A stretch of 52,870 nt of DNA. Source: a virus. This document shows positions 1 to 52,870 of the stretch, piece after piece. Each line of letters opens with the position of its first letter. Position 1 is the first letter of the stretch. A program made the position numbers and the translations under genes. Location: the IMG/VR virus record IMGVR_UViG_3300044941_000088, positions 1 through 52,870 of that record; one strand, given 5' to 3'. Under the pieces are notes generated by a model. The model saw only the letters and a program-made list of their open reading frames with translations, had not been told where the DNA came from and searched no databases.

Positions 1-163
1 CCGAAAGGCTGACGCCTTTGTGTTTGCCGCCCGTGTGCCAGCGCCACAGACGGCGGCTGTCTGTCAGCGTTACCTGCCGCCCCTCGTGCGCAGCGACTGT
101 CCCGTAGTGAACACCAGACGCATAGCAGCGGATGATGCATTTTTGACCGATAATTTCGATCAT
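1..163 (-). CDS. Small phage protein, DUF6948-like (3' end cut by window)
   Basis: An open frame of 54 codons runs from ATG at 163 off the window edge. The start is supported by a strong Shine-Dalgarno AAGGAG about 7 nt upstream. The visible protein begins MIEIIGQKCIIRCYASGVH and continues with a Gly-Thr-Val and a Thr-Asp-Ser-Arg-Arg-Leu-Trp segment. This pattern (Val/Ile-rich strand, 'R-x-Y-S/A-x-G-V-H-x-G-T', then 'RR-x-W-x-W') resembles the small DUF6948 proteins common in phages, whose function is unknown; the match is from memory. It is the last visible gene of the leftward set that begins at the promoter near 1765-1794. It is in the same reading frame as the upstream gene, separated by one TAG and 34 sense codons. 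Confidence 0.7.
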   Translation of the reverse strand, partial: MIEIIGQKCIIRCYASGVHYGTVAAHEGRQVTLTDSRRLWRWHTGGKHKGVSLS

Positions 164-179
164 TTCGTTTCTCCTTGTG

Positions 180-265
180 AGTGTGTCAGTTTGCGTGTGC
201 GCCCTTGTGGGGGCGTAGGCGTGGGCGTTGGCGGAGGCGATGGCGGTGGCGATGGCGATGGAAAC
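180..265 (-). repeat. GCC-NNN hexanucleotide tract (Ala-X alternation) between two genes
   Basis: On the minus strand every second codon is GCC from about 259 down to 207, so the frame reads Ala alternating with Ile, Thr, Ser, Asn, His and Tyr. It starts directly after the TAG at 268-266 and stays open into the ATG at 163, with no start codon of its own. The same hexanucleotide periodicity makes up the Ala-rich gene at 914-1246. It is either untranslated, reached by stop-codon readthrough, or a decayed copy of that gene. Confidence 0.6.
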
Positions 266-891
266 CTATTCTGCGGCGAGGGCCACGGGCCTGACTGCGG
301 CCCTTGCCAGCCGGAACCGGCCCTTGCCCATTTTGCGGCTGGCCCCGATCCCGACGAACTCGCCAGCCCATTCGATCAGCCGGATCAACGTTTTCGGATC
401 GACAGTCTGCTCGTCAAAGCGCAGGGCGCCGGTGGCCTCGAAGTCCGCAATGTAGGGGTTTTCGCGCAGCCCGCGCTGGTTCGACGCCTTCGCGCCGTTG
501 CCGAGGTTGACCTGCGCGAACCGCTCCCAAATACCGTCGGCCTGGTATTTTCCGGTGCGAAAATCGGTGGCCGTGATGCGCGGTTGGCGGCGCGCGCCTC
601 GCTGTTGGCCGCCACGAGGAACGACAGGATGCGGTCGGCGGGGATGATGATCTCGCCGTCGGGCGCAAAGTGGAACGGGCGGCGCGACAGCTGCTCCAAG
701 CGCTCGAAATAGGCCAGCGTCATGTTGTTGGCGCGCAGGTATTCCTCAAGCGACTTGCGCCGGTTGGCATCGGACTTGGCGCGGTTCATGCCGGACTTCT
801 TGGTGATCTCGATCACCTTGTTCACCTCGGTCCAGTAGGGGTGGCCGACGTAGGGCGTGGTGAATGCAAGGGGGAGGTCGAGCGTGAGCAT
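266..891 (-). CDS. Conserved-looking hypothetical phage protein, interrupted by a frameshift
   Basis: The start is ATG at 891 with SD GGAGA 7 nt upstream. The first half reads MLTLDLPLAFTTPYVGHPYW and later 'PDGEIIIPADRILSFLVAANSEAR'-like sequence in one frame. From about 585-598 the plausible protein continues in another frame: 'ATDFRTGKYQADGIWERF', then 'IRLIEWAGEFVGIGASRKMG', ending at TAG 268-266. The total length of 626 nt is two more than a multiple of three. Removing one GC from the GCGCGC run near 591-598, or a -1 shift, restores a 207-residue protein. A C-terminal 'G-I-G-A-S-R-K-M-G-K-G-R-F' glycine-rich loop is present. Function is unknown. It could be a true indel, an assembly error, or programmed frameshifting, although no classical slippery heptamer was seen. 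Confidence 0.7.
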
Positions 892-913
892 GGTCGTATC
901 TCCGGTTCTGTGG

Positions 914-1246
914 TCAGGCGATGACGTAATCGATGACGTAGGCGTGGACGCAAGCGGTGGCGTAGGCGACGGCGACGGCAACGGTGTCGGCGTAAGCGAC
1001 GGCGTTGGCCAAGGCGAAGGCGGTGGCGAAGGCCATGGCAAACTCGCAGGCGAGGGCGCGGGCGTCGGCAGGGGCGACGGAAACCTTGATGGCGGGCATG
1101 GGGCGAGGTCCGTGACTGATGGGCAGGAAGGCGATGGCGAAGGCGCGGGCGTCGGCGAAGGCGATGGCGCGGGCGCGGGCGGAGGCGCAGGCGTTGGCGA
1201 CGGCGGCGGCGGGGGCGGGGGCGTTGGCGGTGGTGATCGTAGTCAT
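914..1246 (-). CDS. Alanine-alternating low-complexity small protein
   Basis: The frame is open from ATG at 1246 (MTTITTANAPAP...) to TGA at 916-914, giving 110 residues. A TTG at 1285 is an alternative start. From about residue 12 the protein alternates Ala with varied residues (for example ACASARARAIAFADARAF), broken once by a 'LPISHGPRPMPAIKVSVAP' segment. It then alternates again and ends in HAYVIDYVIA. The DNA is a degenerate GGCGNN repeat on the plus strand. No good SD precedes either start; an A10 run lies just upstream of the ATG. No enzyme motif is visible. The pattern could form beta-strands or a membrane-active peptide, but neither is established. Its neighbours are small phage hypotheticals downstream of the terminase genes. 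Confidence 0.55.
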   Translation of the reverse strand: MTTITTANAPAPAAAVANACASARARAIAFADARAFAIAFLPISHGPRPMPAIKVSVAPADARALACEFAMAFATAFALANAVAYADTVAVAVAYATACVHAYVIDYVIA

Positions 1247-1291
1247 GTCAGATTTTTTTTTTGTGTAGACCTCAGTTCCTGCCAAAGCGGG

Positions 1292-1468
1292 TCATTGTGA
1301 GAGTTTCTTCCGGCCCCGCCATTTGTATTGTATGAATACGCCGCCGTCTGGATTTCGAGCGATCATTACTCGACACACCACGCAACTGGGGTTAGCTTCT
1401 TGCCAAGCTAGCGCGGCTGTTTTCGCTTCGGCCAATGTTGGCGCGTTGAACGTTTGGGTGTGGATCAT
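1292..1468 (-). CDS. Small hypothetical protein (58 aa)
   Basis: The ATG at 1468 overlaps the TGA of the upstream gene (ATGA), a typical translational-coupling junction, and the SD GGAGG lies inside the end of that gene. The product begins MIHTQTFNAPTLAEAKTAAL and contains Cys-Val-Val-Cys, a 'PDGGVFIQYKWRGRKK' beta-like C-terminus and no membrane segment. I do not recognise the family. It is transcribed with the upstream 80-residue gene. Confidence 0.65.
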   Translation of the reverse strand: MIHTQTFNAPTLAEAKTAALAWQEANPSCVVCRVMIARNPDGGVFIQYKWRGRKKLSQ

Positions 1469-1707
1469 TCGATCCTCCAGATGCGAGTGCCTTTGACGTT
1501 GTTACCGTTCTCGTCAGTTTCCACCACAGAGCGCGTCGCAAACTTGAAACCCGTCTTTTTGGCGGCGTTCGTGACGGCACCAGATAGTGACGATTGCGGT
1601 AGCGCAACGAAGAAGGAGCCGCCCACTGGCATATCTCGCCACGGATAACGGGTTTGATAAAGGTGGGCTTTGGGCACCAGCGGGATGTCGGTGTCGATTT
1701 TGAACAT
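1465..1707 (-). CDS. Small phage protein with YP-W-R-x-M / R-I-W-R motifs
   Basis: Eighty residues from ATG at 1707; longer frames upstream run through the promoter region and are rejected. Key features are 'YPWRDMPVGGSFFVALPQ' near residues 21-38, a basic 'AAKKTGFKFATRSV' and the terminal 'GTRIWRIE'. The same architecture is seen in the 36383-36637 gene, so the two are probably distant paralogues. Small proteins with this 'YP-x-x-x-M-x-V-G-x-S-F-F' plus 'R-x-W-R' signature are common in phages and have no established function. It is the first gene after the promoter at 1765-1794. Confidence 0.7.
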   Translation of the reverse strand: MFKIDTDIPLVPKAHLYQTRYPWRDMPVGGSFFVALPQSSLSGAVTNAAKKTGFKFATRSVVETDENGNNVKGTRIWRIE

Positions 1708-1764
1708 GCTAGGTCTCGTTCGTAGTGATGCAGTCTTTGGCGTCGTGTAACTTACCACGGCGTC

Positions 1765-1794
1765 ATGGTAAGCCATCGTGGCGCTCGTTGTCAA
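1765..1794 (-). promoter_or_regulatory. sigma70-like promoter with an inverted repeat over the -10
   Basis: The minus strand has -35 TTGACA (1794-1789), an 18-bp spacer and -10 TACCAT (1770-1765). A perfect 7-bp inverted repeat CTTACCA/TGGTAAG (1751-1757 and 1766-1772) covers the -10 and start region, which is a plausible operator. It would drive the leftward small genes from 1707 to the window edge. Confidence 0.55.
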
Positions 1795-1812
1795 CAACAA
1801 ATGCGGGGGCGC

Positions 1813-1844
1813 ATACAAGCGCTCTGTGACGAGGGCGCTTGTAT
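1813..1844 (-). terminator. Perfect 10-bp hairpin after the terminase gene
   Basis: The arms ATACAAGCGC (1813-1822) and GCGCTTGTAT (1835-1844) pair perfectly around a 12-nt loop, 8 bp past the terminase stop. There is no U-tract after it, so it may be a processing or stability hairpin or a non-canonical terminator. Confidence 0.5.
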
Positions 1845-1851
1845 AATCGTG

Positions 1852-3237
1852 TCACGTCCACGCAGCCGGAGACGGCGCAGGACGGCGCCTGACGCTTGAT
1901 CCAGATGACTTCAAACGTCTGGCTACAAAGTGGCTTTGGTGCCCAAGCGCGGCATATTGCAGCGCGTCGTGTGGATGTGAGAAGCGGTTCTTGTCTGGCA
2001 ATGGCGCTATGTCGCCGGTTTTGAGCCGACGATACTTGTAGCCCCGCTCAAACCCCTCGAACAGCACGGGACACTGGCTTCTGGAAAGCAGCAAGCCGCC
2101 GCCGCGAGACGTTCGCTGGATGAGGCGCCGCTCGACTGCCTGTAAGCGCCGGTGGAGGTCGTTGGTCGGAGCCGGTATGGCGCTGAACCCACGGCGTTCA
2201 AGAACAGCGAAGGCCGAGTCCTCGTTGTAGCCGGACCGGGCCGCGCCAGCTGGGTCGCCGACTACGAAAATCCTGTATGTAGGGTAGGTGTCGCGCACAT
2301 AGGGCACAAAATCTTCAAGAAACCGTTCCAGCCCCATGTCTTCGCGGACGAACTCGTCTAGGACGAGCAGCCTGCCGTAGATGTCGTCCTGTGTGATGAC
2401 GGCAGCCGGGTTTCGCCCGAAGTCCATGCCTACAAGCAGCGGCAAAACCGGGTTCGGTTCGATCGTAGAGGCGGAATGGACCTCGGCATCCCAACTGTGC
2501 TGATAGACTGCCTTGCCGCTGAGGTCGTCGCCCCACTGTCCGTGGACGTGGACCTTTACCCACTCCTCGGAGCGCCCTTCAGTCAGTCGGGCGTAGTAGT
2601 CTGGGTCTAGGTATTGCAGGTTCTCGGCGTCTTGGTCCAGACCGCCTGGCTGCTTGAACAGTTCCCATCCTGCTGGCGGGTTCAGCACAAAGTGTTCGTG
2701 ATATTCTGATGCGACAGACCACGGGTTGCTGACCAGGATCAGTCCTCGCCACGTCCGCTTGACTCGGATGGGCGGCGGAAAGCGCCCAATACGCCCGTCG
2801 AGTGCCGCGATGATCTGGTATGGGACTTCGCGGCACTCGTCGACCAGAGCGCCCGTGAGGTTGAGCGAGAGCAGCTTTTTCTGGTCTTCGGGGCGGTCGA
2901 GCGGGACGGCCAGCCAGTCGGATTCGATCCTGGTCCCGTCGGCCATCTTGAACCTGAACTCAAGCGTGCTGGTGCTGACTTTGTAGTCGAAAAAGGCTCC
3001 GAAATACTGTGCAGCGTCCTTGAGCAAAGTCTCCCGAAGCTGCGCCGCAGTGTTGCGCACAAGCGCCATACGAGTGGGCCTGGTGCCGTTCTTGTCTGGC
3101 TCTTGCTCGACTGACCGGCGGAAAAGCTCCATCAGCGCACCCATGGACTTGCCAGACCCGAGCGGGCCAACCAGCGCCCTGATCCTCGCGTTGGACTGCA
3201 TGAACTCGGCGATGGTCTTTGATGCGGTGTATTCCAT
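1852..3237 (-). CDS. terL: Terminase large subunit (DNA packaging ATPase/nuclease)
   Basis: 461 residues from ATG 3237, which overlaps the TAA of the upstream gene (TAATG); an upstream extension in the same frame is rejected. The N-terminal ATPase has Walker A GPLGSGKS (24-31) and Walker B ALVDE with D133/E134. The C-terminal RNase H-like nuclease has D272 in 'LLVGMDFGRN', D328 in 'VVGDPAG' and D424 in 'HPHDALQYAA', the expected acidic triad. The protein cuts concatemeric DNA and pumps it into the prohead through the portal. Two small genes precede it in the same leftward unit; the second is the small subunit. It points away from the head genes, which is less common than a co-directional arrangement. 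Confidence 0.95.
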   Translation of the reverse strand: MEYTASKTIAEFMQSNARIRALVGPLGSGKSMGALMELFRRSVEQEPDKNGTRPTRMALVRNTAAQLRETLLKDAAQYFGAFFDYKVSTSTLEFRFKMADGTRIESDWLAVPLDRPEDQKKLLSLNLTGALVDECREVPYQIIAALDGRIGRFPPPIRVKRTWRGLILVSNPWSVASEYHEHFVLNPPAGWELFKQPGGLDQDAENLQYLDPDYYARLTEGRSEEWVKVHVHGQWGDDLSGKAVYQHSWDAEVHSASTIEPNPVLPLLVGMDFGRNPAAVITQDDIYGRLLVLDEFVREDMGLERFLEDFVPYVRDTYPTYRIFVVGDPAGAARSGYNEDSAFAVLERRGFSAIPAPTNDLHRRLQAVERRLIQRTSRGGGLLLSRSQCPVLFEGFERGYKYRRLKTGDIAPLPDKNRFSHPHDALQYAALGHQSHFVARRLKSSGSSVRRRPAPSPAAWT

Positions 3238-3521
3238 TAGTGCATGGAAACCAGCAGTTCGATCTGATCCACGATTACTATTCCGAACCGCTCCCCGTCG
3301 CTGACAATCAAACAAACAAGATCATCAACGTTATCGAAGCTGATTTGGCGGACAACTTTTTTCTCGACAGTAATCGCTTCGACAACCGTAAAATCGTCAC
3401 TTTCTATTGGCAAATTGAACTCAGTCGCGGGGGCCGCGCCCAGCCATTCAGCAAGAAGAAAAAACTTCTCGGGGCCTTTGATGCCAAGGTTTCTCATCGT
3501 AGTCGTGCTGTATTTGGTCAT
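3237..3521 (-). CDS. Hypothetical protein between terminase subunits (94 aa)
   Basis: The ATG at 3521 overlaps the TGA of the small-subunit candidate (ATGA), and its own TAA overlaps the large-subunit ATG (TAATG), so all three genes are translationally coupled. The protein begins MTKYSTTTMRNLGIKGPEKF and contains an acidic, Val/Ile-rich C-terminal half ('VLIVSDGERFGIVIVDQI'-type strands). No known motif is seen. Its position suggests a packaging accessory role, but that is inference from context only. Confidence 0.7.
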   Translation of the reverse strand: MTKYSTTTMRNLGIKGPEKFFLLAEWLGAAPATEFNLPIESDDFTVVEAITVEKKVVRQISFDNVDDLVCLIVSDGERFGIVIVDQIELLVSMH

Positions 3522-3976
3522 GGCTCTTCCTGGGTAACGTCGATCAGCTCTTTTGAGCCTGACACTTCAAGGCTGCGCGGGCCGATGTTGATTGTGATGC
3601 TTGGCAAGCCAGCAGTAGTTTGGCTGGCCTGCGCTTGCTTGGCCATCCCAGCCACTTCGTGGAGCTGTTTCACCGCCCCTACTCGGGCCACTGCCGGGTT
3701 TTGCGGGTTTTCCACGATACCGAAAAGCGCAGGGATGGCGGCTTCGAGTGCCAGCTTGGCCTTGGTTGTGACACGCTCCTCTACCCGGTCGATGGACTGC
3801 CATTGCTTTCGCAGTTCCTCGACCTTGGCTACGAACTTGCGGTCACGGAGGAGCAGAACGGCTTCCGCGTGAGATACACCGTGTAACTCCCACACTTCGG
3901 ACGGTGACCTGAGTTCCATGGCCAAGTCCTGCGCGAGCGCTTCAATATCTACATGGGGCTGGTATGGCTGCGTCAT
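3518..3976 (-). CDS. Terminase small subunit candidate
   Basis: 152 residues from ATG 3976, chosen because GGAGG lies 9 nt upstream; an ATG at 3994 is upstream of that SD. The sequence has an N-terminal helical segment with 'LHGVSHAEAVLLLRDRKFVAKVEELRKQW' character, resembling the HTH-plus-coiled region of small terminases. This is followed by 'IDRVEERVTTKAKLALEAAIPALFGIVE' and 'ARVGAVKQLHEVAGMAKQ' helices and a beta-like tail. Position immediately upstream of the large subunit supports the call. The start lies only 16 bp from the divergent portal start, so any promoter must be inside the portal gene. Confidence 0.75.
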   Translation of the reverse strand: MTQPYQPHVDIEALAQDLAMELRSPSEVWELHGVSHAEAVLLLRDRKFVAKVEELRKQWQSIDRVEERVTTKAKLALEAAIPALFGIVENPQNPAVARVGAVKQLHEVAGMAKQAQASQTTAGLPSITINIGPRSLEVSGSKELIDVTQEEP

Positions 3977-3992
3977 GCGTGCTAACCTCCGC

Positions 3993-6014
3993 ATGAAACC
4001 TAGCAGCGTGGTAACCGCCGTGCAAACAGTATTGCAGTTCCCCGGCGTCGTTGGCGAGGCGAGCGAGGGGGAGGGCGGCTCACTTCTTTCGGAGCCCAGC
4101 GAGCTTGTGAACATCATTCGCAAGCGTTGGGAGATGATGCGCAACCACCGCTCGTCTTCGGGGCTGGACGCGAAGCTGCTGACCGCGCAACGCATCTATC
4201 GAGGTGAATACAGCCCCGAACAGCTGGCCGAAATCAGGCGGATGGGCGGGTCGGATGTCTACGCCCGCATCATCGGCACGAAAGCGCGGGGTGCGACCAG
4301 CATCCTGCGAGACATCTATTTTTCAGCCGAGCGCCCTTGGGCGTTTTCTCCGACCGACGACCCCGTGTTGCCCGATGACGCGCTAGAGGTCGCCCAGCAG
4401 GTTGCAATTCAGGAAGCCCAAGCCGCAGCCGCTCAAGGGCAGCCTGTCGATCCAGCCGCTATCGAGTTCAGGGTTAGGGAGCTTTTGGACACGATCAAGA
4501 AGGGCCAGAAGGAGAAAGCCGAGCGCGAGGCGTTGGAAGCAACGCTGAAGGTGAACGACATCTTGCAGGAAGGCGGATTCTACACCGCCCTGTCAGAGGT
4601 CTTGACCGACATTCCGGTGTTTCCTTTCGTAGTTCTGAAAGGCCCGGTCGTCAGGATGGCAGATGTCATTCGTTATGAGCGCGGATCGCTTGTCAAAGTC
4701 AGGGTGCCGAAGCTGTTTTGGCAACGGGTCAGTCCGTTTGACATCTACTGGACACCGGGTGCGGCACGCATTCGTGACGCTGAAGTTTGCGAGCGCTTGC
4801 ACTGGACCCGTAGAGACCTGAACGAACTGATCGGCTTGCCGGGCTGGGACGAAGAAGCCGTTCGCGCTGCAATCCGCGACTACGACGAAGGTCTTGTAGA
4901 CTTCATGGACACGACCGACGAGGAGCGGGCGCACAGGGAGGGGCGCGAAAGTCCGAACACCAACAACTCCGGGCTTATCAGCGCGCTTGAGTTTCACGGC
5001 TATCTGCGAGGCGCGCATCTGCTCGACATCGGGTTCGATGAAGACCAGATAGACGATCCTGACCTGGACTACGCTGTCACTGCCTGGGTTTGTGGCAAAC
5101 ACCTGCTCAAGGTGGCTTTGAGCCCGTTGCTTCGGTATCGTCATCCCTACTTTGTCACTAGCATGGACAAGATTCCAGGCACACCAGTAGGTTTGGCGTT
5201 GCCTGACATGCTGGCAGACATCGAGCGGACTGCCTGCGCCGCGTTGCGCGCGTTGTCGAACAACATGGGCATCGCTTCTGGGCCTCAGGTAGCGGTCAAC
5301 GCTGATCGGCTTTCCGAAAGCGAAGACGCTACGGTGATGTATCCTTGGAAGGTCTGGTTTGCTCAAGGCGACCAGTTCGGCGGGCGCGCAGAGCCCCCGA
5401 TCGCGTTTTTCCAGCCGCAATCCAACGCTGGCGAGCTGTTGCAGGTTTACCAGCAGATGACGGTGCTGGCGGACGAGATTTCCGCCATTCCGCGTTACAT
5501 CACCGGCAGCGGGGCGACTGGCGGCGCCGGGCGGACCGCGAGCGGGCTGAACATGCTGATGCAGAACGCTTCGAAAGTTTTGCATCAGGTCGCGCACAAC
5601 ATCGACACCGACTTGCTGCTGGAAAGCCTGATGGCTCTGTATGACATGGTGATGACTGCCGACGCCGGTGTGCAGCTGCGCGGCGACGAGAACATCGTAG
5701 TGAAAGGCGTCACCAAGGTAATTGCCAAGGAAACCGAGCGTGTTCGACAGCTTGAGTTCCTATCGCTCACAAGCAACCCGATCGACATGCAGATCATCGG
5801 CCTCGGTGGCCGAGCTGAAATCCTTCGGGCTATTTCTGCTGATCTAAACCTGCCAGCCGGGGACATCGTGCCTTCGAAGGAAGAACTTGCGGCGATGGTG
5901 CAGAAGATGGCGGCGAACCCGCCCGAACAGAAGGGCGCGGAGCCCGGAGAAAAGCCTACCGAGAACCCCGTTGGTAACACGGTGCAACCCAACTTCAACA
6001 AGCGAGGTGCGTGA
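3993..6014 (+). CDS. Portal (head-to-tail connector) protein
   Basis: 673 residues from ATG 3993. The start is uncertain because the adjacent sequence is the complement of the divergent gene's SD, leaving no good SD for this one; ATGs at 3918 and 3975 are in frame. The body has the features of podovirus portals: 'IIRKRWEMMRNHRSSSGLD' near the N-terminus, 'FWQRVSPFDIYWTPGA', 'SPLLRYRHPYF', 'ITGSGATGGAGRTASGLNML' and a Pro/Glu-rich C-terminal tail. Portals form the dodecameric DNA channel at one capsid vertex and dock the terminase. It heads the rightward structural operon; the stop overlaps the next ATG. Confidence 0.9.
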   Translation: MKPSSVVTAVQTVLQFPGVVGEASEGEGGSLLSEPSELVNIIRKRWEMMRNHRSSSGLDAKLLTAQRIYRGEYSPEQLAEIRRMGGSDVYARIIGTKARGATSILRDIYFSAERPWAFSPTDDPVLPDDALEVAQQVAIQEAQAAAAQGQPVDPAAIEFRVRELLDTIKKGQKEKAEREALEATLKVNDILQEGGFYTALSEVLTDIPVFPFVVLKGPVVRMADVIRYERGSLVKVRVPKLFWQRVSPFDIYWTPGAARIRDAEVCERLHWTRRDLNELIGLPGWDEEAVRAAIRDYDEGLVDFMDTTDEERAHREGRESPNTNNSGLISALEFHGYLRGAHLLDIGFDEDQIDDPDLDYAVTAWVCGKHLLKVALSPLLRYRHPYFVTSMDKIPGTPVGLALPDMLADIERTACAALRALSNNMGIASGPQVAVNADRLSESEDATVMYPWKVWFAQGDQFGGRAEPPIAFFQPQSNAGELLQVYQQMTVLADEISAIPRYITGSGATGGAGRTASGLNMLMQNASKVLHQVAHNIDTDLLLESLMALYDMVMTADAGVQLRGDENIVVKGVTKVIAKETERVRQLEFLSLTSNPIDMQIIGLGGRAEILRAISADLNLPAGDIVPSKEELAAMVQKMAANPPEQKGAEPGEKPTENPVGNTVQPNFNKRGA

Positions 6015-6226
6015 TGCAAAAGTTTTACAGCTACTCGAAGTCCCCGGCTCACATGATGCCACGAACGGCCTCCAAGCCTGCCGAGAAGTCCGGCGACGCT
6101 CGCCCGCCCCATCAAAAGGCGCCCACCCTCATGTCGCGGACCGCAGCCGTTGGCAACAAAAAGGGGGGCAAAAGCGTTCTTCCGCCCCAGCAGAAGGCGC
6201 CCACCCTCATGTCGCGAAAGGCTTGA
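6014..6226 (+). CDS. Small basic protein with a duplicated QKAPTLMSR motif
   Basis: 70 residues from ATG 6014, overlapping the portal TGA. The protein is short, basic and proline-rich. It contains QKAPTLMSR twice (DNA copies near 6114-6138 and 6190-6214, almost identical), separated by about 16 residues including a 'GNKKGGK' run. No domain is recognised. It lies between the portal and the scaffold candidate, where small head-assembly proteins are often encoded. A peptide-binding or cleavage motif is possible but unproven. Confidence 0.6.
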   Translation: MQKFYSYSKSPAHMMPRTASKPAEKSGDARPPHQKAPTLMSRTAAVGNKKGGKSVLPPQQKAPTLMSRKA

Positions 6227-6227
6227 T

Positions 6228-6422
6228 GTGAACCGGAAGGAGCTTGAAGCGGAGCTGCGCTCGCTTTCGGGCCATGAGGGTTACAGACGCCTTTTGGCCA
6301 AGCTGGACCGCTTTCGGGCCGAGGCTGACAGCGATGCAATCTTTGCCACGTCGCAATCGGATGTTGCGCGCGGGCGCGCTCGTGGTATAAGAGAACTGCT
6401 CGCCTTGATTACACCGGAGTAA
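6228..6422 (+). CDS. Small helical phage protein upstream of scaffold
   Basis: 64 residues using GTG 6228 two bases after the previous stop, with AAGG upstream; a longer in-frame ORF from 6150 would overlap the preceding gene heavily. The sequence (VNRKELEAELRSLSGHEGYR..., ending ARGRARGIRELLALITPE) is an alpha-helical, charged protein. Proteins of this size and pattern commonly lie between portal and scaffold genes in podoviruses; function is unknown. Its stop codon TAA is part of the palindrome at 6408-6423. Confidence 0.7.
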   Translation: MNRKELEAELRSLSGHEGYRRLLAKLDRFRAEADSDAIFATSQSDVARGRARGIRELLALITPE

Positions 6423-6423
6423 C
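6408..6423. promoter_or_regulatory. Dispersed palindrome copy carrying SD
   Basis: ATTACACCGGAGTAAC straddles the stop of the upstream gene and contains GGAG, the SD of the gene starting at 6426. Confidence 0.7.
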
Positions 6424-6425
6424 AC

Positions 6426-7436
6426 ATGGCCGTCCCTTTCGCGTTGCGCCGCCAGATCGAAGAAGCTGAACGTCTGCACGCAGAGGTGTATGGGGCTGAA
6501 AAAGACACTGCCGACCCGGCGCTGTCTTTTGAAAGTAACGCTGGCGGCGAGGTTCAGGAAGAAGACGGCGTTACTGACGCCGCTGGCCAAGCTGACGGTG
6601 TTTACGACGGCGGCCAACTCGCCGCCGATGGCGAATCTGACGCCCAGGTTGAGCAGGGCGAAGGCCGTGGAGACGAACTCAACCGCCTGCTTTACCAGAT
6701 TGACGCGCTTGAGCGGCGTGTCGCGTTGCTTGCCCAGCAGGTCGAACAGGTCAAGCAGGCGCGACTTGACCTCCCGAAGCCATCTATCGCGTTTGATTCC
6801 ATGCAGCTGGTTTCGGACGCGGACATCGACGACTATGGCGAGGACTTCGCTCGGCTTAGCGAGCGTATGCTCAAGCGCATGGGTCCGGCGCTCGTCGAGC
6901 ATGTTGTGAAGGCGCTTGGGGACCGCATGGCACCTGCGGTCGATGAGGTAGTAGGGGCGGCCCGCCGGGATGCCGCCATTGCCCGAGGGCAGCTTGTGTG
7001 GGCGCAGCTCAAAGCCGCCATTCCCAACGCCGCGCAGGTCAACGCCGACCCTGACTGGCTCAAGTGGCTGCAAGGCAAGGACCAGGTGAGCGGCATGGTT
7101 CGGCAGGAGATGCTGACCAGCGCCTACAACAACGGCGACGCAGATCGCGTCATTGCGATCATGCGTGCGTATCTCGACTCCAAGATTCCTCCCGGCAAGA
7201 AAAGCAAGCGCGACCTGGCCGACTTTGCCGGACCGCAACGCACTGTGGCGGCAGCTCCGAAGAACTCGGAAGCCAAGCAGGTGCTGACTTCTGAAATGAT
7301 CAGCCGCACATACGCAGATTTTCTGCGGCAGCGCCAGCGCACGCGCGACCCCGCAAAGCTCGCGCAAATCGACGCGGCTGAAAAGGCGTTTTCTGAGCGT
7401 GTGCAGAGGGCGCATGTCGACGGCCTGATCGCCTAG
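6426..7436 (+). CDS. Scaffolding protein candidate
   Basis: 336 residues, acidic in the first 90, then coiled-coil (LNRLLYQIDALERRVALLAQ around 85-105) and helical through the rest. The C-terminus, 'PAKLAQIDAAEKAFSERVQRA', is helical and charged. Size, composition and position between portal and coat protein fit a podovirus scaffolding protein that directs coat assembly and is then released. No catalytic motif is visible, so a protease fusion is unlikely. The SD GGAG lies inside the palindrome immediately upstream. Confidence 0.7.
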   Translation: MAVPFALRRQIEEAERLHAEVYGAEKDTADPALSFESNAGGEVQEEDGVTDAAGQADGVYDGGQLAADGESDAQVEQGEGRGDELNRLLYQIDALERRVALLAQQVEQVKQARLDLPKPSIAFDSMQLVSDADIDDYGEDFARLSERMLKRMGPALVEHVVKALGDRMAPAVDEVVGAARRDAAIARGQLVWAQLKAAIPNAAQVNADPDWLKWLQGKDQVSGMVRQEMLTSAYNNGDADRVIAIMRAYLDSKIPPGKKSKRDLADFAGPQRTVAAAPKNSEAKQVLTSEMISRTYADFLRQRQRTRDPAKLAQIDAAEKAFSERVQRAHVDGLIA

Positions 7437-7448
7437 ACGGGTTAGAAC

Positions 7449-8182
7449 ATGGCAAAGCCGGGAGACAAGTCGTTCAAGCAGGCCTTTGCAGAGGCGCGGA
7501 AACAGTTGGGGCCGGGCAAGACGTTCACTTGGAACGGCAAGGTCTATACTACAAACTACAAGGAAGAGGCGTCGAGTGCTTCAAGGCCGACACCTCGTGG
7601 CGCGACCAGTTCTGAGCGTGGAGACAACGCCCAGCGCAACTCCTCTGCGCCTAGGCCTAAAGCGAGGCCTGTAAACACAGCGCCAGAGTCGTCGCCGAGG
7701 CCCAAATCCCGTCCTGAAGTAAAGCCGGGCATCTCTGTTCTGAGCGAGACGGACTCGCCGAGTAGGCCCCCGCGCCTACTGGGCGGGGATCGGATGTCAG
7801 GCGACCTGCTGCGGACTCTCCGCCCGCTCGCATCACGGACTCGCCGAGTAGGCCTACCGCGCCGTCTTCGGGCCGCGAGAAATCGCCTGACCCCATCTCG
7901 TCATTACCGCCCGCATCTCGGCGTCCGCAGCCCAAATCTGCTGAGGCGCGGATGAAAAGCCCGACGGCTTCAAAACCCGTCTCTGCGGAGTCCAGGATGA
8001 CTCGACATGGCTCGAGCGTCCGTATCGCCCCGGAAGCGCGCGATGAGGTCGTAAGATATAAGAAGCGCGCTAGGGAGGAAGCAGAGCGGAAACAGAGGGC
8101 TGAAAAGCGCGCTGCGAGACTTCAAGAATGGCTTGACTCGACCACGCTGCCATACGAAGACTTGTCCAAGAACCGCAAGTAG
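7449..8182 (+). CDS. Small virion-region protein, interrupted by a frameshift in a C5 run
   Basis: The N-terminus (MAKPGDKSFKQAFAEARKQ, then 'KTFTWNGKVYTT') matches a short motif seen in many phage proteins near the scaffold and coat genes. Frame 1 runs to 7955 but becomes implausible after about 7770. A second frame, open from just after 7760 to TAA 8182, carries the natural continuation ('PPARITDSPSRPTAPSSG' ... a charged helical C-terminus ending SKNRK). The motif TDSPSRP occurs once in each frame (DNA near 7748-7767 and 7836-7855). Adding one C to the C5 run at about 7767-7771 aligns both copies and gives one 244-residue protein. The middle is Pro/Ser/Arg-rich, hence probably disordered. 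Function is unknown. Confidence 0.65.
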
Positions 8183-8368
8183 CGCGAATCGCTCTTGCAA
8201 CGGGCTTGCGTATCGTGCAATATCGTGCAGAGCGGTCCTCCCGAAAGGCACAACCGCTTTCCGACAAGCAGCCCTAGCCGCTGCGCCTCCATACCGGATT
8301 GCTTTCCGCATGGCGGCGTATTGCGTTCAAGCGTCCGGTGAACCGAAACGCTTGTAGGGAGCAACTAA
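8183..8368 (+). promoter_or_regulatory. Leader upstream of the coat gene with nested hairpin
   Basis: This 186-bp gap holds a hairpin CAAGCGT (8328-8334) / ACGCTTG (8348-8354) with an inner CGGT/ACCG pairing. It is followed by the coat SD GGGAG. A poor -35/-10 pair (TTGCAA, 17 bp, CAATAT) precedes it around 8195-8223. It could be an mRNA-stability leader for the most abundant protein. Confidence 0.4.
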
Positions 8369-9355
8369 ATGCCTCTGTCGTCTGCAACGAACCGCTACCC
8401 TGGTGGCACTGGTGCGGCGATCTCGTCCCCGGCGTCCTACTCTGGAACGTTTATCCCGCAAATCTGGTCGTCGAAACTTCTGATGAAGTTCTACGACGCG
8501 ACCGTTCTCGCGGGCATCTCCAACACGGAGTATGAGGGCGAGTTCCAGAACAAGGGCGATACGGTCATCATCCGGCAGCGCCCTGACATCACCATCAGGA
8601 ACTACTCGCCTGATCAGGAGCTCGTGATCGAGCGTCCGAACGCGCCGACCGTCGAGATGACGATCGACTACGCGAAATACTTCGCGCCGATCGTTGACGA
8701 CGTTTGGAAGTATCAGGCCGACATGGACCTGCTCGGAATGTGGGCCGAAGAAGCCGCGTCTGCGATCAAGGTCCAAATCGACGCCGAGCTTTTGCAGCAA
8801 GTATTTCTTGGCGGCGCGCACACGACCAACCGTGGCACGGCGGCTGGTCGGATCAGCGGCAACGTGAACCTTGGTGTCACGACAAACCCGCGCGTAGTTG
8901 TTCCGCGCAACCCGACCGGCACGCAGATTGAAATCCTTGACCTGCTTGTCGATATCGCTCAGGTTCTCGACGAGAACAACGTTCCTGAAACAGGACGGTG
9001 GGTTGTGCTACCTATGTGGGCCATCGCCATGCTGAAGAAGAGCGAATTGCGGCACGCAGAAAAAATGGGTGATAGCACTTCTGTGCTTCGCAATGGCATG
9101 GTCGGCACCATCGACCGCTTCACGGTCTACTCGTCCAACCAGTTGCCGCGCGGCACGCAGTCCGGCTTGGCAGCGAACGAGACAGCGATCTTTGCTGGGC
9201 ACAGCCAAGCCGTCTCTTTCGCGTCTCAGATCAACAAGATTGAGACGATGCGGTCGGAGCGGACTTTCGGCACGATCCTGCGCGGCCTGCAAGTCTACGG
9301 CTGCAAGGTTCTGCATCCGCGCCTGCTGGCCCAAGCCATCATCACTCGCGGCTAA
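8369..9355 (+). CDS. Major capsid (coat) protein
   Basis: 328 residues from ATG 8369 with SD GGGAG. The N-terminal 'SYSGTFIPQIWSSKLLMKFY' followed by 'GDTVIIRQRPDITIRNYSP' and 'WAEEAASAIKVQIDAELLQQ' is typical of HK97-fold coat proteins of podovirus and P22-like phages. The C-terminal 'FGTILRGLQVYGCKVLHP' beta segment is also typical. It forms the icosahedral shell on the scaffold. It is followed by a perfect hairpin that may stabilise its mRNA. Confidence 0.9.
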   Translation: MPLSSATNRYPGGTGAAISSPASYSGTFIPQIWSSKLLMKFYDATVLAGISNTEYEGEFQNKGDTVIIRQRPDITIRNYSPDQELVIERPNAPTVEMTIDYAKYFAPIVDDVWKYQADMDLLGMWAEEAASAIKVQIDAELLQQVFLGGAHTTNRGTAAGRISGNVNLGVTTNPRVVVPRNPTGTQIEILDLLVDIAQVLDENNVPETGRWVVLPMWAIAMLKKSELRHAEKMGDSTSVLRNGMVGTIDRFTVYSSNQLPRGTQSGLAANETAIFAGHSQAVSFASQINKIETMRSERTFGTILRGLQVYGCKVLHPRLLAQAIITRG

Positions 9356-9361
9356 GCGCAC

Positions 9362-9388
9362 GGCCTCCGAGGATTAGCCTCGGAGGCC
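9362..9388 (+). terminator. Perfect 11-bp hairpin after coat gene
   Basis: GGCCTCCGAGG (9362-9372) pairs with CCTCGGAGGCC (9378-9388) around ATTAG, 6 bp past the coat stop. It lacks a U-tract, so it may limit exonuclease decay or partly attenuate downstream transcription. Confidence 0.6.
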
Positions 9389-9400
9389 AGCACACTCTAC

Positions 9401-9417
9401 GGTAACACGGAGCAACC
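9401..9417. promoter_or_regulatory. Dispersed palindrome copy before start codon
   Basis: GGTAACACGGAGCAACC ends 2 bp before the ATG at 9420 and supplies its SD (GGAG). It follows the hairpin at 9362-9388. Confidence 0.7.
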
Positions 9418-9419
9418 AC

Positions 9420-9800
9420 ATGGCGCCTCGTTTCTTCAAGAGCCAGACTGGCGACATCTACCCGGAAGCTGAGGGGTTTGAGAACTCTCGAAACTGGCAT
9501 CCTGTAAGCCCCATTGAGGCCGCAAAGTTCTTTGCGGCGCAGGGTGCCGATCTGGATGCGTTGGGGCTCGCGGATTACGCGCCCGGTGGCAAGTATGCTG
9601 CGTCTGATGTGTCGCAAGAGTCTCAGGCCCGGACCACGCGGCGGGGTCGACCCAAATCCAGCGCCGCTGCAATCGTTCTGGAAGCGATAAAGCCTGAGAC
9701 TGAACAGACGCTGGCTGGTGAAATCGGTTCTGAGCGTGGGGGCCTCGATGATCTGACCGACTTCGAGATCGACCCTTCGTTTCTTGCGGGCGATAAATGA
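9420..9800 (+). CDS. Hypothetical head-region protein (126 aa)
   Basis: ATG 9420 is preceded by the SD-bearing palindrome. The product begins MAPRFFKSQTGDIYPEAEGF, has a Gly/Ala/Arg-rich middle ('TTRRGRPKSS', AT-hook-like Gly-Arg-Pro core) and an acidic C-terminus ending DFEIDPSFLAGDK. Its place directly after the coat gene suggests a head decoration or completion protein, but no family is recognised. The TGA overlaps the next ATG. Confidence 0.65.
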   Translation: MAPRFFKSQTGDIYPEAEGFENSRNWHPVSPIEAAKFFAAQGADLDALGLADYAPGGKYAASDVSQESQARTTRRGRPKSSAAAIVLEAIKPETEQTLAGEIGSERGGLDDLTDFEIDPSFLAGDK

Positions 9801-10123
9801 TCCAGGTCTCGGTCGTTGTTACAGCGGTTCGGCATCTCGTGCAGGACACGAGCCCGTCGAATCCTCGCTATGACGACCAGACGGTTCTGCTTGCAGTCAC
9901 TGCTGCGCTTTTGAGGGTCAAGGCTCGCAGGCCGGAAGCCTTTCCATTTGGCCCTACTCCGGCGGTGACCATGGGCGGCTCCATCCCGATCGACGACATC
10001 TTCATGCCAGCGCTGGTGAAGCTCGCCGCAGGGGAGCTTCTGCTCATCAACAGCGAGTATGCAGAGAGCGGAGCGGCGGCGTCTGTGATCCAGCTCGGAG
10101 ACAATTACCTGACTGGACGGTAA
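9797..10123 (+). CDS. Head-to-tail adaptor candidate (DUF6682-like)
   Basis: 108 residues; the ATG overlaps the previous TGA (ATGA). The pattern 'VRHLVQDTSPSNPRYDDQTVLLAVTAALLRVKARRPEAF' resembles small phage adaptor proteins (DUF6682 group: 'A-x-x-L-L-x-D-T-...-R-W-D-x-x-L-L-x-W-L-N-x-a'), followed by a helical 'MPALVKLAAGELLLINSEYAE'. Such proteins bind under the portal to receive the tail tube in podoviruses. The assignment rests on motif pattern and gene order. Confidence 0.6.
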   Translation: MIQVSVVVTAVRHLVQDTSPSNPRYDDQTVLLAVTAALLRVKARRPEAFPFGPTPAVTMGGSIPIDDIFMPALVKLAAGELLLINSEYAESGAAASVIQLGDNYLTGR

Positions 10124-10124
10124 G

Positions 10125-10742
10125 ATGCAGGAAGTAGTCGCCAAGGTCGCCGCCGAGATGCCCGGCGCGGCGCAGCTAGCAGTAGAGAACGCCGTCTTGG
10201 AAGCGGCACGCGACCTTTGCTCGCGTGCCTTTGTTTGGACGCGGCTGTTCACGATTCCCATGCAGGAAAACCAGTCGACCTATACGCTCCCCGTCGCTGC
10301 TGGGGAGTGGATTGTGAAGCCGCTGCATGTTGCTGGCGCGGGCTCCACCATCGTTCCAATGGACTCGCGCATGATACAGACGCGGATGCATGGACGGGCG
10401 TTCAAGTGGAACGACTCCGCTTCTCCGGCCACGATCACGCTGATTCCGTCTGACGCAGCAGTTGTTGGAGAAGACCTCGAAGTTCTGGTCGCGCTTGCGC
10501 CGAAGACGCTCACAGCTATGCCAGTCAACGTTGCCGCGCGTTATGGGGACGCGATCAAATACGGGGCCTGCGCGTTGCTCGCCAAACAGCAGAACCGCCC
10601 CTACACCAGCCTGGTCATGGCCGCCGAGCATGGTCGGACCTACCGAGCGCTTCGGGCGCAAGCCTACAGAGACAGTATGAATGGTCTTACGGCGTATGCT
10701 CCTGCGGGCATTCTTCACAATGCTTTCAGAACTTGGGTGTAA
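10125..10742 (+). CDS. Connector / tail-tube-like protein (T7 gp11-type position)
   Basis: 205 residues, one base after the previous stop. 'VENAVLEAARDLCSRAFVWTRLFTIPMQENQSTYTLP' is a helix followed by beta-strands; 'YGDAIKYGACALLAKQQNRPYTS' and 'HGRTYRALRAQAYRD' are helices that recur in podovirus tail-tube adaptor proteins. Gene order (portal, scaffold, coat, adaptor, this gene, then a 550-residue nozzle-like protein) matches T7-like and related podoviruses. Confidence 0.6.
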   Translation: MQEVVAKVAAEMPGAAQLAVENAVLEAARDLCSRAFVWTRLFTIPMQENQSTYTLPVAAGEWIVKPLHVAGAGSTIVPMDSRMIQTRMHGRAFKWNDSASPATITLIPSDAAVVGEDLEVLVALAPKTLTAMPVNVAARYGDAIKYGACALLAKQQNRPYTSLVMAAEHGRTYRALRAQAYRDSMNGLTAYAPAGILHNAFRTWV

Positions 10743-10744
10743 TT

Positions 10745-10936
10745 ATGACGTTTGCTCAGTGGCACGAAGAGCTTAGAGGCCGCCTGAGTTTCAGGGCGCT
10801 TGCCGCCGATCTTGGTGTGTCGCACTCCTATGTATGGGCGCTTGTCCGTGGACGCAGGCGGCCCGGACGCGCCCTTGCAATCCGCATCGAGAAATACACA
10901 AGCGGGCTGGTTACTGTGCAAAGCTGGCAGGATTGA
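10745..10936 (+). CDS. Cro/C1-type helix-turn-helix DNA-binding protein
   Basis: 63 residues from ATG 10745, 2 bp after the tail-tube gene. Residues 16-36 (FRALAADLGVSHSYVWALVRG) have the HTH pattern: Ala-Ala-Asp-Leu-Gly-Val-Ser turn and a Ser-Tyr-Val-Trp recognition helix. A basic RGRRRPG segment follows. The protein is small enough to be a single HTH dimeriser. It is encoded in the structural operon rather than near the early regulatory hub, so late feedback control is a possibility. It is a candidate ligand for the dispersed palindrome, purely by inference. Confidence 0.7.
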   Translation: MTFAQWHEELRGRLSFRALAADLGVSHSYVWALVRGRRRPGRALAIRIEKYTSGLVTVQSWQD

Positions 10937-10938
10937 GC

Positions 10939-12591
10939 ATGATCCGCATTGAAGCGTTCTTGAACGCCAAGCCTGCCCAATCGCCCCGCATGGCCGCGCG
11001 GTCGAACTCTGCCAGTTGGGCAGAAAACTGCGATGTCAGATCGGGGTGCCTCGAAGGCATACGCCAGCCGCGCCCTGTAGCCGCAGTGTCGGGCGGACCG
11101 TTCAGCAAAGCCGTTCGGATCAGGAAACGTTCTACGGACGAACTGTTGTGGGTCGGCCTGTCATCTCCATACGCGGAGCTGGTGCAAAGCCCGGTCCTGA
11201 ACGATGCCTTCGACAGGGTGTATCTGTTCGCGCCGAACGAGCCACCGAAGGTATCGACGTTTGACAGGTTGAAGGACGGCCTCGGGTTCAGTCTCCTCGC
11301 TGTCTCCGGCCCTCAGCACGAGCCGATTGCGACCGTCGAGGGCACGCCGACCAACACTTCGATTTTTCTGAAGGAAACCAGGGCCTACATCTTCACCTAC
11401 ATCACCAGTTGGGGAGAAGAGTCGGCGCCTTCTTTGCCGGTCACTGTTGACGTTCTGCCTGGGCAGCGTGTGAGGCTGACTAACCTGATGCCGCCAAGCC
11501 CCCCTGCGCTGGACGGGCGATCTTGGCAGTCTGTGCGGCTCTACAGGACGGTTGTGGCCCTTTCGACGGTCGAGTTCTACACCGTTGAGGATGTGCCTTG
11601 GGGCACAGACGAGTTCGTTGACGACCGCGCTACGTCGCGCGTCGTGCTCAATCGGGTGTTTGACAGCAGTAACGATCCTTTGCCGGACGGGTTTTGGGGC
11701 ACCAGGTCGCACCCCAGCGGGTCGCTGGTCGCGTTCAAGGGTAACACGGTTCGGTTCTCTGTTCCTTACCTGCCTCATGCGTGGCCGGACGAGTGGCGTT
11801 GGGGGTTTCCTGACGAGATCGTGGCGGTTGAAGTTTACGGTCAGAATGTGTTTGTGATGACCGAAAGCGGTTTTCATACCATGTTCGGCGCTCGGGCGCC
11901 TGAGCTGGGTATTGTCGCCTACCCTTACCCGATGCCGTGTCTCAGCTACGGCTCTGTGGTCAACACCCCTCAGGGGGTGTTTTTTATGACGCAGCACGGC
12001 TTGGCCGTAGCAAGCGGCGGCCCGCCGAAAGATTTTACCAAGGGGTTGATTAGTAGCGATCAGTGGCGGCGTGCTTTCGCTCGTGAAGCGTTTTCTTGTT
12101 ATGACGACGGATACTACACAGCTATCTTTGATGACGGCACCGGCTTTCGTATCGACCTTGAGCAGGGCACTGGACTTTCAACGCTTTCTTACGACCGGCT
12201 CTATTTGCCGCACACGGACCGTTACACCGGAGTAACCTTCGGTTTCGCCGATGGAGTGGTCCACGAGCTGAACCCGCCGGATGGCGCGCCCAAGACCTAC
12301 ATGTGGCAGTCTGGCGACTACGTTCTGGCAAAGCCGATGAACCTGGAAGCCTTGGAGGTCGATTTCGACGAGCTTCCGCCGGGGTTGGTTGACGACCCGA
12401 TGTGCCAGCAGGTTCGGATCATGGTATGGGCGGACGGCAACCAGATTGTAGACCAGTGGACGCCGAGGCGCGTGCCGATGACGCTGCCAGCGGGCCGGGA
12501 GTTTGCCGTGTGGCGCGTGGCGGTTCAGGGCTGCGCGCCTTTGCACTCGATTGCTGTAGCGGCGACGGTCAAGGGGCTGGCTCGTGTCTAA
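10939..12591 (+). CDS. Tail nozzle / large tail-tube protein (T7 gp12-like role)
   Basis: 550 residues from ATG 10939; the longer in-frame ORF from 10834 lies inside the HTH gene. The N-terminal 'IRIEAFLNAKPAQSPRM' and repeated beta-propeller-like strands fit podovirus nozzle proteins: 'YLFAPNEPPK', 'ETRAYIFTYITSWGEESAPS', 'SVRLYRTV', 'GVFFMTQHGLAVASGG', 'SCYDDGYYTAIFDDG'. These form the distal tail end through which DNA leaves. It contains a palindrome copy at 12221-12237. It overlaps the following gene by 8 nt. Confidence 0.75.
   Translation: MIRIEAFLNAKPAQSPRMAARSNSASWAENCDVRSGCLEGIRQPRPVAAVSGGPFSKAVRIRKRSTDELLWVGLSSPYAELVQSPVLNDAFDRVYLFAPNEPPKVSTFDRLKDGLGFSLLAVSGPQHEPIATVEGTPTNTSIFLKETRAYIFTYITSWGEESAPSLPVTVDVLPGQRVRLTNLMPPSPPALDGRSWQSVRLYRTVVALSTVEFYTVEDVPWGTDEFVDDRATSRVVLNRVFDSSNDPLPDGFWGTRSHPSGSLVAFKGNTVRFSVPYLPHAWPDEWRWGFPDEIVAVEVYGQNVFVMTESGFHTMFGARAPELGIVAYPYPMPCLSYGSVVNTPQGVFFMTQHGLAVASGGPPKDFTKGLISSDQWRRAFAREAFSCYDDGYYTAIFDDGTGFRIDLEQGTGLSTLSYDRLYLPHTDRYTGVTFGFADGVVHELNPPDGAPKTYMWQSGDYVLAKPMNLEALEVDFDELPPGLVDDPMCQQVRIMVWADGNQIVDQWTPRRVPMTLPAGREFAVWRVAVQGCAPLHSIAVAATVKGLARV
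12221..12237. promoter_or_regulatory. Dispersed palindrome copy inside tail gene
   Basis: GTTACACCGGAGTAACC lies within the coding sequence, far from any start codon. It shows that the site also occurs inside genes. Confidence 0.55.
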
Positions 12592-13255
12592 CCACAAGCT
12601 CCCTATCCCAGAGCCGGGGATGACGCTTGAGAGCGTCATTGAAGCGGTCAGGCACATCAAGCTCCGTTTAGAAGCAGAGCCGGTCAGAATATCTACGCTT
12701 GGCGAGCGGGCGTTGGCAGCGTCAGCGTCGGTTGAAGAGGCCGCTGCGCAGCAGGCGAACACGCTTGCGGCCCAGACAGTCGCGCTTCAGGCTCAGACCG
12801 CAGATCATGCTTTGCGGCTGGACGCAGCTGAAGCCAATATCTCGTCGTCTGCTACAGCGGTCGCAGGGCTACAGGGCGCTTTTGCGGACCTCCAATCATC
12901 GCTGCAAAGTCTCGAAGTTGCACTTTCGGCGCTTTCTGCGGCTTTGAGCACCAAGTCCACGGTATCGAGTGGTATGCACGCCGGAGCGAGTTTCACGCTG
13001 ACCTCCGCCCCAGGTCGCGTGCTGATGCTTTTCGCCGCTGGCGCGTGGGGTGGCGATACAGCCGCGCACACTGTTACTATTAGGTATAACGGTGTCGATG
13101 TTGCCTCGCACCCGCTACGGCAAGCATCTACAAACGACCGAATTGGCGTCGGCTTGGTGGCCCGCGTAGAAGCGGTAGCGTCTACTGTATGCGAGCTGGT
13201 TGTAACAGGCGGAACTCTCTACGATCCAGTGATAACCTGGGTAGAGATAGGCTAG
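12584..13255 (+). CDS. Coiled-coil virion protein with C-terminal beta domain
   Basis: 223 residues using GTG 12584 (SD AAGGGG 8 nt upstream) that overlaps the nozzle gene stop. Residues 35-125 are Ala/Gln/Leu-rich heptad coiled coil ('VEEAAAQQANTLAAQTVALQAQ'-like). The last about 90 residues are a beta-rich globular domain ('APGRVLMLFAAGAWGGDTAAH', 'TVTIRYNGVDVAS'). This rod-plus-head design fits a fibre, needle or fibre-attachment protein. No catalytic motif is visible. Confidence 0.65.
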   Translation: MSNHKLPIPEPGMTLESVIEAVRHIKLRLEAEPVRISTLGERALAASASVEEAAAQQANTLAAQTVALQAQTADHALRLDAAEANISSSATAVAGLQGAFADLQSSLQSLEVALSALSAALSTKSTVSSGMHAGASFTLTSAPGRVLMLFAAGAWGGDTAAHTVTIRYNGVDVASHPLRQASTNDRIGVGLVARVEAVASTVCELVVTGGTLYDPVITWVEIG

Positions 13256-13261
13256 CATGGT

Positions 13262-13714
13262 ATGTCGTGGTGGCTCGTCAGAGATTCTAAGAGAGCAGAA
13301 GCGCTACTAAAGGCTTTGCACGACTACACGCCGCCGCTGCCGCTGTTTTTCGAGGACGAGAAAGGGTTACTCGGTGTAGTCGTGTTCGAAAAATACACCG
13401 GCGCGGGCGGCAGTGTGACGGTTCACTTTGCCGGGTTCAGGAAGGGCTGGCTAAAAGCGTCGATACTTCGGGCGTGTTCTTGGTATGTGTTCGGCCATCT
13501 AAAGTGTGCTCAGGTCATGGCTGAGGTCAATGGCACCAACCTAAAGGTGCGCCGGATGGCCGAGAAGTTCGGTTTTGTCGAGCTTTACAGGGTGCAAGGC
13601 TATTTCCCCGGTAGCGATCTGTGCGTATACTTACTCGCCAAGGCTCGCTGCCGTTACTACCGAGAGGAGTCAGACAATGGGGATGCCTGCGCCACCTCCG
13701 GCGCCGCCGTATGA
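13262..13714 (+). CDS. GNAT-like acetyltransferase-fold protein
   Basis: 150 residues from ATG 13262. The order of elements fits a GNAT fold: 'LLGVVVFEKYTGAGGSVTVHFAG' strands, 'KGWLKASILRACSWYVFGHLKCAQVMAEVNGTNLKVRRMAEKFGFVELYRVQGYFPGSD'. The 'N-x-x-x-R-R-M-A-E-K-F-G-F' stretch is the GNAT motif A/B tail. GNAT-like genes are found in the virion clusters of several podoviruses; the substrate is unknown. The start of the next gene lies 38 bp inside its 3' end in another frame. Confidence 0.7.
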   Translation: MSWWLVRDSKRAEALLKALHDYTPPLPLFFEDEKGLLGVVVFEKYTGAGGSVTVHFAGFRKGWLKASILRACSWYVFGHLKCAQVMAEVNGTNLKVRRMAEKFGFVELYRVQGYFPGSDLCVYLLAKARCRYYREESDNGDACATSGAAV

Positions 13715-14693
13715 GAAGCTCCTTGCGTTTGCCGAACGTCAGGCAGAAAAGAACAACGCGCTGACCGAGGAGTTTCTTTCGTTTACGAAAGAAGCCTTTG
13801 CCAAGCAGGACGCGCGGGCGGACCAGTTCTATGAAATCCAGCGGCCAGAAATGGAGGCGGCGGCTCGGTTTTCGCAAGAGCAGCGAGAGCGCTACCGACA
13901 GATGGGTATGCCGCTGGAAGACGAGCTTGCTACCAAACTGAAGCAGTGGTCGTCGCCAGAGCGCACTGAGCAGGAGGTTGCAGCAGCCGTTGGCGACGTG
14001 ACTGCTGCGACAGAGGCCGAGCGGCGCAACCTGTATTCGCGGCTGGCCGATATGGGAGTTGACCCTTCTCAGGTTGCAGCCACCGGGCTCGACAAGCGGA
14101 TAAGCGCAATCACGGCGGCGCAGAAAGCCGCCGCAGCGACGGGGGCGCGGAGAGCCACAGAGGCAGTCGGGCTGGACAGGCTGGCGTCCGCCGCCAACAT
14201 CTATCGCGGGCTGCCGCAGGTCGCAGCAGAAGCCGCCCAGTCTAGTGTCATGACGGGCGCGGCAGGCCTTGACGCAAGTGGGGCCGCGAAGCAGTTTGGC
14301 CAGCGGGGGTATGCGCAAGGCAGTGATATGCTGGCGAACAGCACAGGTAAGCTCAACAGCGCCTATGGCGTAGCCTCTGACATCTACAAAGGTCAACTCT
14401 CGGCGTATGACATGCAGCTCAGAAACAGCCCGTGGAACGTTGCTGCCGGGCTTCTTGGGATGGGATTGGGGCGCTTTGGTTTTGCGGAAGGCATTCCGGT
14501 GATTCCAAGCACCATGTCGCCTTCGCGAGGCGTCGTTCCCGACGACATCCCGGCGGCAGTTAGCGCCGGGGAAGCCGTGCTTGATCGCGATACCGTGGCG
14601 TGGCATGGGGTCAAGACGATTAGCAAGATGATGCAGGAAGCCAAGCAGGGTATGCGTGGGCTCCCTGCTGAGAAAAAGGTTCCCGCCCGATGA
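13677..14693 (+). CDS. Internal virion protein candidate A (338 aa)
   Basis: The start is ATG 13677 with SD GAGGAG; the same frame extends upstream into the GNAT gene and is rejected. The N-terminus is proline-rich (MGMPAPPPAPPYEKLLAF), followed by long charged helices ('LTEEFLSFTKEAFAKQDARADQFYEIQRPEMEAAARFSQEQRERYRQ'). The middle is Ala-rich and helical; the C-terminus includes 'GVVPDDIPAAVSAGEAVLDRDTVA'. Helical Ala-rich proteins at this place in podoviruses are usually ejected core proteins. No lytic motif is visible. Confidence 0.65.
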   Translation: MGMPAPPPAPPYEKLLAFAERQAEKNNALTEEFLSFTKEAFAKQDARADQFYEIQRPEMEAAARFSQEQRERYRQMGMPLEDELATKLKQWSSPERTEQEVAAAVGDVTAATEAERRNLYSRLADMGVDPSQVAATGLDKRISAITAAQKAAAATGARRATEAVGLDRLASAANIYRGLPQVAAEAAQSSVMTGAAGLDASGAAKQFGQRGYAQGSDMLANSTGKLNSAYGVASDIYKGQLSAYDMQLRNSPWNVAAGLLGMGLGRFGFAEGIPVIPSTMSPSRGVVPDDIPAAVSAGEAVLDRDTVAWHGVKTISKMMQEAKQGMRGLPAEKKVPAR

Positions 14694-15505
14694 GCTACAT
14701 TATCGACGCCTTTTTGAAAGGGTATGCGATTGGCTCTGACATGTATGAGCGCGAGCTCAAAGCCAAGCTCGGTGAGCTCGTTGCCAAGATGGAGGAGTCG
14801 CCGACCGATGAACTGCTCGGAGAAGCGACAGACACCTTGGCTGAGATCGAACGCAGGGGAGGCGATGGTGACGGGTTTTTCAGCTCAGTCCTTTCGGTTT
14901 TCAGAAGGCGCGCAGCTGGTCAAAATGAGGCTAACCAAACTTCTGAGGCCGTTGGGCTCCCGTCGGTCCGAGCTTCTACGCGCACCCCGCAGGCCCCGCA
15001 GGCCCCGCAGGCCCCGCCAGCCGCAACTGGGGCGGCTGCGGATGTCGCGACTGAAAGCGATTCGGTCGACCCGTCTAAAGATTTTCTGCTTGGCATCTTT
15101 GGAGGAACAAACGGGCTTAGGGCCAAGGTGCGCACCGCTAGCGGCGAAGTCATAGACCTGTCGCCCGGAGCGAATTTCAACGGGCTGTTGTTTGTCGGAG
15201 GGGACAGACAGACGGCGACATTTGAGCGCAATGGTCAGCAGTATCGCGTTGGCGTAGGCCAGCCGCTTTCAGGGCTTGCGACTCAGACACCGCCGCCTGC
15301 GCAGCCCGCGCCGCCCGCAGGTTTGCCGAGAGAAGCGCCTCAAGGCGCGATGGGAGCGCAGGGCGCAGTTACACCGGGTAACGTTCCGATGCGGCAGGGA
15401 CAGTCGCAAGCCCCGCAATCGCCGATTGTGCAAGACCCGTTGAAACAGCCGCAAGGCGTGCCGACGCCCGGAGTGGTATGGTATCCAAGAACAAGGGCCA
15501 ATTGA
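14690..15505 (+). CDS. Internal virion protein candidate B (271 aa)
   Basis: ATG 14690 overlaps the previous stop (ATGA). An N-terminal helical region (1-70) is followed by a Pro-Gln-Ala tandem repeat ((CAGGCCCCG)n at about 14986-15018). A central globular beta segment ('LRAKVRTASGEVIDLSPGANFNGLLFVGGDRQTATFERNGQQYRVG') and a second Pro/Gln/Gly-rich tail follow. It contains a weak palindrome copy at 15368-15382. Domain arrangement and neighbours suggest a virion core protein; function is unknown. Confidence 0.6.
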   Translation: MSYIIDAFLKGYAIGSDMYERELKAKLGELVAKMEESPTDELLGEATDTLAEIERRGGDGDGFFSSVLSVFRRRAAGQNEANQTSEAVGLPSVRASTRTPQAPQAPQAPPAATGAAADVATESDSVDPSKDFLLGIFGGTNGLRAKVRTASGEVIDLSPGANFNGLLFVGGDRQTATFERNGQQYRVGVGQPLSGLATQTPPPAQPAPPAGLPREAPQGAMGAQGAVTPGNVPMRQGQSQAPQSPIVQDPLKQPQGVPTPGVVWYPRTRAN

Positions 15506-15506
15506 G

Positions 15507-17414
15507 ATGCGGGTTTTGCTTGATCCACAAGAAGAGGATCGTCGTGGGCAAGGGCTTCCTGCGCCAAAGGGGCTTCCTGCACCCGAAGGGGGGGCAGTCT
15601 TGCAACAGCCTCAACAGCCTCAACGGCCTCAACAGCCTCAACAGCCTCAACAGCCCGAACGGCCCGCGACGAGCAGCGTAAGGACGCAGCCGCAGCCGAC
15701 TGCAAAACCGCGTCCTGCCCAACAGGTGCCTTTTGAGTCGGTTCCGCAACAAACAATTCCGCAACCGCAGGCCAACATGCCTGCGGCTTCTGCGAGTGCG
15801 ACGCAGGCCCCGCCCCCCGTTCGCGTGAGCACGAAAGACTTGCCCATGCCTCCGTCAGGCGTTCCGAGCTACGGCAACGGTAGGGCTTATGAAAAGCTGC
15901 GCGGCGAAGTTATCAGGGTCGCTGCGCGGCTTGGAGGCATAAGCGGTGTTGTCCAGATGTCCGGCGAACTCGACCGGATGCGCAAGGCCCGTATTACCAG
16001 TCACATGGAAGCTGCGCTTCTGCTGGCGCAGCAAGGCAGGCAAGCGGACGCTGCTCTTGAGATGCAGCGCGCGACCTACCTGATCTCGCCTGGTATCAAG
16101 ACACGGGTTTCGCCTGGTCCCAATGGGTTGTTCGTATTCCAGAACTACGACGACAAAGACAACTTCGTCGGGGCTGCTGGATATACCGTCGATCAGATCA
16201 TGGAGATGGTCCACGCATACAAGGACATCGGGTCGTATCACCAATACAAGCTGGACCGGATGGAGGCCCAGCAGCGGATGGAGTTCAACGCGCAGCTTCA
16301 GCCGTATAGGCTGCTGCAAGCGCAGCTTGAATTGCAGAACTTGCAGCTTCAGGTTGACGGGCGCGCGCTGGGCAATTCCGCCGCAGCGCTGGAATTGGCG
16401 GTCAAGCGTGCAGAGCTGGGGCTTCCGATTGGCGGCGATGTTTCGGGAGATGCTATCGTTGGCGCGGTTGAAAGCAGGCGCATTGCGGAGTTCAACGAAC
16501 AGCTCGGCAAGTTTGCTGACGAAGTGCAAGCCAAGATCAAGGAAGTTGGCGAAGAGGTTGTAAAAACGTTCCGTGAAAGCGGCGGCGTTGTCGGCGCCAC
16601 TGAGCAGGTCGTTCCTGGGCTGAAACTGCCTTACTACATCGACGATAACGGGCAGATCAACGCTCATGTCATGAGCGCGGTAAGGGCCATGGCTGAGGCG
16701 ATCTATGTCGAGAACAGAGCGTTGACGCCTACGGCTGTTGCGACCGCGATCCGCATGGCGTTGTTTGAACCTGCTATCGACATTACGTTGGATCAGATTG
16801 AAGTTGAGCTGCCTAACGGCGGAAAACAGACGCGCGATGTAATGATCTTCAATGGCTTGCACAGCCAGACGCTGTTTTTGCCGCCCCAAACGATTGATAC
16901 ATTCCGCAGCATCGTTTTCGGGCAGCGCGAGCAGGAGCTCCGAAACCGCGCTTTGGCAGAGGCTATCAGGCAGGGAAAGATCGCGCGTCAATCTGATTTG
17001 TCCAGTAAGCCCGACGTGAAGGATGAGATTGAACGGACCGTCCGTTCGCACATGGCGTATAACTTGTCTGAAGACGGCGAGATCGCCACTGTTGTTCGCA
17101 TGAGCACTTCTCCTGCGTTCGTAGAAGAGCGTTACAAAGAAGAGCTACGCCGGGAAGAGGCCGAAAAAGCCAGACGGGCCGGTGTTGGCATGTTTCCGCA
17201 GCCGGTGCAGTCTGGCGCTGCGGCGCCGCTCGACGGCCTGCAACCAGATAACGTTGCGAGGGTGTTCTCCGAATTGCAAGCGTATCTCAATGAGGAGCGG
17301 AACTTTTCGCCAGAAAAAATCAAGCGCATGGTGCTGACGCTGCCACCAGACAGGCAGGTTTCGGCCACTGCGCGAGCCGCGCTCAAACGAGCGAACGATT
17401 TCGGCATGAGGTAG
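15507..17414 (+). CDS. Internal virion protein candidate C (635 aa), QQP-repeat N-terminus
   Basis: ATG 15507 lies 1 bp after the previous stop. Residues 33-50 are six imperfect QQP units from a 9-bp tandem repeat (15603-15656). Downstream the protein is mainly helical: 'EKLRGEVIRVAARLGGISGVVQMSGELDRMRKARITSHMEAALLLAQQGR', 'YHQYKLDRMEAQQRMEFNAQLQPYRLLQAQLELQNLQLQ'. It ends in a charged, helical C-terminal region. Large helical proteins between tail genes and the giant polyvalent gene are generally injected with the DNA. No enzymatic motif was recognised. Confidence 0.6.
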   Translation: MRVLLDPQEEDRRGQGLPAPKGLPAPEGGAVLQQPQQPQRPQQPQQPQQPERPATSSVRTQPQPTAKPRPAQQVPFESVPQQTIPQPQANMPAASASATQAPPPVRVSTKDLPMPPSGVPSYGNGRAYEKLRGEVIRVAARLGGISGVVQMSGELDRMRKARITSHMEAALLLAQQGRQADAALEMQRATYLISPGIKTRVSPGPNGLFVFQNYDDKDNFVGAAGYTVDQIMEMVHAYKDIGSYHQYKLDRMEAQQRMEFNAQLQPYRLLQAQLELQNLQLQVDGRALGNSAAALELAVKRAELGLPIGGDVSGDAIVGAVESRRIAEFNEQLGKFADEVQAKIKEVGEEVVKTFRESGGVVGATEQVVPGLKLPYYIDDNGQINAHVMSAVRAMAEAIYVENRALTPTAVATAIRMALFEPAIDITLDQIEVELPNGGKQTRDVMIFNGLHSQTLFLPPQTIDTFRSIVFGQREQELRNRALAEAIRQGKIARQSDLSSKPDVKDEIERTVRSHMAYNLSEDGEIATVVRMSTSPAFVEERYKEELRREEAEKARRAGVGMFPQPVQSGAAAPLDGLQPDNVARVFSELQAYLNEERNFSPEKIKRMVLTLPPDRQVSATARAALKRANDFGMR

Positions 17415-17458
17415 CAGGCTTGTTGCCAACCGTCGCGGATAGCAGTAGCGTGCTCGAA

Positions 17459-17474
17459 ACTACACGGTGTAACC
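17459..17474. promoter_or_regulatory. Dispersed palindrome copy directly before the giant gene
   Basis: ACTACACGGTGTAACC ends 1 bp before the ATG at 17476. There is no other SD-like sequence than GGTG within it, so a bound factor or RNA fold here would cover the ribosome site. Confidence 0.75.
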
Positions 17475-17475
17475 A

Positions 17476-20400
17476 ATGCTCGGACTGCCGAACCCCGACG
17501 ATGTGATCGCCAAGTATGTCGATGCGGACGCGCTTGAGGCACTCAGGGCACGCGCTGAAACATCGGCTACGAATCAGGGGCTTGGCGTCGGGCGTTACGG
17601 CCCCGGCACGGCTCCCGACATCGGGCAACCGTCTGCGCTGTTCCGGCAAGATCGCGACCTCGCGACTGGCGTTCCGATCCCGCAAGACAAGCCTTACAAA
17701 AGCGGGCTTGGGCAGTTTGGCAGCGCACTTTGGGGGTCCGTGAAAAGCCTTGGCGCATCTGCCGCGCGTCTTGGTAAATGGGCAACCGAAGGCAACCCTT
17801 ATAACGGCGACGAAGGCGAGCCAGGCACCGCCATAAGCCGCCTGTTTGGCGCCATTGCTGATGGGCTTGAAGCCAGTGCGCTGGATAGTATGCTCGAAGT
17901 GGACCCGCGCCGTCGCGCGGCCATGGATGCGATCAGCAATATCGACTCCATTGACGACCTCAAAAACTTCACTCTTGAAGGCGCTCTGTTCACGGTAGCA
18001 ACCGGACTTGGCTCTATGGCTCCGGTCGTTATCCCCGCCCTGCTCAAACTTCCGTTGTTAGCGATCGGGGGCGCCGTTATCACCGGCGCCGCACAGCTTC
18101 TTGATAACGCCCAGCAGACCGCAGACGAGCTACGCGAAACTGGCGAGATCGAGCGGTTGCCTATCTATCAGGAGGCACTGGCGCGGACCGGCTCGCCGGA
18201 GCAGGCGTTCTACGAGACCAAGACTAACCTTGAGCGCATAAGCCTGCTTGTAGGCGTTCCGCTTTCAGCGTTTACGGGCGGCCTTACAGCAAAAATCGCG
18301 TCTGGCGAGCTGCTTCAAGGAATCAAAAACTTCGCTGAAAAGCGTCTGGCGACGAGGCTGGCTGCGGGTATTGCAGCGGGCGGCGCGGTAGAGGGCCTTG
18401 ACGAGGCGATGCAGACCTTTGTGCCTCGGGCGGTGGCCAATTTCGGCATGGGCGCCGAAGGTATCGACCCCACAAAAACGCTTCTCGGGTCTTTCATCGT
18501 CGGCGCCTTGCCCGGCGGTGTTGTTGGCGCCCTTGGCTCGATCAGGCCGAAAAAGCAGCCCGAAGAGCAGGCAGAGAGGGGTAGCCCTCCATCTTCGAGT
18601 GATCCAGCGCTTGACTCTTTGTCTGGTGCACCACCCGCTGCGGCGGCCACGGGCCTGCCGTCGCCAACGCAAGCGCCGCAGGCTGACGCCACGCAACCGG
18701 AAGCGCAGCAATCCGCTGCGCCGCAGGGGCCGTCCGAGACGCCGCCAGCCGGTGTGTATCCGGTCGGGATGAAGATCACGCTTGGGAAAAACGTTTGGAC
18801 GTTTGACGGCGCCAAGTTTGAAGTTCAAGAAGCTGGTAGCGATCAAAAAGCGCTTAACTACGACGCAATTGTATTTGCAAAGCCCGACGCGCTCAATACG
18901 ACTCGAATTGCAAACAGACAAATTGGCAGCGACCTGAAAAATCTTTCGGCAGTCAAGTTCGGGTCTGACCGCCTGTATCTTTACCCGCTTGGTAGCGGGT
19001 CGGAACCAATTGAGATGCCGGTCGCGTATTCTGCCGCGCCGGGTCATGTGCTGCTCGGGGTTCTCGCCAAGCAAAGAGATCGCGTCAACGCGCGGGTCGT
19101 GCAGTTGCACGGCACTATCAAAGCAGACGAGCTATCTAAGTTTGTAACGCTGCCAGAAGCTCAGCCCGCTCAGCCCGCTCAGCCCGCTCAGCCCGCTCAG
19201 CCCGCTCAGCCCGCTCAGCCCGCTCAGCCCGTGCAAGCTGCGGGCGTGCCGACGCCGCCGTCTGTAAGCGCACCTGTTGAGGCGCAGCAGCAACAGCAGC
19301 AGCAGCAAACTTCTGGCCCGTTTGGGGCGGTGGAACAGAACGTTGCGCAGCCCGCTCAATCCACGGGCGTGCCGACTGCTGAAGTGGCTGCGCCTGTTCC
19401 AGCCGCCGAAGACCAGAAACCCCCGGTCGCGCCCCGCGCACGCAAATCGACGGCTATCACAGTCGAAACCGCACGCGGTGTGCCGACGCCTGAGGTGGCA
19501 GATACTGAAGCGGCGGGCGAGTCTGAACCAGAACAGGGTATTCCGTCGCCCGAGGACGCTCCGATGCGTTCGCCGGAGGGGATCGCCGCGCTACAGCAAA
19601 ACATTCCTGTAGGCCGGAAAACGCTTGAGTCTAAACCGTCTGCGGTCGGAGAGTCGCGCTCGAAAAAAGAACAATACGAGGACGAAAACGCAAGCAAAGT
19701 CAAAGCCAGTGAAGGCGTGTCGCTGAGCGCCTTGACAAACCCGGAGGACAGGAAAGCGTTCCTTGAGCGCGTAGGCCCGCTAGAAGAAATCCTCGCCGGA
19801 CGGCCTCGTCGGATGAACCGGATGTCGCCGAGCGAAGGCATCCCGCCTGAGAAAGTGGCGATGCCAAAAAATATTGGCAAACCAACGGAGCATAAGTTGT
19901 CGCCAGCAGCGCGCGAAGAGGCGGCAAAACGGTGGAGTCAAGTTTCATCGGCTAAAAGTATGGAGGAAGCGCGCAAGCGGGAGGAACAAAGACAAGCGCA
20001 AGAAAAAGAAAAAGAAGCAGCTCGCAAAGAGGAAGAAAAACGCAAACAGAAGTTCAAGGCCGCTGCGCTTGAGCTTCGAGACAAGCTCGGGATTACACAG
20101 AGTGACCTGCTTGGCGATCTGACCGACTCCGAACAAGCCGCCTTGCGCGGTATCGCGAACCGCCAAGGTGTGTCTCTGGACGCGCTGGCCGAAGAGCTGT
20201 TTGTCTCGTCCGTGCGACCGGGCGAGCCCAGTGCGACGTTGGTGCGTCCTGGCAAACCCGCCCGCACGCTTGAGCTTCAGTTCGAGTCCATCGCCAAAGC
20301 TCGTAAAAAAGCGCGTAAGGTCGTCGAGAGCTACGTCAATGCAGCCAAACAGGTCGTAACTGATTTCTTCACGTTGCGTGCTATTGACGCAAGCGAAAAA

Positions 20401-23400
20401 ACTCTACGCGATATTGCAAATACCGGCGTCATTGAAGCGATAAACGCTGCAACCGCTGACTACGATGTGCGGATCAAGGGGTTGAACAAAAAGAACAGGG
20501 TTCTGGTCAAAAGGGCCAGTTTGGCACGCTTGGGCACGCTCAAGACGCATCCCCGTAACACGCTTGCATACGAGCAAACGTGGGAATTGGTGCAAAGCAA
20601 GCTGGACGCGGCTATGCGCGCGCTCGAGCGCTATGCCATTGCTACGGCGGAAGACGAATCAGTTGTCGAGATCGACCGTGCGAATGTGGCTTTGAGCGAA
20701 GCCGTCGCAACCGCGCAAAAAACTATCGACGACATCATGAAACTTCAGGAGTCTAATATTCCTGGGTTTCGCAGCGCGCAAATTATAGCTGTCCGCGACG
20801 CGGTGCTGAACTTCACGACGCAGCCCCTGATGCTAGCGGCCACTACAACAATCGACGTTCCGGCGGTCAAGGAAATCGACAACCGCGCGGCGATCAAAGA
20901 GCTACTTCGCCGCAGGTTTGCCGACGCTGCAAAAAACCTCATCAAGGAACAAGAGCGCGCAGAGCGTCAGCGTGAGATCGACGCTAAAATCAACGCTGCG
21001 GCGGCGGAAAATTATGCGAAATCCAGCCTTGAAGGCATCTTGGCAAGAGCTGAGAGGCTGCGGGAATTGCAGCGAAAGTGGCGGGAAGCCTTTGAGCGGC
21101 AAGCCTTTGAGCGGGGAGACGTTGAACAGGAAAACGTGGAGCGGGAAGATTTCAATGAGCTCCAAGAAGAAGCGGACAGAAGAACAGAAGAAGACGCCGC
21201 GTCTGAGCAGGACGACGATGATGGCTGGACAAACGAACGAACGCGGAAGAAGCCGTTCAATACAACCAGAGCGTATCGAATCTACAAAACACTAAACGCC
21301 AAGGCGCCTGAAAAAGTAGCCAAGATCAGAGACACGCTTGTTTTTTCAAAGGTCGATGAGCCCGGCGCGACCCCGACGCTTACTGGGGTGTTTGTTGCGC
21401 TTCCAGACGACCAGAGAGTTTATGCATTGACACTCAACGGCGAAAACTATCGACCGGCAGAGCGGCGCGTTCTTAGAATGTCTCCGCCGACTGAGGTTGG
21501 AATATATCCGCTGACTGAGGGCGGTGCGCCTTACAAGCCAATTCGTAGAGAACGCGACGGCGCGCTGGTGCCTGATAACGCGGTGGCTTGGGTTTTCGCC
21601 CGCAGCATCGAAGAAGCGAAGATTGAGGCCAGCAAACGCAGCGACAACGCCCGAGTGCCTGATAAGCTGCCTTCGCAAGACAAACTGTTTGAATCCGCCA
21701 GAGAAAGCCTCAAAAAAATCAAGCCAGAACCGCTTTACAAGCCAGAACCGCTTTACACGTTGGACACGGGCTTGCAGAGCGACAACGCCGTTATGTGGAT
21801 TACCGCCAGCAGCCGTCACGAGGCCGCCGCTAAGGCTGCGGCTATCCGCGAGGAAGCGAAAGCAAAACTACAGGAAGCTGGTATCGACGACCTCGACGTG
21901 ATCCGCGCGCGTCGCGAGCAGTTTGAATTGCTTGAGCGGTCCCTGAAAGCGCGGCTGGAACAATTCTCCGAAAAAGAACGCAAGCGGCTGGAACAAGTCT
22001 CCGAAAAAGCACGCGAGCGGTTTGCGCAACTCGAACGAACGTGGCGCACGGCCAAAGAAAAACGCGCGCAGTTTGAAGAGCTTGAACAGCTGGCTCAGAT
22101 TGTCAACGTCGAAGTCCCAAAGGGCGCGAGGGGGCAAAACCTTGCGAAGTATTATTTCAAAGGGCTCAAGGGTATACGCCGTGCTACGAAACTTGGCGAG
22201 AAGGCTGGTCAGGGCATAGCCTACAAGCGCCTTGTGTTCGTGCCCGGCGTTGCGCCGACACTAGACAACAAAACGCTCGACGAGGTTACACCGAGTTACT
22301 ACGAAGCCGTCAAACGTCGGGGCGATGGCACCGTTGTTGTGCCTGCATACGACCTGGCCAAAGGCGACGTAACGTCGATCCCGACCGCGCGCGAAACCTC
22401 GGTCGTGTATCGTAACATGGCGGACAACCAGATTTTGTCCATGCCAGTCTATACTCGGCAAATGCCTAAACGCCTGCCGTTCGATGTGGTGCGTGAAGCC
22501 GAGCTTCAAATTGCCGACCTTGCTAAAGAGGTGGGTATGCAGCCCGGCGAAGACATCACTGTCGCAGAACTGCAACAAATAGTGATGTGGCTGGCGGATC
22601 AGGCGCCGACGCCTGACAGCAAGGCCGGAAAAATCGCGCCCCGGACGGCGAAGCAGGCCCAACGGGCGCTCAAAAAACGCAGAGAACGCAGCGCGCCTGA
22701 AGGCGTTCAAATGTTCGACATGGACACGGACGCGGATGATCTGTTCGGAGATGTAAGCACGGACAATGAAATCCCCGAAGAGGTTTTGAACTCCGCGAAA
22801 AGCATTCTGGACAACCTCGCTCTAGCGGCGACCAGCGGGCCTGGCGGGAGCAAGTTCAACACAGCCAAAGCGCAAGCGACGGCTATTCTGTTGGAAACGA
22901 TCGGGTCGTTCTCCGTCCTGCAAGACCCGGATTACCAGCGGGATCAGGAAGACGCGGCTGAAAGTTACGATGAACTCGCTCGTCAGGCGGAAAGCGCGTC
23001 GAGCCTGGTAGGGCAATACCGACCCGTGAAGTTGCTGGATTTGATCAAAGCGGCTGAGCCGGACATTTTGGAGAAGGCAGACGATACGGCGCAAGCGCTT
23101 GGACGAGTCCCCGTCTCGGTCGCTCTGGCCGACCAAAAGGTGTCGTTCTACAAAGACGCAGATGAAAAAGACCAAGCCGTTTACAGGGCGTCTCTTGGCT
23201 CCTACGAGCTTTCTATAAGTAAGGCGCAAAAGGCCGCCAGCCCGTCGTTCGATATTTCGCGTGCGGTCGTAGTCTCCGGGCCAGATGCCAGCCTGCGTAA
23301 GCTGGTGCAGGAAACGGCTGAACAGCTTGTGAAGCCAGATGGTCCGCTTGCGCATCTTTGGAGTGTCTTTGCAAAGCAGGTCAGAAAAGAAAGCAACGTA

Positions 23401-26400
23401 AACGTTTCTCGGAAGCCGAAAGGCTACCCTGGTCAAACGGTTTCGGACTATGCGTCCAACCCGCGCGGCGGGTTTGGCAGCGGAGCGCGCACTGCCGAGC
23501 TCTATAACGGTCGCGCAGAAATGCAGGCGCCCCTCGTGCGAAAAGCGCGCGACTATCTCAAAAACGCCACCAACGACATCGTAATCAACGAAGACGGCAC
23601 AACGCTTGGCGAAGCGATCCTGAACTCCGATCTTAGCGATGAGCAGAAAGACGCGGTGGCAATCTTCGCGCTGATGTATGACACCCGGCAAAAGATCAAG
23701 GAGCGGACGCCAGACTCTTACGCGCTGCCGGGAATGTTGCTTGCTGACGGAACCGGCGTGGGCAAGACCGCGCAGATTGGCGCGATGGCCTACTACGTCC
23801 TGAGAAAATACCCGAAAGCCAAGGTGTTTGTGGCAGTCCCGCCTGCAAACGCCAATCAAAACATCAACAACTTTACCAACAAAGCCGTTCCAAACACAAA
23901 AACACAGGCGCATGGCCGTTACCGCACGGATGCGGTAAACACGCTGAACAACGCCGTAAAAGAAGGGCGCTTGGGGATTGGCGTTGCCCAAACCGCCGAC
24001 GACGCCCGCGCTATCAAACTCGAAGATAAAGACCTGATCTTTGCCGACGAAGTTCATAAATACGGCAAAGGATCGACAAAAAGCGACGAGTCGCTTAACG
24101 CCGAGCTGGCAAAAATCAATGCATTTACAGTCTTTGTGACTGCGACTCCGGTAGACAGCTCTGGAAACGTTGAATACCTCAAGAACATCGTGCTTCCGAA
24201 AGGCGCGATCGACGACGCTTCTAAAGGCACCCTCGCGGAAGTCTACGGGCCGCAAGACGCCATCGCATACACAAACAGGGCCGCTCTAAATATCAATGCA
24301 ACCCCTGAAGGACTGCGTGCCGCTTTTGACGACTTTGCTAAACTCGGAGTAGTTATCGCGCGCGACATCAAGACTAACTACCAAGTAGAGGCTTCGGGCG
24401 TGTTCAAGGTCTTTGAAGACGACGCGCGCCGCCTTGGGCTTTTGAACGAAAACAATCCGCTGGCGCAGCAGATCAAACGCAGAACCGCCGAAACGCGGTT
24501 CGGCACTGCCACGCTCGCGGTGTTGCGAGCGTTGAAACTGGCCCAAAGCGGAGAACTGCAAAAAATACTGGCGGAAAGCAAGCAAGCGCTGTTTTTTGTC
24601 GATAACAGCCTGGACGCGCTGAAAAAGGCTAAGCTAGATGTCACCGGCGCGTGGAAAGCGTTCGCGCTCGAAGTGCTAAAAATGGCGGACGTAAAGACAC
24701 AGAATCTCACCAACGATGAACTCATTATTCCGCACAAGGTGATCGAAAAAATCCTTTCGGCGCGCGCTCCGGCGGGTAAAGTGATCAAAATCTATCCGTC
24801 TGACACGCTGAACGATCCGAACCAAAGCGACAGGGCTAAGCAACTGCATAAAGACTTTCAAGAAGGTAAAATCCACGCGCTGATCGGCTCTTACGACATG
24901 ATGGGGACTGGCTACGACTTCGACGACCAGTCGGAGGGCGGTGTAAGACCGCGCACAGTCGTGCCGCTGAACCTTCCTTTCGTCGGGGTCAACATGTGGC
25001 AAGCGCTTGGCCGTATCGAGCGCAGCACGACAACCAGCCAACCGAACCTGTTCTGGCGCGACCTCGCCCTGCCAGAAAGGCTTGGAAAAGTCATTCCAGG
25101 TAAGCAGCACAACTATCCAGCGTTGGAACTCGACGCCGCGCAAAGAATGCAAGAAGTGCGCGCCATGACTTACGCGGTCAAGGGTCAAGACCCAAGCGCG
25201 CTGATGGAGAGCGCGAAGTCAATTGAAGACTTGCCGCTCGGAAAGATCATGCCGAGGCTGCAACAGGAGATCGACGAAGCCATCGCAGAAAGCAACGCCA
25301 GCGCCAAACCGTCTGCCACCGATGAGCGCGTAATGGACGCCGCCCGCAGCACGGGCTCTCTAAGCGACGCGCTGAAAGCCGTGGTTGAAACGGGTGAGCG
25401 CAGAGACGCCGCTGCGGCCAAGCGGCTGCTCGCGCTTCTGCGCGACACGCCCATCCAGCTCGATGTCGTTGACGGCTCGGACGAAGGCGCACAAGCAATC
25501 TTCGAGCGGAGCGGGCGCGCGCCGTCTGCCTACTATGACCCCGGCGCCGGTCGGATCGCCATGCTCGACACGCCAGCCGAGGCGACGACCCGTCTTCTGC
25601 ACGAGGCAGCACACGTCGCCATGCACAACGCTGTAGGCGCGTCAGAAGAGGCGCGCGCTACGATACACGGTGTAATCCTTGCGGCCAGCCAAGAAATCCG
25701 TGAGCGGTTCTCAGCCGCGTTCGAGGGACAGGCCGGAAGCGTCGAGCAGGCGCAGGAGTTCATCGCAGAAGCGATGGCAAACCCAGAGTTTCAGGACGCG
25801 ATGCAGCGCGACATCGACGCCGTGAAAGGCGTCTCGCTGTGGACGCGGTTCCTGCGGACAGTCGGTAGGTTGCTCGGCATCGAAGCCTTGGCTGCGCCGT
25901 GGCTCAATGACATTCTCCGCTCGCGCCAACTGGCATACTCTGGACCGCCGATCAGCCGCGACGCCGCAGACTATCTGCCAAGGATGCTGGCAGCAGGGCG
26001 CCATCGCGCAGATGGGCAGGCGGAGAAACTGCTGCAACAGGCATGGAATGCAGTCGGCCAAGCGGCCCAAAGCAGGACGGTGCTTCGCGCCGCGCTGAAG
26101 GTTCAGACAGTCCTGCAAATCCAGGAAATCTCGCAGCCGCTTTTCAGACGGTATGGTGCGGCTGACGCAGTAGATGGCGTCGTCGAGGCGCTCAAGAGGC
26201 GCCACGCGGAACAGACCAACCAGATCAACAAGATGTCGCGGGAAGTGCTTCGCCCGCTCACGCAGTATGTGCGGGAGCAGGGCGCCCGGCGCATCAGAGC
26301 GCCGCTCGGATTTGGCAATGAGACCGTCGAGACGACCGAGTGGCAGGCGCTGTCGGAGATCATCAACGCTTCTGGCTACGCTGCGCTGGACTTCTCCAAA

Positions 26401-29085
26401 CCGGCAATGGACCCCGCCAACGCCGCGCTTCGCGCGCCGACGACTACCGAGTCGGCCAGCGCTATGTGGAATCGCTACAAGCCGATCTTCGACACGCTGA
26501 TCTCGCCTGAAGGGCGCGAGATGTATGTGCGCCTTGCCAAGTATTTCGAGAAGCAAGAGCAGCAGCGGAGACACCTGGTAGCGGCGCTGTTCCTTGACGC
26601 CATAGAGCCTAAAACGGACGGCACGTCTTGGACAGAAGCGTCAACCATTGAAGTGGCCAACGCAGTAGCAGCGCACAAGACCACTGGTAGTCCCGAAGAC
26701 AACACAACGATGGCGCGGCTTCGCGAGCTGCTCAACACTGGGCATGTCGGCGGAGCGTATTTCCCGCTGCGCCGATTTGGCGATTATGTCGTAACCGCCG
26801 AAACCACCATTCAGGTTCCCAAGGGCGTCGACCCAAAAGCCATGCTTGCAGGTTACCCCGGTGCAACCTACGACGCGGCGTCGAGAGAAATCACATACAT
26901 CTCGATGTCGAGGTTCCAGACTCGCGCTGAAGCTGAAGCGCATAGAGAGCGGCTCGTGAAAGTGCTCGGCGAAGACAGCGTTTCCAAGGTGGACCTGCTT
27001 CGCGAGCTTCAGTTCCAGACGCCAGTCAACACCGCGCTAAGCAGTATGGTTACGCGCTTTGAACAGCGTCTCGCCGCGCAGCCGGGAATGACAGAAAGCG
27101 TCGCCAGAGAAATGACGCGGCAAATGCAACTCGCGATCCTCGACATGCTGCCAGACACGTCTCTCGTAGCAGCGTTGCGAACCCGCAAGGGCGTTCCGGG
27201 CGCGTCCACAGACTTGCAGCGCGTTGTGGCCGAATACGGCTACTCCAACGCAAACTATCTCAGCAGCCTCAAGAACCAGCCTTTGATGCAAAACGCCATC
27301 AAGGCGCTTCATCTTGGAGCGGATAAAGTCACGAAACACACGGATTCGTCCAGCGCGGATGCGATTAGAGCGCGCGAGGTCGCGGCGCGTCTCAACGATG
27401 CCGTTGTGAACTACCAGAAAGCCGCCGATATGGGGAACGTCGGTCAGTTCCTGTCGGACGTTGGCTTCTTCTGGTATCTCGGCGGCGTCAGCTACAACGT
27501 CTTCAACGCGGCGCAGCCGTTCCTATACGGGTGGAAGGAGCTCGCCGCGCGGCATGGACCGGCCAAGGCAACAGCCGGGCTGACAAGCGCCTATCGCGCC
27601 GTGTCGCGTCCGGCCATGGAAAAACTTGTCAAGACGGGCTTTGGGCTGACCAAACTGCCGCAAGTGCTTTTGCCGGGCAAGATGCGGAAGGAGTTCGACG
27701 CCTACAGCTACGACATCTCGGAGGAGCTTGTCGAAAACGCCGCCAATCCGCTACACAAGAGGTTGCTAAAAGAACTGATAAACGAGAACCACATCAACAT
27801 CAGCCTTGCGCAGGACATGGCTCGCCTCTCCTCGCGTCGGCACATCGACGCGAAAGGCAACACAATCTACCAGAGCCGGTGGGAGTATCTGACCGAGTGG
27901 ATGCGCATGGCGCCGCACCTGACGGAGGTGATGAACCGCGCAGTCACGTCAGTAGCGGCCTTCGATCTTGAATACGCAAGGGCGATCAAAGCAGGGCTCG
28001 ATCCAAAGCGCGCCTACGATCAGGCTAAGCGCTACGCCATCACGACGACCGAGCGGACGAACTTTGTCTATGCGCCGTGGAACCGCCCATGGGTGCTGCG
28101 TAGCCAGACCAGCAGGCTGTTCCTGATGTTCATGCAGCACGCGCAGCACACGACCTTCATGCTGCTCCGGCACGTTGCGGTTGCAACCCGCCTCGCGGAA
28201 GCCACGCCCGAAGAGCGTGCAGAGGCTCGCAAAGCGCTCGGTTACTTCATCGCGATGCACATCCTTGCGGTTGGCGCGCTGGGTGCGATCCCCGAACTGG
28301 CGAAGCCAATCGTCGCGCTTGCTGCCATGGCGTTCGGCGATGATGATGAAGAGCTTTACAAGCTCCGCATCAGAAACGCAGCGGCTGATCTGCTGGGGCC
28401 GCAACTTGGCGAGATTGCAAGCACTGGCTTGCTGGGGCTCATTGGCATTGACGCCACATCCCGTATCGGCCTCGGGTCCATGCTGCTGCACGACGGCAGG
28501 GTAGGCGAAACCAAGGCCGACCTCGCGCTCTACATCGCGGAACAGTTTGGCGGCCCGCTGGTCAGCCTCGGGCTTGGCGCAGTGGACGTGCAGTATTTTG
28601 CGGCTCGCGGCGAGACCAGCAAAGCCATCGAAGCCATAGCGCCGAAAATGTTCCGCGACTTCTTGGCCGCTTATCGTATCAGCCAGGAAGGCATGACCGA
28701 CCGTAAAGGGAAGGTCTACCGGAACGCTGAAGAGATGTCGGCGACGGAATACGTCTATCGCGCGCTCGGGTTTATGCCGATGGCCCAGTCCAACGCGCAG
28801 CTTGCCCGTCAAGTCAACGAACAGCTTGCAAGGGTTCAAAGCGAAAAAATCGTCCTCCTCGACCGACTGTGGAACGCAAGGAGCGACCGCGAAGCCATGG
28901 AGAGGATCAAACAAAAGCTGTTCGATCTGGGGCGCAGGTATCCGCATTTGAACATCACGCAAAAGACAATCCGCGACTCGTTGGCTGCGCGTGGGCGTGA
29001 GCAATCGAAGCTGATGAACTATGTCTTCGCGGCGCCGCGCGAGATGGCCTACGTCCGCGAAATGACGAGGTTCTTGGGACAGTAA
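17476..29085 (+). CDS. Giant polyvalent virion protein with SF2 helicase and zincin protease motifs
   Basis: 3869 residues, over a fifth of the window. Domains by eye: hydrophobic segment about 170-210; (AQP)8 at 562-585 and Q8 at 604-611 in a disordered linker; charged coiled coils about 810-880 and 1465-1540; two copies of a 'DNAV-x-W' module (about 1367 and 1436); an SF2 helicase (strawberry-notch/SNF2-like) with GTGVGKT 2092-2098, DEVH 2191-2194, TATP 2222-2225 and QALGRIERS 2509-2517; an HEAAH zincin site 2709-2713 with a likely third ligand E2765 in FIAEA; and C-terminal hydrophobic helices about 3588-3650. This fits phage polyvalent proteins injected with DNA to protect or remodel it. 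No DNA methyltransferase motif was seen. The start is fixed by the palindrome and the first ATG. Confidence 0.85.
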   Translation: MLGLPNPDDVIAKYVDADALEALRARAETSATNQGLGVGRYGPGTAPDIGQPSALFRQDRDLATGVPIPQDKPYKSGLGQFGSALWGSVKSLGASAARLGKWATEGNPYNGDEGEPGTAISRLFGAIADGLEASALDSMLEVDPRRRAAMDAISNIDSIDDLKNFTLEGALFTVATGLGSMAPVVIPALLKLPLLAIGGAVITGAAQLLDNAQQTADELRETGEIERLPIYQEALARTGSPEQAFYETKTNLERISLLVGVPLSAFTGGLTAKIASGELLQGIKNFAEKRLATRLAAGIAAGGAVEGLDEAMQTFVPRAVANFGMGAEGIDPTKTLLGSFIVGALPGGVVGALGSIRPKKQPEEQAERGSPPSSSDPALDSLSGAPPAAAATGLPSPTQAPQADATQPEAQQSAAPQGPSETPPAGVYPVGMKITLGKNVWTFDGAKFEVQEAGSDQKALNYDAIVFAKPDALNTTRIANRQIGSDLKNLSAVKFGSDRLYLYPLGSGSEPIEMPVAYSAAPGHVLLGVLAKQRDRVNARVVQLHGTIKADELSKFVTLPEAQPAQPAQPAQPAQPAQPAQPAQPVQAAGVPTPPSVSAPVEAQQQQQQQQTSGPFGAVEQNVAQPAQSTGVPTAEVAAPVPAAEDQKPPVAPRARKSTAITVETARGVPTPEVADTEAAGESEPEQGIPSPEDAPMRSPEGIAALQQNIPVGRKTLESKPSAVGESRSKKEQYEDENASKVKASEGVSLSALTNPEDRKAFLERVGPLEEILAGRPRRMNRMSPSEGIPPEKVAMPKNIGKPTEHKLSPAAREEAAKRWSQVSSAKSMEEARKREEQRQAQEKEKEAARKEEEKRKQKFKAAALELRDKLGITQSDLLGDLTDSEQAALRGIANRQGVSLDALAEELFVSSVRPGEPSATLVRPGKPARTLELQFESIAKARKKARKVVESYVNAAKQVVTDFFTLRAIDASEKTLRDIANTGVIEAINAATADYDVRIKGLNKKNRVLVKRASLARLGTLKTHPRNTLAYEQTWELVQSKLDAAMRALERYAIATAEDESVVEIDRANVALSEAVATAQKTIDDIMKLQESNIPGFRSAQIIAVRDAVLNFTTQPLMLAATTTIDVPAVKEIDNRAAIKELLRRRFADAAKNLIKEQERAERQREIDAKINAAAAENYAKSSLEGILARAERLRELQRKWREAFERQAFERGDVEQENVEREDFNELQEEADRRTEEDAASEQDDDDGWTNERTRKKPFNTTRAYRIYKTLNAKAPEKVAKIRDTLVFSKVDEPGATPTLTGVFVALPDDQRVYALTLNGENYRPAERRVLRMSPPTEVGIYPLTEGGAPYKPIRRERDGALVPDNAVAWVFARSIEEAKIEASKRSDNARVPDKLPSQDKLFESARESLKKIKPEPLYKPEPLYTLDTGLQSDNAVMWITASSRHEAAAKAAAIREEAKAKLQEAGIDDLDVIRARREQFELLERSLKARLEQFSEKERKRLEQVSEKARERFAQLERTWRTAKEKRAQFEELEQLAQIVNVEVPKGARGQNLAKYYFKGLKGIRRATKLGEKAGQGIAYKRLVFVPGVAPTLDNKTLDEVTPSYYEAVKRRGDGTVVVPAYDLAKGDVTSIPTARETSVVYRNMADNQILSMPVYTRQMPKRLPFDVVREAELQIADLAKEVGMQPGEDITVAELQQIVMWLADQAPTPDSKAGKIAPRTAKQAQRALKKRRERSAPEGVQMFDMDTDADDLFGDVSTDNEIPEEVLNSAKSILDNLALAATSGPGGSKFNTAKAQATAILLETIGSFSVLQDPDYQRDQEDAAESYDELARQAESASSLVGQYRPVKLLDLIKAAEPDILEKADDTAQALGRVPVSVALADQKVSFYKDADEKDQAVYRASLGSYELSISKAQKAASPSFDISRAVVVSGPDASLRKLVQETAEQLVKPDGPLAHLWSVFAKQVRKESNVNVSRKPKGYPGQTVSDYASNPRGGFGSGARTAELYNGRAEMQAPLVRKARDYLKNATNDIVINEDGTTLGEAILNSDLSDEQKDAVAIFALMYDTRQKIKERTPDSYALPGMLLADGTGVGKTAQIGAMAYYVLRKYPKAKVFVAVPPANANQNINNFTNKAVPNTKTQAHGRYRTDAVNTLNNAVKEGRLGIGVAQTADDARAIKLEDKDLIFADEVHKYGKGSTKSDESLNAELAKINAFTVFVTATPVDSSGNVEYLKNIVLPKGAIDDASKGTLAEVYGPQDAIAYTNRAALNINATPEGLRAAFDDFAKLGVVIARDIKTNYQVEASGVFKVFEDDARRLGLLNENNPLAQQIKRRTAETRFGTATLAVLRALKLAQSGELQKILAESKQALFFVDNSLDALKKAKLDVTGAWKAFALEVLKMADVKTQNLTNDELIIPHKVIEKILSARAPAGKVIKIYPSDTLNDPNQSDRAKQLHKDFQEGKIHALIGSYDMMGTGYDFDDQSEGGVRPRTVVPLNLPFVGVNMWQALGRIERSTTTSQPNLFWRDLALPERLGKVIPGKQHNYPALELDAAQRMQEVRAMTYAVKGQDPSALMESAKSIEDLPLGKIMPRLQQEIDEAIAESNASAKPSATDERVMDAARSTGSLSDALKAVVETGERRDAAAAKRLLALLRDTPIQLDVVDGSDEGAQAIFERSGRAPSAYYDPGAGRIAMLDTPAEATTRLLHEAAHVAMHNAVGASEEARATIHGVILAASQEIRERFSAAFEGQAGSVEQAQEFIAEAMANPEFQDAMQRDIDAVKGVSLWTRFLRTVGRLLGIEALAAPWLNDILRSRQLAYSGPPISRDAADYLPRMLAAGRHRADGQAEKLLQQAWNAVGQAAQSRTVLRAALKVQTVLQIQEISQPLFRRYGAADAVDGVVEALKRRHAEQTNQINKMSREVLRPLTQYVREQGARRIRAPLGFGNETVETTEWQALSEIINASGYAALDFSKPAMDPANAALRAPTTTESASAMWNRYKPIFDTLISPEGREMYVRLAKYFEKQEQQRRHLVAALFLDAIEPKTDGTSWTEASTIEVANAVAAHKTTGSPEDNTTMARLRELLNTGHVGGAYFPLRRFGDYVVTAETTIQVPKGVDPKAMLAGYPGATYDAASREITYISMSRFQTRAEAEAHRERLVKVLGEDSVSKVDLLRELQFQTPVNTALSSMVTRFEQRLAAQPGMTESVAREMTRQMQLAILDMLPDTSLVAALRTRKGVPGASTDLQRVVAEYGYSNANYLSSLKNQPLMQNAIKALHLGADKVTKHTDSSSADAIRAREVAARLNDAVVNYQKAADMGNVGQFLSDVGFFWYLGGVSYNVFNAAQPFLYGWKELAARHGPAKATAGLTSAYRAVSRPAMEKLVKTGFGLTKLPQVLLPGKMRKEFDAYSYDISEELVENAANPLHKRLLKELINENHINISLAQDMARLSSRRHIDAKGNTIYQSRWEYLTEWMRMAPHLTEVMNRAVTSVAAFDLEYARAIKAGLDPKRAYDQAKRYAITTTERTNFVYAPWNRPWVLRSQTSRLFLMFMQHAQHTTFMLLRHVAVATRLAEATPEERAEARKALGYFIAMHILAVGALGAIPELAKPIVALAAMAFGDDDEELYKLRIRNAAADLLGPQLGEIASTGLLGLIGIDATSRIGLGSMLLHDGRVGETKADLALYIAEQFGGPLVSLGLGAVDVQYFAARGETSKAIEAIAPKMFRDFLAAYRISQEGMTDRKGKVYRNAEEMSATEYVYRALGFMPMAQSNAQLARQVNEQLARVQSEKIVLLDRLWNARSDREAMERIKQKLFDLGRRYPHLNITQKTIRDSLAARGREQSKLMNYVFAAPREMAYVREMTRFLGQ
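19159..19230 (+). repeat. Eight exact 9-bp repeats (GCTCAGCCC)
   Basis: Eight tandem copies encode (AQP)8 within the giant protein linker, followed about 55 bp later by a Q8 tract. Confidence 0.9.
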
Positions 29086-29097
29086 CACGGAGTAACC
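29082..29097. promoter_or_regulatory. Dispersed palindrome copy between giant and HNH genes
   Basis: GTAACACGGAGTAACC includes the TAA stop of the giant gene and the GGAG SD of the HNH gene at 29101. Confidence 0.75.
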
Positions 29098-29100
29098 GAC

Positions 29101-29373
29101 ATGGCCGAGAACGGCGAAAAGCGCGACCCAGTTACCCACCGGACGCCGACTCAGATCAGGCGCGAGATCAAGAAGCGGTCGACTCCCGCAGAGGTCGCAA
29201 AGCGAGTTCAGCGAAACCAGGCTCGCGCCAAGCTGATGAAGGCGGGCAAGGTCCGAAAGGGCGACGGCATGGACGTTGACCACAAGACGCCCATCCGCCA
29301 CGGCGGCTCCAACGCGGCGTCGAACCTCAGGGTAGTGCCAGCCTCAAAGAACAGAGGCTGGCGCGAAAAGTAG
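29101..29373 (+). CDS. Small HNH-like nuclease
   Basis: 90 residues. The C-terminal half has the HNH/ββα-metal pattern: D60-H61 in 'MDVDHKTPIRHGGSNAASNLRVVPASKN', Asn75 in 'SNL' and Asn84. The first half is basic and helical. Small HNH proteins of this type lie at the end of virion operons in many podoviruses, sometimes acting in packaging or as homing-type nucleases. It ends in a hairpin shared with the convergent DUF3310 gene. Confidence 0.75.
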   Translation: MAENGEKRDPVTHRTPTQIRREIKKRSTPAEVAKRVQRNQARAKLMKAGKVRKGDGMDVDHKTPIRHGGSNAASNLRVVPASKNRGWREK

Positions 29374-29382
29374 CGCCAGCCT
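29355..29382. terminator. Hairpin between convergent operons
   Basis: AGGCTGGCGC (29355-29364) pairs with GCGCCAGCCT (29373-29382) across an 8-nt loop at the meeting point of rightward and leftward transcription. It has no T-tract on either side, and an alternative CAGCCTC/GAGGCTG pairing overlaps it. Confidence 0.55.
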
Positions 29383-29385
29383 GCC

Positions 29386-29634
29386 TCACAAACCCCGCGT
29401 TTTGGCGGCTTCCAGACGGGCAATCTCGCGGTCCAGATACCACCGCGCCTTTTTTAGATCGGTTATTTCTTCGTCATGCCCGCCTTTTGAGCCAGCGCGC
29501 CAGATGTATTTGATTGCATTGCCGCGACAAAAGTTCATGTGCTCGGTGATCTGTATGCACTCGATGCCAGACGGGTGCGTGGTGTAGTGCGGCGGGTGCT
29601 CGACCGCGCACCTCGTGTGTTCTGTATCCATCAT
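29386..29634 (-). CDS. DUF3310 family phage protein
   Basis: 82 residues from ATG 29634, overlapping the primase stop (ATGATG). The motif 'HPPHYTTHPSGIECIQITEHM', 'NAIKYIWRA' and 'DLKKARWYLDREI' is diagnostic of DUF3310, a small family in many phages usually near replication or nucleotide genes. Biochemical function is not established; it has sometimes been annotated as nucleotide-kinase-like. It is the last gene of the leftward replication operon. Confidence 0.88.
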   Translation of the reverse strand: MMDTEHTRCAVEHPPHYTTHPSGIECIQITEHMNFCRGNAIKYIWRAGSKGGHDEEITDLKKARWYLDREIARLEAAKTRGL

Positions 29635-32450
29635 CTGTATCTCTGTAGATACTCGGGGCCGAGAGCCTTGCTGGCGCAAGCCCGGATGACGCGCGTCCTG
29701 CCAAGAGCGTAGGACGATCCCGCGCCGGGAACGCAGACCAGCTCGCGGGCTCCGACAGTTTGTTGAAGCCGCAGCCGAAGCTGACTGACGGAGAGCCGCT
29801 TCGCCTCGGCGTATTCTTCGAGAACCTGCATCGGGACCATAAGCGAGTCGTCCTTCACGCCGACAAACAGCTTGGCCACGCGAGTGGGGGGAGGTTCAAG
29901 AACGTCTACGCGCCCAACAGGTAGCGGCGACAGACTGTTCAGAATGACCACGTTGCCGCTGTAGCGCCCAAACAGCTCGGCCAGCGTGTTGTCAAGCAAC
30001 TCCTCGCTCGACTGGACGCTCACCCGTCCGCGCTTGATCGCGCTCAGCAGCATCTTTGTGACCGCCTCAACGTCGATGTTGGCAATCCCGAAGCGCCTCG
30101 CCAGCATGGCTCCGGCGATGATCACGCTCGCGCCTTGCACCCAAAACCGTTCCTGCGGGCTTGCAGAGGCCCGGTCGGTAATGTTGGACACCACGGGCTG
30201 CATGAACTTCTGCAAGCTGCTCACGCCAACACTGGTGAGCTTGTCAACGTAGGCGCGACCGGCTACACCGTGTATCCTTTTCAGACTGATTGAGGCGGAT
30301 GTAACCGCATCGGCGTCGCCTCTGCTCCCCATGATGGGGGGCATCTCAATCTCAAGCAGGCGATAGAGCCCCGCAGGGCTTCCGCGCGTCCTGATGGCGA
30401 CCGCATCAAGCACAGAGGCGTTAGCGGTGACAACCATGGCAGTGTTGATCGACGGAGCGTTGCGAAGCTCAGACTTTTGATTTAGTCGTTGCTTCGAGCT
30501 ACCCTGCAATGTGCGGAAAGCGACGTTCGTAAAGCGATCGAAGTCCTGCTCACTGCGGACTTCATCCCACAAAGTAGGCAGGTATCGTGTAGCCGACATG
30601 CGCGCGACAATGGCGTTGCTGGTGTCGTCTAGGGAAAGGATGCCTCTGTTCGGGTCGCCCCAAACAGAGGCAATGTAGCGCAGGAAGGTAGTCTTTCCGA
30701 CGCCTGACAACGGGCCGCACACGGCCAGAAGGAACGAAGGCTGCTCGATAAAGTGCAAGAGCGGCGAAGCGAACGCCGACGCCATCATAACATGCGCGGA
30801 CGGGCGCTGATCGCGCTCAAACACCGCCGATACAGCCTTCCATTGTTCGAGTGTTCCAGACGGGCGATAGGCGCTTTGCAACGCCTGATCTACATGTCCT
30901 GACCTCGTGACCCTTTGGCCGCCAGAGTATCGCTCGCCCGCTATCGAGAACCCGCCGTCAGAGTCCCAACCAAACCCCGGAGCTTCCTCTACTCGCTGGC
31001 TTCTTTGGAGATGGTCCATCCAGCCGATCACCGCGCCGCTGAACAGCCGTGCGCCGTTTCGGGTTATGGGCATCCCTTTGGCAAGTAACTGGCGTTGCAA
31101 CTCCGCTTCGTCAGCCACGGTGCCAAGATAGACCACCAGCTCGTCGCGGGTTGAACCTGCCGCGAACTTGAACCTGATAAACCGGCCTTTCTCCTGATCG
31201 TGCCCGATCTCCCAGCCGTCAACCTCGCAATCCACGACCTTCACTTCCTCGGGTTCGCCGCCAGCACCAATTCTGGTCATGTAGGTCGCACCCTTCCTGA
31301 TGAAGGTCGGAGACGGCAGCCGACCGGCACCGACATCGGCAGCCTTGGCATCGGGGGCGCTATATCCCAAGACAAGCGGCGTCTTGATCTTTCCAAAATG
31401 TGGGCACAATCGACAGTGATTGGTCAGGCTCGCAAACTTCTCACAGGTCGTCGGCCCGATGCGTTGTTCATTGGCCAGCGCCACGCGGTCGTTCCAGACG
31501 TGCGCAAACCCTTCTGGCGTGTATCGCGGGTCTCCGTCGCTAAGCGCGCGAGCGGTTTCTTCGCCGCCCTCGGCATAGGCCATTACATGAAGCAGTTGAA
31601 CCCACAGCGGGTAAGGGTCGCCGTCGCCTCGTCTGGCCATGGAGTCGGCGAACACCGGACAGCTAGACACGATGCGCTCGGCCTCATACACCCTCGTCGT
31701 GTCGTAGCCAGCCGTAAGATCGGTGTTGCCTACTATCGGCAGAACGGCCACCGCCGCATCGTTCGGGCGTAGCGACGTAACCGGAGCAGTGTCCGCGTAG
31801 GCAGACAGCTTGTTGCGCATCTCCTCGAAAGGGATGTCGTCTGGCGCTTGCGCGATGACCGTCACTACTGGGCGGTGATCGTATTTCCGGTTCACGGTTC
31901 CGGGAACACGGAGTAACCTTGCGGCATCCGTCGTCACCTCGTAGTCGGCTACGAGGTTGAACTTGCGCATCGCGCTCACAAGCGCCTTGGCGACCGGAAG
32001 CCATTCTTCAAGCCGCACTGCAATGTCCAGCACCCAATAGACGTGCAGCCCGCCCCCGCTTGAGACGACAATGTTCGGGCGCGGGAAGTCGATCTTCTTC
32101 AAGAACTCCTTGAAGGCCAGTATGGCCGTCTCACGGCGGTCGTAAAGTTTGAAGTCGATGTCCGCGTAGAAAGACCGGAGGACAGACACGTTCTCGGCCT
32201 TGCGGCAGGACTTCTCACGGCCTTTGTCGTCGATGATCTTCTCTACTTTGAACGAGGCCGGAGTGAAATAGATGTCGTTGTGGGTAACAAGGCGAGCAAT
32301 TCTCGCTAAGGCCTTGTCAACGTCTGTGAACGGAGAGTGGTTATAGCCGGGCCGAGCCGGGCCGCCAACAACGGAGACGCGGCTCGGCCACGCTATGTAG
32401 TGTATGCCAGGCCCGGCGACCCGCTCAAGGAACCCGCGTGGGCCGAGCAT
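29631..32450 (-). CDS. Primase-helicase (AEP-like primase plus DUF927-type ATPase)
   Basis: 939 residues. The N-terminal primase-polymerase fold carries 'FYADIDFK' (D97, D99), 'SGGGLHVYW' (131-139) and 'RVPGTVNRKY' (181-190), the three motifs of archaeo-eukaryotic primases. A CxxC pair (C346, C349, with C336) may bind zinc. The C-terminal ATPase has Walker A GPLSGVGKTT (579-588) and Walker B 'LPTLWDEV' (D629/E630), as in DUF927 helicase-like proteins. It likely lays down primers and unwinds DNA at the phage fork with the DNA polymerase. The ATG is 2 bp after the upstream gene. It contains two weak palindrome copies (30261-30277, 31902-31918). Confidence 0.85.
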   Translation of the reverse strand: MLGPRGFLERVAGPGIHYIAWPSRVSVVGGPARPGYNHSPFTDVDKALARIARLVTHNDIYFTPASFKVEKIIDDKGREKSCRKAENVSVLRSFYADIDFKLYDRRETAILAFKEFLKKIDFPRPNIVVSSGGGLHVYWVLDIAVRLEEWLPVAKALVSAMRKFNLVADYEVTTDAARLLRVPGTVNRKYDHRPVVTVIAQAPDDIPFEEMRNKLSAYADTAPVTSLRPNDAAVAVLPIVGNTDLTAGYDTTRVYEAERIVSSCPVFADSMARRGDGDPYPLWVQLLHVMAYAEGGEETARALSDGDPRYTPEGFAHVWNDRVALANEQRIGPTTCEKFASLTNHCRLCPHFGKIKTPLVLGYSAPDAKAADVGAGRLPSPTFIRKGATYMTRIGAGGEPEEVKVVDCEVDGWEIGHDQEKGRFIRFKFAAGSTRDELVVYLGTVADEAELQRQLLAKGMPITRNGARLFSGAVIGWMDHLQRSQRVEEAPGFGWDSDGGFSIAGERYSGGQRVTRSGHVDQALQSAYRPSGTLEQWKAVSAVFERDQRPSAHVMMASAFASPLLHFIEQPSFLLAVCGPLSGVGKTTFLRYIASVWGDPNRGILSLDDTSNAIVARMSATRYLPTLWDEVRSEQDFDRFTNVAFRTLQGSSKQRLNQKSELRNAPSINTAMVVTANASVLDAVAIRTRGSPAGLYRLLEIEMPPIMGSRGDADAVTSASISLKRIHGVAGRAYVDKLTSVGVSSLQKFMQPVVSNITDRASASPQERFWVQGASVIIAGAMLARRFGIANIDVEAVTKMLLSAIKRGRVSVQSSEELLDNTLAELFGRYSGNVVILNSLSPLPVGRVDVLEPPPTRVAKLFVGVKDDSLMVPMQVLEEYAEAKRLSVSQLRLRLQQTVGARELVCVPGAGSSYALGRTRVIRACASKALGPEYLQRYR

Positions 32451-32452
32451 GA

Positions 32453-33421
32453 CTAGATGCCTTTGAGAAGGTCCGAAAGGTCTCCGACAAGCGTGGACAG
32501 GTCGTCATCACCAGCGGAAGTGACTGCTTCGGGTTCCTTGGCGTTCGCCGATGCCTCGGCCTTGGGCGCGGCCTTGGGCGCGGCCTTGGGCGCGAGTGGG
32601 GTAGGCTCCGAAAGAGCACGCGGCGCAAACGCAGCCGCCCGCGCGCTGAGCGGGCGCTTGGCGTCAGCGGCAGCGTCGTCATCGGCAGCCGCAGAAGAAA
32701 CCGCGTTGACGCTGACAGACTGACGGAAGATGTTCTCGACCTCGACGCTATTCATCAGCGCGGCGACCTTCCGGGCCTCTTCCTCGTCCAGAGCCTTGAC
32801 CGGCTTGAAGACCAGCTTCGGATAGGCAAGCTCCTGATCGAAGCTGATCTTCACCGCGACGGCAGGATACGGGATGCGCAGGCGGTTCAGCTCCATTCCG
32901 AACTTGGCCAGATTGCCGAGGCTCGCGGGCGGAACGCGCAGCAGGCTTGGCCCCTCGGTCGTGTCGATGTTGGGATATGGCACCACTGCGAGGCGGCGGT
33001 TGTCCGCGCAAGCCTTGCCCTTGGCGCCGTTGGACGTGATGCGCGATCCGAACACGTTCCAGCGGCACTTGGCGCAAGTGTCGGACTGGGGCGACGGGAC
33101 ACCCGCATCGGGCACTACGCCGTCGCTGGACGCGCAGTCAGGCGCTTCGTCTGACCCCTCGACGTAGGTGGTGGCGTAGTAGGTCTTGGTGATCGTCTGG
33201 CTCGCCTTGAGGATCACGACCGTGATCGACGGGACGGGATCGCCGTCAGGCGTCAGCAACTTGCGGGCTTCGCCGTTGATGGTCTGCCGCCAGACTTTCC
33301 CCCTGAAGGTCAGGACAGGAAAGCCGTTCAACGCTCCTTCTTGCAAGTCGCGGTTGTCGGCGGCAAAGAGCGCCTGGTAGAGCGAGAGGGTGCTCTGGCT
33401 TGGAATGACGAGATCGGTCAT
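32453..33421 (-). CDS. Candidate ssDNA-binding protein with zinc-binding cysteines and acidic tail
   Basis: 322 residues, SD GAGGAG before ATG 33421. It contains a beta-rich N-terminal domain, then four cysteines (C96, C116, C119, C138, with 'CAKCRWNVFGS') likely to bind zinc, a disordered Ala/Pro/Lys-rich linker with a (AAPK)n 12-bp repeat at 32558-32593, and an acidic tail 'DDDLSTLVGDLSDLLKGI'. An acidic C-terminus on a replication-operon protein is characteristic of single-stranded DNA-binding proteins that recruit partners. The function is inferred from layout, not from an OB-fold match. Confidence 0.55.
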   Translation of the reverse strand: MTDLVIPSQSTLSLYQALFAADNRDLQEGALNGFPVLTFRGKVWRQTINGEARKLLTPDGDPVPSITVVILKASQTITKTYYATTYVEGSDEAPDCASSDGVVPDAGVPSPQSDTCAKCRWNVFGSRITSNGAKGKACADNRRLAVVPYPNIDTTEGPSLLRVPPASLGNLAKFGMELNRLRIPYPAVAVKISFDQELAYPKLVFKPVKALDEEEARKVAALMNSVEVENIFRQSVSVNAVSSAAADDDAAADAKRPLSARAAAFAPRALSEPTPLAPKAAPKAAPKAEASANAKEPEAVTSAGDDDLSTLVGDLSDLLKGI

Positions 33422-33430
33422 CGTGGCTCC

Positions 33431-33820
33431 TCAGGACTTGCGGATGTTGATGTTGCGGATGCGCATAACATCGAGGCCGGGCGGCGGCGCGCCAACTGCT
33501 TCGATGTATTCCTCGACCCCCGACTTGAGCGGTCTGACATCCGCGATGTGCCACGCATCGTTAGCCCGCACGAAGTCAAAAAACGCTTCCTTGTCGGCAG
33601 TCTTGATGCTGGTGGTGTGCGACTGATACACGGTGTAACCATCAGCGCTAAGGCTCTGAACACCTTGCGCGTCGAGAATCCGTGCGAAAGCGGCTTCTAG
33701 TTTTTCGATAGCTTCGTTAATCGGAGCGAGGCGCGCCTTATGCGCCTCTTCCAGCTTCTTCTTCGCCTCGCGCAGGGCCACGGCCTTCTGCACAAGGTCT
33801 GATAACGTGAGTTTTGTCAT
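33431..33820 (-). CDS. Phage protein of a common helical-then-beta family (129 aa)
   Basis: The start is ATG 33820 with SD AAGGAG 7 nt upstream; a longer frame from 33841 is rejected. An N-terminal coiled helix ('ALREAKKKLEEAHKARLAPINEAIEKLEAAFARILDA') is followed by 'GVQSLSADGYTVYQSHTTSIKTADKEAFFDFV' and ends 'LDVMRIRNINIRKS'. This architecture is widespread in phage replication regions and has no assigned role. It lies between the SNF2 helicase and the ssDNA-binding candidate. A palindrome copy lies inside at 33626-33640. Confidence 0.75.
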   Translation of the reverse strand: MTKLTLSDLVQKAVALREAKKKLEEAHKARLAPINEAIEKLEAAFARILDAQGVQSLSADGYTVYQSHTTSIKTADKEAFFDFVRANDAWHIADVRPLKSGVEEYIEAVGAPPPGLDVMRIRNINIRKS

Positions 33821-33853
33821 GGCGTGCTCCTTGGATACCATACTGTAACATAT

Positions 33854-35428
33854 TCAGGCGGCCTGCGCAAGTATTTCCAGCAGGGTTTCTTGCGTCTGTT
33901 GTTTCTTTTTCAGCGCGGCATACACGCGCTTTTCTGCGGGCGAGCCGATGAGGTGCGCGATGAGTGTCTTGTGCTTCTGGCCGGGGCGAACAATGCGGGC
34001 GTTGGCCTGTTCGTAGATTTCGAGGTCGTTGACCGGGCCATACCAAACAGCCATGTCCGCCTCCGTCAGCGTCAACCCATGCGCCATCGCCCCCGGCTGA
34101 GCAATGATGCCCATGCGGGGTTTGAACGGCCCGCATGGAACCTGAAAGTCGGAGAAGATGGTGTCGCGTTCGTTCTTGGGAGTCTGTCCGGTAAGCGTCC
34201 GCAGGTCAAGCGGAACGCCCTCGGCGGTCGCGTAGTTTTCCAGCGCCTTCTTGACGACAGGCGCAAGCACAACAAACGGCACGAAAACGAGGAAGTTGCG
34301 CTGCCCTTCCGAAACTATCTGCTTGAGCGCCTCAAGCCGTTCTTCGGCATCAAGAAACACGGCAGAACCGTCTCCCCGGTAGACAGCCCCGGTCGCAACC
34401 TGCAACAGCTTGTTGAGAAGCGCCCCGGAGTTTGCGACCGTGATCCGGTGGCTTTCAGACACCGCGTGGCGGCGAAGCAGCTCGTAAAGATCGCGCTGTT
34501 GCGGCCCCATCGACACTTCGCGGTCGATGTAGACAGTATCGGGCAGCTCCGCGACATCGGCAAGGGTGAAGCGCACCGAAGGCTGTAGAAGCGCCCCGAC
34601 CCGCTCGGCGGCGTCAGGCTTTGGGACATATTTGAACTGCGAGACCTTTATCATGGTGTGGTCCCGGAACTTGTTGCTGCTGCGCGCCAGTGGATGCGTC
34701 GGGTGCAGGAGTTTCAGCAAGCCGTGCCCATCCACCGGCGATCTCGGGGTCGGCGTGCCGGTCATGGCCCACACAATGCGGGCTTCTTTGGCAAGCAAAA
34801 ACAACGCCTTGAACCGCCCGCTGGTCGCATTGCGATAGGCAGACGCCTCGTCAACAATGATCGCGTCGTAGCCCATGGCCTCAATCTGCTTGAACCGGGT
34901 CTTGACGCCATCAAAGTTGATAATGGCAACATCGTGCGGCTGCGCCAAAATACGAATGACCTTGCGCGCGTCGCCGTGCACAACCACAACCTTGAGATGC
35001 GGCGCAGTCACCATGAACTCGCGCGCCCACACGTTGGTCAAGATCGACAGCGGCGCCACGACCAGCGCCTTCTTGACCACACTCTCTTTTCGCAGGTAGT
35101 CAAACGCCCAAATGGCCGTCTTGGTCTTGCCGACGCCCATGCCGCTAAACACATAGGCCCGCGAGTTGCGGTGCAGCATGTCTATGGTCTTGAGCTGCAC
35201 AGCGTAGGGCTTGTGGCTGCCGAAGTCGTAATACCGCAACGCAGGCATTTCGAGGTCGGCACCGTTGTGGTTCAGCGTCCGCACGGTCCAGTAATCGTCC
35301 CTGACCACGATGCGTCCGTCAGGGAGCACCTTTCGCTCGACCACACCAGTCGTAAGGCGCGCCTCGTTCGGTTTGACAACAATCAGCCGTCTGCTCGTGT
35401 CAACGGCGCCGAAGCTCGTCAAGAACAT
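33854..35428 (-). CDS. SNF2-family DNA helicase/translocase
   Basis: 524 residues from ATG 35428 (SD GGGGAG, 8 nt). It has an N-terminal segment, then helicase motif I GMGVGKT (96-102), motif II DEAS (193-196), motif III 'TGTPT' (223-227) and a C-terminal lobe with 'LTLTEADMAVWYGPVNDLEIYEQANARIVRPGQ' that contains the conserved Q..R..R motif VI. These make a complete SF2 SNF2 ATPase. In phages it usually supports replication fork remodelling or recombination. It overlaps the VRR-NUC nuclease gene upstream by 29 nt, suggesting coupling. Confidence 0.9.
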   Translation of the reverse strand: MFLTSFGAVDTSRRLIVVKPNEARLTTGVVERKVLPDGRIVVRDDYWTVRTLNHNGADLEMPALRYYDFGSHKPYAVQLKTIDMLHRNSRAYVFSGMGVGKTKTAIWAFDYLRKESVVKKALVVAPLSILTNVWAREFMVTAPHLKVVVVHGDARKVIRILAQPHDVAIINFDGVKTRFKQIEAMGYDAIIVDEASAYRNATSGRFKALFLLAKEARIVWAMTGTPTPRSPVDGHGLLKLLHPTHPLARSSNKFRDHTMIKVSQFKYVPKPDAAERVGALLQPSVRFTLADVAELPDTVYIDREVSMGPQQRDLYELLRRHAVSESHRITVANSGALLNKLLQVATGAVYRGDGSAVFLDAEERLEALKQIVSEGQRNFLVFVPFVVLAPVVKKALENYATAEGVPLDLRTLTGQTPKNERDTIFSDFQVPCGPFKPRMGIIAQPGAMAHGLTLTEADMAVWYGPVNDLEIYEQANARIVRPGQKHKTLIAHLIGSPAEKRVYAALKKKQQTQETLLEILAQAA

Positions 35429-35696
35429 CTTTCAGTCTCCCCAAGGCTTCCGGCCCGTCGATGACAAAGCACCTTCCGCCAGCCGCAACGATCTGGCTAA
35501 TGGTTACACTCTGTAACCTGGTAGGCTTGGCTCCGGGCCGCTTCGCCTCGATGCCGATGAACTCGCCCTTGTAGAGCAACAGACAGTCCAGCGACGGCTT
35601 TCCGTAGCCGCTGGGGACCGGCCAATACTCCATCCTTGGCTCGTATTGCGCCAGCAACGCCCGAATGCTGGCCTTGACTTTGCCTTCTGGCGTCAT
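35400..35696 (-). CDS. VRR-NUC PD-(D/E)XK nuclease
   Basis: 98 residues. The motif 'GKPSLDCLLLYKGEFIGIEAKRPG' places D37, E50 and K52 in the classical PD-(D/E)XK arrangement, followed by 'PTRLQ' as in VRR-NUC nucleases. Such proteins are structure-specific nucleases (Holliday junction or flap type) that often accompany SNF2-like helicases in phage operons. It is preceded by SD GAGG and overlaps the helicase gene. A palindrome copy at 35502-35518 lies in its coding region, 74 bp upstream of the helicase ATG. Confidence 0.85.
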   Translation of the reverse strand: MTPEGKVKASIRALLAQYEPRMEYWPVPSGYGKPSLDCLLLYKGEFIGIEAKRPGAKPTRLQSVTISQIVAAGGRCFVIDGPEALGRLKDVLDELRRR

Positions 35697-35702
35697 GGAA
35701 CC

Positions 35703-36383
35703 TCACAGTCCGTGGTGCGGGCACGACACGACAGGGCAGTGCCGACGACACAAACCATTAGGACGCGGCTGAAAGTCGGCCTCACGAAACGCCCTCTGAT
35801 ACTCCGCCACGCGGCCAGTGAACCGGCCCCAGATGGCCTGCAACTGGTCTCGGTAATAAGTATGGACGGACATCCGGCGGCCTTTGGGGGCCTTGAGCCA
35901 CACAAAGCCCGCCAACACAGTGTCTACATCAGGAAAGTGGTGCATCGTGGTGGCGGCAGCCAGCGCAAGCTGATCGTCGTTGTCGGACGGCTTGCCTGTC
36001 TTCCAGTCCAGAACCAGCGCCACCTTTTCAGAAACGACGACCAGATCGCCCACCAGCCGAAGCCAGATGTTCTCGTCGAAATATCCAACCGGCTCCAACG
36101 CCTCGTTCAAGCCCAACTTTAGCTCCACATGCCTGCTGGCGTCCTCTCCGACAGTCATCTCGATCACGCGACCCACATCCTCGGCGATTTCTTGCAGGCC
36201 GCCCATCCCAGCCGGAAACTCCTTGCCGCTGCCAAAGTATTCCTCGAACGCCTTGTGGACCCGCTTGCCCCAAAGCATCTGCTCGCTCTCGGGCTCCTTG
36301 ATGGACTTGTCTACCCTGAGAACGTAGAACTGCTTCGGGCATGTCTCGAAAGCGGCCAGAGCACTGATGGACCAAGGCTGCAT
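35703..36383 (-). CDS. RecB/Cas4-type nuclease with Fe-S cysteines
   Basis: 226 residues from ATG 36383 (SD GGAGG 5 nt upstream), overlapping the previous TGA; the ATG at 36395 is rejected. The PD-(D/E)XK core is H43, D113 and 'VLVLDWKTGK' with D126 and K128. Four cysteines, C15 near the start and C212, C216, C221 near the end, have the AddB/Cas4 spacing that holds a 4Fe-4S cluster clamping the nuclease domain. It is probably a 5'-3' single-strand exonuclease in recombination or replication. No adaptation genes or CRISPR are nearby, so a Cas4 role is unlikely. Confidence 0.85.
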   Translation of the reverse strand: MQPWSISALAAFETCPKQFYVLRVDKSIKEPESEQMLWGKRVHKAFEEYFGSGKEFPAGMGGLQEIAEDVGRVIEMTVGEDASRHVELKLGLNEALEPVGYFDENIWLRLVGDLVVVSEKVALVLDWKTGKPSDNDDQLALAAATTMHHFPDVDTVLAGFVWLKAPKGRRMSVHTYYRDQLQAIWGRFTGRVAEYQRAFREADFQPRPNGLCRRHCPVVSCPHHGL

Positions 36384-36637
36384 CAAACCCTCCAAATCCG
36401 AAAGACCGCCGGTCGGCCTTCATCTGAGGGCGGAAGCTCCTCGACGACGAAGTTGGCGCCGGGCACAACAGCCTTTGCGCGCCTCGCAAGCTGGGCTACC
36501 TGCTGGTAGCGCCTGCCGTCAGAAATCTCGATGAAGGTGCCGGGCTCCATTTCCCGAAACGGGTAAACCAGTCGCCGACCCTTCTTTACAGGCGGGAGTG
36601 AAGGCGGCTCCTCGCCTCGCTGAATGACATACTTCAT
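36383..36637 (-). CDS. Small phage protein, paralogue of the 1465-1707 gene
   Basis: 84 residues from ATG 36637, which overlaps the polymerase stop (ATGA). It contains 'VYPFREMEPGTFIEI' and the terminal 'PAVFRIWRV', the same order of motifs as the gene at 1465-1707 (YP-aromatic-R-x-M ... R-I-W-R). The longer frame from 36727 lies inside the polymerase gene. Function is unknown; it is coupled with polymerase and RecB-like nuclease. Confidence 0.75.
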   Translation of the reverse strand: MKYVIQRGEEPPSLPPVKKGRRLVYPFREMEPGTFIEISDGRRYQQVAQLARRAKAVVPGANFVVEELPPSDEGRPAVFRIWRV

Positions 36638-38544
36638 TTGGCGTCTCCATAGCTGCGACCATAGCTGCCCTCTGCTTTCAGAGGGACCGGATAAGACTTC
36701 CACCGCGCCCAAGCAGGCTGTCGACACATCGCATCAATCAGCGCCGCAAGCGCCTCGTCGGCGTCACGTTCTGGCACGACATAGACAAGCTCGTCGTGGA
36801 CTTGCAGAACGAAGCGCCAGTCGCGCTTGACCGCCTCGTGGTCTACCTCCATGCGCACGATGGCGTCGACAATCTGCTGCCACGCGAGGTGCTGGACGAT
36901 GTTCTCTGTCAACGCGCCGCCATAGAGATTCGCCCAAGTGCCATACCTGTGCCGCCAATACCTGTAAGCAGTCTTGTAGCCATACGCCGACTGCTCGACG
37001 TGTTCTTGCAGGTCGGGATACCTGACCTCGAACTCGGCGCGCTTGCCGCGCTCCTGCTCGTTGTGCTCAAGCACACGCCACCCACCCGCGAAAAACTCCA
37101 CAGGACCGATCCTGAGGTTCTGACCAGCGATCATGTAGCGGATCGCATCGTCAAGCGCTTGCCAAAGGCCGCGTATCTCTTGGTAGCTGTTGCGATACGT
37201 CTCAACCATCTTCGCCGCGAACGCATGGTCAACGTCAGCGCCGCCAAGGAACAGCGTCTGCCAGAGTGTGTCAGCCCCTGTCTGATACCCAAGCGACAAA
37301 ACCCCGATCTTGCCAAGGTCGCGCGCCTCTGGGTCGCTGGCCTTTGTAACTGTGCGCCCGAACACCTTTGAAGCGAACTGGGCATACACGTCCTCGCCTT
37401 TGGCGAAGGCATCAACCAGGTGAGTGCAGCCCGCAAGCCACGCGAGGATGCGCGCCTCGATCTGAGCGGCATCCACGGATAACACCGTGTAACCACGCGG
37501 AGCGACAATGGCCTTGCGAAGCAAAGACTTCTTGTTCCTGCGCGGCAGGTTTTGCATGTTCAGACCGTCGGCACCAGCGAACCGCCCGGTATGAGCCCCT
37601 GCGTATATCAGCGGCACATGCAGAAGTGGCCCGCCCTTGAGCTCGCACAGTCTGAGCATGGTCGCTGCGCGGGTTTCCTCGATAGAGCTCATGGCCCCGA
37701 GGCGCGCTTCAACCAGCATGGCCACCCTCGGATCAGGGTGTTCCTTGAGCTTCACGAACTCCACGTCCCTCTTGGAAAAGGCGTAGGTCATCTCGTTGGT
37801 GCGGAAACTGAGCTTCATTGGCGGGTCGACGCCCAAACCCCTTAGAAGCTCGGCCATGCGCGGAGCAGACCGAAGGTCTTCCCTTGTAGCGCCAACGGCT
37901 GCCAGCTTCGCTTCCATCTCGCGAGTTGCTTCTTCGCGAGACTGCAAGAGCAGGTCGGCGTCCATCTCCAATCCGCCAACAACATAGGCCCGCAAGGTCG
38001 CAGACATCGCGATGTGGTGCTTTGTGGGGATGCGCCAAGCAAGGAGTTTCACCAGCGCGGCGCATTTGTCAGCGTCAGCGCCTGCGTAGGCAACATAGTC
38101 CTTCCACAGGTCAGACTCCCGGTCGAGAAACAGCGGGTCAACGCCTTCCATCCGCGCAAGCGCGGCGGTGTCTTTATCCCCAAGCTGGAAATGCTCGGCC
38201 AGCCTGGCCAGACTGGCGCTACCTATCTGGTGCGCGACGGTGCAATTCGCCATGAACATGGTGCACCGGATGCGCGCGGGCACTACGCCGAAGCGCCAAG
38301 CCAGAATGGCCGCGTCAAACATGGCATTATGCGCTATCATACAGGTGTCATCCCAATTGCGAGATGACACCCAGTCGGCTATCTCAGGGCCGACCAGCAC
38401 AGTCGTCTGGCCGTCTACGCCTTCCTTCACAGACAGCAGCGTCGCGGCGAACCTGCGATGCATGATGTATTCGCGCATGGTCATCTTGCGCAGCGAATAG
38501 TCTGCGTCGTAGAAGGTTTCAAAGTCAAGTATGATGTGGTGCAT
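36634..38544 (-). CDS. polA: DNA polymerase I (family A) with 3'-5' exonuclease
   Basis: 636 residues. Exonuclease motifs are DFE (D7, E9), 'HNAMFD' (D77) and 'YAGADAD' (D156/D158). Polymerase motifs are 'GAHTGRFAGADGLNMQNLP', motif A 'VDAAQIEAR' (D358), motif B 'RDLGKIGVLSLGY' (R408, K412, Y420) and motif C 'QVHDELVY' (H583-D584-E585). The start MHHIILDFE at 38544 is chosen because ExoI begins immediately and because the promoter at 38551-38579 places transcription start at this ATG, making the message leaderless. An in-frame ATG at 38562 is upstream of the predicted transcript. Both enzymatic activities appear intact. Confidence 0.93.
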   Translation of the reverse strand: MHHIILDFETFYDADYSLRKMTMREYIMHRRFAATLLSVKEGVDGQTTVLVGPEIADWVSSRNWDDTCMIAHNAMFDAAILAWRFGVVPARIRCTMFMANCTVAHQIGSASLARLAEHFQLGDKDTAALARMEGVDPLFLDRESDLWKDYVAYAGADADKCAALVKLLAWRIPTKHHIAMSATLRAYVVGGLEMDADLLLQSREEATREMEAKLAAVGATREDLRSAPRMAELLRGLGVDPPMKLSFRTNEMTYAFSKRDVEFVKLKEHPDPRVAMLVEARLGAMSSIEETRAATMLRLCELKGGPLLHVPLIYAGAHTGRFAGADGLNMQNLPRRNKKSLLRKAIVAPRGYTVLSVDAAQIEARILAWLAGCTHLVDAFAKGEDVYAQFASKVFGRTVTKASDPEARDLGKIGVLSLGYQTGADTLWQTLFLGGADVDHAFAAKMVETYRNSYQEIRGLWQALDDAIRYMIAGQNLRIGPVEFFAGGWRVLEHNEQERGKRAEFEVRYPDLQEHVEQSAYGYKTAYRYWRHRYGTWANLYGGALTENIVQHLAWQQIVDAIVRMEVDHEAVKRDWRFVLQVHDELVYVVPERDADEALAALIDAMCRQPAWARWKSYPVPLKAEGSYGRSYGDAK

Positions 38545-38550
38545 AATTAG

Positions 38551-38579
38551 AGCATAATGCATTCTCACCGCGCTGTCAA
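38551..38579 (-). promoter_or_regulatory. Strong sigma70 promoter giving a leaderless polymerase mRNA
   Basis: The minus strand has -35 TTGACA (38579-38574), a 17-bp spacer and -10 TATGCT (38556-38551). Expected +1 is about 38544, the A of the polymerase ATG. The 3' arm of the hairpin at 38578-38596 overlaps the first two bases of the -35. Confidence 0.75.
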
Positions 38580-38596
38580 CCGCTTTTTTAGCGGTT
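38578..38596. other. Hairpin overlapping the polymerase promoter
   Basis: AACCGCT (38578-38584) and AGCGGTT (38590-38596) flank TTTTT. It touches the -35 box, so it may be an operator or the end of the upstream transcript. Confidence 0.55.
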
Positions 38597-38621
38597 GGTG
38601 GGCAAAAACGCGCAGTCACAA

Positions 38622-38644
38622 CGGCCCCGCGCGAGGCGGGGCCG
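38622..38644. terminator. GC-rich hairpin after the 38664-39608 gene
   Basis: CGGCCCCGC (38622-38630) pairs perfectly with GCGGGGCCG (38636-38644). On the minus strand a T5 run lies 13 nt further on. It probably separates the upstream gene from the polymerase promoter. Confidence 0.6.
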
Positions 38645-38663
38645 CCGACAGTGTCACACGGGG

Positions 38664-39608
38664 TTACTTGGAAACCGAGAAGCCAAGCAGCTCGATAGAC
38701 TTGTCGGGCAGATACACATCGCCGTATCTCGGATGGGCTTCAACCGAGCAATCTGTGTAATTCCCTTTCATTGATAAACCCCCCATATCGAAGTCCGCCG
38801 GGCCTTTCACAAAAGCGAAAGAAGTTTGCATGGATTTGATCCTGCCAATGTCAGTCTTGCAGAGTTCGTAATGCTTGGCGAACGCCGCGTCGGCCTGCGG
38901 GAACATGGGCGAAACCTTCGCCGCGTTGGCGTGAAGCCATTGATGCAACAGCGCAACTTTCGGCGGACGCGAACTGCTGAAGTCGGTCCTGTCGTTGAGA
39001 TGTCTGTCGAACTTATACTTGATGGAAGAGACCTCTTTGTGCGGCAAAACCGGAACCTTGGTCTTGGTCCCATTCATCCACGCGCTGACTTCCTCGAAGA
39101 ACAGCGGCCATAGCTTCGCAACCTGCGGCCACGTTGTGCATTTATCGAGCATGAGCTCGATGAACGAACAGACTTCGTATGCCTGCAACGCCATAATCGC
39201 GTGCGCCCTGATCCACTTGGCGATCGGATGGTTGGACTTGCCGTCGAGAATCTGCACAGAAATGCTTTCAGGAACCAGACGGATCGAGGGGGCGCTGCCG
39301 GGCGTGAACCGCACCACGGTGACAAGCACAACGGGTCTGGTCATGACACACGACTTCGGGAACAGGGTGCAGTGATAATCGCGCGGGATGGCCAGTCGAA
39401 TGCCGACCGCATTCCGCTCAGCGACGACCCCACCTTGACCAAGCAGGTGAACCATGGTCTGCTGCGCTGCGGCGTAAACCGGACCCGCAACAAACTTGTT
39501 CCACTCGTAGAGAGAGCAAACATCTGGGACAAGGTAGTGCCGCGCACGGAACACATACCGCATGATCCGCTGCACAAACAGCTTGTCGTGGTCAGCAATC
39601 GAAGACAT
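38664..39608 (-). CDS. Hypothetical protein (314 aa)
   Basis: The start is ATG 39608 with SD AAGGAG 7 nt upstream. The protein (MSSIADHDKLFVQRIMRYVF...) is a mix of helix and strand with many aromatics and basic residues, a Cys-rich 'AYEVCSFIELMLDKCTTW' segment and a C-terminal 'YGDVYLPDKSIELLGFSVSK'. No motif is recognised. It is the last gene before the polymerase operon and is preceded by the hairpin-palindrome unit at 39643-39679. Confidence 0.75.
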   Translation of the reverse strand: MSSIADHDKLFVQRIMRYVFRARHYLVPDVCSLYEWNKFVAGPVYAAAQQTMVHLLGQGGVVAERNAVGIRLAIPRDYHCTLFPKSCVMTRPVVLVTVVRFTPGSAPSIRLVPESISVQILDGKSNHPIAKWIRAHAIMALQAYEVCSFIELMLDKCTTWPQVAKLWPLFFEEVSAWMNGTKTKVPVLPHKEVSSIKYKFDRHLNDRTDFSSSRPPKVALLHQWLHANAAKVSPMFPQADAAFAKHYELCKTDIGRIKSMQTSFAFVKGPADFDMGGLSMKGNYTDCSVEAHPRYGDVYLPDKSIELLGFSVSK

Positions 39609-39642
39609 GGTGGTTCTCCTTGGTTGGTTTGGTCGTAGAAAA

Positions 39643-39679
39643 GGTTGCGCCGTGTAACCATTGCTGGCTACACGGCGCA
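39643..39679. promoter_or_regulatory. Palindrome (39643-39659) fused with 11-bp hairpin
   Basis: GGTTGCGCCGTGTAACC is a dispersed-palindrome copy 34 bp upstream of the ATG at 39608. TGCGCCGTGTA (39646-39656) also pairs with TACACGGCGCA (39669-39679), so it forms half of a long hairpin. Confidence 0.7.
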
Positions 39680-39702
39680 CACTTGTTTGAGCTCTCGGCG
39701 GA

Positions 39703-40668
39703 TCAGAGGATGCCGCGAGTCAGCTCGTCGAGGTCGATCTCGGCGGCCTCACGCTCGTCATCGTCGAGCAGGGCCTCGTCTGTCGGCGCCTGCAAGATGA
39801 CAGAAGTGTAAACGTCAACCACGCCAGGCTCGTCAACGTTGTCGGACTTCTCCGCGTAGTCTTCAAGCTCAGCGAGGTCGTCGATCAGGTCGTCTCCGTC
39901 GGCCTCATCCGCAGGGGCGACAGGCGCCACGCTCGCGACGCCGGTGGCGGCGTCGTCCTCGTCCAGCACCAGACGGCGCAGCGCCGACAAAAGCCGCGCC
40001 GCCTCGGGATGCAGCTCAGTGGCACCCGCAACACTGACAGACGCGACCTGAAGCAACGGACTGCGCTCAATGGCACCGAGCATCTGAAGCAGCTGGTCGC
40101 GCTCGTCAGGCGTCTCAGGATCGGCAAAAATCGAGTTGCGAATGGCCGCGATCTCCTCTTCCACCGAGGTGAGACGGACGCCGGGCTTGCCCGCAGCAGC
40201 GTCAAGCTCCCGCTGGCGGATGGTGCGCAGAATCTTGAGCACCATCTGCCGCGTGTTGATCGGCGGCTTGGGGTCGAGGTCGGACGCATCGACCTCAGTC
40301 TTGAGGTCGTCAACAGCGTTCAGCGCCGCCATGACGTTGTGACGCTGGTCAAGAAACACCTTGGTCTCAGACTTGCGAGTCTTGATCACCTTGTCGTCGG
40401 CGCCAGCTTCCTTGAGAGCCTTGGCGAACACGTCGAGGAACGCCGACTTGTCGTCGTCGGTCAGGTGGTTGAGGCCGCAAAGCCGGTCGAACTGCTCGGC
40501 GATGCGGCGGATGCCGTGCTCGCGCGCCGCCGAAAGCTCGGCTTTGGCGTCGTCAGCGACGCGCTTCTTGCTGGCCTCGTCAGCAGCCAGCGCAGCAATG
40601 CGGCTGGCGACCTCGCTCAGCAGCGGGTTGATGACGACGCCAGAGGTCGCAGGCTGGGTCTTGGGCAT
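39703..40668 (-). CDS. Hypothetical helical protein with acidic C-terminus (321 aa)
   Basis: ATG 40668 is preceded by AGGAGAG. It is almost entirely helical and charged ('AALAADEASKKRVADDAKAELSAAREHGIRRIAEQFDRL'), with a linker rich in Ala/Pro and an acidic region near 245-320 ('DEADGDDLIDDLAELEDYAE', 'DDDEREAAEIDLDEL'). Acidic low-complexity tails suggest protein-protein interaction or DNA mimicry. No family is recognised. Confidence 0.75.
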   Translation of the reverse strand: MPKTQPATSGVVINPLLSEVASRIAALAADEASKKRVADDAKAELSAAREHGIRRIAEQFDRLCGLNHLTDDDKSAFLDVFAKALKEAGADDKVIKTRKSETKVFLDQRHNVMAALNAVDDLKTEVDASDLDPKPPINTRQMVLKILRTIRQRELDAAAGKPGVRLTSVEEEIAAIRNSIFADPETPDERDQLLQMLGAIERSPLLQVASVSVAGATELHPEAARLLSALRRLVLDEDDAATGVASVAPVAPADEADGDDLIDDLAELEDYAEKSDNVDEPGVVDVYTSVILQAPTDEALLDDDEREAAEIDLDELTRGIL

Positions 40669-40795
40669 TGTAGCTCTCCTGATTGGTGGTGGTAGGTAAC
40701 GTGTCAGCGGTGGACGAACGAACCCACATTCTGAGAACTCGAACGGTCAGCAGTCCTGTTCATGTTGGCTCCCTCGGTTGACATGGATGCAAAAC

Positions 40796-40817
40796 GCGTC
40801 CGGGAAACCCCGGACGC
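40796..40817 (-). terminator. Hairpin terminator in the 40669-40942 gap
   Basis: GCGTCCGG (40796-40803) pairs with CCGGACGC (40810-40817); on the minus strand TTTT follows. It abuts a palindrome copy at 40820-40836. Confidence 0.6.
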
Positions 40818-40819
40818 AT

Positions 40820-40836
40820 GGTTACACGGTGTGAAC
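40820..40836. promoter_or_regulatory. Dispersed palindrome copy next to hairpin
   Basis: GGTTACACGGTGTGAAC differs from the perfect palindrome at one half. It lies between the stop at 40943 and the hairpin. Confidence 0.7.
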
Positions 40837-40942
40837 TGAACTGCAACAGATATTGCAGCCAGTCACTCGGCGGTGTAGCCGTCAAACCAGTTGTCGCCAC
40901 AGGTGTCAGAGCGACTGAACCACTCCTACGCCTGTTCGAGAG

Positions 40943-41206
40943 TCAGTCTTCGTCGTCTTCGTCGTCTTCGTCGTCTTCGTCGGCGCCATAGTAGTCATCA
41001 TGAGCGCGACGGTATTCTTCGTAGGCTTCGTGCGGATCAGCCCACACAAACCCCGGAACCGTCTCGATGCGGAACAGATCGGGGTCGTCGCTGTTCTCCA
41101 CCATTTTGCAGAACTCATCAGCACTGGCCTTGTCTGCGAAGAACTCGAACACGATGATCTCGCACTCCTCGTTGAAGCCGACGACGGCATAGAGCGTATT
41201 CGACAT
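40943..41206 (-). CDS. Small acidic protein with DED repeat (87 aa)
   Basis: ATG 41206 lies 25 bp downstream of a palindrome copy, with GGAGA as SD. An N-terminal beta-alpha region (MSNTLYAVVGFNEECEIIVF...) is followed by an acidic tail of four DED units, encoded by four exact copies of a 9-bp repeat (40946-40981). Very acidic tails are seen in DNA-mimic and histone-like inhibitors, but no further support is present. Confidence 0.7.
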   Translation of the reverse strand: MSNTLYAVVGFNEECEIIVFEFFADKASADEFCKMVENSDDPDLFRIETVPGFVWADPHEAYEEYRRAHDDYYGADEDDEDDEDDED

Positions 41207-41231
41207 TTTCAGTCTCCATGGCTGGGTGTGT

Positions 41232-41270
41232 GGTTACACTGTGTAGCTGCACGCCGCAAGCGGCGTGCAG
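41232..41270. promoter_or_regulatory. Palindrome (41232-41247) joined to a 10-bp hairpin
   Basis: GGTTACACTGTGTAGC is immediately followed by CTGCACGCCG (41247-41256) pairing with CGGCGTGCAG (41261-41270) around CAAG. On the minus strand the order is hairpin, palindrome, then ATG 41206 after 25 bp. Confidence 0.72.
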
Positions 41271-41300
41271 CAGGCGCATGAGTGCGCGGGCGACTCGCGG

Positions 41301-41840
41301 CTACTTATACCCCAGCTCGCGAAGCCGCTTCATCTCGTCACGATAGCGAATCGCCCCGGGGTCGCGCTCGTCGCGCAGCAATACCCGGCCAGCGGCGTCC
41401 TCGGTCGTCGCATAGTAGGGCGGAAACTCGGCGAGGAAGCCCATGACAGACCCGGTGTAGAGCACCTTCTCGGAGAACGTATCGTCCCAGTAGTCGGTGG
41501 CCGCGACCTCGATCATCAGCGTCCCGGCGCTCCGTCCGACCAACGGCTCCGCGCTCTGGTAGTCGACCCACAGCGTGTAGCCGTATCCCACGTCCGTGAA
41601 GTCGGTTCTGGACTTGCACAGCCGGATGTCGCCCTGACGAACCTTGTTGGCCGCGATGAAAGCCGCCGCGAACTCGTCGGCCTCGAACCGGGGCCACCGC
41701 CACGCAAGCTCGCTCAGCAGAACGTTGATGACGAACGCCGACGCCCCAGCCGGGTAGCCATCGTAGTGCTTGTAGACGTGATACTCCCTCTCAGGTTCCC
41801 ACGACTTGTCGATGAAAGTCCAGATGCTCCTGGTGCTCAT
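41301..41840 (-). CDS. Hypothetical protein (179 aa)
   Basis: The start is ATG 41840 with SD GAGGATAA; a longer frame passes through the palindrome and is rejected. The sequence starts MSTRSIWTFIDKSWEPEREY and has 'HVYKHYDGYPAGASAFVINVLL', 'DIRLCKSRTDFTDVGYGYTLWVDY', 'MIEVAATDYWDDTF' and a basic C-terminus. I recall phage proteins with the 'Y-x-H-x-D-G-Y' core but no function. It is in the same leftward cluster as the MoxR gene, upstream of it in sequence order but separated by a hairpin-palindrome unit. Confidence 0.72.
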   Translation of the reverse strand: MSTRSIWTFIDKSWEPEREYHVYKHYDGYPAGASAFVINVLLSELAWRWPRFEADEFAAAFIAANKVRQGDIRLCKSRTDFTDVGYGYTLWVDYQSAEPLVGRSAGTLMIEVAATDYWDDTFSEKVLYTGSVMGFLAEFPPYYATTEDAAGRVLLRDERDPGAIRYRDEMKRLRELGYK

Positions 41841-41864
41841 TGCGGTTATCCTCGGTGGTTGTGT

Positions 41865-41906
41865 GGTTACACGGTGCGAACGGCACGCCACAAAGGCAGC
41901 GTGCCG
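41865..41906. promoter_or_regulatory. Palindrome (41865-41881) joined to an 8-bp hairpin
   Basis: GGTTACACGGTGCGAAC abuts CGGCACGC (41881-41888) pairing with GCGTGCCG (41899-41906). The ATG at 41840 follows after 24 bp. Confidence 0.7.
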
Positions 41907-41934
41907 CAGGCGCATGATGCGCAAACGTCAAGCC

Positions 41935-43065
41935 TCAGCTGCGCAAGAAGGCCGACTTGTAGCGCGGGTTCTCAGACACCCAGCGCGAAATCGCCGACGT
42001 AGCCATGAGCTCCGGCGCGCGAGCCTCGACATGATAGACGAACACAGTCCGCGCGTCGTTGCCAAACTCGGAACGCATCAGGTATTTCATGATCTGCGCC
42101 ACGTTCTGCCTCGTGGCCCCTTGCGCCAGAACCGAAGCCTGAATCGTGTGCAGGTATTCCTTCGGAACGCGCGCACCAGACGGGTTGCTCACCACATCCG
42201 CAAGCGGCGCCAGCTCCGCACCATACTTGAGATGCGCCATGAACTTGACCCCAGCCGCGCCGCCGACAAGACCAGACACCGCCATCGACGCCGCCGGTGT
42301 GGTCGGAAGCTCCTGATCGCCGAGCGTCGGAAACTGAACCTTGTCAGCCGCCATCGAACGCAAAACACGGTCGGCCATGGTCAGCGAACGATAGGTGCAG
42401 AACGGCTCAGGCGTCGCCGGAACCTCCGACGCAAAAAGCCCCGGACCATGCGTGTGCACAAAGCTGATGGTCAGCGGATGCACGCCAGCACGCGACGCAT
42501 AGCTGATCCACTGCTCCACAGGCATCTCCCAGTCGAGCTTGAGCATCCGGTTCTGTAGAATAGACAGCCGCCTGACCACACCAGCCCTGTCGGACTGACG
42601 GTTGGACGCCGCCCACACAACCCAGCCATCGGGCAGATGATGCTCGCCAAGCCCACGGTCGAGAACCCACGGACTGGCCGCCTTCTGCAACGGCGCCTCA
42701 GCCTGACCAAACTCGTCGAACAGCACGATACCACGCGCAGGAACCGCCGTGCCACGAACCTGCCGAACACCGTTCTCGAAGACAATGGTGTTCGCAGGCG
42801 TCGGAAAGAACGGCGGCGCGCTGAACGCCGCAACCAGCTTGTCGTCGCGCTTCGTGGGCAGCAAATACCCACGCAAATCCTGCTCGGTCATCGTCGAGAC
42901 GATCTCCGCCACGACACCGAACGGCTCGCCATAGACCCGGCTCAGATGCGCCGCAGCCTCAAGAATCGCCGACGACTTCGCCGTCCCAGGCGCACCCACC
43001 AGCTCAATCGCGATGCGCGACTCGTAGAAGCCACGCGCGTTGGCGATGAAGGTGTTGTAGTCCAT
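41935..43065 (-). CDS. MoxR-type AAA+ ATPase
   Basis: 376 residues from ATG 43065 (SD GAGGAG). It has Walker A GAPGTAKS (24-31), Walker B 'RGIVLFDEFG' (D117/E118) and a sensor 'WVVWAASNR' (N155), giving a single AAA+ ring module of the MoxR/CobS kind. MoxR ATPases act with vWA-domain partners as chaperones or remodellers; the partner is the gene at 43271-44704. In phages these pairs are often labelled CobS/CobT cobaltochelatase, but no cobalamin genes are present here. The likely targets, host or phage complexes, are unknown. Confidence 0.88.
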   Translation of the reverse strand: MDYNTFIANARGFYESRIAIELVGAPGTAKSSAILEAAAHLSRVYGEPFGVVAEIVSTMTEQDLRGYLLPTKRDDKLVAAFSAPPFFPTPANTIVFENGVRQVRGTAVPARGIVLFDEFGQAEAPLQKAASPWVLDRGLGEHHLPDGWVVWAASNRQSDRAGVVRRLSILQNRMLKLDWEMPVEQWISYASRAGVHPLTISFVHTHGPGLFASEVPATPEPFCTYRSLTMADRVLRSMAADKVQFPTLGDQELPTTPAASMAVSGLVGGAAGVKFMAHLKYGAELAPLADVVSNPSGARVPKEYLHTIQASVLAQGATRQNVAQIMKYLMRSEFGNDARTVFVYHVEARAPELMATSAISRWVSENPRYKSAFLRS

Positions 43066-43108
43066 GTTTCACTCCTCGGTTGGTTGGACATGTCAGACTC
43101 GCGAGTGC

Positions 43109-43216
43109 TCAATTATAAAACCGCACCCGCTCCAAAACGTCACGCGCGGCAAGATCACCGCGCGTAACATACTCAACAAGGTCGGCAAGCTGCTCGACCC
43201 GCTTCTGCATGAACAC
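43109..43216 (-). CDS. Small ORF between the MoxR and vWA genes
   Basis: 35 residues from GTG 43216 (GAGG 8 nt upstream). The same frame is open back to the stop of the vWA gene at 43271-43273, so up to 17 more codons exist, but without a standard start. The protein (FMQKRVEQLADLVEYVTRGDL, then 'DVLERVRFYN') looks like real helical protein. It might be a separate small protein or a readthrough tail of the vWA gene. Confidence 0.5.
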   Translation of the reverse strand: MFMQKRVEQLADLVEYVTRGDLAARDVLERVRFYN

Positions 43217-43259
43217 CCGACAGGCCTCGTCAGGTGAACGCCACAGAGAGTGCCACGAA

Positions 43260-43275
43260 GTTACTCCGTGTTACC
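43260..43275. promoter_or_regulatory. Dispersed palindrome copy at end of vWA gene
   Basis: GTTACTCCGTGTTACC on the plus strand; on the minus strand it is GGTAACACGGAGTAAC, containing the TAA stop of the vWA gene and an SD-like GGAG. Confidence 0.65.
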
Positions 43276-44704
43276 GAACCGAAACACGAACCGTCGTGCC
43301 CCACGGCGCCACGACATCGGTCGTGATGGCCCACATGACAGGACGCGAACGGGAACAGTCCGGCCCCCACGACACAGGGTAACCATCAGTGAAGAAAACC
43401 ACCGCGCAAAACTCGGCGTCGAACGGAGCCCCTCTGGACTCCAACTCGTCAACACGGCGAAACACAGGGGCAAAACTCGTGCCGCCGCCGCCCTTGAGCT
43501 CCGACCTGACACGCTCAAGCTCGGAACGCGCCTCCTCGACCCCGCCCACTTCCCGCAAGTCGATGACCCACTCGCCAACAATGGCCGCGTCGCACGCGAG
43601 AACCAACAGACGCGTGACGCCAGCATCCTCGCAGATGGATACCACCTCGCCGAAGTAAGCCGACAACTCCTTCGGCGAAACCGACCCGCTCACGTCGAAC
43701 GCAACGACGATCGGCGGCGTCGTCTCCGACCGCCGCTGCGGCGCATAGACACCATGCGCAACCAGAAGCGACCTCACGGGACGCCGCCAGTCCGCATAGT
43801 CCCCTGCGGCGGACGCACGCACCACGAAGTCCTGCAACACCGACCGCCAGTCCACAGTGGGCGTCGCGAACCGCTCGAACACCCGCGCGACGTTGAGCGA
43901 GCCCTGCCCGGCCTGCTTGGCCAATGAGTGCGCGCCGCTCAGCGCTGCTTGCATGGCCTCGGGGCTGTTGTCCAAGACGCCGCCGCCCTCGTCAGGACCG
44001 CCCTCGGGCGTCATGTCGGGCTGCACGTCCGAAAAGCCGTCGCTGTCCAACATAAGTAGTTGCGCGACGCGTTTCACAAGCTGGGAAAGATCGCCAGACT
44101 GACCAGACTGACCAGACTGACCAGACTGACCAGACTGACCAGACTGACCAGACTGACCCTGATCGCTCTCGGGCAGGTTCTCAATGATGCGCTTGTAGAG
44201 CTCCTCCCACTCCATCGTCGGTTCTATGTCCCTATGCGAGATCACGAGACGGCCAGTGAGCGCATCTGCGAACCTCACGAACCAATCCGGCGTAACAGAC
44301 ATGCCGGGGTTCACACCAACCTTGTCGAGATCGAGCGTGCGGTTGATGATCACATCAGCGCAGATGTTCGCGAGATCAGCGTTGAACGGACGCCCAAACA
44401 AACCCACGGCCCTGTAGCCCGCGAACCTGTGCGGGTCGCGACGGTAGAAGTGCAGACACTCATGCGCCAACACATACGCAATCTTCCGAGGATCCTTCAA
44501 CTGCTCCGCAAAAGGAACGCTGAACACGATGCAGGACTTGGTGCACATCGCCGTCTCCACGAACGAACCCTGCCACATGCCCCTGCGGTCCGTCACATGG
44601 AGTAACCCAGGCTCGTATAGAAGCTGCCCGATGCATGCAAACCTCAAACCCAGGTATTTCATCCCGTCCGCGACGGGCGTGTTCCTGTAGTTTACAGTCT
44701 TCAT
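43271..44704 (-). CDS. vWA domain protein with N-terminal metallopeptidase-like domain
   Basis: 477 residues. The N-terminal part has HECLH (H81, E82, H85), as in DUF2201-type putative metallopeptidases. A flexible linker of seven exact GQS units (183-203) follows. The C-terminal vWA domain has MIDAS residues 'AFDVSGSVS' (D337, S339, S341), T409 in 'GGGGTSFAP' and D440 in 'FFTDGY'. With the adjacent MoxR ATPase this is a phage version of the MoxR-vWA pair. The HExxH could be catalytic or structural. The start ATG 44704 is preceded by 'GGAG'. It could be mislabelled CobT in searches. Confidence 0.85.
   Translation of the reverse strand: MKTVNYRNTPVADGMKYLGLRFACIGQLLYEPGLLHVTDRRGMWQGSFVETAMCTKSCIVFSVPFAEQLKDPRKIAYVLAHECLHFYRRDPHRFAGYRAVGLFGRPFNADLANICADVIINRTLDLDKVGVNPGMSVTPDWFVRFADALTGRLVISHRDIEPTMEWEELYKRIIENLPESDQGQSGQSGQSGQSGQSGQSGQSGDLSQLVKRVAQLLMLDSDGFSDVQPDMTPEGGPDEGGGVLDNSPEAMQAALSGAHSLAKQAGQGSLNVARVFERFATPTVDWRSVLQDFVVRASAAGDYADWRRPVRSLLVAHGVYAPQRRSETTPPIVVAFDVSGSVSPKELSAYFGEVVSICEDAGVTRLLVLACDAAIVGEWVIDLREVGGVEEARSELERVRSELKGGGGTSFAPVFRRVDELESRGAPFDAEFCAVVFFTDGYPVSWGPDCSRSRPVMWAITTDVVAPWGTTVRVSVR
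44094..44156 (+). repeat. Seven exact 9-bp repeats in the vWA gene
   Basis: (CCAGACTGA)7 on the plus strand, encoding (GQS)7 on the minus strand. Copy number may vary between isolates. Confidence 0.9.
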
Positions 44705-44737
44705 AGTCGTGCTCCATTTTTAGATGATCAGATGACT

Positions 44738-44776
44738 GCGCAGAGCCCACCAGCGGACCCGTGGCAGGCTCTGCGC
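44738..44776 (+). terminator. Long-arm hairpin in the 44705-44826 gap
   Basis: GCGCAGAGCC (44738-44747) pairs with GGCTCTGCGC (44767-44776) over a 19-nt loop; TTTTCT follows on the plus strand only, although flanking genes are on the minus strand. Confidence 0.5.
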
Positions 44777-44826
44777 TTTTCTAGGGTAGCAGCGCGACGC
44801 CGACGATATGGCGTTCGCTGCCGTCC

Positions 44827-45045
44827 TCAGAACTCGTCGCCGTCTTCCAGATAGCTCTTCTGCCCCTGGAGCAGGCAGGCGGCCTCGTGGACAGCCTTCA
44901 ACAGCAAACGCCGCGCCACGGCCTCACCGTTGCTCTCAATCCAGCCGTCGCTCATCCGAGCGAGCTTTGCGATCGCGATAACGTCGCGGCGGATCAGCGC
45001 CTCCGCAGCGGCGCGGATCAGATCGTTGGTGTTCCTGATGGTCAT
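44827..45045 (-). CDS. Small helical protein (72 aa)
   Basis: The start is ATG 45045 (SD GAGGAGAG). The longer frame upstream runs through a microsatellite and is rejected. The sequence is MTIRNTNDLIRAAAEALIRR followed by 'KLARMSDGWIESNGEAVARRLLLKAVHEAACLLQGQKS' and an acidic end. Function is unknown. Upstream is a simple repeat of CACAGACA units. Confidence 0.65.
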   Translation of the reverse strand: MTIRNTNDLIRAAAEALIRRDVIAIAKLARMSDGWIESNGEAVARRLLLKAVHEAACLLQGQKSYLEDGDEF

Positions 45046-45090
45046 CGTCGTCTCTCCTCTTGCTTGGGGCCTCGCCCCGTCTCCGTAATA

Positions 45091-45128
45091 CACACAGACA
45101 CACAGACACACAGACACACAGACACACA
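45091..45128. repeat. 8-bp microsatellite (CACACAGA)n upstream of a small gene
   Basis: Four exact CACACAGA units plus a partial one. On the minus strand it is a GTGTGTCT run 45 bp before the ATG at 45045, close enough to affect leader length. Confidence 0.8.
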
Positions 45129-45197
45129 TCGCGCAAAGTCCCAATCGGCGGGGACCGCGCACGGGCGGCAAAAGCCACCCGAAACAAGCCAGAACAG

Positions 45198-46043
45198 TCA
45201 GACATTCCCGAGATCGCCCCCCTCATTGTCCATCACATCGCCGTTTTCAGCATCGAACTCCTCGCCAAAAACAACACGACGAGAAGCCGCCCCAGACGCC
45301 AAAATCGTCTCAATCCCGTAAGGGTCAGGCGCCCTCGCACTTCGACTCAACAACTGCTCATGCAGCAAGTCACGCTTCGTAACACGCGGAGCCTGCCCAG
45401 TCGCAAACTCAAACGAATGCAGCGCAAGCGTGCCCGACATGAGATCAGAAACCCGAGCGTCTGGATAATGATAACAAAGCCTCGCCAGCGTGTAGGCAAT
45501 GTCAGGCGGCAGCCGAGGAACCAGACGCTGAAACATCTCGCTCCCCAAAACCCCGAGAAGCCGATCCTTCAGCGTTACATCGTGTAACCACAACGGAACA
45601 ACCAGCCGAACAAGAGAAACCCGCGTCGCCGGCGTCAAATACTGACGCTGAGCCCCAACACCCGCACGAAGCACATCCAGCCGATTGGCCATCTGCGACG
45701 CAAAGTCAGACTCCTGCTCAATGTAACGAACAAAGCGGTCCGACCAACGACCATCATTCAGAACAGCACGGTGAATCGAACCCTCGGTCACACCACTCAG
45801 CGTAGCCACGCGACCAACCTTCTCACGCAAGTCCGCCCACCCAGTCGGCGCCAAATTGAACGGCGGAGGAAGCAAACGGTTGAAGTCACCATACTTCACA
45901 GCCACGCGACGAAAGCGGTTGTAAACAACCCGCATCCGGCGAAGCATGTCGCTCGGCACCGAACGGCTCAGCCGAACAAGCGGCAGCCCGTGCTCGATCA
46001 GCAGATGCGAGGTGGCTTGGCCCACTTCGTATATGTCCTTCAT
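45198..46043 (-). CDS. Hypothetical protein, first gene of the leftward early cluster (281 aa)
   Basis: ATG 46043 with SD AAGGAG; an in-frame ATG at 46085 is upstream of this SD. It is a helical protein with 'GVTEGSIHRAVLNDGRWSDRFVRYIEQE' and 'LTPATRVSLVRLVVPLWLHDVTLKDRLLGVLGSEMF' segments and an acidic tail ending DNEGGDLGNV. No motif is recognised. It is first in the leftward cluster after the promoter at 46424-46452 and is transcribed with a roughly 370-nt leader. It contains a palindrome copy at 45573-45589. Confidence 0.75.
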   Translation of the reverse strand: MKDIYEVGQATSHLLIEHGLPLVRLSRSVPSDMLRRMRVVYNRFRRVAVKYGDFNRLLPPPFNLAPTGWADLREKVGRVATLSGVTEGSIHRAVLNDGRWSDRFVRYIEQESDFASQMANRLDVLRAGVGAQRQYLTPATRVSLVRLVVPLWLHDVTLKDRLLGVLGSEMFQRLVPRLPPDIAYTLARLCYHYPDARVSDLMSGTLALHSFEFATGQAPRVTKRDLLHEQLLSRSARAPDPYGIETILASGAASRRVVFGEEFDAENGDVMDNEGGDLGNV

Positions 46044-46329
46044 TTTGCTCACTCCTTTTGGTGGTTGCGTGCGGAAACCGGGCATCGTGTGTAAAAACTG
46101 CGAAGTCTTGTGTAAGTTTTTTTCAACCAGAGGTAGAAATACACAAAAAACGGGCGAAATCCCCGACTTTCTTCACCACATGGCCAAAATACCTACCACT
46201 TTCCCCTGCTTTCCCGCTCACGTTGGGTCGGAGGCCTGTCCGCAAGCCATTGATAATAGGTCTTTTTCCAAACATGGTTTGTAGTTTTCGGGGGTATGCC
46301 TCTCACGAGATACCCTTCCCCCCGCGCCC

Positions 46330-46490
46330 CCCGCTAGCGGGTGTCGAGCTGCCGGGCGTTACCCGCTAGCGGGTGATTTTTGGGAGCGGGTATGTTTCAC
46401 TCGAACATGCTTGGTTTATACTTATCATAATCGAGTAAGTAATATAAGTCAAGCACTTACCCGCTCGAAAACTTGGCTCGTGAGCGGGTT
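46330..46490. repeat. AGCGGGT operator-box cluster
   Basis: Boxes: CCCGCTAGCGGG 46330-46341, perfect ACCCGCTAGCGGGT 46361-46374, GAGCGGGTA 46384-46392, TACCCGCTC 46458-46466 and GAGCGGGTT 46482-46490. The last two are inverted to each other. They flank the promoter at 46424-46452. Confidence 0.7.
46424..46452 (-). promoter_or_regulatory. Strong leftward sigma70 promoter
   Basis: -35 TTGACT (46452-46447), 17-bp spacer, -10 TATGAT (46429-46424), expected +1 about 46417. AGCGGGT boxes lie 6 bp upstream of the -35 and downstream of +1, a typical repressor arrangement. Confidence 0.8.
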
Positions 46491-46506
46491 TGGGGGGTAA
46501 GTTGGT

Positions 46507-46566
46507 GCAGAATGGAGGCATGTGGTGAAAAAACTCCCACACCGGACACCTGCGACGTGGTGATTT
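46507..46566 (+). repeat. Direct repeat copy 1 of about 60 bp
   Basis: The core at 46521-46566 (TGTGGTGAAAAAACTCCCAC, then CACCGGACACC..., GTGGTGATTT) matches 46666-46711 with about eight differences. Confidence 0.7.
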
Positions 46567-46647
46567 AGAAAGAGCCGCAGTTGTTCGACAACATGTTTGA
46601 GATACCAAGCGAAAACAATGACTTGGCGAGACGGCCTGTGCAAAAGC

Positions 46648-46711
46648 GCAGAATGACTGGGATGTTGTGGTGGAAAAACTCCCATACCGGACGCCTTTGG
46701 TGTGGTGATTT
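46648..46711 (+). repeat. Direct repeat copy 2 of about 60 bp
   Basis: Second copy, 145 bp downstream of the first; GTGGTG occurs at both ends of each core. See copy 1. Confidence 0.7.
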
Positions 46712-46825
46712 TTGCCAGACGCCTAGTTTCTGCACATGAGTTCTAAAAAACTAAACAAACTCAAAGGCTTAGGTTGCTGCGGCCTGAGCCGCGCGTATCC
46801 TAGTCTATGCGCTCGTGACTGCGCA

Positions 46826-46853
46826 AGCCGCTCCGCCGCTGCGCGGAGCGGCT
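46826..46853 (-). terminator. Perfect 11-bp hairpin after the 46865-47059 gene
   Basis: AGCCGCTCCGC (46826-46836) pairs with GCGGAGCGGCT (46843-46853). It lies 9 bp from the palindrome at 46863-46880 that supplies the stop codon of that gene. Confidence 0.6.
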
Positions 46854-46862
46854 CGGTTGGAA

Positions 46863-46880
46863 GGTTACACGGTGTAAAGG
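46863..46880. promoter_or_regulatory. Dispersed palindrome copy containing a stop codon
   Basis: GGTTACACGGTGTAAAGG; on the minus strand it encodes the last residues Leu-Tyr-Thr-Val and TAA of the small gene. Confidence 0.7.
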
Positions 46881-47059
46881 ATGCCGCCTGCGCGAATGGC
46901 GGCCACCATGGCGTCGAGCTCTGCGTCCGCGTCGGCCTGTATCTCGCCTGCGGTCCAGACGAGATAAGCAGTGAAGGCGTCACGGTCGCGCGTGTTGGCC
47001 TCCTGCATGTAGTTACGGTCGCGGTTCCCGATGCGAATGGTCGAGTGGTTGGCTTTCAT
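46865..47059 (-). CDS. Small hypothetical protein (64 aa)
   Basis: The start is ATG 47059 with SD AAGGAG; the longer upstream frame translates terminator repeats and is rejected. The protein (MKANHSTIRIGNRDRNYMQE..., then 'DRDAFTAYLVWTAGEIQADADAELDAMVAAIRAGGILYTV') is short and helical. It sits alone between a terminator and a hairpin, with a palindrome copy at each end. Small early host-takeover proteins often have this setting, but no function can be given. Confidence 0.65.
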   Translation of the reverse strand: MKANHSTIRIGNRDRNYMQEANTRDRDAFTAYLVWTAGEIQADADAELDAMVAAIRAGGILYTV

Positions 47060-47079
47060 GGTTGTTCTCCTTGGGCTTG

Positions 47080-47097
47080 GGTTACTCGGTGTAACGG
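47080..47097. promoter_or_regulatory. Dispersed palindrome copy upstream of the 64-aa gene
   Basis: GGTTACTCGGTGTAACGG, 20 bp upstream of ATG 47059 and about 55 bp downstream (in transcription order) of the terminator at 47152-47216. Confidence 0.7.
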
Positions 47098-47151
47098 GCG
47101 CGGATTCCAGTCTATCCCCGCGTCCCCGTGACTGCGCGTGATTGCGCGCGC

Positions 47152-47220
47152 AAAAAAAGAGCGCGCAGCCCGAAGGCCACGCGCAGCCCGAAGGCCACGC
47201 GCAGCCCGAAGGCCACGCGC
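47152..47220 (-). terminator. Triple 18-bp repeat forming UUCG hairpins, then a U7 tract
   Basis: Three exact 18-bp units (47163-47216). On the minus strand each folds as GCGUGGCC-UUCG-GGCUGCGC (8-bp stem with wobble pairs). The last is followed by CTC and T7 (47158-47152). It is a strong intrinsic terminator for the 47230-47871 gene. Confidence 0.8.
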
Positions 47221-47229
47221 GTTGTGTTG

Positions 47230-47871
47230 TCACTCGGCTGCGAGGTTGGCGATGGCGTCGGCGATGTCCGCAACCTTGGCGGCGGCGTCGGCGTCAACAA
47301 CCTTGGCCAGGATGCGCATCGCGCGCAGCGCCGTTTCGATGAGCCGCGCCGCGTCGTCCGAATCGATCTGTTTCGTGACCTTCTCGGCGGCCAGTTGCGG
47401 CGTGATGTTCGCGCCCTTGGCCCGTTCGATGACATACGCGCGGCGGGCCTTCACCACAAGCGCGGGCTGGCCGCACAGCTCTTCCGCCGCGGCTTTCTTG
47501 GCGTCGTCGTTCCAGCCGAAGTTGGCGGCGAAGGCGTCCGCGACGATGCAGCCCGCCATTTCGTCGCCGTGCGCCTTCAAGAACGCGCGCACAAGCGGGA
47601 TGATGTCCACGCTGTGCGACTTGGACACATTCAGGAACGCGGTCTGAACCTTGTCGTTGCGGTTCGGCTTGGGGCCACAGTTGGTGAGCGTGGCCTTCAG
47701 TTGCGTTGCGACCTCGGCCAGCACCTCGGGCGTGATGACCGGGGCTTCCGGCTGGGCGGGCTGGGCGGGCTTGGCGGGCTTGGCGGGCTTGACGGCCTCG
47801 GCGGGCTGGGCGGCCTCGGCGGGCTGGGCGGCCTCGGCGGGCTGGGCGCCCTTGATGGAAAGCTTGACCAT
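47230..47871 (-). CDS. Hypothetical protein with (AQPAEA)n N-terminus (213 aa)
   Basis: The start is ATG 47871 with AAGAGG upstream; the longer frame from 48030 runs through the G-rich leader. Residues 9-45 are a low-complexity Ala/Gln/Pro/Glu/Lys repeat (AQPAEA, KPA). The rest is helical: 'LAEVATQLKATLTNCGPKPNRNDKVQTAFLNVSKSHSVDIIPLVRAFLKAHGDEMAG' and so on. No motif is recognised. It is monocistronic: G-rich leader upstream and the triple-hairpin terminator immediately downstream. Confidence 0.72.
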   Translation of the reverse strand: MVKLSIKGAQPAEAAQPAEAAQPAEAVKPAKPAKPAQPAQPEAPVITPEVLAEVATQLKATLTNCGPKPNRNDKVQTAFLNVSKSHSVDIIPLVRAFLKAHGDEMAGCIVADAFAANFGWNDDAKKAAAEELCGQPALVVKARRAYVIERAKGANITPQLAAEKVTKQIDSDDAARLIETALRAMRILAKVVDADAAAKVADIADAIANLAAE

Positions 47872-48034
47872 TGATTGCCTCTTAGATTGAGGGTGGGAGG
47901 TGAAGGGGGCCGGGATGGACACCCCATATGAGGAAGGGGGGAAGTAGATGGAGGGGGTAGGGGGCCGGATGGACAGGGGGCGGTGGGGGTCCACGCCCAT
48001 CGGGTCAAACTCACCAACCCACGACCCCATTCCC

Positions 48035-48057
48035 GGTGTTCACACCGTGTAAACACC
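48035..48057. promoter_or_regulatory. Extended palindrome copy (23 bp)
   Basis: Arms GGTGTT and AACACC extend the usual core (GTTCACACCGTGTAAAC, 48038-48054). It lies 39 bp upstream of the promoter at 48097. Confidence 0.7.
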
Positions 48058-48065
48058 ACAAAAGC

Positions 48066-48082
48066 GGTTACACGGCCTAACC
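48066..48082. promoter_or_regulatory. Dispersed palindrome copy
   Basis: GGTTACACGGCCTAACC, 14 bp upstream of the promoter -35 at 48097. Confidence 0.7.
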
Positions 48083-48096
48083 GTTGTCGGTTGGTG

Positions 48097-48125
48097 TTGA
48101 CGTTTGGTTTGTTTTGTGCTATGTG
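48097..48125 (+). promoter_or_regulatory. sigma70-like promoter of the small RNA unit
   Basis: -35 TTGACG (48097-48102), 17-bp spacer, -10 TATGTG (48120-48125); expected +1 about 48132. Confidence 0.65.
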
Positions 48126-48131
48126 GAGGGT

Positions 48132-48208
48132 GTCGTGACTCTCCTTGGATGGTTCAGGCTCCTGCCGACCTGAAGACCGCCGGTTCCTCCCCCGGCGGTC
48201 TTTTTTTA
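48132..48208 (+). ncRNA. Candidate small RNA of about 76 nt
   Basis: The unit runs from the predicted +1 to an intrinsic terminator (AAGACCGCCGG 48173-48183 paired with CCGGCGGTCTT 48192-48202, then T7 to 48207). A second stem TTCAGG/CCTGAA (48153-48158, 48169-48174) precedes it. There is no ORF with an SD. It is either an autonomous sRNA or an attenuated leader of the tail fibre genes. No known RNA family is recognised. Confidence 0.6.
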
Positions 48209-48241
48209 TTTCTGCGTTGTGAGGTTAGGCTGTTGGGCCTA

Positions 48242-48270
48242 TCGACATTGGGCGGTGAAGAGTGTAATCT
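48242..48270 (+). promoter_or_regulatory. Possible promoter for tail fibre genes
   Basis: TCGACA (48242-48247) with either TGTAAT (15-bp spacer) or TAATCT (17-bp spacer) as -10. It is downstream of the terminator, so some start is needed for the fibre genes if transcription really ends at 48208. Confidence 0.4.
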
Positions 48271-48302
48271 TGTGTGGGTTGTGGAGTTGGGGTGTTGGTG
48301 GC

Positions 48303-49700
48303 GTGCAGCGGCCTGTTTTCAGACATCCTCTCGGGACTGATTTGGCGCTGCGTTTTGCGGCGACTGTTGATCCTTCGGTTCCTGTTCCGTCGTTTGCGTC
48401 GTGGACGGTTACGCTGGTGATTTGGAATCCGCAGACGCTTGGGTCTGTTCGAGTTCCTTGCGAATACGAGTTTACGCCGCCTGACGTGCATGAGTTTGTG
48501 TGTCATGTTGCGGCTGCCGAGCAGGCTGGCTGGCCTGTGGGTGATGTATATGCGGCGCTTGAGATTGTGGCGCCTCCGTTGCTTGGGTTTTCGCCGAACG
48601 AGATGCACAATCTGTTGCGTGCCGAGGCGGTGAAGATTCGGCTTGATGCGCCTCCTCCTCCTGTATCCTTGCCGCCGGATTTAGCGGGTGTTCCTTATAT
48701 TGACTTCATTGGTCCTGTTGGTCCTGCCGGGCCGCCTGGTCCGGTTGGTCCGGTTGGTCCGGTTGGTTCTGCGCCGTTGCATCAGTGGGATGGCACGCGA
48801 GTCAGGTTCAGTTTTCCTGGTGGGGGCTGGGGTTCGTATGTTGATCTTGTTGGTCCTGCTGGGCCGCCTCCGGCGCATGAATGGTTTGGTTCGCAGCTGA
48901 GGTTCAGGAACCCGGATGGTTCGTGGGGGGTGTATTCTGACCTGCTTGGTCCGCAGGGTTTGCCTGCTCCTGCGTCGCAGACTCCGTTTGCGCCCACTTC
49001 GACGATTGCTGCGTTGAATGTTCAGGCTGCGATTGAGCAGGTGGATGGGGTATTTTCCGGGTTTGGTCGGACGCTGGTTGGGAGTGTGAATGCTTCAGCG
49101 GCTCGGTCGGTTTTGGCGCTTGGCGACGCGGCTACGTTCAACCGCGCCAGCAAGGATCAGGCTGAGGCTGGCACGAGCAATGACACGCTGATGACTCCGC
49201 TTCGGGTTGCGGAGGCGATAGCGGCTTTGACATCTGGTATTGCCAACATTCTGGCTGGGCAGATGGCGCCGGTCACGGCTGGTGATGCGGTGGTGTTGAA
49301 GCATTGTTCTGGTGGTGGTGACGACGAGCTTGTGCACTCTAGAGAGGGTTCTGGCACGAGTTACCGTGTTCTGATTGCCGAAACCGCGCTTACTGCGACG
49401 AGGAGCTGCTCTTTGCGCGTCGCGTTTGAGCACGCTAGTGGTAGTTCGCATGGCCTGCTGGCCTATGCAGCCGTGCTTCGTGATGGGGTGGTCTTGCAGG
49501 AGTGGTCGACGACTTCTTCGGCGTGGGCGGTTCGTATTTTTGACGTGGCTTTGGCGGCAGGTCAGACGGTGTGTATTCGCCTTGGTGCGACTGGGGCCAC
49601 GCAAGGCGGGGGGGAAGGAGAAGTTATAAACTTCACTGGCGTGTCAAAAATACGGCGTGTGCGATACATGGGCAACCAGCGCTCGTTGATAGGGCTTTGA
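48303..49700 (+). CDS. Collagen-like tail fibre protein
   Basis: 465 residues from GTG 48303 (weak GGTGG SD; in-frame upstream starts exist, so the start is uncertain). An N-terminal head/attachment-like region is followed by a Gly-Pro-X collagen segment (GPVGPAGPPGPVGPVGPVGS). Two copies of the module 'H-x-W-x-G-x-x-[VL]-R-F-x-x-P-x-G-x-W-G-x-Y' follow, then helical and beta C-terminal domains. Collagen-like trimers are common in phage fibres. Third codon positions are T-rich, unlike the rest of the window. It is probably a receptor-binding fibre. Confidence 0.75.
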   Translation: MQRPVFRHPLGTDLALRFAATVDPSVPVPSFASWTVTLVIWNPQTLGSVRVPCEYEFTPPDVHEFVCHVAAAEQAGWPVGDVYAALEIVAPPLLGFSPNEMHNLLRAEAVKIRLDAPPPPVSLPPDLAGVPYIDFIGPVGPAGPPGPVGPVGPVGSAPLHQWDGTRVRFSFPGGGWGSYVDLVGPAGPPPAHEWFGSQLRFRNPDGSWGVYSDLLGPQGLPAPASQTPFAPTSTIAALNVQAAIEQVDGVFSGFGRTLVGSVNASAARSVLALGDAATFNRASKDQAEAGTSNDTLMTPLRVAEAIAALTSGIANILAGQMAPVTAGDAVVLKHCSGGGDDELVHSREGSGTSYRVLIAETALTATRSCSLRVAFEHASGSSHGLLAYAAVLRDGVVLQEWSTTSSAWAVRIFDVALAAGQTVCIRLGATGATQGGGEGEVINFTGVSKIRRVRYMGNQRSLIGL

Positions 49701-49737
49701 GTGTGCGGGCGTCGTAAGGTAACAATCGAGGTTTGAG

Positions 49738-51801
49738 ATGCCAACGAGGCCGCCTTGGGCAAACGAGTATGGATACAACTTTAACACTGAAGGGGTGTCT
49801 TTCAAGGTTTTGTATGGTCAGGGTTTGCCTGGGCCGCCTGGTGTTCAGGCGACTTTGCGTGTTATTGGGTCGAGTCCTACTACTGCCGGGCTTCCGCCGT
49901 CGGCGGATGTGGGTGATGCATGGGTTACCGGGCCGGAGAGTGACAGTCGTGCGCGGACTGTGTGGTTGTGGAATGCTCAGTATCCTGGTGGTCCTGGTGG
50001 GTGGTTTGAGGCGTTTCGGTTTGTTGCGCCGCCTGGGCCGAAGCCGAATCATCAGTGGTCTGGGACTTCTTTGCGGTTTGAGCGCCCGGACGGTTCGTGG
50101 GGGCCTTACGTCAATCTGAGGGGGCCGCAGGGTATTAAGGGCGATCCCGGCAACTACCTCGGGCTGGCTGTCAACGGCTTCGGTAACAGCCTCAGCGAGC
50201 GGCCAGCAAACCCCGGAGTAAACAATTATGTATGGGGGCTGCGGAACAATGGCGTCGTCACGCTCTACATCTGGGATGCGAATGGCGGCCAGTGGTCGGT
50301 GTTGGGCGAGATCACGGCGCCGGAGGCTTATCCGGTTGCCAACCGCATCTATGTTCAGAAGAACGGCAACGACGCCAACAGCGGAGCGAGTCTGAGCACT
50401 GCGCGCTTGACGATTCAGGGTGCCATTGCGCGTGCCAACGAGCTGGGGGGTTCTGGGCAGATTTACGTCTGTCCTGGCGTTTACACCAAGCCTTCCGCGG
50501 CGACGTGGGATGTGCCGGATGGCTGGTCGATTTACTGTGAGCCGCGCGCCTGCATGATTGTGCCTGCGCCTGGCACAGAGCAGTCGAACGTGTTCAGTCT
50601 GTCCAACGGGACATTCATTCATGGGTTCACCTGTAGCGGCTTTGTTCACGACGATCTGGACAATCCTACGACTGGGTTCATTGCGGTATTCAAGCCCGGT
50701 GCGCAAATTGACCGGCTGCCTTATCTGATGAACTGTGTTGCGTTCAGACCGCAACCGATGGCGTTGATCAGCGATCCGAACCCGTCTCCTGGGGGCGGTG
50801 TTTTGATGTGCGATGCCACTGTGCTTGACCCCAACAGCACGTTCAAGCAGGCGGTGGCGTTCGCCGCCACGGGGTCCAGCAGCAACGGCGTGTTCTACTG
50901 CGCCAAGAATCTGGCTCTGATCCACCTCGTCTCGGGTGTCATGATCTGGCACAACAAGGCATTTTTGGCGCTTGGGGGCGGCGAGGTCACTTTGTCGAAC
51001 TGCGAGACGCAGTTTGGCGAAGATGCGATGGTTGCGGATGGTTATGGCAAGACGCTGGTGGTTTCCCGGACTCCGACCAGCGGAGACCATTCTGCGGCGG
51101 CGACGCTGATCGAGAATGCTGTGGAGGGCATTGTCGACGCGATGTGGGCTCACCTGGTGGCGCAGGGGTTTACGACTGGCTGGCCTTCGCAGGCGGAGGT
51201 GTTTACGCGGCGGGACGCGGCGAATTGGCTGAAGGCGATCGTCATTGGCCTGCGGCGGGGGACGTATGCGCCGATTCATCAGTTCGCTCGCGGTCTTTAC
51301 AAGGTTGCGGCGACCGGCGACTACTGGGTTTCGACGCTGGTTCCGGTGTTTGCCGCGTCTTATCTTCCGGCGTTCATTGAGAGTTTCGAGGAGATGCAGC
51401 GTCGGATTGCAGCGCTGCCTGGGATTTTGCCTGCGTCCGTGACGCGCGCTAACAGCTTCAAGACGGTGCTGATTGATGCGTTGCAAAACCCGCGCTTCCG
51501 CAAGGCGCGGTCGCGGATCAAGTCGACATCGCACACGTTCACGCAGGCTGGGGCCGGGGTCAACAGGGCGGCGCTGCCGGACCGCTTTGGTGGCGCTGGC
51601 GTTTCGCTCAAAATGAGCCGTGTCGTGAAGCAGCGGCGCGGCGGACGGGTCATATTCAGCGGGCAGGATGATCGGGGCAACGTCAGTTTTGTGGGCGGGC
51701 TTGTCTACGACGCCCGCTCCGGTTTGCTGACTGGTGCGGCGTTCGACGCGGCGGTGGAGCTTCGGGCCATTGAGGCCGCCATTGCAACAGGGGGACTGTG
51801 A
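49738..51801 (+). CDS. Tail fibre / tailspike protein with beta-helix domain
   Basis: 687 residues from ATG 49738 (SD GAGG). The N-terminus has another 'H-Q-W-S-G-T-S-L-R-F-x-x-P-D-G-S-W-G' module plus GPP/GPQ collagen-like turns, homologous to the preceding gene. After about residue 200 it has a pectate-lyase-like beta-helix start ('YVQKNGNDANSGASLSTARL', then 'TIQGAIARANELGGSGQIYVCPGVY'), suggesting polysaccharide depolymerase or receptor binding. Around 50140 the DNA changes from T-rich to C-rich third positions, consistent with a recombination junction within the gene. Confidence 0.78.
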   Translation: MPTRPPWANEYGYNFNTEGVSFKVLYGQGLPGPPGVQATLRVIGSSPTTAGLPPSADVGDAWVTGPESDSRARTVWLWNAQYPGGPGGWFEAFRFVAPPGPKPNHQWSGTSLRFERPDGSWGPYVNLRGPQGIKGDPGNYLGLAVNGFGNSLSERPANPGVNNYVWGLRNNGVVTLYIWDANGGQWSVLGEITAPEAYPVANRIYVQKNGNDANSGASLSTARLTIQGAIARANELGGSGQIYVCPGVYTKPSAATWDVPDGWSIYCEPRACMIVPAPGTEQSNVFSLSNGTFIHGFTCSGFVHDDLDNPTTGFIAVFKPGAQIDRLPYLMNCVAFRPQPMALISDPNPSPGGGVLMCDATVLDPNSTFKQAVAFAATGSSSNGVFYCAKNLALIHLVSGVMIWHNKAFLALGGGEVTLSNCETQFGEDAMVADGYGKTLVVSRTPTSGDHSAAATLIENAVEGIVDAMWAHLVAQGFTTGWPSQAEVFTRRDAANWLKAIVIGLRRGTYAPIHQFARGLYKVAATGDYWVSTLVPVFAASYLPAFIESFEEMQRRIAALPGILPASVTRANSFKTVLIDALQNPRFRKARSRIKSTSHTFTQAGAGVNRAALPDRFGGAGVSLKMSRVVKQRRGGRVIFSGQDDRGNVSFVGGLVYDARSGLLTGAAFDAAVELRAIEAAIATGGL

Positions 51802-52286
51802 TGCCCGTGAAAATCGTGACCGACACTCCGGCGCAGCGGGCGGCAACCGCGACGGTTTCGCTCAACACCGGCAACGCGGTTATTGTCGAGGCGAACTACT
51901 TTTCGGTGCCGCTTGAGGACGGGGATGCGGACGACGCCTGGGTGACGCCGGACCCGAGCGATGCAGAGGACCGCGAACTGCGCCCCGGAGAGGTGTTCAT
52001 TTCTGCTCCGATGCTGTTTTGCAATACCGGGGGGACCGCGCGGACGGTGATTGTCGAGCTTGTGCGCGAAGGCGGCGCGGTTGTCAGGCTGGCCGACCTG
52101 TGGGTGCCGGGCAATGACACGCGTCAGATGCCTGCGGGGCTGCGTCTGTTCAAGCGCAATCTTGCCAGCCCGAACGCCGCAGGCGACCTGTTGCGAGCGC
52201 GTCTGACGAGCGGAAGCGGCGTCAACGCCATTGTCACCTACGTCGAGCGGCAAGCGCTTGAGCACGCGCCGAATACAGAGGGCTGA
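51801..52286 (+). CDS. Small tail fibre-associated protein (161 aa)
   Basis: ATG 51801 overlaps the previous TGA. The protein (MPVKIVTDTPAQRAATATVS...) is beta-rich with 'LFCNTGGTARTVIVELVREGGAVVRLADLWVPGNDT' and 'GLRLFKRNLASPNAAGDLLRARLTSG'. This is a fibre-tip or assembly-type beta sandwich, similar in style to small proteins encoded between fibre genes of other phages. No catalytic motif is visible. Confidence 0.65.
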   Translation: MPVKIVTDTPAQRAATATVSLNTGNAVIVEANYFSVPLEDGDADDAWVTPDPSDAEDRELRPGEVFISAPMLFCNTGGTARTVIVELVREGGAVVRLADLWVPGNDTRQMPAGLRLFKRNLASPNAAGDLLRARLTSGSGVNAIVTYVERQALEHAPNTEG

Positions 52287-52287
52287 C

Positions 52288-52870
52288 ATGTCGGATTTTC
52301 TTTCCGGTCGGAATCTGCTCATCGGCCACGGCGTTCCAGGCGCCCCGACAGCGAATACGCCTGAGATGCAGGGCGCGATGCGGGCGGGCGCGGAGGGGCT
52401 GGCGCAATACCGCAACGCGGACGGCTGGCGCGACCTGCCGCTCGTCCTGCCCTTGGCCGCCGTAACCCGCACGGTCGGGCCGGGCGGAGCCTACACCGAC
52501 CTCGGCGCCGCGCTGGCGTGGGCAGCGGCGCATGTCCAGTCGCCGGGCGGCAAGGAGGGCGTGATCCTTGAGACGCTGCCGGGCCTCACGGCGGCGGCGC
52601 CCATCGACCTGCGGGGCCTTGACCTTCGCCATGTGTGGTTGCGCGGCGCGGGCATCGACGTGCCGCTCGCCGCGATGACGGGCCTTGTGACAGACGAGCA
52701 TGGCAACAGCGCGCGGACCTTCGTGAACCTCGCGGACAGCGGTCTTGTGATCGACTGCCCGGTGACCTGCACCTTCACGGCGTGGACGGGCGGGAACAGC
52801 GACCTCGGCCCCTCGGGCGAGTTGCTGCACGCGGTGCTGGCGCGGGGCGGGGCGTTCGTGCTTGGCCCCT
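52288..52870 (+). CDS. Tail fibre / spike-like protein (3' end cut by window)
   Basis: ATG 52288 immediately after the previous TGA, open to the window end (194 codons). 'RTVGPGGAYTDLGAALAWAAAHVQSPGGKEGVILETLPGLTAAAPIDLRGLDLRHVWLRGAG' is the start of a right-handed beta-helix ('TVGPGGDYATLxAALxxL'-type), as in tailspikes and pectate-lyase-like fibres. It is more GC-rich than the fibre genes before it. The receptor domain would be beyond the window. Confidence 0.7.
   Translation, partial: MSDFLSGRNLLIGHGVPGAPTANTPEMQGAMRAGAEGLAQYRNADGWRDLPLVLPLAAVTRTVGPGGAYTDLGAALAWAAAHVQSPGGKEGVILETLPGLTAAAPIDLRGLDLRHVWLRGAGIDVPLAAMTGLVTDEHGNSARTFVNLADSGLVIDCPVTCTFTAWTGGNSDLGPSGELLHAVLARGGAFVLGP

Follow-up and report, generated by a model that had tools for sequence, protein, structure and literature searches.

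A short palindrome dispersed through the genomes of related phages, most likely a docking site for a silencing phage protein

Palindrome array in the window

The podovirus analysed here and many of its relatives each have between 20 and 60 copies of a single short palindrome, scattered along the entire genome, and sequence comparison suggests that these are most likely docking sites for a phage protein that silences or blocks transcription. In the window, which is the whole 52,870-nucleotide stretch of DNA, the repeated unit is a 17-bp dyad, GGTTACAC-N-GTGTAACC, found 25 times in the 52.9-kb phage against 0.02 copies expected. The site list rests on a mismatch scan with shuffles, allowing up to 3 mismatches; a PWM list holds 24 sites, without the copy at 20091..20107, and a stricter PWM threshold leaves 7. 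The best-matching copy is that at 35502..35518. As dyads the palindromes have no direction, and the copies are given here without strand.

3872..3888, near the divergent terminase-small/portal region
5973..5989, within the portal gene, 3' end
9401..9417, between the capsid gene and ATG 9420(+), preceded by a stable hairpin
13365..13381, within the acyltransferase-like gene
15367..15383, within gene 14690-15505
17458..17474, immediately 5' of the giant gene's ATG 17476
20091..20107, within the giant DarB-like gene (mismatch scan, absent from the PWM list)
22284..22300, within the giant gene
25661..25677, within the giant gene
29081..29097, over the giant gene stop, before ATG 29101
30261..30277, within the primase/helicase gene
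31902..31918, within the primase/helicase gene
33624..33640, within gene 33431-33841(-)
35502..35518, GGTTACACTCTGTAACC, within the VRR-NUC-like gene and 5' of where the SNF2 helicase starts
37478..37494, within the DNA polymerase gene
39643..39659, GGTTGCGCCGTGTAACC, between genes 39703-40668(-) and 38664-39608(-)
40820..40836, GGTTACACGGTGTGAAC, intergenic
41232..41248, GGTTACACTGTGTAGCT, upstream of ATG 41206(-)
41865..41881, GGTTACACGGTGCGAAC, upstream of ATG 41840(-)
43259..43275, AGTTACTCCGTGTTACC, over the VWA gene stop
45573..45589, within gene 45198-46043(-)
46863..46879, GGTTACACGGTGTAAAG, over the stop of ORF 46865-47059(-)
47080..47096, GGTTACTCGGTGTAACG, upstream of ATG 47059(-)
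48038..48054, in the divergent intergenic region preceding the first early gene
48066..48082, second copy of that divergent region, at a distance of 28 bp from copy 48038..48054

The copies are dispersed across the entire window and about half lie within genes; some fall in conserved late genes or over stop codons. Over the 36 kb ending at 39.7 kb their spacing is more even than Poisson (P = 1.5e-5), and they are evenly spaced along the 11.6-kb giant gene. Distances from palindrome to start codon range from 1 to 73 nt. An earlier note on this DNA had placed the palindrome in the early region, in a local cassette; with 25 copies against 0.02 expected, that reading is corrected to an element that spans the whole genome.

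Hairpins and starts in the early region

The cassette had been described at four places as a GC-rich hairpin, a palindrome and a start codon. All four palindromes are present, at 39643, 41232, 41865 and 47080; read on the strand that carries the leftward early genes, each is followed 20-34 nt later by a plausible SD/ATG start (39608, 41206, 41840 and 47059). The accompanying hairpins are the following.

39646..39679, minus strand, terminator-like hairpin, 15-bp stem then ACCTTTTC, one arm common to the palindrome
41247..41270, minus strand, GC-rich hairpin, perfect stem directly before the palindrome, without a T run
41881..41906, minus strand, GC-rich hairpin, perfect stem directly before the palindrome, without a T run
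47161..47220, minus strand, three tandem 18-nt hairpin units with a T7 tract, terminator-like; stem 47184-47161 about 60 nt upstream of the palindrome

The arrangement is thus real at these four places, but an unusually stable hairpin lies upstream of, or overlaps, only about 5 of the 25 copies, so that in a genome-wide array the hairpin-palindrome-start order is not the repeated unit. Since about 20 other copies have no such hairpin, the hairpins are ordinary gene-end hairpins outside the unit. Termination followed by a new start likewise fits a few places and not the others. The reported lack of an ordinary -10 box was borne out by a simple scan, which gave 1 sigma-70-like site in 9.7 kb against 1.7 expected.

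Arrays in related phages

Relatives have their own versions of the palindrome, at densities of up to about 1 per kb; IMG/VR contains at least 579 relatives. Rhizobium phage RHph_TM3_14A carries 42 copies of GTTACCT-N4-AGGTAAC, and two other versions, TTACCGCNGCGGTAA and CCACTACCGGTAGTGG, occur 23 and 19 times, each in one relative. Array sizes are 23 in G001, 56 in G008, 46 in both G010 and G011, 39 in G012, 33 in G019, 19 in G016 and 34 in Planktothrix phage Pag-Yong1; for G017, half-site pairs number 38 against 5.75 expected. The consensus is palindromic in every genome with an array, as 15-18-bp dyads with variable spacers, and across the site versions arms are 7-8 nt and loops 1-6 nt. More-even-than-Poisson spacing recurs in G001 (P 3e-4, in a chosen sub-range) and Pag-Yong1 (P 7e-4). 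Intergenic sites make up 17/42 and 18/34 of two relatives' arrays, compared with about 10% of the genome being intergenic, and some sites lie at convergent gene ends. For eight Pag-Yong1 genes the distance from palindrome to start codon is constant at 22-23 nt. By eye, the right arm is often the Shine-Dalgarno sequence in G010 and RHph. RHph_TM3_14A and TM29 differ by only 0.5%, which makes their comparison uninformative for conservation.

Deviations from the consensus are one-sided, with 371 pair-breaking changes against 32 compensated pairs. As they usually break base pairing, the symmetry acts in DNA rather than through a hairpin.

Lifestyle of the site-bearing phages

Signs of a temperate lifestyle come from relatives. 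In Bradyrhizobium sp. 139 one of them is present as an integrated prophage next to the gene of a large serine recombinase; of the 30 motif matches in this 7.9-Mb genome, 24 fall within that prophage, which makes it a system to work on. Six other site-bearing relatives have tyrosine integrases. Searches of the window, RHph, G001 and G008 gave no integrase, so these phages may be virulent or otherwise maintained. Among 14 genomes ParA was found in none, and ParB gave no match above the cut-off, with one sub-threshold match in G015.

Candidate regulators

In most relatives the sites are accompanied by a 242-aa all-helical protein family, with members at RHph 18372-19100 and, in the Bradyrhizobium prophage, at C166:1915-2658. 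The family has no PDB fold match, and none of its members was detected in the window, in G016 or in Pag-Yong1. Its divergence correlates with that of the motif (Mantel test, r 0.60, p 0.001), but portal and terminase correlate with the motif equally, so the correlation is not specific to this family. Three window genes were considered as candidate regulators.

47230..47874, minus strand, first early gene, 214 aa, candidate by position (counterpart of the 242-aa family), homology undetectable
45198..46043, minus strand, 281-aa orphan in which, by eye only, a segment may be HTH-like; weaker candidate
10745..10936, plus strand, 63-aa HTH protein of Cro/Xre-like type (HTH_3 E 6.9e-5, short of the curated cut-off), weaker candidate

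Neither 47230-47874 nor 45198-46043 is a detectable homologue of the 242-aa family, and for the former an AlphaFold model made with no relatives has low confidence, at pLDDT 55. Family searches of the window proteins named no L5 gp71-type two-domain HTH immunity repressor. Other determinants were rejected: the MoxR/VWA genes are carried by N4-like and large phages without the array, and G020 has the genes and no sites; the HNH-like gene 29101-29373 is also in Vibrio phage 1.208.B, which lacks an array; and the HTH_7 and HTH_3 families are not common to all site-bearing phages.

Interpretation of the array

At roughly an even chance, we favor the palindromes as dispersed operators or roadblocks for a candidate homodimeric phage-encoded regulator, stoperator-like yet palindromic. 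This reading rests on the array itself, its symmetry and even spacing, the intergenic enrichment, the phage-specific variants, the DNA-level nature of the element and the integrated prophage relative. We infer that one protein would bind all sites, repressing rather than activating, and stop elongation. In the prophage or repressed state the regulator would occupy all 20-60 sites; at promoters and gene starts it would block initiation, and between and inside genes it would stop elongating RNA polymerase, cutting read-through within about 2 kb. Together, blocked initiation and stopped elongation are proposed to keep the entire genome silent. The suggestion in the earlier note of a repressor site at each gene fits well with the dyad symmetry, the family-wide phage-specific array, the enrichment between genes and before starts, and the prophage relative. 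Four observations count against the roadblock reading: the palindromes are direction-free, whereas most stoperators of Cluster A follow the direction of transcription (PMC6550527); the window, RHph, G001 and G008 yielded no integrase; in three site-bearing genomes (the window, G016 and Pag-Yong1) the 242-aa candidate was not detected; and motif divergence tracks portal and terminase as well as that candidate.

A genome-coating protein that organises, partitions or masks DNA (ParB/KorB/Noc-like), with gene regulation secondary, would account for the even spacing, the in-gene sites, the lack of directionality and the coverage of late genes; we consider it unlikely, as the sites are strongly enriched in intergenic DNA and immediately ahead of starts, the 14 genomes gave neither ParA nor a ParB match above the cut-off, and the relatives' integrases make partition unnecessary. 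Activator sites or an unusual promoter element, each palindrome setting a transcript start shortly downstream, would suit the constant 22-23 nt spacing at the eight Pag-Yong1 genes and an early region with few sigma-70-like promoters. This is still less probable, because about half of the copies lie in genes, some in conserved late genes or over stop codons, start distances in the window vary from 1 to 73 nt, and one relative is an integrated prophage; the promoter role proposed earlier also sits poorly with even spacing through the 11.6-kb gene and with one-sided deviations.

That the element acts in RNA or as a single strand, either as a hairpin in every mRNA leader or as an N4-type hairpin promoter used by a virion RNA polymerase, appears very improbable. 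The 7-8 nt arms, the 1-6 nt loops and the Shine-Dalgarno-like right arms in G010 and RHph speak for it, but the changes break pairing on one side (371 versus 32), where an N4-type promoter has a conserved base-paired hairpin, and sites occur at convergent ends. In-gene sites and even spacing add to the case against a hairpin promoter, and Pfam/PHROG searches with the giant protein gave matches to ResIII helicase and to DarB-like profiles and none to an RNA polymerase. Ordinary terminators followed by new starts, with the palindrome a chance by-product, would explain the true hairpins at 39646, 41247, 41881 and 47161; the chance of this is close to nil, considering 25 copies against 0.02 expected, corresponding arrays of other sequences in relatives, and the lack of a hairpin at most copies.

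A bolder version of the roadblock reading, possible but doubtful, is that a large family of proteobacterial temperate podoviruses evolved, separately from Cluster A, a stoperator system of its own whose sites are palindromic and without direction. Its DNA-binding protein would then be of a new class, either the 242-aa all-helical family or the window's unrelated replacement for it, and dimer spacing and half-site would differ by phage and set immunity groups.

Comparison with known systems

The KorB operators of IncP plasmids are dispersed short palindromes that serve global repression and partition in a ~60-kb replicon, and KorB is a ParB homologue. The arrays resemble them in their dispersed short palindromes but differ in that the phages have no ParB match above the cut-off: a KorB-type or ParB/parS partition system encodes ParA/ParB, and here ParA was found in 0/14 genomes and ParB only as the sub-threshold match in G015.

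The start-associated sequences (SAS/ESAS) of Cluster K mycobacteriophages are repeats a few nt from many start codons, some with inverted repeats, of unknown function; SAS are 13-bp and asymmetric, lie 3-7 bp before start codons and occur in 11-19 copies, mostly at non-structural genes (PMC3203893). Proximity to many start codons is shared, whereas the elements described here are palindromic, genome-wide, and 1-73 nt from starts or within genes. SPBRE of Bacillus prophage SPbeta is a repeated 15-bp element bound by the master repressor MrpR, a tyrosine-recombinase fold protein (PMC10516654). Both would have a master repressor docking on a single repeated element throughout a large prophage, binding being predicted here; SPBRE differs in having only about 10 sites, all at promoters.

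The nearest parallel is the non-palindromic stoperators of Cluster A mycobacteriophages such as L5, Bxb1 and TipsytheTRex. Those of L5 are 13-bp, asymmetric and monomer-bound, located in promoters and short intergenic spaces, and the bound repressor stops transcript elongation (PMC9283540, PMC6550527). In both systems a single short site recurs more than 20 times (25 in the window, 19-56 in the relatives) in a phage genome of about 50 kb, its phage-specific variants diverge as the genomes do, sites are found between genes and near promoters, and there are integrated prophage relatives. In contrast to the Cluster A sites, mostly oriented with transcription, those described here are direction-free 15-18-bp dyads with variable spacers, palindromic in consensus in every genome; like the promoter-associated or intergenic Cluster A sites, those here are enriched between genes (17/42 and 18/34), but about half lie within (long) genes; and no recognisable homologous repressor came from the family searches. 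The temperate feature of Cluster A, an integrase or parABS, is matched in relatives by their integrases; in the window neither an integrase nor ParA was found, nor ParB above the cut-off. Genome-wide silencing through dispersed roadblock sites is best described in this one mycobacteriophage cluster; if our reading is true, a palindromic array in maybe hundreds of related proteobacterial phages would make the strategy general, immunity groups would be readable from sequence alone, and a new repressor fold may be involved.

Genome content and a dispersed palindrome array

The window, a whole IMG/VR record, is a podovirus-like phage with podovirus-type head, connector and internal virion protein genes, and also encodes a DarB-like giant protein, a family-A DNA polymerase, a primase, an SNF2 helicase, a Cas4-like exonuclease, a MoxR ATPase and a VWA/metallopeptidase. 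Its closest named phages are Rhizobium phage RHph_TM3_14A (RHph) and sisters (capsid 53% and portal 47% identical), and a portal profile search identified at least 579 IMG/VR relatives. The "putative integrase" of the Rhizobium phage records (RHph 42239-45322) is probably misannotated, because its window homolog matches primase/helicase families.

Allowing up to 3 mismatches, a scan of the whole window gave 25 copies of the palindrome GGTTACAC-N-GTGTAACC, against 0.02 expected in shuffles. Based on hand-assigned ORF coordinates, with some starts uncertain, 10 copies lie between genes, 3 over gene ends and 12 inside genes, of which the 11.6-kb giant gene accounts for three, the primase gene for two and the DNA polymerase gene for one. 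Site spacing up to 39.7 kb, a limit picked after inspection, is evener than random (CV 0.34, P 1.5e-5; P 0.0014 for all window sites).

An earlier note had described a hairpin-palindrome-start codon cassette in the early region. The positions of its four palindromes and hairpins were confirmed:

39679-39646, hairpin sharing one arm with the palindrome
41270-41247, hairpin abutting the palindrome, without a T run
41906-41881, hairpin abutting the palindrome, without a T run
47184-47161, hairpin belonging to a tandem set of three terminator-like units with a T7 tract

The palindrome is not confined to the early region, and the hairpin is not part of a repeated unit, since stable upstream or shared hairpins accompany only about 5 of the 25 copies.

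Other window repeats are tandem 9-nt CCAGACTGA units within the VWA gene (44094-44158), intergenic tandem 8-nt ACACACAG units (45090-45129) and a non-coding stretch (46085-46850) with ACCCGCTAGCGGGT-type inverted repeats and a 46-nt direct repeat (46521 and 46666, 85% identical), possibly an origin or regulatory region.

Arrays in other phages

De novo palindrome discovery, from which the window motif was left out, followed by refined counts, revealed arrays in relatives as well, with differing sequences.

Palindrome arrays in compared genomes (G and L numbers, relatives and other phages)
RHph_TM3_14A: 42 x GTTACCT-N4-AGGTAAC
G008: 56 sites
G010: 46 sites
G011: 46 sites
G014: 20 x GTTACTT-N4-AAGTAAC
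G019: 33 x GTTACT-N5-AGTAAC
G001: 23 x TTACCGCNGCGGTAA
G012: 39 x TTACCTCNGAGGTAA
G013, G016: 17 and 19 x CCACTACCGGTAGTGG, respectively
L152: 13 x TTTCTG-N3-CAGAAA
Planktothrix phage Pag-Yong1: 34 x GGTTCAG-N-CTGAACC
G017: 38 x TTACC-N5-GGTAA against 5.75 expected (finer scan; sites missed by the first)

The scan detected no array in Rollin, G020, G022, CRP-3, HMO-2011 or phiM6; G015, with its GC-rich background, was placed in neither group. Pag-Yong1 is very distant from the window, the two having MoxR, VWA and HNH-like genes in common. Aeromonas phage MQM1 carries 13 near-identical AAAnCGGACAnnTGTCCGnTTT copies (2723 to 48519), the majority apparently intergenic by annotation, and Stenotrophomonas phage StenR_269 has 11 dispersed GTTTAAAC-like palindromes, all within the non-structural half.

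The deposited annotations place 17 of the 42 sites in RHph and 18 of the 34 in Pag-Yong1 between genes, the intergenic share of the genome being 10%. Eight Pag-Yong1 sites have a start codon 22-23 nt downstream. By eye, the G010 early region holds one site per ~200 bp, the right arm often supplying the Shine-Dalgarno. Internal sites are present in long genes.

Among the deviations counted across ten genomes, 371 disrupt pairing between the arms, 103 retain a G-T pair and just 32 are compensated, so selection does not act on an RNA or extruded-DNA hairpin. On these sequence comparisons, the selected feature is two half-sites for a DNA-binding dimer.

Lifestyle

In Bradyrhizobium sp. 139, a relative is split between two contigs, with structural genes ending C111 and early genes beginning C166; each phage stretch runs on into non-phage sequence, and a large serine recombinase gene lies at the C166 junction. 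Relaxed-site matches in the 7.9-Mb genome fall within the phage stretches in 24 of 30 cases. Tyrosine integrases are encoded by G010, G011, G014, G016, G017 and G019, and also by the siteless G022; searches of the window, RHph, G001 and G008 found no integrase.

A candidate binder

An all-helical 242-aa family (confident AlphaFold model, pLDDT 88) is encoded in RHph by the first early-operon gene (18372-19100), flanked by palindromes. It was found in GTTAC-type genomes where the region was covered, and in G001, G012 and L152; its presence in G017 preceded detection of palindromes there by the finer scan, and L114 has the gene without clear sites. The model matched nothing in the PDB and just two related viral models. 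The family is a lead rather than an identification, because it had no match in some array genomes (the window, G016 and Pag-Yong1) and motif distance tracks portal and terminase distance just as closely as family distance. Its positional counterpart in the window (47230-47874) has sites on either side and no detectable homology.

RHph also encodes a 183-aa protein (24216-24767) with, by eye, three resolvase-type HTH repeats, possibly a multi-HTH DNA binder, with no homologs in the other genomes compared, and ~14 small paralogous early-gene proteins with an "AMLLG" motif (20.6-37.7 kb).

Proposed function and known systems

Repression and elongation blocking are inferred, as is any assignment of the binder. 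The arrays would act as operators or roadblocks giving genome-wide repression, a reading that accounts for their symmetry, late-gene dispersal, even spacing, start-proximal enrichment and phage-specific motifs. A literature search, with subscription journals outside its coverage, found no published description of these arrays. Among known systems, stoperators (PMC9283540, PMC6550527) come closest; since their sites are asymmetric and oriented, the arrays may work like stoperators without being members of that system. Further parallels are SPBRE/MrpR (PMC10516654) and SAS/ESAS (PMC3203893).
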